Shown here one piece after another: positions 1-37,148 of a DNA stretch of 37,148 bases; within the stretch, counting starts at the first letter, position 1, and the number at the start of each line of letters is the position of its first letter. The notes under the pieces were generated by a model, which saw only the letters and a list, made by a program, of their open reading frames with translations, made no database searches and had not been told where the DNA came from. The translations under genes and the position numbers were made by a program. Location of the stretch: the NCBI GenBank assembly GCA_031289055.1, contig JAITQE010000006.1, positions 1 through 37,148 on the forward strand. The letters are read 5' to 3'. This stretch comes from Candidatus Endomicrobiellum porotermitis (lineage in GTDB: Bacteria; Elusimicrobiota; Endomicrobiia; Endomicrobiales; Endomicrobiaceae).

Positions 1-118
1 AATCTTCTATCCAATCTTCATTTCTGTAAACAAATTCTTCTTTTATCGCCATGTTAAATCCTTCTATATAAGCATTGCTTTAAGCATTGCTTTTGGGACT
101 TCGCTGATAATTCTAAAA
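1..118 (-). pseudogene. Transposase (integrase-core) C-terminal fragment, left copy
   Basis: Read on the minus strand, this piece encodes the end of a DDE integrase/transposase domain: RSPKSNA, a stop, SNAYIEGFN, then EEFVYRNEDWIED. This is the region around the third catalytic acidic residue (the Glu of YIE) in rve-type transposases. It carries an in-frame stop at the upstream edge and a 12-bp tandem duplication that repeats SNA and creates another stop. It is identical to 36968-37085 in inverted orientation and runs off the left edge of the window. At position 118 it joins unrelated sequence, so it is a truncated copy and not a whole insertion sequence. Confidence 0.8.
1..118. repeat. Left arm of a 118-bp exact inverted repeat
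   Basis: The reverse complement of 1-118 equals 36968-37085 with no mismatch that I can find. Similarity stops sharply at 118/36968. It may extend left beyond the window, because on the other side the right copy continues past 37085. Confidence 0.97.
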
Positions 119-190
119 AGAAGTTATAGAATATTTATAGAAAAATGCTCTGTTTTCCAAATTTTACGATACTGTAAAAAAAATAACAGG

Positions 191-261
191 TGGAGCCAGC
201 GGGAATTGAACCCGCATCTTATCGTTGCGAACGATACATTCTCCCGTTTAACTATGGCCCC
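191..261 (-). tRNA. tRNA-Ala (anticodon CGC)
   Basis: The minus strand folds as a 71-nt cloverleaf. A 7-bp acceptor stem starts GGGGCCA and ends TGGCTCC. The D arm is short, the anticodon stem TATCG/CGATA encloses the loop TTCGCAA (anticodon CGC), and the T arm GCGGG/CCCGC encloses TTCAATT. A G3:U70 wobble pair, the classic alanine identity element, and discriminator A73 agree with the anticodon. The 3' CCA is not fully encoded (CCT follows), so a CCA-adding enzyme would be needed. The D stem is weak, with one mismatch and one G-U pair. Confidence 0.9.
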
Positions 262-499
262 TTTGCGTATCAGAAGAGAATTGCTTAAGACGACGTCATT
301 GTAGGAAATCTAATAATTTTTGTCTAATTTGAACATTTGTTACAAAACTAGACGTTAATTATGTTTGATATAAAATAAATACGACTTGCCGCGCAGTCTA
401 ATCTTTCCTAATAATATCTCTGTTTTTAAATATCTTCATTACTTCCGTTTGTATTTTTTATTAAGCAAAATATTTTCTTCCAGGTCTTACTATTATAAT

Positions 500-916
500 T
501 TATCCGGGGCGCAAATATTTTTGCTTTAACATCTTTGGGTTATATTTATAAATTTCTTTATCTTCAAAAAGAAATGCGTAAAGACCGGGATCTATGTCCG
601 CTCTTGAAAGTTTATCCATAAATATAGAAAAATGCTTTTTTGATTTTTTAAGGTCGCCTTTTTTAAAAGCAATTACCGCTTTTTTATAAGACGCCGCTGC
701 GGCAAGGATTTTGTTTTTTGCTTTCTCGTCAGCCCTCGCTTTCTCCAAGTCGCCTGCTATTTTTGACGTTATCCCTTCGTCTTGTTCTGACGAATTCTCT
801 AAGACTACGGTCTGCGCGGGCGGATCAATATTTATAACGGCATCGTTGTTTTGAGAATAAGAAATTACAACTAAACAAGATAGACATACTGAAAAGAGTA
901 TTTTCTTTATACTCAT
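500..916 (-). CDS. Small secreted protein of unknown function
   Basis: This 138-residue protein begins with a lysine-flanked hydrophobic stretch (about residues 4-20), followed by SYSQ, which looks like a cleavable Sec signal peptide; no clean lipobox is seen. The mature part is charged and probably helical. A Lys/Ala-rich stretch at about 50-100 (GDLEKARADEKAKNK, then AFKKGDLKKSKKHF) resembles a single TPR-like or coiled helix pair. GAGG lies 6 nt before the ATG and supports the start. It stands alone, facing away from the thiamine operon. I do not recognise a family; a periplasmic or outer-membrane-associated role is inference from the signal peptide only. Confidence 0.6.
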   Translation of the reverse strand: MSIKKILFSVCLSCLVVISYSQNNDAVINIDPPAQTVVLENSSEQDEGITSKIAGDLEKARADEKAKNKILAAAASYKKAVIAFKKGDLKKSKKHFSIFMDKLSRADIDPGLYAFLFEDKEIYKYNPKMLKQKYLRPG

Positions 917-1176
917 CGGCGACCTCGTAAATTGTAATTTGTTTACTGCAAAGACTTAGCAAAAAAGCAGTAGATAAAGAATTAAAAACGGATTAGCGGT
1001 AAAAAATATAACTAATTCTACGAAATTATAGCAAAATAACTCAATATGTCTTTACATTGAGAGATATTTGGCATAGGCTAATCTGCGGCGGGCGTTGCAG
1101 CGCAATAAGTTAACGTTGTTTTTATGGCAGGTTCAGTCGATGCTTTTGGTCTAGTTAGCATTATTTTTAACAAAAA

Positions 1177-1205
1177 TAGACACGCCTAAACGAAATTGAT
1201 ACAAT
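1177..1205 (+). promoter_or_regulatory. Sigma-70-type promoter of the thiamine operon
   Basis: The -35 box TAGACA (1177-1182) and -10 box TACAAT (1200-1205) each differ from consensus at one base and are separated by exactly 17 bp. Transcription would start at about 1212, right at the 5' edge of the TPP riboswitch, which supports the prediction. Confidence 0.65.
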
Positions 1206-1208
1206 CCG

Positions 1209-1316
1209 AAAGCCGGGCGCTTTATATTAAGACTGAAGAAGGTCGTTAAAACGCCTTAACCGACGGAGGTTACAGCCTCCTGAACCTGATACGGGTAATG
1301 CCGACGTAGGGACCTT
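1209..1316 (+). promoter_or_regulatory. TPP (thiamine pyrophosphate) riboswitch
   Basis: The conserved core is present: GGGCGC and CTGAAGA at about 1215-1239 (equivalents of GGGGUGC and CUGAGA), a P3a-type hairpin GGAGG...CCTCC (1265-1280), and the highly conserved 3' part CTGATACGGGTAATGCCGA followed by CGTAGGGA (1285-1312). It lies between a good promoter and a strong terminator, directly upstream of thiG. When TPP binds, the downstream terminator should form and switch off thiGHES-thiF. P1 boundaries are approximate because pairing at the base is weak. Confidence 0.93.
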
Positions 1317-1333
1317 GATTTTAAAACAAATGC

Positions 1334-1380
1334 AATCCCTTTAAGAATTTTTCAGGTTCTTAAAGGGATTTTTCTGTTTT
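1334..1380 (+). terminator. Riboswitch-controlled intrinsic terminator
   Basis: A perfect 14-bp stem (1334-1347 with 1357-1370) and a 9-nt loop are followed by TTTCTGTTTT. It sits between the TPP aptamer and the thiG ribosome-binding site, the standard arrangement for transcriptional OFF control. Confidence 0.92.
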
Positions 1381-1396
1381 TGCATCGGAGGAAAAA

Positions 1397-2170
1397 ATGA
1401 AAAAAGACGCTTTAAACATCGCGGGTCTTAATCTTGACAGCAGATTGTTTATTGGCAGCGGGAAATTCCCTAACAATAGTATAATTCCAGATATTTTAAA
1501 AGCTTCCGGAGCGCAGATAATAACTGTCGCCGTAAGAAGATTTGATTTTGAAAATCCTCTTGAAAATATTTTAAATTTTATTCCTAAAGACGTTTATATA
1601 ATGCCAAATACGTCGGGAGCCAGAACCGCTGATGAAGCGGTTAATATTGCAAGAATTGCCAAAGCCGCTTGTGGAACAAACTTAGTAAAAATAGAAATAA
1701 TAAACGATAACAAATATTTATTGCCCGACAATTACCAAACGGCAAAGGCATGCGAAAAGCTCTCAAAAGAAGGCTTTAATGTTTTTGCTTACATGAATGC
1801 GGATTTATATGCCGCAAGAGATATGCAAAATGCGGGAGCAAAAGCCATAATGCCTTTGGGGTCGCCAATCGGGACTAACCGCGGGCTTAGAACTGAAGAA
1901 ATGGTGCGTATTTTAATTGAAGAAATAGACGCGCCTATAATAGTTGACGCTGGGCTTGGCAAAGCGTCTGAAGCTTGCAAGTGTATGGAAATGGGCTGCG
2001 CTGCGGTAATGGCAAACACAGCCATATCGTCAAGCCCAAACGCCGTTTTAATGGCCGAAGCATTTAAAGACGCCATAACGTCAGGCAGAAAAGCCTATCT
2101 TGCAAAGCATGGCGCGGTTTCGGATGTTGCAAGAGCGTCGTCTCCTTTAACAGAATTCTTAAGGAACTAA
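1397..2170 (+). CDS. thiG: Thiazole synthase ThiG
   Basis: ThiG condenses 1-deoxyxylulose 5-phosphate, dehydroglycine and sulfur from ThiS thiocarboxylate into the thiazole phosphate half of thiamine. The 257 residues match the usual family length. The start [15 protein letters not shown] is typical. The Schiff-base lysine is K98 in NLVKIEI, and the phosphate-binding TIM-barrel part is seen in [16 protein letters not shown] and [13 protein letters not shown] 7 nt before the ATG fixes the start. It is the first gene of the riboswitch-controlled operon, and the supplier of dehydroglycine, thiH, follows 9 bp downstream. Confidence 0.96.
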
Positions 2171-2179
2171 GAGGTTTGT

Positions 2180-3292
2180 ATGAGCTTTTATAACGAAATG
2201 CAAAAATATAAAAACTTTGATTTTAACGCTTTTATAGATAAAGTTTCAGATAATGAAGTACTAAATATTATTAACGAGAAAAGCTTATCCCGGCGAGACT
2301 TTCTTGTTTTGCTTTCTCCAAAAGCGTTAAATCATATTGAAGCTCTTGCCCGCAAAGCAAACGAAATTGCCGTAAATAATTTTGGCAAGAGCATTCTGTT
2401 GTACGCTCCTTTGTACGTTTCAAATTTTTGCGTCAACAATTGTTTGTATTGCGGTTTTTCCGCTAACAATAATATTAAAAGAGAAGCTTTAACTTTTGAA
2501 GAAATAGAAGAGAACTGTAAAATAATCGCTGGCTACGGCATACGCCATATTCTTCTTGTGTGCGGCGAGAGCAGGGTAAAAACATCTTTGGAATATCTTA
2601 AAAAATCCGTTAAAGTTTTAAAAAAATATTTTGACGACGTTGATTTGGAAGTTTATCCTCTTGAAGAAGACGAATACAGAGAACTTTTTTCTGCGGGCGT
2701 AGACGGACTTACAATATATCAAGAAACGTACGACGAAAACCTTTATAAAACGCTGCACGCAAAAGGCGCAAAAGCCGATTATAGATACCGCCTTGAAACA
2801 TGCGAAAGAGCCGGAAGAGCAAATTATAGAAATCTTAACGTCGGGGCGTTGCTTGGCTTAAAAGATTTTATCAGCGAAGTTTTTTTTGCAGGTATGCACG
2901 CTCAATATTTAAGGAAGAATTTTGCGCATGCGGAAGTTGGAATGTCTTTTCCAAGACTGCGTCCTTCTGAAGGCGGTTTTCAGCCAAAAACAACCATAAC
3001 CGACGCGCAGTTGGTTCAAGCCATATGCGCTGCGAGGCTTTTTATAAACAGAGTAAATATTACAGCGTCTACGCGAGAAAGTTTTGAGTTAAGAAATAAC
3101 CTTATCCCGCTTGGCGTTACCAAAATGTCCGCAGGGTCAAGCACGGAAGTAGGCGGATATGTAAAAAGAAGTAAAAACAGCGAAGTTTTATCAAAAGGGC
3201 AATTTACAATAAACGACGTCGCAAGCGTCGCAAGCGTTAAAGAGATGATTTATAAAACCGGCTATCAGCCCGTTATGAAGGACATGTTCTAA
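2180..3292 (+). CDS. thiH: 2-iminoacetate synthase ThiH (radical SAM)
   Basis: ThiH cleaves tyrosine with a 5'-deoxyadenosyl radical to give dehydroglycine and p-cresol for ThiG. The radical-SAM cluster motif CX3CX2C is C84-C88-C91 in FCVNNCLYCGFS. The 370 residues are normal for the family, and typical blocks such as YQETYDENLYK, GALLGLKD and SFPRLRP are intact. Use of the oxygen-sensitive ThiH instead of ThiO (glycine oxidase) fits an anaerobe. It is tightly packed between thiG and thiE, with the thiE ATG directly abutting its stop. Confidence 0.96.
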   Translation: MSFYNEMQKYKNFDFNAFIDKVSDNEVLNIINEKSLSRRDFLVLLSPKALNHIEALARKANEIAVNNFGKSILLYAPLYVSNFCVNNCLYCGFSANNNIKREALTFEEIEENCKIIAGYGIRHILLVCGESRVKTSLEYLKKSVKVLKKYFDDVDLEVYPLEEDEYRELFSAGVDGLTIYQETYDENLYKTLHAKGAKADYRYRLETCERAGRANYRNLNVGALLGLKDFISEVFFAGMHAQYLRKNFAHAEVGMSFPRLRPSEGGFQPKTTITDAQLVQAICAARLFINRVNITASTRESFELRNNLIPLGVTKMSAGSSTEVGGYVKRSKNSEVLSKGQFTINDVASVASVKEMIYKTGYQPVMKDMF

Positions 3293-3928
3293 ATGAAAAA
3301 ACAAACGCCAAAAGGGTTGTATGCCATTACCGCAGAGAACTTCTCAAATGGACGAGATAATATAACAGTCGTTAAAGAAATGCTTGACGCTGGCGTAAAA
3401 ACGCTGCAATACCGCGATAAATATAAAACAAAATTGGAAAAATTTAACCAGTGCGAGACAATACGCAAACTAACGTCGGACTACAACGTATTTTTTGTGG
3501 TAAACGATGATATAGACATAGCTCTTGCCGTTGAAAGCGACGGACTGCATTTGGGTCAAGACGATTTGCCTATTCTGAAAGCAAGAAGTATAGTCGGCGA
3601 CAATATGGCTATTGGCGTTTCAACGCATTCGCCTGCTCAAGCGCTGGCGGCTCAAGAGCAAGGCGTAGATTATATCGGCGTAGGACCTATATTTAAAACT
3701 TTCACAAAAGATAATGTTTGCACGCCTGTTGGCATTGAGTATCTTAAATATTGCGTAAAAAACATTAAAGTTCATAAAGTAGCTATCGGAGGAATAAAGC
3801 TTTCTAACATTGGTCAAATATGTAAATTTCGCCCAGACAGCATTTGCATGGTAACTGAAATTACCGCTTCGCCAAACATTAAAAATACAGTCAGGCAAGC
3901 TTTAGAGGGTATCAATGATAACAATTAA
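3293..3928 (+). CDS. thiE: Thiamine-phosphate synthase ThiE
   Basis: ThiE joins hydroxymethylpyrimidine diphosphate and thiazole phosphate to make thiamine monophosphate. The 211 residues show the family marks: QYRDK (39-43), VVNDDIDIAL (69-78), DGLHLGQDD (83-91), THSPAQA (111-117), YIGVGPIF (127-134) and AIGGI (164-168). The start codon follows the thiH stop with no spacing (TAAATG), so translation is probably coupled. The end overlaps thiS by 14 nt. Confidence 0.95.
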   Translation: MKKQTPKGLYAITAENFSNGRDNITVVKEMLDAGVKTLQYRDKYKTKLEKFNQCETIRKLTSDYNVFFVVNDDIDIALAVESDGLHLGQDDLPILKARSIVGDNMAIGVSTHSPAQALAAQEQGVDYIGVGPIFKTFTKDNVCTPVGIEYLKYCVKNIKVHKVAIGGIKLSNIGQICKFRPDSICMVTEITASPNIKNTVRQALEGINDNN

Positions 3929-4118
3929 GCTAAACGGAAAAAATGAAAAAGTGAAAGAAAATTTTTCTCTTCTGAAGTTGTTGGAAGAGAAAAATATTAT
4001 TCCCGAGACCGTTGTCGTAGCGTTAAACATGAACGTTATAAATCAAACTGACTTGCATAAAAGTTTCCTTTCAGACGGCGACAGCGTTGAAATTTTAAGA
4101 TTTGTGGCAGGCGGATAA
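3915..4118 (+). CDS. thiS: Sulfur-carrier protein ThiS
   Basis: This 67-residue ubiquitin-fold protein ends in VAGG. The terminal Gly-Gly is adenylated by the ThiF-type enzyme encoded next and becomes the thiocarboxylate that donates sulfur to ThiG. The N-terminal pattern ITIKLNGKNEKV and the C-terminal DGDSVEILRFVAGG are typical. It overlaps thiE by 14 nt and lies 5 bp from the next gene, consistent with translational coupling. Confidence 0.95.
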   Translation: MITIKLNGKNEKVKENFSLLKLLEEKNIIPETVVVALNMNVINQTDLHKSFLSDGDSVEILRFVAGG

Positions 4119-4123
4119 TTTTT

Positions 4124-5209
4124 ATGCAAAATTTTTACGAAAGGTACAAAAGCCATATATTGCTCAAAGAGATAGGCGTTAAGGGGCAGAGACGCATAAA
4201 AACTTCGCGCGTTCTTATCGTGGGAGCTGGCGGGCTTGGTTCGCCGCTAGCGTTATATCTTGCCGCAGCCGGAGTAGGAAATATAGGCATTATTGATTTT
4301 GATAATGTCGACGTTTCAAACTTGCAAAGACAAATTCTCTACAATGATAATGATATTGGAAAAAGTAAAGTTGAAGTTGCTAAAGAGCGTATAGAAAAAT
4401 TAAACCCTGAAATAAAAGTTTGCGCTTATAATGAAAAACTTACAAACGCAAACGCTTTAGAAATATTTAAAAATTACGATATTGTCGCGGATGCTGCGGA
4501 CAATTTTCAAACGCGTTATCTTGTAAACGACGCTTGCGCTCTCAGCGGCATTCCTGACGTTTGGGCATCGGCATATAAGTTTGAAGGACAGGTAAGCGTT
4601 TTTGACGCAAAAAAAGGGGCGTGTTACCGATGTTTCCATCCTGTCGCGCCAAAACCAGGAAGCGTTCCTTCATGCGGAGAAAGCGGCGTGATAGGGGGAG
4701 TAACAGGAATAATAGGCTCCATACAAGCTTGTGAAGTTCTAAAAATTACAACCGGCGCGGGCGCGCCCTTAATTGGACGTTTATTATATTTTGACGCGCT
4801 TAATACGCTTACAAAAGAGTTTAAAATTGCAAAAGACAAAAGTTGTTCTTTGTGCGGCGAAAATCCGTCAATAACAGAACTTCAAGATTACGACGAATTT
4901 TGCCAAATTAACAATTTTGCTGAAAACGAAATAACTCCTGACGAATTAAATATAAAACTTAAAAATGAAAAGAATATACAAATAATTAGCGTATACGAAG
5001 AAAGCGAAAAACAAGATTTAGTTTTTTCCGACTCTTTGCCCGTAGCTTTAAATAATATCGTGTTTTTAAAAGATAAGCTGAACGCAAATGTAGAAACTAT
5101 TTTTGTTTGCAAGTACGGATACAAAAGCATTTACGCTATACGATTGCTAAAAGAGGCGGGATACAAAGGGAAAACGTACAGTCTTAAAGGCGGAACCGAT
5201 AAATATTAA
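4124..5209 (+). CDS. thiF: ThiF/MoeB-type adenylyltransferase fused to a rhodanese-like domain
   Basis: The E1-like domain occupies residues 1 to about 250, with the ATP-binding GAGGLGSP (35-41), the DFDNVDVSNLQRQ block, and a zinc site made by C167/C170 (CYRC) and C241/C244 (CSLC). C184 in VPSCGESG matches the cysteine that forms an acyl-persulfide with ThiS in this family. A C-terminal segment (about 255-361) looks like a short rhodanese domain with C329 in VCKYGYKS as the likely persulfide carrier. It should activate ThiS and perhaps also deliver the sulfur. Its place after thiS supports a thiamine role, but a second job with MoaD-like carriers cannot be excluded. Last gene of the operon. 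Confidence 0.9.
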   Translation: MQNFYERYKSHILLKEIGVKGQRRIKTSRVLIVGAGGLGSPLALYLAAAGVGNIGIIDFDNVDVSNLQRQILYNDNDIGKSKVEVAKERIEKLNPEIKVCAYNEKLTNANALEIFKNYDIVADAADNFQTRYLVNDACALSGIPDVWASAYKFEGQVSVFDAKKGACYRCFHPVAPKPGSVPSCGESGVIGGVTGIIGSIQACEVLKITTGAGAPLIGRLLYFDALNTLTKEFKIAKDKSCSLCGENPSITELQDYDEFCQINNFAENEITPDELNIKLKNEKNIQIISVYEESEKQDLVFSDSLPVALNNIVFLKDKLNANVETIFVCKYGYKSIYAIRLLKEAGYKGKTYSLKGGTDKY

Positions 5210-5303
5210 AAAATCGTCACATATTGTAAAATAGTTTAATAATTTGACAAAATATATATTTTTTGTTCAATGGTTCTACTAAATAGCATCTAGGCGGTTC
5301 AAA

Positions 5304-5528
5304 ATGGAGTTTAATAAACTTATAGAATTAGATAGGTTGGCTAAGGAAGGCGTTACAAAATACACTAGTCATAGAAAGCTTTATTTTAAATTATTACAAG
5401 ACAAAGGGAAACATTTTGTTGGCATTATTGGTCCAAGAGTCGTAGGAAAAACCATAATATTTATAATACAGTTGATAAGAAACCGCTTTTTGCATTTGGT
5501 CTTATTGAGAATTGAGTCTTTCTCTTGA
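5304..5528 (+). pseudogene. N-terminal stub of a P-loop ATPase
   Basis: The 74 residues carry a Walker A motif (GPRVVGKT, about residues 43-50) preceded by a helical start, as in AAA-type ATPases of the DUF4143 kind. No Walker B or later domain follows. Beyond the motif the reading frame degrades into hydrophobic residues and stops, and the next 300 bases hold no continuation in any frame that I could follow. I read it as a truncated gene, though the exact family is a guess. Confidence 0.5.
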
Positions 5529-5832
5529 GTTTATCGGGTAGGTAAAAATAGTAGCTTTTATGAGCGAACCAGATCCAAAAGGGGAACCTTTTTTGAAAAA
5601 TCTTAGTAAAATTAGGCTAAAAAGAGCGCTTTTTTATGTAAGTAATTTTAAGTTTGTCGTCTGAGAGATTATTTAAAAAAGTATTTCTTTGGAATACATA
5701 GTAATTAAGTATATTTTTAGTGTTATTGTTCCTTTACGCATAATCGCAAAGCCCTGCTATGAAAAAAACAGAACCAAACTGAAAAAACATTGTTCTATGT
5801 TATACAAATTTGTATAAAATGCACTCGGTATT
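5529..5832. other. Non-coding AT-rich decay region with short repeats
   Basis: No open frame is supported. Two small structures are present: a 14-bp direct repeat AATCGCAAAGCCCT at 5742-5755, repeated at 5846-5859, and a perfect 18-bp palindrome TTATACAAATTTGTATAA at 5800-5817. The second copy of the direct repeat lies inside the chimeric pseudogene that follows, so the repeat may mark a rearrangement junction. Confidence 0.6.
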
Positions 5833-6219
5833 TTAATGCCCACCAAATCGCAAAGCCCTCAGTCCACAATATCCATAATAAGGTTCATATAAATCACCAG
5901 AACTAAGACCGTCTTCTACATGAAATACTGGAACCTTAGAATAAAAACCAGCTAATGCTCCACTAATGCCAAGAGCATTCCAAGTATAGTGGTAAAAAGT
6001 GGTTTTTATATATACAACTTTTTTGGCATAATAGGCAGTTTGAATAGAAAAAAGCTGGTCTTCGTAATAAAAACCTTCCGCAAAGGTGATTTTATGTTTG
6101 TTTATTAACGATCTGCGATAAATACCATCGCGGACCCCAATACAATGCGTTAAATTTTTTAATTTATCTATATAGACAAATATTTTCACAGTATCATTTT
6201 TACTTCTTTTCACTCTCAA
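5833..6219 (-). pseudogene. Chimera of a GT2 glycosyltransferase fragment and a wecB fragment
   Basis: Residues about 25-82 (VRDGIYRRSLI..., FYYEDQLFSIQ, FYHYTWN) match the middle-to-late part of family-2 glycosyltransferases that carry the ED-Q and YxYRxN-like blocks. The nucleotide-binding N-terminus is missing. From about residue 84 the protein switches to GALAGFYSKVPVFHVE, a copy of the UDP-GlcNAc 2-epimerase encoded at 8482-9618. In that copy the conserved VEAGLRSG has become VEDGLSSG, and the segment is followed by an unrelated tail. The only start is a TTG. Both halves are incomplete, so no activity is expected. It arose by partial duplication or recombination inside the cluster. Confidence 0.8.
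5882..5963. repeat. Copy A of an 82-bp epimerase-gene duplication
   Basis: 5882-5963 matches 9230-9311 in the same orientation with 4 mismatches in 82 bp. All four fall in the first half and the second half is identical. This suggests a recent event or ongoing gene conversion. Confidence 0.93.
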
Positions 6220-6240
6220 ATTCCCTCTTTTTCCTCTGTC

Positions 6241-8274
6241 CTAAGAATGATCCTTTTTTATCTTCTCTACAATTTTTATCATTAGTTTAGTACTAAGTTT
6301 ATAATGGATATAATTAAACATCTTTTCTCGCAATAAACGACGTGTTGACTTTTTTAAAATTAGACAAGAGGTCAATCTCACAATAAATTTGAATAGTTTT
6401 TCTAACAATACACTCTCTCCAAAATAATATATAGGAATATGTTCAATGGAAGACAAGCCGCTATCCTTTCCATATGACTTTGACGTTATAATTGCTCTTG
6501 GGTCTAAACCAAGAACTACTAATTCTATTAGATATTCATCATTTTTTAAAAATTTAATTTTATCATAATCTTTGAAAATTTCTGATAACTTTTCATCAAT
6601 CACTATTTTTTCAGACTCTGAATACACCTTATAAAGTACATTAAAACCGCCTTCTAAAAGGCTCTTTATAAGTTTTTTATAAATCTTAAGTTCAATATAT
6701 TCATTAATTATTCCCTTATTTTCAAACCTCACCAATATCAAAACTTGTTTCTCTTGTCTTAGATATGGAAAGTTTTCGTTAGTTTGTTTGTATATTTTCA
6801 AAATACTATTCTTAAGGCTTTCTTTGTCAATTTTTACATTTTCTTTTATTATAATTACATTTCTTTTATTGTAGAAATTTTTAAACTTTTTAACATCAGC
6901 AGATATATAGACCGCATTGAATAGGCAAAGAAATTGATCATCGTTTATATTAACAGCATCTGTATCAAAAACACCATCAAACAAAGAGGTAAGGTTAGTT
7001 ATCTTATCAAGCATCTCTGAGTTTACAGCAATATAGTTGTGAGTATTATTACTCTCTAAATTGCTAATAAGTGTATAAACATTTATTAGAGTTTTCCATT
7101 TTGTAATTATGTATAATCTATTATCCTCATATTTCCGCAATTCCTGAAGAAGCTTATCTTGTTTTTTAAATCTGAGAATAATTTTTTCCCATTTTTGCTT
7201 CCATATTTTTTTGTCAAATGAAAGAGCTACTTGCCTCGCCCTTTCAGGCATGTCATGAATTAACCCTTTGTCATCTAAAATTATATTCAATGTTTTACGT
7301 AATTCATCTTTATTTGGATTAATTAAAAATCCATTATACCCATCTATAATCAGATTTGTTAGCCCTCCAACATTCGTAGCTATTACAATATTGCCACAAG
7401 CCATAGCTTCTAAACACGAGAGAGATGTCCCCTCTGAATACAATGTGGGTATTAGAGATATATCTGCAGACTGATACACGTTCACCATATCATCGCTGTC
7501 ACACACACGATGAGTTACGCGAGAATGGAATAACATTTGTAACTTTTTTAAATCTCCTTCAATAGCTTTCTCATGTATAAAACCAACAAAATTAAAAACA
7601 ACATTCTTATGTTTATTTAAAATATATGGCAAGATCTTAGAGACAAGCCAATACCCTCGTTCATGAACGACTCTTCTAGGAAAAACTACTCTGATTTGTT
7701 TGTCGTCTACCTCTCTCTTTTTCGGCAAATATTTTGTAGTATCTACATAATTTGGAATATATGCCGCTTTCATAGCGCTCAACGTTTTTGAAAATGTTGC
7801 CCGCAACCATGAAATAGTATTAGTATCAACAGATACAAAATAATCTACATCAGCAATAATATCTAAAATCGCTTGTTGAAACACATCATGCGTAGGATCA
7901 TCCCATGTTACACCGTGCGAGATAAGAATATTAGGGTGTATTTTTTCTCCCCAATTAGTTAAGCCTGAATAAATTACAAATTTATATTTTTTAAATAAAG
8001 AAATTATTTTATGAAATTCTGAAAAGCTAACAGGAACACCTACTACATTAAGCATTTTAACTTTTCTATACCATATTTCACGTTTATCTAAATCTCCAAC
8101 CTGTATTAAAACAGGCGTATATCCATCGTTATCAAGAATCTCAGCAATATCTATACAATATCTCTCTGCCCCACCATTATAACAACGATGTCCCGTTGTA
8201 TCAAAAAATTGGCATTGAAAAATATATACAGGAGAACTAAATCTATCTTCTATATCTTTAACTAACTCTTTCAT
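6241..8274 (-). CDS. GT4-type glycosyltransferase with a long C-terminal extension
   Basis: This 677-residue protein has a GT-B fold in its first about 380 residues. GGAERY near residue 35 is the usual N-terminal donor/acceptor loop. The C-terminal Rossmann domain holds FPRRVVHERG and the nucleotide-sugar signature EGTSLSCLEAMACG followed by ATNVGGL and DGYNGFL. Residues about 390-677 form an extra region with weak resemblance to a second Rossmann-like unit and no motif I can name. It probably transfers a sugar during assembly of a surface polysaccharide. No clear ribosome-binding site precedes the ATG. It lies downstream of the epimerase gene on the same strand and is AT-richer than the housekeeping genes. 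Confidence 0.88.
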   Translation of the reverse strand: MKELVKDIEDRFSSPVYIFQCQFFDTTGHRCYNGGAERYCIDIAEILDNDGYTPVLIQVGDLDKREIWYRKVKMLNVVGVPVSFSEFHKIISLFKKYKFVIYSGLTNWGEKIHPNILISHGVTWDDPTHDVFQQAILDIIADVDYFVSVDTNTISWLRATFSKTLSAMKAAYIPNYVDTTKYLPKKREVDDKQIRVVFPRRVVHERGYWLVSKILPYILNKHKNVVFNFVGFIHEKAIEGDLKKLQMLFHSRVTHRVCDSDDMVNVYQSADISLIPTLYSEGTSLSCLEAMACGNIVIATNVGGLTNLIIDGYNGFLINPNKDELRKTLNIILDDKGLIHDMPERARQVALSFDKKIWKQKWEKIILRFKKQDKLLQELRKYEDNRLYIITKWKTLINVYTLISNLESNNTHNYIAVNSEMLDKITNLTSLFDGVFDTDAVNINDDQFLCLFNAVYISADVKKFKNFYNKRNVIIIKENVKIDKESLKNSILKIYKQTNENFPYLRQEKQVLILVRFENKGIINEYIELKIYKKLIKSLLEGGFNVLYKVYSESEKIVIDEKLSEIFKDYDKIKFLKNDEYLIELVVLGLDPRAIITSKSYGKDSGLSSIEHIPIYYFGESVLLEKLFKFIVRLTSCLILKKSTRRLLREKMFNYIHYKLSTKLMIKIVEKIKKDHS

Positions 8275-8314
8275 TTGTTTTTCGCTTATACTTTATAATT
8301 AAATTATTAGCTTT

Positions 8315-8488
8315 TTAGTTACCCAGAGTTTTGACATTAGCATATACCTTATCTGTCCATGGCACAACGTCAAAATCTTGTCTATGCTTTTCAAATTCAT
8401 CTTTGTCAACTGTTCGGTATGATACTCTTTCAGCGGAAAGATGCTGAATAAAAATTCCAATAAAAAGAGAAAATGCTATGTTCAACAT
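8315..8488 (-). CDS. 57-aa hypothetical protein overlapping the epimerase gene
   Basis: An ATG inside the last codons of the epimerase gene opens a 57-codon frame, sharing 7 nt with that gene's end (8482-8488). Such stop/start overlap suggests translational coupling. The first about 18 residues are hydrophobic (IAFSLFIGIFIQHLSA) and could be a signal or anchor. The rest is polar (DEFEKHRQDFDVVPWTDKVY). I do not recognise it; it may be the stub of a longer lost gene. Confidence 0.4.
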   Translation of the reverse strand: MLNIAFSLFIGIFIQHLSAERVSYRTVDKDEFEKHRQDFDVVPWTDKVYANVKTLGN

Positions 8489-9618
8489 GCGCTACAATCC
8501 TTTTTACTAAAAAATTTGTTTATTTGTTCTAAAATTCTTATACTTGCCTTGCCGTCTCCATAAGGATTTTGAACTTTATTTCTTGTTAAGGATTTGTCTT
8601 TTTTTAGCACACTAGATGACTCTTCTAATATCTTTTTATAATCTGCTCCTACAAGTTTAGCAATGCCAGCTTTAACTCCTTCAATTCTTTCCGTTGCATA
8701 CCTCAACGCTATCAAAGGAACGCCAAACGATGGCGTTTCTTCTTGTATTCCACCGCTATCTGTGAGTATAAGTTTAGAATTTTTCATTAGTGTTACCAAA
8801 ACTGGATAATCTACTGGCTCCAACAGTTTAACATTATTATAAGAACTCAATGTGTTGTGTACATTTTGTCTTACATTCGGATTAGGATGCACAGGTAAGA
8901 CAAATGTATGATCATTAAAAATACTGGCTAATTTTGAGATGGCTTTTAAAATACTTTTGAGTCTGTTTCCATGATTTTCCCTTCTGTGCACGGTAATTAA
9001 CACAAGTCTATCGTTAATCTTAATATTATTATCTTTAAGCGTTAGTAACGCTTGTTCCATTACATCTTTCGGCAAACAACTTAAAGCATCTATACCTGTA
9101 TTTCCCGAAACAATTATCTTATTTTCTGGGAGATTTTCCTTAATTAAAGTTTCTTTAGCTAGTATTGTGGGAGCAAAATGCAAAGCTGTTATTTTAGAAA
9201 TCATTTCTCTTAACGCTTCTTCTGGAAATGGTTCATATAAATTACCCGAACGAAGACCGGCTTCTACATGAAATACTGGAACCTTAGAATAAAAACCAGC
9301 TAATGCTCCACAAAAGGCAGACATCGTATCGCCTTGAACAAATATTCCATCAAAATTTTCGTTTAATAGAACTCTTTGCAGTTTTAATAAAAGATTAGAT
9401 TGCAACTCAAATAACGTTTGATTTGGAGACATGACATCTAAATTAATATCAGCTTTTAATTCAAAAAAAAACAACGCTTGATTTGAAAGTTCTTTTTGTT
9501 GTTCAGTATTACAAACTGTAACTTTATAATTTTCTGATTTTAATTTTAAAATCAACGGCGCGAGTTTTATAGCTTCAGGGCGTGTTCCTAAAACAACTAA
9601 CAAATTTTTACAAAACAT
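8482..9618 (-). CDS. wecB: UDP-N-acetylglucosamine 2-epimerase (non-hydrolysing)
   Basis: The enzyme interconverts UDP-GlcNAc and UDP-ManNAc, supplying ManNAc units for surface polysaccharide. The 378 residues are the normal length. Family blocks are intact: GTRPEAIKLAP (11-21), VQGDTMSAFCGALAGF, HVEAGLRSG with PFPEE, VSGNTGIDAL, the catalytic-region TVHRRENHG, PVHPNPNVR, and the substrate-binding DSGGIQEETPSFGVP. No ribosome-binding site is visible before the ATG. A piece of this gene (9230-9311) is duplicated at 5882-5963. The symbol is by family; the gene could equally be called mnaA. Confidence 0.93.
   Translation of the reverse strand: MFCKNLLVVLGTRPEAIKLAPLILKLKSENYKVTVCNTEQQKELSNQALFFFELKADINLDVMSPNQTLFELQSNLLLKLQRVLLNENFDGIFVQGDTMSAFCGALAGFYSKVPVFHVEAGLRSGNLYEPFPEEALREMISKITALHFAPTILAKETLIKENLPENKIIVSGNTGIDALSCLPKDVMEQALLTLKDNNIKINDRLVLITVHRRENHGNRLKSILKAISKLASIFNDHTFVLPVHPNPNVRQNVHNTLSSYNNVKLLEPVDYPVLVTLMKNSKLILTDSGGIQEETPSFGVPLIALRYATERIEGVKAGIAKLVGADYKKILEESSSVLKKDKSLTRNKVQNPYGDGKASIRILEQINKFFSKKDCSAC
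9230..9311. repeat. Copy B (source) of the 82-bp epimerase-gene duplication
   Basis: This segment of the intact epimerase gene encodes the GALAGFYSKVPVFHVEAGL region and is 78/82 identical to 5882-5963. The intact reading frame here marks it as the likely source. Confidence 0.9.
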
Positions 9619-9796
9619 TTAAAAATACCAGTAATAATATATAGTAACAACTGCACGTAAATTTAAAAACTGCAAGCTAAAGAAAAGCGGAATAAAAATT
9701 AAATAATTTTTTAAAGATTTTATCTTTATGAAAGAGATCATGTTTTATATTGACACCAACATCCATTATTTTTACGTTTTAGTTTTTCTTCTTTAA

Positions 9797-10717
9797 TTAT
9801 CTTGAAAGTTTAAACTTAATCTTTACACCAAATATTCTAACCAATTTATGTTGTCGCTTATCACAAACTGAAAATAACCTTTCCCAAAAAGATGCTCTGG
9901 CTAAAGTTCTACATATTTTAGCCACAAATTTCTCTCTAATTTTTTTATGCAAAATTAAAAAAGAAAATAGCAGTCCTATCTTTAAAGAAATGCTATTGTA
10001 ATATTTGAGCATCAATGGAACAACATACTTATTCCTAACAATTTTCATCTTTTCAACAGCTTCCTTTCCTGCCGTTTCAGTCAAAGAATTCGCATGTGAT
10101 CTGTAAACATACAAGTTGTAAGGCAAAGACCTTATTTTTCCAGCTATTGCAATCCTACACCAGTAATCATAATCTTCGGCACAAAACATATTGTCATCAT
10201 ACTCGCCAATGCTATTAGCGATTTCTCTCCTATACATGAAGCATGCCCCTATTTTGTTGTAATTTACAAGATCTAATGCTCTAATACCACTAACATTCTC
10301 ATCTCTAATTAGCGCCAGATTTTCATCAACAATATCGCTGCTACAAAAAACTAAGTCCGTATCTAGATTGCGCAAAAGATACTCTGACATTATAGACAAA
10401 GCTTCCGGCTTATACAAATTATCATCACTTGTCCAAGTAAAAAACCTTCCTAACGCTTTTCTAAAGCCTATATTTAACGCTCGCGGGAGTTTTTCATTTT
10501 TTTCATTAGTTATTACTTTTATTCTCTGATCTTTTCCTTCGTATTCTTTTGCTATATTTGCTGTTGTGTCTGTTGAACAATCATCAACTACTATCAATTC
10601 CCAAAATTTTTCCGTTTGTCTTATTATGCTTTTTATCGACTGACGAATATATCTTTCCCCATTATATGTAGGCAATACTATTGAAATCAAAGGCAATTTT
10701 GAACTTTTAATAAGCAT
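9797..10717 (-). CDS. Family 2 glycosyltransferase
   Basis: This is a GT-A fold transferase of 306 residues. The N-terminus SIVLPTYNGERYIRQSI is the classic GT2 start, followed by VVDDCSTDTT (nucleotide binding), the metal-binding TSDDN near residue 96, and the ED-Y block (CAEDYDYWCRI) expected for the acceptor/catalytic region. The C-terminal about 80 residues are basic and hydrophobic and may associate with the membrane. It is likely to add a sugar in the polysaccharide pathway served by the epimerase downstream. There is no obvious Shine-Dalgarno sequence before the ATG, and a 178-bp gap separates it from the epimerase gene. Confidence 0.9.
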   Translation of the reverse strand: MLIKSSKLPLISIVLPTYNGERYIRQSIKSIIRQTEKFWELIVVDDCSTDTTANIAKEYEGKDQRIKVITNEKNEKLPRALNIGFRKALGRFFTWTSDDNLYKPEALSIMSEYLLRNLDTDLVFCSSDIVDENLALIRDENVSGIRALDLVNYNKIGACFMYRREIANSIGEYDDNMFCAEDYDYWCRIAIAGKIRSLPYNLYVYRSHANSLTETAGKEAVEKMKIVRNKYVVPLMLKYYNSISLKIGLLFSFLILHKKIREKFVAKICRTLARASFWERLFSVCDKRQHKLVRIFGVKIKFKLSR

Positions 10718-10763
10718 TTAACTAATACCTTTGTCCAGAAATATCCAACTCTTTACCCTTTAA

Positions 10764-11696
10764 TTATATACTCTTCCGCTTCAATTTTATAACAGATTTC
10801 CCAAAAATCTGAATTACCTTTAGTTCCTTGCTAATGTTGCGCACAGCAAATAACCATTTTATAAAACGTCTGAAATTAGCGCGCATATTTTTTAATTTAA
10901 ATCTGTATTTTAAATTTCTCCACGGCGTAAAAGCCAAATACTCAAAGTATAAATCTGCCATAGGGATATATCGTAAAGGTCCTTTCCATGGCTTATACGC
11001 GACGTAATGAATTATTTTAGCATCGGCAAGAGCCTGGTCAAAAGTATTATCACGTTTCTCTATTTTTGATATTTGGGTATTCCATGCGCCGTCAATTACC
11101 TTAATTTTTTGCTCTAAAGCGCCGTTTAATATATCCTGATCATGGTATATAACTCTTTCTTTGTTCTTCTTTGTCCAATCAAAAACTTTTGCTGTTATAT
11201 TATCACGACGCCAGGCTAGCGCGTTGATAAGCAAAACGCCTGAGTTAGTGTATTGCTTTAAGCTTAATCTTTTTTCTTGTTCTATAAAATCACTATCAAG
11301 GACCGCTCCTACATAGTAATCCATTAAATCTATTTCCAACATTTCGCGCAAACTTGTTCTTACAACTAAATCAGAGTCTAAATAAATTATTTTGTCTTCG
11401 GTATTACAAATATTGGGCAATATTAGTCTGTAATAAGAAGCGTTTGTTATCTCATCTTCTCCATATACTCTAATTTCGGAAAATATTGTATTTTCAATTT
11501 TTTCAAATTTTATTTCAAAATCAGCAATTGATTTTAATGCTAACAACTTCTCTTTATTTTCCTTAGAAATACCGCCGTCTAATACATAAAATATTAACTT
11601 ATCATCTTCGCTCTTGTTTTTAAGTATTGACGTTATGGAAACTCCAAGATGAAAAACATATTTATTGTCGCACGAAAAACATATAGAGATACGCAT
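10764..11696 (-). CDS. Family 8 glycosyltransferase
   Basis: The protein has about 310 residues with GT8 features: N-terminal ISICFSCDNKYVFHLGVSI, the DXD metal/UDP site in IIYLDSDLVV, the NSGVLLIN block, DQDILN, and the late HYVAYKPWKGP motif that contacts the donor phosphate. I start it at the ATG at 11696. A longer TTG start at 11717 would add seven residues (MELVNLD) outside the conserved domain. GT8 members transfer galactose or glucose to lipopolysaccharide-type acceptors; the exact sugar cannot be read from the sequence. It is the first transferase of the minus-strand cluster. Confidence 0.88.
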   Translation of the reverse strand: MRISICFSCDNKYVFHLGVSITSILKNKSEDDKLIFYVLDGGISKENKEKLLALKSIADFEIKFEKIENTIFSEIRVYGEDEITNASYYRLILPNICNTEDKIIYLDSDLVVRTSLREMLEIDLMDYYVGAVLDSDFIEQEKRLSLKQYTNSGVLLINALAWRRDNITAKVFDWTKKNKERVIYHDQDILNGALEQKIKVIDGAWNTQISKIEKRDNTFDQALADAKIIHYVAYKPWKGPLRYIPMADLYFEYLAFTPWRNLKYRFKLKNMRANFRRFIKWLFAVRNISKELKVIQIFGKSVIKLKRKSI

Positions 11697-11804
11697 ATCT
11701 AAGTTTACTAACTCCAATTTTAGCAGTTAACTGATATTTTTAACTTCTTTTCCGTTAGATGCAATCGCAAGTAAGATTATTTTTTGTTTTTGCCACAATA
11801 TTTC

Positions 11805-12110
11805 TCATAATATCTTTTTGTACAAAACTTTTCCAACTCTTTTTATATGGTCTTTCAAGTTTTCATTACCTATGTTAGAATAAATAGATAAATCTATCAT
11901 CCACGGTAAAAGTAAATCATCAAGCTCAGAGCTTACTTGCAACAGCTCTTGAAATTCTATATCTCCATCTAATGTTAAATCTATATCTGAACCGGTTTTA
12001 TCGGTTCCTTTCGCGCGAGAACCGTATAATATAGCTTGTTTTATGTTTTTATGCTTTGCAAAGACTGAATTTATTTTATCCACAGCAGAGTCAGGCAAAC
12101 CATGTTTCAT
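11805..12110 (-). CDS. MntA-like nucleotidyltransferase antitoxin
   Basis: This 101-residue minimal nucleotidyltransferase has the exact GSX10DXD signature: G30-S31, then D42-I-D44 (YGSRAKGTDKTGSDIDL). In characterised MntA proteins this domain adds AMP residues to the partner HepT toxin and silences it. The start codon overlaps the stop of the upstream toxin-like gene by 4 nt (ATGA), so the two are translationally coupled. The acidic residue expected later in such enzymes could be D73 in PWMIDLSI. The toxin-antitoxin role is inferred from motif and pairing. Confidence 0.85.
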   Translation of the reverse strand: MKHGLPDSAVDKINSVFAKHKNIKQAILYGSRAKGTDKTGSDIDLTLDGDIEFQELLQVSSELDDLLLPWMIDLSIYSNIGNENLKDHIKRVGKVLYKKIL

Positions 12111-12523
12111 AGATCATCCGTGAGTTTCTGCATAGTATTGCGTAAAGTTTTAAATTCCTGTAAATATGACTCTAGTATAACTTTAGCAAGTTTATTAGCT
12201 GTTGTCTCATCATAAGTATGGCTTGATTCATTTCTACTTTTTACCATGTTCATCCATACTTCGCCATTTTGTATATACCCTTCTTTAAATGCAACGCGCG
12301 TAGAATCGCGCGATCCGTGCATATCCATGAACCCCTTAGTTTCAAGATAATCTTTTAATACATTCCAAGCCAGCTCGTGTGTAAATTCAAAAGCCTGTAT
12401 AAGCCCCTGTTTTTCAAGTTCGCTAAGATTGCGCTCTTTAGCTAATATTTCTGCCTTTTCTAAATTGTTAAGAGCTCTCTTATAGTTATCAAATCTTTGT
12501 TTCCAACGAATATCGTTTTGCAT
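12107..12523 (-). CDS. HepT-like (HEPN, HI0074-type) toxin
   Basis: This is a helical protein of 138 residues from the preferred start. It carries the HEPN RNase motif RX4HXY as R97-N-E-S-S-H102-T-Y104; the tyrosine is the AMPylation target in known HepT proteins. The preceding EFTHELAWNVLKDYLE and GSRDSTRVAFKEG blocks are those of the HI0074 family, first described as nucleotidyltransferase substrate-binding proteins. I choose the ATG at 12523 because AGGAG lies 8 nt before it; an upstream ATG at 12541 has no ribosome-binding site. It forms an operon with the MntA-like gene. Confidence 0.83.
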   Translation of the reverse strand: MQNDIRWKQRFDNYKRALNNLEKAEILAKERNLSELEKQGLIQAFEFTHELAWNVLKDYLETKGFMDMHGSRDSTRVAFKEGYIQNGEVWMNMVKSRNESSHTYDETTANKLAKVILESYLQEFKTLRNTMQKLTDDL

Positions 12524-12545
12524 TTTCAAGGCTCCTATCATCTAA

Positions 12546-12561
12546 GGGGGGGGATATTATA
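12546..12561 (-). promoter_or_regulatory. -10 element and G8/C8 tract before the toxin gene
   Basis: On the minus strand a perfect TATAAT (12561-12556) is followed after 2 nt by eight C residues (12553-12546). The predicted transcription start falls inside the tract. I see no convincing -35 box at 17 bp. The tract could slip and alter start or leader length. Confidence 0.45.
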
Positions 12562-12653
12562 ATAATTTTTATACCGCCAAGTCCATTAAGCAAGAAAATC
12601 AAAATGATAGTTTTTAAGAGGGGACCCTAATTGATAAACTCAGGCATTACTTT

Positions 12654-12692
12654 ATTAGGCTATTTTGCAATCTGATTGCAAAATAGCCTAAT
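12654..12692. repeat. Perfect 39-bp palindrome (19-bp arms, 1-nt centre)
   Basis: 12654-12672 is exactly complementary to 12674-12692 around a single T. Neither side has a real T tract, so it is a poor intrinsic terminator despite its stability. It lies between the toxin-antitoxin pair and the DUF116 gene and overlaps the end of a possible 43-codon ORF. It could be a cruciform-forming site, an operator for a dimeric regulator, or a mobile-element relic. Confidence 0.9.
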
Positions 12693-12819
12693 ATTTACTT
12701 ATGATAAGCCGATTGTCGCCACATATATCGCATTTGATAGATACGCCAATACCGCTAATGGAATTCGTCGTTGCCATGCCTTCGACATATCTGTAACCAA
12801 CAAAAATATTTCTCCTCAT
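12688..12819 (-). CDS. Possible 43-aa protein with a CxxC pair
   Basis: A short frame on the minus strand reads MRRNIFVGYRYVEG..., then SIKCDICGDNRLIISKY and stop. The CDIC pair looks like half a zinc ribbon. No ribosome-binding site precedes the ATG, and another frame of the same DNA (SKAWQRRIPLAVLAYLS) also looks protein-like, so one of the two may be the relic of a broken gene. Low confidence. Confidence 0.25.
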   Translation of the reverse strand: MRRNIFVGYRYVEGMATTNSISGIGVSIKCDICGDNRLIISKY

Positions 12820-12831
12820 CTTTTATAATTT

Positions 12832-12861
12832 TTGATATTATTACCAATTTTATGCTAAAAT
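12832..12861 (+). promoter_or_regulatory. Promoter of the DUF116 gene (leaderless start likely)
   Basis: TTGATA (12832-12837) and TAAAAT (12856-12861) are separated by 18 bp. Transcription would begin at about 12868, the A of the start codon, which has no Shine-Dalgarno sequence. Confidence 0.5.
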
Positions 12862-12867
12862 GCAGTT

Positions 12868-13344
12868 ATGAAAGTGTGTAAGCTCCCTGCAAAAAGCAAA
12901 GAGCGCGCCTATAAATCCTTTACAGATAAGCACAACAAGCTTCAAGCTGGAAAGTTTGCGTTGGTTCCGTTTAATAAACGCATAGTTTTTGCTCCTCATT
13001 GTATGAGAAACGTTGCCGGCTGCGCCGCCGCCGACAAAGGCGGATATTACGTTTGCGCGGAATGCGGCGGATGCAAAATAAATGCTATAAGCAAGCTTGT
13101 AAAACAACTGAATTATAAAGCCTTGTATATTGCTAAGGGCGGAAGAACTATAGAAAAGATTGTAAAGGAAGAAAATCCCGAGGCGGTTGTCGGAATCGCT
13201 TGCTTTTTTGAAGGAGACCATGCTTTTAAGCTGTTAAAAGATGCGCATATGTCCGTACAATTTACGCCGCTTACAAAAGACGGTTGTACGGCTACGGATA
13301 CAGATTTAGCGGAAGTAGAAAGAGTATTGAAGCAGACTAACTAA
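12868..13344 (+). CDS. DUF116-type cysteine-rich protein
   Basis: The 158 residues carry a cysteine cluster, HCMRNVAGC then CAECGGC (about residues 44-69), followed by a small alpha/beta domain (ALYIAKGGRTIEKIV, VVGIACFFEGD) and a late cysteine in KDGCTATDTDLAEV. This pattern matches DUF116 proteins, whose cysteines probably bind a metal or Fe-S cluster; the function is unknown. It is transcribed alone. No ribosome-binding site is seen, and the predicted promoter places the transcript start at the ATG. Confidence 0.75.
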   Translation: MKVCKLPAKSKERAYKSFTDKHNKLQAGKFALVPFNKRIVFAPHCMRNVAGCAAADKGGYYVCAECGGCKINAISKLVKQLNYKALYIAKGGRTIEKIVKEENPEAVVGIACFFEGDHAFKLLKDAHMSVQFTPLTKDGCTATDTDLAEVERVLKQTN

Positions 13345-13689
13345 ACTGCCTGCGAACAAATGCACGACCCATCGCTGCATGGTTCTGTCTTTTCATCTTG
13401 TCTGTTTCATAATATTAACAACATATTTTTCTATTAAAATTTTTGAGCAAATGACACGCTAAGATCTAAAGATGCGGATTATACAACTGCGCGAAGTCTA
13501 CAATGAAAAGTAAATTTTACAACGTCAACCAGCATAAAGTGTTTTATTTGCCGTCCTACATTTGTATGAAAAAATAACGCGAAGATTCAATAACACGCCG
13601 TACTAAAGAGATTTACAGACGTTAAGCTAAGACAAAAAACGCACTTTAGAATTAAACCATGATCTTTGCTCCAAAAGGACTTGTAGAAA
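13345..13689. other. Intergenic region before the DEAD-box helicase gene
   Basis: The 345 bases have no supported ORF in either direction and no strong hairpin-plus-T terminator. It may hold a long leader for the helicase gene, as is common for cold-induced RNA helicases, but I see no specific element. Confidence 0.5.
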
Positions 13690-15360
13690 ATGACAACGTT
13701 AAAGTTTACAGAATTAAATTTATCTGACGAGATAATTAAAGCCGTTTCAGATTTGGGTTTTGAAGAGGCTACGCCTATCCAGAGCCTTGCTATTCCTAAA
13801 GTAATGGCGGGACTAGACGTAATAGGACAGTCCCAGACGGGCACAGGCAAAACCGCAGCTTTCGGTATACCCGTTTTGGAAAAAATTGACACAAAAAACA
13901 AAAATGTCCAAGCAATAATATTATGCCCTACCAGAGAGCTTGCAATACAAGTCTCAGAAGAATTGAAGCTTTTCTCAAAATACAAAAGAGGCATTAACAT
14001 AGTGCCTGTTTACGGCGGACAGCCTATACAAAGACAAATGGCAGCTCTTTCCAAAGGAGCGCAAATTATTATAGGGACTCCCGGAAGAGTTATAGACCAT
14101 TTGGAACGTAAAACTCTAAAACTTGAGTCCGCGATTATAGCTGTTTTAGACGAAGCCGACGAAATGCTTGATATGGGTTTTAGAGACGACATTGAGTTGA
14201 TATTAAAAAGCATGCCTGAGGAAAGACAGACTATTTTTTTCTCGGCTACTATGCCTAAAGACTTTATGTTTTTGACAAAAAAATATCAGAAAAGTCCTGA
14301 GACAATAAAAGTTGTAAATGAAAAGTTGACTGTTCCTCTAATTGAACAATATTATTTTGATTTAAGAGAACATCAAAAGCTTGAGGCTCTTACAAGATGT
14401 CTGGACATGTATAATCCAAAACTTTCTATTGTTTTCTGCAACACAAAAAGAAGAGTTGACGAAACTACTTCTTCCCTGCAGGCAAGAGGATATTCCGCAG
14501 ACGCGCTTCATGGAGACATGAACCAAGCCCAAAGAGACAGAGTAATGGCTAAATTTAGAAGCGGCTCTATAGAAATACTTACGGCTACAGACGTAGCGGC
14601 AAGAGGCATAGACGTTGACAATGTAGACATGGTGTTTAACTTTGACGTGCCTAAAGACGATGAAGATTATGTCCACAGAATAGGAAGAACGGGAAGAGCG
14701 GGCAGAACCGGAAAAGCTTACAGTTTTGTTTCCGGTAAAGATATTTACAAATTGAGAGATATTCAAAAATATACAAAGGCAACAATTAAGAGGACAAAAG
14801 TCCCTTCTCTTACCGATGTTGAGAATATCAAAGCAACGGTTCTGCTTGATAAAGTGAAAGAAATTCTAAAAGAAGAAGATTTAGAAAAATATTCGCAAAT
14901 GATAGAATCTTTAATCTCTGACGAAACAACTTCTTTAGACGTAGCGGCAGCTCTTTTGAAAATGATGTTTGTTTCTGAAAAGAAAGCCCAAGAACAACAA
15001 GCGGATATTTTTGCAAATGCAGTTAACCATTACGCAGACACGGGAGCGAGGGAACGCGGAATGGCAAGGCTCTTTATAAACGTAGGCAAAAAAGACAACG
15101 TGCGAACCGAAGATTTTGTCGGCGCCATAGCTGGCGAAACCGGAATTGGCGGAAATGCGGTAGGCAACATTAAGATTTTGGAATCGTTCTCTTTTGTTGA
15201 AGTGCCAAGCGAACATGCCGACGCAGTAATTAACGCTTTACATTCAAGCAATATAAAAGGGAAAAGGGTTTCTGTAGAGCTTGCAAAAGCAAGAAACTCT
15301 TCTGAGCCTGAAAGCGACAGACGCTCTATCTACGGGAAGCGCAGAACATTTAGAAGATAA
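13690..15360 (+). CDS. deaD: DEAD-box ATP-dependent RNA helicase (DeaD/CsdA type)
   Basis: The 556 residues contain all helicase motifs: Q motif GFEEATPIQ (23-31), SQTGTGKT (48-55), PTRELA (80-85), TPGRV (130-134), DEAD (154-157), SAT, ARGIDV and HRIGRTGRAGR. The C-terminal part (about 450-530, starting near ARLFINVGKKD) is a DbpA-type RNA-binding domain, as in the CsdA/DeaD group. It unwinds structured RNA during ribosome assembly and mRNA decay, notably in the cold. AAAGGA stands 12 nt before the ATG, a rather long spacing. A membrane-protein gene and mnmE follow closely on the same strand. Confidence 0.95.
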   Translation: MTTLKFTELNLSDEIIKAVSDLGFEEATPIQSLAIPKVMAGLDVIGQSQTGTGKTAAFGIPVLEKIDTKNKNVQAIILCPTRELAIQVSEELKLFSKYKRGINIVPVYGGQPIQRQMAALSKGAQIIIGTPGRVIDHLERKTLKLESAIIAVLDEADEMLDMGFRDDIELILKSMPEERQTIFFSATMPKDFMFLTKKYQKSPETIKVVNEKLTVPLIEQYYFDLREHQKLEALTRCLDMYNPKLSIVFCNTKRRVDETTSSLQARGYSADALHGDMNQAQRDRVMAKFRSGSIEILTATDVAARGIDVDNVDMVFNFDVPKDDEDYVHRIGRTGRAGRTGKAYSFVSGKDIYKLRDIQKYTKATIKRTKVPSLTDVENIKATVLLDKVKEILKEEDLEKYSQMIESLISDETTSLDVAAALLKMMFVSEKKAQEQQADIFANAVNHYADTGARERGMARLFINVGKKDNVRTEDFVGAIAGETGIGGNAVGNIKILESFSFVEVPSEHADAVINALHSSNIKGKRVSVELAKARNSSEPESDRRSIYGKRRTFRR

Positions 15361-15372
15361 CCTTTTTAACGG

Positions 15373-15738
15373 ATGGGAATTGTGCGAAAATCTACCGTGC
15401 AGCTTTTGTCGGTTTTCTTTTTGGGTCTTATTTTTGGACTTTTGACGAAGTTTTCAGTAACCCTTCTTCTAGTTTTAGCGCCAACGTTAGTTTCTGTTTT
15501 TATTTACACAATGCGCGATACGTCGGGACTTAAACATAATCAGGACAAGTATTTTATCGTTATATCCGCTTTACTATATTTTGTAGACTTGGCAATTTCA
15601 TTATATTCAGCTATAGCGCTAGTCTTGCTTGCAATATATGAGATTTCTGAGGGGAAAAATTTTAAAACTTTATCCTTAAGATTGCTTCCTCATATAATTA
15701 TTACAATTACAGTCGCTTCAATCTTTTTGTTTATATGA
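15373..15738 (+). CDS. Small integral membrane protein, unknown function
   Basis: This 121-residue protein has three or four predicted transmembrane segments (about 9-45 as one or two, 60-85, 100-120), separated by short basic or polar loops such as TMRDTSGLKHNQDKY. It lies 12 bp after the helicase gene and overlaps mnmE by 4 nt (ATGA), so it is probably co-transcribed and coupled to mnmE. I recognise no family motif. A position before mnmE recalls the membrane insertase yidC found there in many genomes, but this protein is far too short and shows none of its features. Confidence 0.7.
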   Translation: MGIVRKSTVQLLSVFFLGLIFGLLTKFSVTLLLVLAPTLVSVFIYTMRDTSGLKHNQDKYFIVISALLYFVDLAISLYSAIALVLLAIYEISEGKNFKTLSLRLLPHIIITITVASIFLFI

Positions 15739-17111
15739 ATTATCTAAAAAACGACACTATTGCAGCTTTATCAACCGCAGCGGGCAAGTCCGCTATTGCT
15801 GTCGTTCGTTTATCAGGCGAAAACGCTTTTGAGATTATAAATAAAGTTTTTAAAACTAAATCAGCGGTTGGGAAACAAGTAAAATATGGTTATATTGTCG
15901 ACGGAACTAAAAATATAGATGAAGTTATTTGTACTTTTTTTAAAGCGCCGCATACGTATACCGGCGAAAATTTAGTAGAAATATCCATGCATGGCAATCC
16001 TGTAATAATAGACGAGGTTTTAAATCTTTTATATAAATCCGGGGCGCGTCCTGCAGAAAGCGGGGAATTTACTTATAAAGCCTTTTTAAACGGCAAAAAA
16101 GATCTTGCAGAAGCTGAAGCAGTCTGTAATTTGATAACGAGCAGAACTGCGACTTCAGCTAAAGCCGCGTTAAATAATGTTTCTGGCGTTTTTTCTTCAA
16201 AAGTTAAAACTATTAAAGATAATCTTACAAATCTGATAGCTTTTATGGAAGTAACTTTAGACCACCCTGAAGAAGACGTTGTGTTTTTATCCAGAAAAGA
16301 AAAGCTTACAAGGCTAGATTCTTACGTGCAAGACGTTAAAAATCTTTTAAGTTCTTATGAAATAGGCAAACTTTTGCAAAATGGCATAAAAGCGGCAATC
16401 ATAGGCAAGCCAAATGCTGGAAAATCTTCGCTGCTTAACGCAATTCTTGGCAAAAACAGAGCAATTGTTACAGATATTGCAGGCACAACTAGAGATACAA
16501 TTGAAGAAACCGTAGATTGCAGAGGTATCCCTCTTACCATTATAGACACTGCAGGGATCAGAGACCATGCAGACAACTCTATAGAACTTATGGGGCAGGA
16601 GCGTACCAAAGAAACTATAACTAAAGCCGATTTTTTATTGTGGGTTTTCGATTCTTCTTCTAATTTAGACAAAAATGATATAAAAATAGCCGATTTTTTA
16701 AAAAAATCCGGGATCAATATGCCTACAATAGCCGTTTTGAATAAATCTGATTTGCCTGTTAATTTATCTTTAACTAAAAATTCTCTCGGAATTGTTTTTC
16801 AAGACACTATAAATATTTCAGCAAAAACTGAGAAAGGCATTTCTGATTTGTTGGATAAAATAGCTAAAACGGCAGGCGCAAACGAAACTCAAAATGATTA
16901 CTTAATGATAAACTCTCGCCATTACGCGCTACTGCAAAACGCTTTAGACGCTTTAACAAAGACAAGAACGGCGCTAGAATCTAAAAACGCCGATGAAATT
17001 GCTTGTTTTGAAGCGGCAAATGCCCAAAATTCGCTTAACGAAGTCCTTGGCATAAATGTCAACCAAGATATTTTAGACACAATTTTCTCTACTTTTTGCA
17101 TAGGGAAATGA
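15735..17111 (+). CDS. mnmE: tRNA modification GTPase MnmE
   Basis: MnmE, with MnmG, installs the (carboxymethyl)aminomethyl group on U34 of certain tRNAs. The 458 residues are standard. The N-terminal folate-binding domain (DTIAALSTAAGKSAIAVVR) is followed by a G domain inserted in a helical domain: GKPNAGKS (224-231), DIAGTTRD (247-254), DTAG (271-274), NKSD (336-339). The protein ends in FCIGK, carrying the essential C-terminal cysteine. It sits directly upstream of ksgA and dnaA, a common origin-region context. Confidence 0.97.
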   Translation: MNYLKNDTIAALSTAAGKSAIAVVRLSGENAFEIINKVFKTKSAVGKQVKYGYIVDGTKNIDEVICTFFKAPHTYTGENLVEISMHGNPVIIDEVLNLLYKSGARPAESGEFTYKAFLNGKKDLAEAEAVCNLITSRTATSAKAALNNVSGVFSSKVKTIKDNLTNLIAFMEVTLDHPEEDVVFLSRKEKLTRLDSYVQDVKNLLSSYEIGKLLQNGIKAAIIGKPNAGKSSLLNAILGKNRAIVTDIAGTTRDTIEETVDCRGIPLTIIDTAGIRDHADNSIELMGQERTKETITKADFLLWVFDSSSNLDKNDIKIADFLKKSGINMPTIAVLNKSDLPVNLSLTKNSLGIVFQDTINISAKTEKGISDLLDKIAKTAGANETQNDYLMINSRHYALLQNALDALTKTRTALESKNADEIACFEAANAQNSLNEVLGINVNQDILDTIFSTFCIGK

Positions 17112-17191
17112 TATTTGCATAAAAATAATAATATATTATGAGAACAACTTTAGATTTTCGCTTAAAAATTATAAACGCACGGCATAACTAA

Positions 17192-17977
17192 ATGCGACAA
17201 AAACACGGACAAAATTTTTTAATTGACAATAATATAGCGGCTAATATTGTAAAAGCCGCCGACTTGGACTTAATGGACAATGTTTTGGAAATTGGTCCTG
17301 GAAAGGGAATTTTAACAAAGTTTATACAGCCTAAGGTTAATTTGTTGACTTCTGTTGAGATAGATAAAATTTTGTTTCAACAACTAAACAATTATTTTTC
17401 TTTCCACAAAACTAAAAATGTTGAATTGATAAATCAAGATTTTTTAAAATACGATATTCCCGACATTAAGCGTAAAGTTATCTCTAATCTTCCTTATAAT
17501 ATCGGTACGGCTATTATTCAAAAGTTTCTGCCTTTGCAAAACTGGACTACGGCCGTATTTATGCTTCAAAAAGAAGTTATAGAGCGTTTAGCTGCAAAAC
17601 CCGGAGGGAAAGACTATGGGTACATTTCAATATTTACATCTTACTACGCCGATACCAAAATACTTTTTGACGTTTCTCCAAAATGCTTTAACCCGCCGCC
17701 AAAAGTGGCGTCTTCTGTTATAAAACTTACAAACAAAAAGCCTGAAACTCCAGATCCTGTTTTTTTTAACTTTGTAAAACATGCTTTTAGCATGCGAAGA
17801 AAGACAATTTTAAATTGTATTAGTTCTTTTTGCAACATGCCAAAGAACGAAGTCTCAAGTATTTTAGAGGATTGTGGATTAAATGCGCTTTTAAGACCGA
17901 GTAAACTGTCTGCTTTTGATTTCTTGAGTTTGACAAAGAAGATCAAAAAGTATAGAATTTGTCGTGTAAAGTTTTGA
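17192..17977 (+). CDS. ksgA: 16S rRNA dimethyltransferase KsgA (RsmA)
   Basis: KsgA dimethylates the two adjacent adenosines near the 3' end of 16S rRNA, a late checkpoint of small-subunit assembly. The 261 residues show KHGQNFLIDNN at the N-terminus, the SAM-binding EIGPGKG (33-39), the VEID acidic loop and the catalytic NLPYNI (99-104). The C-terminal helical domain (HAFSMRRKTILNC) is complete. The start ATG directly follows a stop in the short mnmE-ksgA gap and lacks a clear ribosome-binding site. Confidence 0.95.
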   Translation: MRQKHGQNFLIDNNIAANIVKAADLDLMDNVLEIGPGKGILTKFIQPKVNLLTSVEIDKILFQQLNNYFSFHKTKNVELINQDFLKYDIPDIKRKVISNLPYNIGTAIIQKFLPLQNWTTAVFMLQKEVIERLAAKPGGKDYGYISIFTSYYADTKILFDVSPKCFNPPPKVASSVIKLTNKKPETPDPVFFNFVKHAFSMRRKTILNCISSFCNMPKNEVSSILEDCGLNALLRPSKLSAFDFLSLTKKIKKYRICRVKF

Positions 17978-18022
17978 TTTTTCTCATTTAAAAAATCTAG
18001 ATTTTTTTACTTGTTAATTAAA

Positions 18023-18042
18023 TTATCCACAACTGTGGATAA
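18023..18042. promoter_or_regulatory. Inverted pair of consensus DnaA boxes upstream of dnaA
   Basis: TTATCCACA (18023-18031) and its reverse complement TGTGGATAA (18034-18042) face each other 2 bp apart, just before the dnaA start. A third perfect copy (TGTGGATAA) lies inside the gene at 18090-18098. They probably mediate dnaA autoregulation and form one half of a bipartite origin. Confidence 0.9.
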
Positions 18043-18054
18043 CTTGGGGATAAT

Positions 18055-19407
18055 ATGAGTTTTTCAGTTTCAGATTTATGGCAAAAAGTTGTGGATAATC
18101 TTAAAACATCTGTTACGTCCGAAACCTACAACTTGTGGATTTCTCCGCTTAAACCTTTGTCTTTTGAAAAGGACACATTTGTTTTGGAAGTTCCAAATGT
18201 TTATTTCTCGCAGTGGATAGAAAAGAATCAATTAAAAAATATTGAAAGCATTTTGTCAGATTCTTGCGGACAACAAATGGTTTTACAGCTAAAACCGCAA
18301 CAAGACATATCCTCAATAATAAAAAAAACTGAAGACATGCCTATTCATATAGATGCTCCTATTCAAACTTTGCAAAAAGATCAAATAAATCCTAAATATA
18401 TATTTCCAGGATTTGTTATAGGCGTATCTAACAGGTTTGCGCACGGTTGCGCTGAAGCCGTAGCAAAAAATCCCTGCAAACAATTTAATCCTCTTTTCCT
18501 TTACAGCGGCGTAGGGCTTGGGAAAACGCATTTGCTTCACGCTATAGGAAATCACATTAAACAAACATTACCTAATTCTAGAATTCTTTATGTAACATGT
18601 GAAAAGTTTGTTACTGAATTTATTGAATCAATTCGTTTTGATAAAGTTTCGGCTTTTAAAAATAAATACAAAAGCTTAGACTGCTTGTTGATTGACGATA
18701 TTCAGTTTTTGATGGGGAAAGAAAGCTCTCAAGAAGAGTTTTTCCACATGTTTAACAATTTGTTTAACGCAAAAAAGCAACTTGTTATATCTTCCGACCG
18801 CCCTCCAAAAGAGCTTAAAGGCGTTGAAGACAGGCTTATTTCAAGATTTGAATGGGGAATTATAGCCGATATTCAACAACCGGATTTAGAAACTAGAATC
18901 GCTATTTTGCGTAAAAAAGCCGAAGAAGAGAAAATTTACGTACCTGATGACGTTGTCTTGCATATAGCCACCCAAGTTAAGTCTAACATAAGGCAATTAG
19001 AGGGATCTCTTTTGAGAATAACGGCGTTTTCTTTGTTTACCGGAACGCCTTTAACCGTTGATTCTGTACAAAAAATGCTTAGAGACATCATTAAGACAGA
19101 TGAATCTATTCGTATAACAATAGAGGGCATTCAGAAAATTGTCGCTGCCGATTTTAATATTGATTTAAGAGATATGAAATCTAAACGCAGAACTGACGCC
19201 ATAGCTTTCCCAAGACAAATAGCAATGTATCTTGCTAGAACGCTTAGCGACGAGTTTTCCACAAACGCTATAGGCGATGCTTTTGGCGGAAGAGATCATT
19301 CCACAGTTATGCATGCCTGCAACAAAATCAAAGAAAAAATGGATTCAGATCCTTATTTTAATGCTAAAATCAATCAGATTATCAAAAAAATCCGAGGTCA
19401 AGAATGA
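18055..19407 (+). CDS. dnaA: Chromosomal replication initiator DnaA
   Basis: The 450 residues have all four domains. Domain I (1 to about 80) has LWQKVVDNLK and the W-rich SQWIEK. A short linker is followed by the AAA+ domain with Walker A SGVGLGKT (151-158), Walker B LLIDD (211-215) and sensor ISSDRPP. The C-terminal DNA-binding domain carries the signature GGRDHSTVMHACNKI. It opens the origin by binding the TTATCCACA-type sites found before and after this gene. The spacing to ksgA is 77 bp and holds two of these sites. GGGG 6 nt before the ATG can serve as ribosome-binding site. Confidence 0.98.
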   Translation: MSFSVSDLWQKVVDNLKTSVTSETYNLWISPLKPLSFEKDTFVLEVPNVYFSQWIEKNQLKNIESILSDSCGQQMVLQLKPQQDISSIIKKTEDMPIHIDAPIQTLQKDQINPKYIFPGFVIGVSNRFAHGCAEAVAKNPCKQFNPLFLYSGVGLGKTHLLHAIGNHIKQTLPNSRILYVTCEKFVTEFIESIRFDKVSAFKNKYKSLDCLLIDDIQFLMGKESSQEEFFHMFNNLFNAKKQLVISSDRPPKELKGVEDRLISRFEWGIIADIQQPDLETRIAILRKKAEEEKIYVPDDVVLHIATQVKSNIRQLEGSLLRITAFSLFTGTPLTVDSVQKMLRDIIKTDESIRITIEGIQKIVAADFNIDLRDMKSKRRTDAIAFPRQIAMYLARTLSDEFSTNAIGDAFGGRDHSTVMHACNKIKEKMDSDPYFNAKINQIIKKIRGQE

Positions 19408-19453
19408 TATACGTCGTATAAATTCGCTAAATCCATGCGAAAAGCCCTTTTTA

Positions 19454-19705
19454 ATGCTTTACAAATTTTTCACACTTAAAATACCTAACCTCTTACTTTC
19501 AAGGTATACTAATTCATTGTTTGTTATTTTGTGCGCAGTTGTCGTCTGTTTTGGTTGCGCTTATGAGAACTCCTGATTCTGAAATGGCAACGCTAACAGA
19601 GTCGACGGTAACGCCAGCAGAACCGAGACTAATCAGAGAACTCTTTCCCTCTATTACAAAGGAAGCTTGATCTTGAGGATGGGACTAATGGTAACGGCTT
19701 ATTGA
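19454..19705 (+). pseudogene. Possible remnant of a small lipoprotein gene
   Basis: A frame starting at 19454 encodes a basic N-terminus, then a hydrophobic stretch LFVILCAVVVCFGCAYENS resembling a lipoprotein signal with a cysteine. After 40 codons there are two close TGA stops, and the same frame then stays open for 42 more codons (Asn/Thr-rich, then LYYKGSLIL) to a stop at 19705. This looks like a broken gene, but composition alone could also explain it. Confidence 0.3.
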
Positions 19706-19859
19706 ACGCCTAATCCTTAAAATCTAAAATCTTACAATAATTCGCTTACATGCAAAGCAATAAGCGTAGATATGGAATATTGTATTTAAGCGATAAGCCT
19801 CTTTAAAATTCACAAAGTTAAAAAATTAGATTACACTTAAAATACTGCGCGTAACTTTT

Positions 19860-20000
19860 CAAAAAATTGTATAATAATTTTATCCAATAATAGTATGGAT
19901 AACTTTGATCTTTTATCAACAAAATTATCATTTAAATATTTTTTAAATTTTAGTTGATAACTATAATTTTTTTCAACTATGTACAACTTATCAACAATAT
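19860..20000. other. Candidate oriC: DnaA-box cluster and AT-rich unwinding region
   Basis: Between dnaA and dnaN lie TTATCAACA at 19913-19921 and 19988-19996, its one-mismatch reverse complement AGTTGATAA at 19952-19960, TATGGATAA (19894-19902), and a weaker TTATCCAAT at 19880-19888. The stretches 19922-19950 and 19960-19978 are almost pure A/T and suit DNA unwinding. With the consensus pair before dnaA this makes a bipartite origin. The exact unwinding point cannot be fixed by eye. Confidence 0.75.
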
Positions 20001-20052
20001 ACAGAACGCTATTAAAACTAAACGTATTTTCTAGTAAAACTGGAGGAAGTAG

Positions 20053-21183
20053 ATGAGAGTAATTTGTGGAAAAGAAGAGCTAACTAAAGGAATACAAACA
20101 ATATGTTCCGTAACTTCATCTAAAAGCACGCTTCCAGTTCTTTCAAACTTTCTATTTGAAACAGAAGACGGAAAAATAAAGCTTTCTTCTACAGATTTAG
20201 AAATGGCAGTTAAATGTTACATTAAAGGCGAAATTTTGGAAGATGGAGGTATTACGATACCAGCTAAGAGATTTGCCGATATTATCAAGGAATTGCTTTC
20301 AGAAAACGAAATAGAGATAAGGTCAGACGAAACTAACCAAATAAATGCAAACTCTGGAAAATCTAAGTTTAATCTTATGGGCATATCTAAAAATGAATAT
20401 CCCGTAATACCAGATTTTCCAAGCGAAAATAACTTTACTATTAAAAGAGAACTTTTTGCTTCAATGCTTAAAAAAGTCGTCTTTGCTGTTTCTAAAGACG
20501 CTCAAAGATACGTTTTAAACGGCGTTTATTTCATTTTAGAAGAGAACATTTTAAAAATGGCGGCTACCGACGGCAGAAGGCTTGCTTATGTAACTGCAAA
20601 CGAAATACAAGGTATTAACATTCAAATGAAAATAAAAGCTATAGTCCCTGCAAAAGCGGTAACAGATATATTAAGACTTCTTTCTTCCGATATAAAAGCT
20701 GAAGAAATAAAGATTGGCATAACAGGCAATCAAATAGCATTGGAAATAGAAGATATAACCTTCCTTTCTACGCTTATAGAAGGCGTTTTCCCAAACTACG
20801 AACAGGTAATACCTAAAACCTCTGAAATAAAGGTTAAATTGAACGTAAAAAATACTTTGACCGCAGTAAAACAAATGGCTCTTTTAACTGCGGATAAAAT
20901 ATCGTCAGATAGGTCTTCTGCAGTAAAATTCTACTTTAACTCAAATGTTTTAAGAATTTCAGCTTCAACGGCAGGACTTGGCTCGGGAGAAGTTGAGCTG
21001 GAAATAGATTATAAAGCCGAACCTACGGAAATAAATTTTAACCCTAATTTTGTAAAAGAAGTACTGCAAAATATTGATGAAGAATCAATAATATTTGAGT
21101 TTAAAAATTCTATTAACCCGGCGACTATAGTACCCGAGAAAGACAAAAACTACCTTTGCGTAGTAATGCCAATGAGAGTCTAA
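20053..21183 (+). CDS. dnaN: DNA polymerase III beta clamp DnaN
   Basis: DnaN forms the dimeric ring that tethers DNA polymerase to its template. The 376 residues match the family, with the typical start MRVICGKEELTKGIQTI, three repeated clamp folds, TDGRRLAY in the middle domain, and the C-terminal CVVMPMRV that forms part of the partner-binding pocket. GGAGG 6 nt before the ATG fixes the start. It stands 645 bp after dnaA, across the putative origin, and is followed 3 bp later by the dciA-like gene. Confidence 0.97.
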   Translation: MRVICGKEELTKGIQTICSVTSSKSTLPVLSNFLFETEDGKIKLSSTDLEMAVKCYIKGEILEDGGITIPAKRFADIIKELLSENEIEIRSDETNQINANSGKSKFNLMGISKNEYPVIPDFPSENNFTIKRELFASMLKKVVFAVSKDAQRYVLNGVYFILEENILKMAATDGRRLAYVTANEIQGINIQMKIKAIVPAKAVTDILRLLSSDIKAEEIKIGITGNQIALEIEDITFLSTLIEGVFPNYEQVIPKTSEIKVKLNVKNTLTAVKQMALLTADKISSDRSSAVKFYFNSNVLRISASTAGLGSGEVELEIDYKAEPTEINFNPNFVKEVLQNIDEESIIFEFKNSINPATIVPEKDKNYLCVVMPMRV

Positions 21184-21186
21184 AAC

Positions 21187-21462
21187 GTGTCTTGGACTAA
21201 AGCGAGCGAAATAATAGAGCTTCTCAGAAAGAGGTTTGGTTTAGAGGAAGAGTTTTTTACCATTGATCGCGTTTGGAATAAGGAAGTTGGCATAGAAGGC
21301 GTAGAAATAATAGGCTACAAAAATGGGACTGTCTTTGCAAAAACCCAAAGTTCGGTTGCCGTAAGCGAGCTTAACCTTAGAAAAAAAGAAATAATAAAGA
21401 AAATAAACCAGTATATCGGCAGCGCGAAAGTTAAAAATATTAAAGCGAAAATAGAAGTCTAA
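21187..21462 (+). CDS. DciA-like protein (DUF721)
   Basis: This 91-residue protein has the DUF721 layout: an N-terminal helix (ASEIIELLRKRFGL), a central VWNKEVG, then a beta element ending in SSVAVSELNLRKKEIIKKINQYIG, the conserved S-V-A-EL block. DciA proteins help load the replicative helicase DnaB. It starts at GTG 3 bp after the dnaN stop, so it is probably coupled to dnaN. In many genomes this gene follows recF; here recF is not between dnaN and it. Confidence 0.8.
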   Translation: MSWTKASEIIELLRKRFGLEEEFFTIDRVWNKEVGIEGVEIIGYKNGTVFAKTQSSVAVSELNLRKKEIIKKINQYIGSAKVKNIKAKIEV

Positions 21463-21499
21463 CTTAAAATGATCGCTCTATATTAAAGTTTGGGCATAA

Positions 21500-24034
<2,535 letters not shown>

Positions 24035-24192
24035 TGCGATTTGTATGTAATATATTGTAGAATAATACATACAAAATATTTTGTTAGGTAGTTGTTACGC
24101 GCAAGTTAATTTGAAAGTTGCTTATTTTGCTTTTAAATATGAGATGCAAAAACTTAATAAAGCGGTTTATTAAAATACTTTAAAGAGGAAAA

Positions 24193-25308
24193 ATGCGTCC
24201 ATTTGTTCCGCAAAAGTTGCCTGTTAAAAATTTGAATTGGGAAAGATTGTCATTTCTTATAAGTAAGGCGAACAGCTCGCTTTCTAAGTATAGCGGTTTA
24301 CTAGATGCTCTTTTGAACCCAGAAATTTTGCTTGCGCCTATTACGACTCAAGAAGCTGTTCTTTCTTCAAAAATAGAAGGAACTCAAGCGACTTTTAGCG
24401 AAGTTTATAAATTGGAAGCAGGAGCGGAACAGGACAAAGCTAAAGAAAATGACATAAACGAGATTATAAACTATAGAAAAGCAATTACGGCTTCTTTGGA
24501 AATGTTGGAGAGAAGACAGTTTATACATTTGAATATGCTTAAGGAACTTCATAAAGTTTTATTATCTGGAGTTAGAGGCGAAAATAGAGCAAGAGGCGAA
24601 TTTAGGAAAATCCAAAACTTTATAGGTCCATATGGATGTGATCAGGAGATGGCCGTATACGTTCCTCCCATCCCTGAAAATGTGCAGGATTGCTTGGGAG
24701 ATTGGGAAAGATATGTAAATAATGATGAACAGGAAGTTTTAGTTCAATTGGCTGTAATGCATGCCCAATTTGAAATAATTCACCCTTTTATTGATGGCAA
24801 TGGAAGAACGGGGAGAATTTTAATACCTATTTTTTTACTTCAAAAAGGATATCTAAAAAAGCCGGCATTTTACTTGAGCGAGTATTTAGAAGCAAACAGA
24901 GGCGCTTATTATGAAGCTTTACGTAATATATCAAAAAGCAATGATTGGCAGGGTTGGGTTGAGTTTTTTCTTAAAGCTATTGCAGAGCAGTCTGAGAGAG
25001 GCAAGTTGAAAGCAGAAAAAATTCTAAATCTATATGAAGATATGAAAAAGAATTTTTATGATGCCGCGAAATCGCGTTACTATATAAATATTTTGGATAC
25101 GTTTTTTAAAAAGCCTATTATAAATCTGACAACGCTTTTATCTGATTCGGGCATTTTTAACAGAAAAACAGCCACTCAAATATTAGACAAGTTAGCCAAA
25201 AAAGGGTACGTAGAAATTTTGAAAAAGGGTTCGGGAAGTAGTCCTACAATTTTTGCATTCCCTGCGCTTATAAACATAATTGAAAATAAAGAAGAAAGCG
25301 TTTTCTGA
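24193..25308 (+). CDS. Fic family protein (AMP-transferase type, self-inhibited)
   Basis: The 371 residues carry the Fic core motif HPFIDGNGRTGR at 197-208. The His is the catalytic base, and the NGRxGR part binds the nucleotide phosphates. The N-terminal domain holds the inhibitory helix SSKIEG at 58-63 ([S/T]xxxE[G/N]), which places the glutamate in the active site and marks a class II Fic protein. The C-terminal winged-helix-like region (ILDTFFKKPIINLTTLL, ATQILDKLAKKGYVEIL) may bind DNA. The target is unknown. AGAGGA precedes the ATG. It interrupts the gyrB-gyrA pair and lies next to a RhuM-like relic. Confidence 0.92.
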   Translation: MRPFVPQKLPVKNLNWERLSFLISKANSSLSKYSGLLDALLNPEILLAPITTQEAVLSSKIEGTQATFSEVYKLEAGAEQDKAKENDINEIINYRKAITASLEMLERRQFIHLNMLKELHKVLLSGVRGENRARGEFRKIQNFIGPYGCDQEMAVYVPPIPENVQDCLGDWERYVNNDEQEVLVQLAVMHAQFEIIHPFIDGNGRTGRILIPIFLLQKGYLKKPAFYLSEYLEANRGAYYEALRNISKSNDWQGWVEFFLKAIAEQSERGKLKAEKILNLYEDMKKNFYDAAKSRYYINILDTFFKKPIINLTTLLSDSGIFNRKTATQILDKLAKKGYVEILKKGSGSSPTIFAFPALINIIENKEESVF

Positions 25309-25317
25309 AAAAAGCTT

Positions 25318-25590
25318 TTAGGATAGAGTATGGGCGAACAACATCCCAACATATCGCATTACATTCAGACAATATTTTTGCTGATGGCGAACTTGTAGAA
25401 AATAAAACTTGTAAGGATTCTTACAAGTTAAGATTGAAGGCGGACGCGAAGTAAGGCGAACATCAAAAATTTGAACCTTGACGCAATAATTTCAGTAGGA
25501 TCATCGCGTAGATTCCGCAAAGACCGCGCAATTTAGAATTTGGGCTATAAAAGTATAAAAGAGTATGCAGTAAAGCGTTTTGGCGAGTAA
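25318..25590 (+). pseudogene. RhuM-like protein remnant
   Basis: Reading across frames gives EYGRTTSQHIAL, NIFADGELVENKTCK, GGREVRRTSK, NLDAIISVG and IKEYAVKRF. In order these resemble the conserved blocks of the RhuM family (virulence RhuM-like, phage-associated; usual form NIFxEGELxEN ... YNLDAIISVGYRVNS ... FRIWATKVLKEY). At least three frameshifts and internal stops separate them, and the N-terminus is absent. It directly follows fic. RhuM and Fic/Doc domains are often adjacent or fused, so both may have come in together. Confidence 0.72.
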
Positions 25591-25645
25591 AATTTTATTT
25601 TGGTTTAAACTATATTGTAAAACTAAATCTTATAAGAGGTTAGAA

Positions 25646-28174
25646 ATGTCAAAAGAAAAAGAAACAAAAGAAGAACAAGCGGCGATAAGCCCGGCAAGCA
25701 TTATTCCTCGCAATATTGAAGACGAAATGAGGATTTCCTATATAGATTACGCCATGAGCGTAATTGTGGGAAGAGCTTTGCCTGACGTCCGCGACGGACT
25801 AAAGCCCGTTCATAGAAGAATACTTTATGCCATGAAAGAAATGGGCTTAAAGCATAATACCGCGTACAAAAAATCCGCAAGAGTTGTTGGAGACGTTTTA
25901 GGCAAGTACCATCCACACGGCGATTCGGCTGTTTATGGCGCCGTAGTAAGAATGGCGCAGGATTTTTCTCTAAGGTATCCTATGATTGACGGACAGGGGA
26001 ACTTTGGAAGCATAGACGGCGATTTTGCCGCGGCTATGCGTTACACCGAAGTAAGAATGGACGCTATTACCGAAGAGATGCTTGCGGATTTGGATAAAAA
26101 CACAGTTGATTTTATACCTAACTACGACGGCTCTTTAAAAGAGCCTTTAATACTTCCTTCAAAACTTCCGAGTCTTTTAATTAACGGTTCGTCAGGCATT
26201 GCGGTAGGTATGGCTACGAATATTCCTACTCATAATATAGGCGAAATCTGCGACGGGTTGATTGCTTTGATAGATGATGAAGATTTGCCTGTTTCCGAAT
26301 TTGCTAAACACATTAAAGGTCCTGATTTTCCGACTGGCGCGATAATTTTGGGTAAAAGCGGCATAAAGGATTATATGGAAAAAGGCAGAGGCTCTGTAAA
26401 AATGAGAGCCAAGTCTGAAATAGAAGAAACTAAAAACGGAAGAGAAGCTATAATAGTAAATGAAATTCCATATCAGGTAAATAAAGCAAATCTTATAACA
26501 TCAATCGCCGATTTGGTAAAAGACAAAAAGATTGACGGCATTTCGGATTTGCGCGACGAATCTGACCGCGACGGCATAAGAATTGTTATAGAGCTTAAGA
26601 GAGACGCGAATGCTCAAGTTGTGTTGAACCAGCTTTACAAGCATACGCAGATGCAGTCCTCTTTTGGCGTTATAATGCTTGCGATTGTAAACAACAGACC
26701 TAAGGTGATGAACATAAAAGAAATTTTAGTTCACCACATTGAGCATAGGAAAATAGTTATAACAAGAAGAACAAAGTTTGACCTTCAAAAGGCTGAATCA
26801 AGAGCGCGCATATTGGAAGGTTTAAAGATAGCTATAGACAATATAGACGCTATTATTAAGATAATAAAAGAATCTCCTGATGAAGACATAGCCCGCGCAA
26901 GCCTAATGAGCAAGTTTCGTTTGACGAAAGTTCAAGCAGAAGCTATTTTGGAAATGAAGATTCGTCAGCTTACGGGACTAAAGAGAAAAGAAATTGACGA
27001 AGAATATTTGGAAACTATAAAGCTTATAGAAAAACTTCGTTCAATTTTGGCGGATTTCAAAAAGATTCTTTCAATAATAAAAGACGAAACCGTTGAAATA
27101 AAGAAGAAGTATGGCGACAAGAGAAGAACGCAAATACAGGCGGCGGAAGCCGACTTTAACATTGAAGATTTAATTCAAGAAGAAGAAGTTGCGGTAACAA
27201 TGTCCCATGCGGGCTATATTAAACGCATACCGCTTGACACTTACAAAGCTCAACATAGAGGCGGACGAGGAATAACCGCAATGAACACCAAAGAAGAAGA
27301 TTTTGTTGAAAACTTGTTTATTACAAGCTCGCACGCTTATATGCTCTTCTTTACAACAAGAGGAAGATTGTACTGGACGAGAGTTTATGAAATTCCGGAA
27401 GGAACAAGAACTTCTAAAGGCAAAGCCATAGTAAATCTCTTGCAATTGCAAGGCGCAGAGGAAAAAATTACAGCCGCAATTCCCATAAGGACGTTTAATC
27501 CTAAAGACATTAAAGATGAATATTTGTTAATGTGCAGTAGAAACGGCACGATTAAGAAAATTGCTTTGGACGAGTTTACAAACCCTAGAAAGGACGGAAT
27601 AATAGCCATTAAACTTGAAGACGGCGATATATTAGCCGAAGTAAAAGCCATAGAGAAAAATCCTGAAGTTATAATTGCCACAAAGAAAGGCATAGCGATA
27701 AGGTTTAAAGAAAGCGACGTGCGCGCAATAGGGCGCAACGGAATGGGCGTAAATGGAATTATGCTTGAGAAAGACGATGAAGTTATAGGCATGGAAGTGT
27801 TTTCTCCGAAAGACGTTTTCTTGTCAGTTTCAGAAAATGGCTACGGAAAAAGAACAGAAGTTGGCAAATATCGTTTGCAAAAGAGAGCGGGCCGCGGCGT
27901 AATCAATATGCAGGCTACAGACAGAAATGGAAACGTTATAGGTATTAAAAAAGCAAATGACGGCGAAGTGATGATTATGACGCAGAACGGCATAACTATA
28001 AGACTAAGAGTAAATAGCATTTCCGTAATAGGAAGAAATACTCAAGGGGTAATATTAGTAAAGCTTGGCGATGGCGACAAAGTTGCGGCTCTCGCAAGCG
28101 TTGTAAAAGACGACGAAAGCGAAACAGCTCAGGACGCCGTAGAAAAAGCCAAAGACGAAGAAGTAAAAGAATAA
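25646..28174 (+). CDS. gyrA: DNA gyrase subunit A
   Basis: GyrA breaks and rejoins DNA. From the ATG at 25646 (AGAGG at 25634-25639; an upstream TTG at 25580 would add 22 unconserved residues inside the RhuM relic) it has 842 residues. The catalytic tyrosine is Y133 in [11 protein letters not shown]. The QRDR reads [15 protein letters not shown], with S94 intact but glycine (G98) where E. coli has D87. The GyrA box QHRGGRG identifies gyrase and not topoisomerase IV. Six C-terminal blade repeats follow, ending in an acidic tail. The gene ends at a strong bidirectional terminator. Confidence 0.97.
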
Positions 28175-28194
28175 TTAAACAAGTTAAAATAACT

Positions 28195-28226
28195 AAAAAG
28201 CCTCCGATATAACTCGGAGGCTTTTT
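28195..28226. terminator. Bidirectional intrinsic terminator between gyrA and permease gene
   Basis: A perfect 13-bp stem (28195-28207 with 28214-28226) and a 6-nt loop has GC core GCCTCCGA and A/T runs on both sides. It can stop transcription of gyrA rightward and of the permease genes leftward. Confidence 0.93.
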
Positions 28227-28438
28227 AGGATAGATGCAAAAATGATAGCGCGACACATATTTGCATAATTTTTGAAAAAGTATCATTATTCTATAAATAA
28301 TAACTTTGGGAACAACGCAAACTTTTGCGAAAACAAGATTGTTTGTGAAAAATCAGCGTTGCGTTTTTATAGAGCTACGGATATGAATATCAAGTGGGAA
28401 CAATCGCATTAAAATTTAGTTATGCGTCAATAGGATTG

Positions 28439-29824
28439 TTAAGTTTTCTTTTTTGTAATTTTGAAAACGATATAAACCGCAAATACCCATATAGGGATAG
28501 CTGTTACTTGCTTTGCCATTCCAATTTGAGAGAATGTCATTGCCGTAAGAATAAACGCGATAAAAGCAAGCGTAATGTAATTTGAGTAAGGGTAAAACGG
28601 CGCTGGAAATAAAGTTTCTTTATTTTTACGTTTAAATTTCATATGGGATAAAGTTAGAAGCGCCCAGTTTACAAGAATGCAAACAACCACAAAACTTAAA
28701 ATTATTTTAAACGCTTCAAACCAGTTTGGAATAAAATAATTTAAAGGCGCGACTAAAAATGTTATTGCGCTTGAGACGAGAATTGCATTAAACGGTACGC
28801 CTCTCTCGTTTGTTTTTGTCAAAGCGTGAGGCGCGTTTTTCTGAAGAGCAAGACCGTAAAGTATGCGGCTGTTGCTGTAAATGCAGCTGTTGTATACGGA
28901 CAAAGCGGCTGTAAGGATGATAAAGTTTAAAGTCCACGCCGCGTACTTAAAACCAATGCGGTCAAAAATCATAACAAATGGACTCTCTGATGTGCTTAAG
29001 TCGCTCCAGTGGTAAAGCGATAAAAGAACTACAAGCGAGCCGACGTAAAAAATTAAAACGCGGTAAACGACTTGGTTTATAGCTTTGGGAATAGTCTTTG
29101 CCGGATTTTCAGTTTCTGCGGCGGTTATGCCTATAAGTTCCAATCCGCCGAATGCGAATGTGATAATTGGCAAAGCCATTATAAGCCCGATAGAACCGTG
29201 CGGGAAAAAGCCGCTAAAAGCAGCGTCTCCCGCGTGGAGTCCGACACAAGGAGCTTGCCATAAATTTTTAATTGTTGCTCCGACAACAAGACTTGGGTCA
29301 AAGAAAAGAATATATCCGCCCGCTAAAATCATTGCGCAAATGGCGAATATTTTAATTGAAGAAAACCAAAATTCCACCTCGCCGTAAGCTCTGACGGCTG
29401 TAAAGTTTACAATGTTTATAACTATAAAGAAAAACAGCGCTGTTTTCCAAGTGGCGATATTAGGAAACCAATACTGCGCGTATGCGGCGACTGCGGTAAG
29501 TTCGGTTATTCCTGCAAGAGCGTATTCAAACCAATAATTCCAGCCGGCCAAAAATCCTGGAAAATCTCCCCAATATTTATAAGCGAAATAGCTTGAAGAG
29601 CCGGCGGAAGGATCTTGCGCGCTCATTTCGCCAAGCTGTCTCATCATTAAAAATACTATTATGCCTGCGACTAAATATCCAAGAAGAACGGCTGGACCTG
29701 CGACAAAAATAGCGCCGCCCGCGCCTAAAAAGAGACCTGTGCCTACAGCTCCTCCAAGAGCTATAAACTGTATATGGCGGTTTGTAAGATTGCGTTTTAA
29801 TTTGCTTTTTTCAGGGTTACGCAT
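28439..29824 (-). CDS. AAT-family amino-acid permease (paralog 1)
   Basis: This is a 461-residue cytoplasmic-membrane transporter of the APC superfamily with about 12 transmembrane segments. The N-terminal cytoplasmic KRNLTNRHIQFIALGG leads into the unwound TM1 motif GTGLFLGAG that binds the substrate amino group. AETENPAKTIPKAINQV after TM6 is typical of the AAT (LysP/AnsP/ProY/CycA) branch. AAGGAG stands 8 nt before the ATG. The substrate cannot be told from the sequence. It is the last of three tandem paralogs on the minus strand, sharing long identical stretches with the others. Confidence 0.92.
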   Translation of the reverse strand: MRNPEKSKLKRNLTNRHIQFIALGGAVGTGLFLGAGGAIFVAGPAVLLGYLVAGIIVFLMMRQLGEMSAQDPSAGSSSYFAYKYWGDFPGFLAGWNYWFEYALAGITELTAVAAYAQYWFPNIATWKTALFFFIVINIVNFTAVRAYGEVEFWFSSIKIFAICAMILAGGYILFFDPSLVVGATIKNLWQAPCVGLHAGDAAFSGFFPHGSIGLIMALPIITFAFGGLELIGITAAETENPAKTIPKAINQVVYRVLIFYVGSLVVLLSLYHWSDLSTSESPFVMIFDRIGFKYAAWTLNFIILTAALSVYNSCIYSNSRILYGLALQKNAPHALTKTNERGVPFNAILVSSAITFLVAPLNYFIPNWFEAFKIILSFVVVCILVNWALLTLSHMKFKRKNKETLFPAPFYPYSNYITLAFIAFILTAMTFSQIGMAKQVTAIPIWVFAVYIVFKITKKKT

Positions 29825-29972
29825 ATTAAATCTCCTTTTCTAAGTTTATACTAAATTCAGACGACTAACATCCACAAATAGGGGCAGCGATAACTTGTTT
29901 AAAATTGCCAGATTGCGGCAATGCCATAAAAAGAACGGACTTTCAACCATTTATTGCTTCAAGTTTCGTAGG

Positions 29973-31436
29973 TCAAAATTTACGACTGTTGTGCGGGTGA
30001 TTTAAATTTTTGTCTTTCCTTATTACAAGTCTATACCCTATATATACGACCAATATCCATAATGGCAAAGCTATAACTTGCTTCGCCATTCCAAATGTCG
30101 GCAGCGACATTGTAAACAGTATGAAAACTAAAAATATAAGAGTAAGGTAATTTGAAAAAGGATAAAAAGGAGATGGAAAAATAGGTTTAGTACTTTCAAG
30201 GTTTTTTTGTTTTCTAAACTTTAACTGCGATATTGATATGATAGCCCAGTTTGTAATAACGCATATAACTGAAAAACTTATAACTATTTCAAAAGTTTTT
30301 ATCCAATCGGGAACAAAATAGCTCAGCGGAACCACAGAAAACGTTGAGACTCCCGATACAAGAATTGACGGCACGGGAATGCCTCTCTTGTTTGTTTTTG
30401 TAAAAATTTTAGGAGCGTTTTTCTGCAAAGCAAGACCGTAAAGCATGCGGCTGTTGCAGTAAATACAGCTATTGTATACGGACAAAGCCGCCGTAAAAAC
30501 TATAAAGTTTAAAATCCACGCCGCGTACTTAAACCCTATTTTGTCAAAAATAAGAACAAACGGACTGTCTGACGGGCTTAGATTGCTCCAGTGATATAAA
30601 GACAAAAGTATAGCGAGAGAGCCGACATAAAAAGTCAAGATACGAAATACCACCTGATTTATAGCTTTGGGAATTATGCTTTGAGGGTTTTCCGTTTCTG
30701 CGGCTGTTATTCCCACAAGCTCAACGCCGTCAAAAGCAAAAATTATCATAGGAAACGTTAACATAAATCCTATAAACCCGTGCGTGAAGAAACCTTTAAA
30801 TGTTGCGTTGCCTGCAAGCGTTCCGACCGTTGGAGCGTCCCATAAATTCTTTATAGTAGCGCCTGGGAGCAGCCCCGTATTAAAAAACAAGATGTATCCT
30901 CCTGCCAATATCATAACGCAGACAGCAATGATTTTAATCGAAGAAAACCAAAATTCCACCTCGCCATACGCTTTTACGGTTAAGAGATTTACGGCGTTTA
31001 TAAATAGAAAGAAAAATAATGTGGTTTTCCAAACGGCAATACCGGGAAACCAATATTGCATGTATCCGGCAACGGCGATAAGCTCGACTATGCCTACTAA
31101 AACGTAGTCAGCCCAATAGTTCCAGCCTGCTAAAAACCCTGCAAATCTGCCCCAATATTTGTCTGCAAAATAGCTTGAAGATCCAGCGGCAGGTTCTTGA
31201 GTGACCATTTCGCCAAGCTGTCTCATAACTAAAAATACTAAAAACCCCGCAAGAAGATACGCCAAGATAACCGAAGGTCCCGTTGAGAAAATTGCGCTTG
31301 CAGAACCAAGGAAAAGACCTGTTCCTACGGCGCTTCCGAGAGCTATAAATTGAATATGGCGGTTTTTAAGCTTACGTTTTAATCCGCCGTTTTCTTGAAC
31401 CAACGTTGTATCTATACTTTGCGTTCCGGTATCCAT
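29973..31436 (-). CDS. AAT-family amino-acid permease (paralog 2)
   Basis: This 487-residue APC permease has the same architecture as its neighbours, with an N-terminal extension of about 12 residues before the conserved LKRKLKNRHIQFIALGS. Differences lie in the substrate-binding neighbourhood: TM1 reads GTGLFLGSA, and the loop after TM6 has FAFDGVELVG where the other two have FGGLEL. That Asp in place of Gly may change specificity. AAGGA precedes the ATG. It starts 17 bp after paralog 3, so these two are probably one transcript. Confidence 0.92.
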   Translation of the reverse strand: MDTGTQSIDTTLVQENGGLKRKLKNRHIQFIALGSAVGTGLFLGSASAIFSTGPSVILAYLLAGFLVFLVMRQLGEMVTQEPAAGSSSYFADKYWGRFAGFLAGWNYWADYVLVGIVELIAVAGYMQYWFPGIAVWKTTLFFFLFINAVNLLTVKAYGEVEFWFSSIKIIAVCVMILAGGYILFFNTGLLPGATIKNLWDAPTVGTLAGNATFKGFFTHGFIGFMLTFPMIIFAFDGVELVGITAAETENPQSIIPKAINQVVFRILTFYVGSLAILLSLYHWSNLSPSDSPFVLIFDKIGFKYAAWILNFIVFTAALSVYNSCIYCNSRMLYGLALQKNAPKIFTKTNKRGIPVPSILVSGVSTFSVVPLSYFVPDWIKTFEIVISFSVICVITNWAIISISQLKFRKQKNLESTKPIFPSPFYPFSNYLTLIFLVFILFTMSLPTFGMAKQVIALPLWILVVYIGYRLVIRKDKNLNHPHNSRKF

Positions 31437-31453
31437 AGCTAATTCCTTTTTAT

Positions 31454-32851
31454 TTATCTTTCGTTGTGACGCAATTTATATCCCAAAAACACTATTAAGA
31501 GCCATACTGGTATTGCTATAACCTGTTTTGCCATTCCAATTTGTGGCAAAAGCATGCCCGCAATTATAAACGCTCCGGCAATTAAAACAATATAATTAGA
31601 ATACGGATAAAAAGGAGAAGGGAACAACGTCGTATAGTTTTCCGCTTTTTTTTGTTTTTTAAACTTTAAATGCGATATTGTTATCATCCACCAATTAACA
31701 ATCGCGCACACTACCACAAAGCTCATTATTATTTGGAAGGCGTTGAACCAATTAGGAATAAAATAGTTTAACGGCACCACCAAAAACGTAAATAAACTTG
31801 AAAGTAAAAGCGATGCCGTAGGAACGCCTCTTTTGTTTGTTTTTGTAAAAACTTGCGGAGCGTTATTTTGTAAAGCAAGACCGTAAAGCATACGGCTGTT
31901 GCTGTAAATGCAGCTGTTATATACAGACAAAGCCGCCGTCAAAATAATGAAGTTTAAAGTCCAAGAGGCGTATTTAAAGCCTATCTTATCAAAAATCATT
32001 ACAAACGGGCTATCAGTAATTTTTAGGTTGCTCCAATGGTACAAAGACAAAAGAACGACCAAAGAGCCTATATAAAAAACCAATATGCGAAACACCACTT
32101 GATTTACGGCTTTAGGAATTGTAACTTTAGGATTTTCCGTTTCCGCGGCTGTTATGCCTACAAGTTCTAGTCCTCCGAAAGAGAAAGTTATTATAGGCAC
32201 GGCCATTATAAACCCTATAAACCCATGAGGGAAAAATCCGCTAAAGGAAACGTCTCCCGCGTGTGCGCCGACGGTTGCCGCTTGCCATAAATTTTTAAAC
32301 GTTGCGCCAATAACTAAGCTTGGGTCAAAAAACAAAATGTATCCGCCTGCCAAAATCATTGCGCAAATGGCTGTTATTTTTACTATTGAAAACGCAAACT
32401 CCATCTCGCCGTAAATTTTTACCGTCGCGACGTTTACAGCGCTTATAAGGGTAAAAAAGAACAAAGCGGTTTTCCATGTGTCAAGACCCGGAAACCAATA
32501 CTGCGCATACGCAGCGACGGCTGTAAGCTCTACTATGCCTATCATAACATACAGTATCCAGTAGTTCCAGCCAGCCAAAAATCCTGGAAAATCTCCCCAA
32601 TATTTGTAAGCGAAATAGCTAAAGGATCCTGCCATCGGTTCTTCAGTGTCCATCTCGCCAAGTTGTCTCATAATGAAGAATGCCATAATCCCGGAAATTA
32701 AATAGCCCAATAGGACGGCCGGCCCTGCTGCAAAAATAGCGCTACCCGCGCCCAAAAAAAGCCCGGTGCCTATTGCTCCGCCTAAAGCTATAAACTGTAT
32801 GTGCCGGTTTGAAAGGTTGCGCTTTAAACTGCTTTCCTGAAATTGACCCAT
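31454..32851 (-). CDS. AAT-family amino-acid permease (paralog 3)
   Basis: This 465-residue permease is the first gene of the minus-strand tandem set. TM1 GTGLFLGAG, SFGGLELVG and AETENPKVTIPKAVNQV follow the AAT pattern. It has WILYVMIGIVEL where the others have FEYAL or ADYVL in TM3, another likely specificity region. AGGA lies shortly before the ATG. With paralogs 1 and 2 it suggests that the organism relies on amino-acid uptake from its surroundings, probably a host. Confidence 0.92.
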   Translation of the reverse strand: MGQFQESSLKRNLSNRHIQFIALGGAIGTGLFLGAGSAIFAAGPAVLLGYLISGIMAFFIMRQLGEMDTEEPMAGSFSYFAYKYWGDFPGFLAGWNYWILYVMIGIVELTAVAAYAQYWFPGLDTWKTALFFFTLISAVNVATVKIYGEMEFAFSIVKITAICAMILAGGYILFFDPSLVIGATFKNLWQAATVGAHAGDVSFSGFFPHGFIGFIMAVPIITFSFGGLELVGITAAETENPKVTIPKAVNQVVFRILVFYIGSLVVLLSLYHWSNLKITDSPFVMIFDKIGFKYASWTLNFIILTAALSVYNSCIYSNSRMLYGLALQNNAPQVFTKTNKRGVPTASLLLSSLFTFLVVPLNYFIPNWFNAFQIIMSFVVVCAIVNWWMITISHLKFKKQKKAENYTTLFPSPFYPYSNYIVLIAGAFIIAGMLLPQIGMAKQVIAIPVWLLIVFLGYKLRHNER

Positions 32852-32981
32852 TTTTTCCTACTTAAAATTTTCAATACCGCCTTGTATTATAGCAAATTAA
32901 AGTATAGAAATCTGTTGCTTAGCGCGCCGCAACCGATGCCCTATGCTATTTATTAGAACCGAAGCAACGGACCGCGGCTAA

Positions 32982-33016
32982 ATAAAAAAGAGTCTCCGTC
33001 ATATGGCGGAAGCTCT
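32982..33016 (-). terminator. Orphan intrinsic terminator (minus strand)
   Basis: An imperfect 12-bp hairpin (32989-33000 with 33005-33016; one mismatch, two G-U pairs) is followed on the minus strand by TTTTTTATTT. No intact minus-strand gene ends here, so it may be left from a lost gene, or it may act in front of the permease operon. Confidence 0.5.
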
Positions 33017-33089
33017 TGATATTAGTCAACTTATTTGACAGGGTTGTCTGGTCTGATAAGATTCAATTTTCACAAATATTTCACAATAT

Positions 33090-33100
33090 CCCCCCCCCCC
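33090..33100. repeat. C11 homopolymer tract
   Basis: Eleven consecutive C residues follow AATAT, the same context as the C8 tract upstream of the HepT-like gene when read on the minus strand (AATATC8). The rest of 32852-33363 shows no supported ORF. Such a tract is unusual in DNA this AT-rich and could be prone to slippage or to sequencing error. Confidence 0.85.
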
Positions 33101-33363
33101 TGAACTAAAAAAACAACAGTAAGCGATATAATCTGCGCTTTTAGCGATGACAGACATTTAAGCGCTACGGGTCTCATAACTTCTTGGCGATATAAAATCA
33201 TAAATCAAAACAATCCGCCGTTTTTTCAGACCTTATGATTTACGCCGCGCGGTTGCGTTTGTACAAAATTAGAATTGCGCAAGTTGTTAATATTGTGTAT
33301 CATTATTATCGCGATTGCGTCAAAAGACGATATGGTCCGCAAATAAATATAAAGGAGAATTTC

Positions 33364-34167
33364 GTGAACTTCTCTATAAGGCAATCTTTGCAATCGTCTT
33401 TCTATATTTTTTGCCAAAATATTTTTAAAATTGTTCTTTTGTCGGCATTGTCTTTTTTATTCCTTATTTTAATTCAAGTCGCGGCGGCGTTTATAACAGT
33501 AACGGGCTTTAAAGCTTTTTCAGTCGCTCAATTCTCGTCGGTTCCTCCCGTATCAAAAGGCGTTCTTTTTCTTTTCATTTTGTTTAGAGATGCGTTGTTT
33601 GCGCTACAATCGTTGGTATTGTTATTTTTAACAAATGCTTTTTTGCCTGCGTTTAAAGGGCGTAAAGTTGAATTAAAAAACTATTTTCCTGGTTTTAAAA
33701 AATCATGTTTATTTGTTATAGGCGTAGCGTTGCTTCTTGTCATACCTACGATATTTTCCGTCTGGGCTACATTTATTCCCGAAGCTCTTAAGTTAACTCT
33801 TTCAGCTATAACTGCGGTTTTTTCCATTATGTTGTTTAGATACTTCTTTTTCTATATTGAGTTGTTGGCTGGTTGTTCTCTTTTTACGTCGCTTAAAAGC
33901 AGCGCAAAGGCTACAAAAGGCAATTTTTTCGGAGTAGCGGCTGTGATTGTTGCGGCGATACTTATAAATTTGTTCGTTCTGTTCTCAGTAAATTTTTTTG
34001 GAATTATAATGAGCGTATTCATATTGTTTACTTTGCCTATGACGGCGTTGATTTTTGCAAGTGTTTACAGACAGTTAACGCAAAGTTCGGTTGAAGATAT
34101 TGCTCGGAGAAAAGCCTTGCGTATTGAAGATGAAGTTATGGAAAGTACGGAAAAAGAACTGATATAA
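33364..34167 (+). CDS. Six-helix membrane protein, unknown function
   Basis: From the GTG at 33364 the protein has 267 residues. I prefer this start because AAAGGAG lies 6 nt upstream; the longer frame from 33235 encodes an unconserved-looking basic leader. About six hydrophobic segments are visible (roughly residues 23-47, 62-88, 110-135, 145-170, 195-220, 222-245), with a basic C-terminal tail ending in a charged helix. No catalytic motif is seen. The CoA-binding gene follows 11 bp later, so the two may be co-transcribed. Confidence 0.7.
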   Translation: MNFSIRQSLQSSFYIFCQNIFKIVLLSALSFLFLILIQVAAAFITVTGFKAFSVAQFSSVPPVSKGVLFLFILFRDALFALQSLVLLFLTNAFLPAFKGRKVELKNYFPGFKKSCLFVIGVALLLVIPTIFSVWATFIPEALKLTLSAITAVFSIMLFRYFFFYIELLAGCSLFTSLKSSAKATKGNFFGVAAVIVAAILINLFVLFSVNFFGIIMSVFILFTLPMTALIFASVYRQLTQSSVEDIARRKALRIEDEVMESTEKELI

Positions 34168-34178
34168 CGGAGGGCAAT

Positions 34179-34547
34179 ATGGATGAGAATAAGCTTATTG
34201 CCGTAGTTGGCGTTTCTGAAAATCCAGATAAATTTGGCTATAAAATTTTCCACGATTTGCTTAGCGCAGGCTTCAAAGCCGTAGCGGTTGGCGTCAGAGG
34301 CGGAAGCGTAGCTGGACAAGCTGTATATAAATCTTTAAAAGATTTGTCGTCAAAGCCCGATATAGTTTTAACTGTGGTGCCCCCTGTAGGCACAGACAAA
34401 ACAGTAGATGATGCTATAGAGCTTGGAATAAAAGAAGTTTGGATGCAACCAGGATCTGTGTCTGAGACGGCATTAAAAAAAGCGAAAGCTGCAGGGGTTA
34501 AGGTTACTGACCGCGGGTGTTTTATGGCAGCTCACGGACTTTGGTGA
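34179..34547 (+). CDS. CoA-binding domain protein
   Basis: This 122-residue single Rossmann-type domain starts NKLIAVVGVSENPDKFGYKIF, the nucleotide-binding turn typical of the CoA_binding_2 (YccU-like) family. PDIVLTVVPP, VWMQPGSVSE and the late DRGCFMAAH follow the same family pattern, the cysteine being well conserved. Related domains bind CoA in succinyl-CoA synthetases. The cellular role of the stand-alone form is unknown. GGAGG 6 nt before the ATG fixes the start. Confidence 0.88.
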   Translation: MDENKLIAVVGVSENPDKFGYKIFHDLLSAGFKAVAVGVRGGSVAGQAVYKSLKDLSSKPDIVLTVVPPVGTDKTVDDAIELGIKEVWMQPGSVSETALKKAKAAGVKVTDRGCFMAAHGLW

Positions 34548-34729
34548 TTTAGATTATTACGGGAGAAATACGCATATAAAGAGAAATCTTTACGTAATTA
34601 GACAGCGTGGAAACAAATAATTTTAAGATCCAAAAATAGGATGTCTTTAGGCGGAAAGCGGCGGAAGTTTGCCTAAACAAACGTAAAATACGCGATATAT
34701 CGCTCTAAAGACGACAAAGGCGGGAAGCG

Positions 34730-35401
34730 ATGACGTTAAGTTTTAAAGCGGCGTTTTTTGACATGGACGGGATTATTGTAGATTCTATGCCGTACCACTT
34801 CATTTCTTGGTTTGAGGCTGCAAGAAAATATGGTGTGCATCTTAACCCCATGACTATTTTTAGCATGGAAGGAGCCAAATATGCAGATGTTTTAGCTCCT
34901 GCGTTTGCCAGATCAAACAAACCTTTAACGCCTGAAATAATAAATCAAATTCCTCAAGAAAGAGAAGAGCTGCTTAAAGGATATTTCAGAAGATATATTT
35001 TTGAAGGTATGCCCGAATTTATAAAATCATTAAAAAATCAAGGCGTTTTAGTTGGGCTTGTTACTGGTTCGTATTATAGAGAAGTTGAAAGAGTATTGCT
35101 AAAAGAATTGTTTGATTTGTTTGATACCGTTGTTGCTGGGGATTGCGTAAACAAAGGCAAGCCTGACCCAGAGCCTTATCTTACTGCGGCGCGCAATCTA
35201 AAAATTGCTCCTAAATATTGTCTAGTTGTGGAAAATGCGCCTTATGGCGTTAAAGCTGCAAAAACAGCCGAAATGACATGCTTTGCTGTGGCTACAAGCT
35301 TACCAAAAGAATATCTTTCGCAGGCAGATAGCGTTTTTGAGACTCACGAAGAATTGTATAAATATTTTGAATGCCGCCAGCGTAAGCCTGACTGTATTTA
35401 G
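34730..35401 (+). CDS. HAD-superfamily phosphatase (beta-phosphoglucomutase-like)
   Basis: The 223 residues show all four HAD motifs: FFDMDGIIVDS (nucleophile and acid Asp, residues about 9-19), VTGS (Thr/Ser), KGKPDPEPY (Lys) and VVENAPYGVKAAKTA (last acidic block). A helical cap after motif I places it among the beta-phosphoglucomutase/phosphoglycolate-phosphatase-like HADs. It probably removes phosphate from a small sugar phosphate; the substrate cannot be read. GGGAAG before the ATG can serve as ribosome-binding site. Nothing intact follows it. Confidence 0.88.
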   Translation: MTLSFKAAFFDMDGIIVDSMPYHFISWFEAARKYGVHLNPMTIFSMEGAKYADVLAPAFARSNKPLTPEIINQIPQEREELLKGYFRRYIFEGMPEFIKSLKNQGVLVGLVTGSYYREVERVLLKELFDLFDTVVAGDCVNKGKPDPEPYLTAARNLKIAPKYCLVVENAPYGVKAAKTAEMTCFAVATSLPKEYLSQADSVFETHEELYKYFECRQRKPDCI

Positions 35402-36164
35402 TTGAAGTCGCGGCGCTACTTTTCTGTATTGAGAACGCTTGTTAAGACGAAGAAAATTAAGAAACTTATCCTTTTTTCTGCTCTGCGAACAACTTACTCT
35501 GATAATTTTTATTAAAGATATAGAATAAACATTAAAATTGTCAATATTTTTCATCAAGTAGGAGACTTTTGAAACAAGAGGAAAGTCCCTTGAGTCTATA
35601 GAAATGACGCTATACAATAAGTCAAGAAATATATAGCCTGTCCGAAATCTGCCTGAGATATTCCATTTTATTCGCATCTCAAAAAGACGTCTAATTCCAC
35701 GTTATAATCCTTATGTTAATCGCAAAATATTTACAATTTTTTCAAAATCCATAGCTACTCAAACTTCAAGCGCGACGCGCTGTTGAGAGAAAGCTAAAAT
35801 CATTGCGCGAACTGGAGTTGCTAACGAAGCAAAGAAATCTATAGGTTTTATAGTGTTGTTTCAATGGTTTTTATCCATGTACTTAGTAATTTAAAGAATA
35901 GTTAGTTAAAATAGGAAAAATTATTTATAGCCCTTGTATTTGGTTTTCCAAAGAGGAGTGGCGGTTTATTGTCTAAGTCAATTTTTTCTATACGATAAAC
36001 TCAGGCTTTATACTGATTGGAATATATAAAGTTTTATATAACTTGTTAAAATAGCATAGCCTTGTCTTTGCGTAAAATCTCAAAGACCATATTGGACTGA
36101 AGAAATAGCATAGTTAAGGAAAGGCGTATAGAGGGTTAAGCCGCTATATGCCTTAGGCAAAAAT
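35402..36164. other. Non-coding decay region
   Basis: No credible gene is visible. There is an imperfect hairpin at 35758-35787 built on AGCGCG-A-CGCGCT and flanked by CTCAA/TTGAG, without a T tract. The 13-mer GATAAACTCAGGC (from about 35995) recurs near 12633 and could be an insertion-sequence end, because the transposase relic starts shortly downstream. Confidence 0.5.
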
Positions 36165-37148
36165 TATGCTAGGGGTTCAACCGCAGTATTGCAACAAGCT
36201 TTACAAGATGGGCGAAGGCAAGAGAGATAAAAGAGCTTGAAAGAGCGGTAGCAAAATAAGATTTTGGTAAAGTAGAGAGCGAGAGCGTGAAAAAATAGGG
36301 TTGTTTTATCAAAGGAAAGGATTAAACTTTAAGCAAGAAGCATATGAAGTTAAACGGTCAACGTTGTTTAATTGGCAAAAGAAGAATAGGGGATATGAGA
36401 TAGCTGTTTTAATAAACGGCGACCGATGTCGCAAACAAAAAGGACAAAGCGGGATAGCGCAGAAGTAATGGAATTCATTAAAGAATATCGCGGGAAGCAA
36501 GGTAAGATGAAATGAAACCGCATTTGGACGAATATAGTAAAAAGAACGGATTAAAAACCAATTAGGTATCCAAGTATAGGCAGAATAATTCGGAGGTTAA
36601 AAGATAAAGGCGAACGAACAATAGTGTCGGATATAGTTTAAACGGCAAGACGGGAAAAAGGATACGATAAAAAAAGAAAGAAGATCCCCGTGATACGTTC
36701 CTGAAAAACCCGGCGATTTAATTGAAGGTTAATAGCGCGCGTTTAAATATAGATGGAAAAAAGGGATATTTAATAAATGCGATAGACATAAAAAAAGGAC
36801 GGATAGGATTTGGTTGTGAATACGCATAGACTAAAGAGTCAAAAGGCGACAGATTTCTTTGAAAAATTACAAAGATATTATCCGTTTGAAATAAAGAGGA
36901 TAGAGACGGACAAGGGAAGCGAATTTGACGGATACGCGCGCGCGAATACTTAGAAATAAATAATGCATTTTAGAATTATCAGCGAAGTCCCAAAAGCAAT
37001 GCTTAAAGCAATGCTTATATAGAAGGATTTAACATGGCGATAAAAGAAGAATTTGTTTACAGAAATGAAGATTGGATAGAAGATTGCAAAGAAGCAAACG
37101 AAAGAATACGGGATTGCTTATTGCGGGTATAATACGCAAAGATATCGC
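36165..37148 (+). pseudogene. Degraded integrase-type (DDE) transposase
   Basis: Reading across frames restores an N-terminal helix-turn-helix (QEAYEVKRSTLFNWQKKN) followed by the integrase core: PGDLIE (first Asp lost), KGYLINAIDIK, ATDFFEKLQRYYPFEIK, ETDKGSEFDGY (second Asp), RSPKSNA ... AYIEGFN (Glu), and EEFVYRNEDWIEDCKEANERIRD. Many frameshifts and stops interrupt it, so it is inactive. A 12-bp tandem duplication sits at about 36993-37017. The left edge is approximate and the gene runs past the window end. The type is like IS481-related or similar rve transposases; the exact family is uncertain. Confidence 0.85.
36968..37085. repeat. Right arm of the 118-bp exact inverted repeat
   Basis: Inverted copy of 1-118, lying inside the transposase pseudogene. 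The reading frame upstream continues smoothly into this arm (YLEINNAF, stop, NYQRSPKSNA), so this is the original site and the left arm is the displaced copy. Confidence 0.97.

Follow-up and report, generated by a model that had tools for sequence, protein, structure and literature searches.

The stretch of DNA analyzed here, 37,148 nucleotides from Candidatus Endomicrobiellum porotermitis (the window), carries on its minus strand a block of genes at positions 5710–10735 that has no counterpart in the closest relative, genome G005. The block contains an intact GT2 glycosyltransferase (9797–10717, minus strand; Pfam), an intact wecB gene, a protein with a GT4 domain, and a chimeric open reading frame. 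The wecB gene (8482–9618, minus strand) encodes a non-hydrolysing UDP-GlcNAc 2-epimerase of 378 amino acids. It is a full member of TIGR00236, scoring 407 bits against a cut-off of 210.15 and covering positions 3–363 of the 366 in the model. The GT4 protein (6241–8274, minus strand) has 677 amino acids, of which residues 184–348 form the GT4 domain in Pfam. Its C-terminal approximately 320 residues match no Pfam family, and no close relative of the protein was found in the genus.

Beyond the right edge of the block lies a GT8 glycosyltransferase (10764–11717, minus strand), identified by Pfam and by comparison as common to G005 and a further relative, G026. To the left is the pseudogene of an AAA ATPase (5304–5721, plus strand), in which 982 bp are missing between positions 5461 and 5462 relative to G005. 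The counterpart in G005 is intact and encodes 400 amino acids.

Between the ATPase remnant and the chimeric frame's wecB piece lie 172 bp (5710–5881) with no convincing match among the compared loci. The 13-mer GGGCTTTGCGATT occurs here twice, at 5742–5754 and 5846–5858, 104 bp apart, and nowhere else in the genome. The probability of such a repeat within 600 bp is approximately 0.02 in a first-order simulation. As there are just these two copies, both here, an interspersed repeat element was rejected. The 172 bp also gave no convincing translated match, among the compared loci, as a continuing GT2 C-terminus or as another cassette gene. A relationship to the 172 bp of junk at the same place in G005 was dismissed, since 146 of 500 shuffles reached its score. 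The only RNA family match in 5200–6300 was below threshold (17.5 bits against 40). A viral origin was likewise discarded, with just three wecB-like matches in the viral contig set.

Other features of the window were recorded. A near-perfect 41-nt palindrome (12653–12693; 20-nt arms, 1-nt loop) lies beside a nucleotidyltransferase/HepT-like pair (11805–12541). Three tandem amino-acid permease genes, 71–73% identical in DNA, occupy 28439–32851; the first of them was tested against Pfam and belongs to AA_permease. A perfect inverted repeat of 118 bp is present near both contig ends, at 1–118 and 36968–37085, with a further copy of 86% identity on contig C22 and a partial copy on C18. This dispersed repeat probably broke the assembly.

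Composition of the chimeric reading frame

The chimeric open reading frame (5833–6219, minus strand) has a TTG start and encodes 128 amino acids. It consists of a fragment from the middle of a GT2 gene, a fragment of wecB, and 14 unrelated residues encoded within the 172 bp described above. The wecB fragment (5882–5963, minus strand) is a copy of nucleotides 308–389 of wecB, the source segment lying within the intact gene at 9230–9311 (minus strand). All 82 positions of the two segments align in the same orientation, without gaps and with four mismatches. Identity is unbroken over at most 51 nt (5913–5963). The copy lies 3.3 kb from its source and its ends are sharp. A BLAST search within the window gave an E value of approximately 5e-31, and the segment was found at these two places only, with no third, when the 1.035-Mb genome was searched. 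The repeat is thus not due to chance, and the repeated piece named in the original prediction is confirmed.

The GT2 fragment (approximately 5964–6200, minus strand) corresponds to about residues 165–227 of a GT2 of the WcaA/PRK10073 type with approximately 350 amino acids. Residues ~32–86 of the chimera match positions 169–223 of the NCBIfam model PRK10073, which is 334 positions long, and the fragment shares 30–37% identity with residues ~160–227 of intact GT2s from this genus. Taken alone, the GT2 part matches no Pfam family. The N-terminal GT-A nucleotide-binding domain (PF00535) is absent, and with it the catalytic N-terminal half of the enzyme is missing. Residues 85–114 match positions 100–129 of TIGR00236, that is, 30 of 366 model positions. 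Scoring 21.4 bits against the curated full-length cut-off of 210.15, the frame is not a member of the family. The WecB motifs GDT and FPEE are also absent from the frame. Judged by these sequence features, both parts are stumps that lack the catalytic portions, and the 82-bp copy, given its 30 model positions, would be unable to be catalytic.

About 60 GT2 codons precede the wecB piece, and the two parts share one reading frame. The in-frame fusion described in the original prediction is therefore present, with model matches to both parts; the chance of an in-frame join is 1 in 3. A purine-rich GAGG stands directly upstream of the TTG. An open frame of 128 codons, an in-frame join, and this GAGG together make it conceivable that the chimera may be expressed.

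The fusion was absent among the 60 related genomes searched, and a search with WecB did not reveal it in 42 genomes of the genus. It was also absent from a contig set of 84,980 species, in which all 35 matches cover residues 85–114 only. The intact fusion gene in a relative that would have spoken against debris was thus found neither in the 60 relatives nor in the contig set. The two marks of a chimeric pseudogene, truncated parental parts and the lack of a conserved ortholog, are both seen here. Because the parts are truncated and the fusion occurs in one genome only, a working enzyme is very unlikely, and the chimera presumably lacks any function.

Divergence between copy and source

The copy reads VEDGLSSGD where wecB has VEAGLRSGN. 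The A and R of VEAGLRS are near-universal among wecB homologues, which places the replacements of A by D and of R by S in the copy. At the last position D is commoner than N among the homologues, so the change from D to N probably took place in wecB itself after the copies had split. The fourth difference is TCG/TCT. The proposed damage to VEAGLRS in the copy is consequently borne out for the A and the R; the N/D difference at the last position is probably a change in wecB and does not belong to it.

All four mismatches fall within the last 31 nt in gene sense (p approximately 0.018 under random placement). This clustering may hint at gene conversion of the first half of the 82 nt. The divergence of copy from source is 4/82 (4.9%), compared to the 4–6% that separates the window's flanking DNA from that of G005. 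The event is therefore approximately as old as the split from G005, and not obviously very recent. With wecB itself probably changed as well, the suggestion of a recent event or gene conversion finds little support.

The locus in related genomes

The window and G005 are collinear at 1745–5709 and 10736–15527, where they are 94–96% identical. Where the window has 5710–10735, G005 and G026 share a different island. At the right junction, the window has kept the first codons of the next gene of that island, TTGGATATTTCTG (10722–10736, minus strand, approximate to a few bases). The older island was therefore there first and was then replaced by the block.

In G026 the island is intact and spans approximately 16 kb, with a GT8, two GT2s, a nucleotidyltransferase, SDRs, and others. 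G005 has the same island minus 12.6 kb, and the deletion joins a GT2 out of frame to a 204-bp SDR scrap. On contig C26 of G005 (locus L035, 7681–8016), the cut GT2 and the 204-bp SDR piece are followed by a piece of open reading frame, KVKKPCFYESFIKELQNNGDDVMVF, without a match. All that is left in G015 is a GT8 stump, and in G011 a C-terminal SDR stump. Different genes (trigger factor, TamB-like) come after thiF in G025 and G033, which are more distant, and several relatives have lost the island completely. When the rest of the organism's own genome was searched for remains of the G026 island, a 40-nt match was all that emerged. The comparison with G005, G026, G011, and G015 bears out the view that this sugar-coat locus is being rearranged.

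The deletion junctions that can be read against a relative are two. The ATPase deletion in the window has zero matching bases at its ends (compared with G005), and the 12.6-kb deletion in G005 has approximately four perfect (eight imperfect) matching bases at its junction. The recombination between short repeats put forward in the original prediction is thus weakly supported at most.

A wecB break was also seen in another genome, G061. Its contig C19 (locus L024, 1–618) holds the N-terminal part of wecB, after which pieces of the same gene appear in inverted and direct orientation. The first break is at nucleotide 389 of wecB, the same nucleotide at which the 82-bp copy of the window ends. We did not retain this as a shared break; the pieces form a fold-back palindrome at the contig end and are suspected to be an amplification or assembly artefact.

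Formation and significance of the chimera

The repeat, the truncations, the replaced block, and scraps of the same kind at the same locus in relatives are directly observed. The chimera marks one edge of this block, with a truncated GT2 on one side of it and a truncated ATPase on the other, and illegitimate recombination would explain all of these features. We therefore consider it very probable that the frame at 5833–6219 is a non-functional scrap left by illegitimate recombination at the thiF-side edge of the replacing glycosyltransferase block. That block took the place of most of an older surface-polysaccharide island in the lineage of the window. Illegitimate recombination, comprising several deletions and possibly a short templated insertion, would have brought together a mid-portion of a GT2 gene, 82 bp of wecB, and the 172 bp beside the deleted ATPase gene. 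The chimera's lack of function and the order of the events are what we infer. The partial model matches and the lack of the fusion in relatives agree with the earlier reading of the chimera as debris made of a truncated GT2 and a truncated wecB copy.

A misjoin of contigs at the repeat is very unlikely. The genome is a draft in 26 contigs, and the fold-back wecB palindrome at the end of the G061 contig is of a type that arises from amplification or assembly artefacts. However, the two copies differ at four sites and share an exact run of just 51 nt, unique sequence stands on either side of the repeat copy, and G005 is collinear with the block's surroundings on both outer sides. That the chimera works as a small fusion protein, perhaps one that regulates WecB, is highly improbable. 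The frame is open and the WecB segment is mostly unchanged (three replacements in 27 codons), but GDT, FPEE, and the entire GT-A nucleotide-binding half are missing, the conserved VEAGLRS no longer has its R, and a single genome carries the fusion.

Within the reading as debris, the 82 bp could have arisen in two ways. They may be the remainder, after deletions, of a longer second wecB copy that was produced by tandem duplication or carried as a second allele by the block. We regard this as a plausible route, short of probable, and slightly favour it. At this locus G005 has retained a 204-bp piece of SDR flanked by two breaks, and copy and wecB have both diverged, with the copy retaining the commoner D. 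However, several deletions are required, and neither a second wecB nor duplicated neighbours leave any other trace in the genome. Alternatively, a single template switch during replication may have placed the 82 bp of wecB next to the GT2 remnant, which we hold possible, more tentatively. The sharp ends, the common orientation, the distance of 3.3 kb, and the limit of the shared sequence to 82 bp fit such direct copying, and the second short direct repeat, GGGCTTTGCGATT, in the adjoining DNA hints at local copying. Against it, large deletions that removed entire genes produced the scraps at the sister loci, with no copying step needed, and a simple insertion into a GT2 gene fails because no recognisable GT2 gene resumes after the scrap. 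The statement that the 82 bp were copied as such thus holds for one of the two options; a trimmed longer copy fits the sister scraps equally well or better. That surface-glycan islands of Endomicrobia diversify by repeated short templated copying, with in-frame products sometimes kept and expressed, we consider very doubtful.

Variable O-antigen and capsule islands resemble the locus in having conserved flanks (here thiF, and the GT8 with the nucleotidyltransferase pair) and sets of glycosyltransferases that differ among sister species. The locus differs from them in that the examined junctions showed no mobile element and several relatives have lost the island. A close parallel to the chimera itself lies in the truncated or chimeric pseudogenes of endosymbiont genomes under erosion, here those of Endomicrobia. 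For the family, progressive genome erosion with horizontal acquisition has been described (PMC11257099). The genomes of that study share with ours the reduced size of approximately 1 Mb, the AT richness, gene remnants, and gains beside losses. The study differs in that the locus is not discussed and its main text uses neither "pseudogene" nor "glycosyltransferase". Over residues 1–343, the window's MnmE shares 66% identity with that of another Endomicrobia genome (locus L101), and a genome of about 1 Mb with a low GC content is consistent with the flagellate endosymbionts Endomicrobiellum.

The chimera is most likely a real but ordinary gene scrap, a product of ordinary genome decay in an eroding, exchanged surface-polysaccharide locus. 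It is useful as a marker of the thiF-linked sugar-coat locus. The sister species freeze stages of island loss (intact, 12.6-kb deletion, stumps), and the genome of the window shows replacement. With successive stages of loss frozen in this way, the rate and the junction type of island decay in Endomicrobia are measurable.
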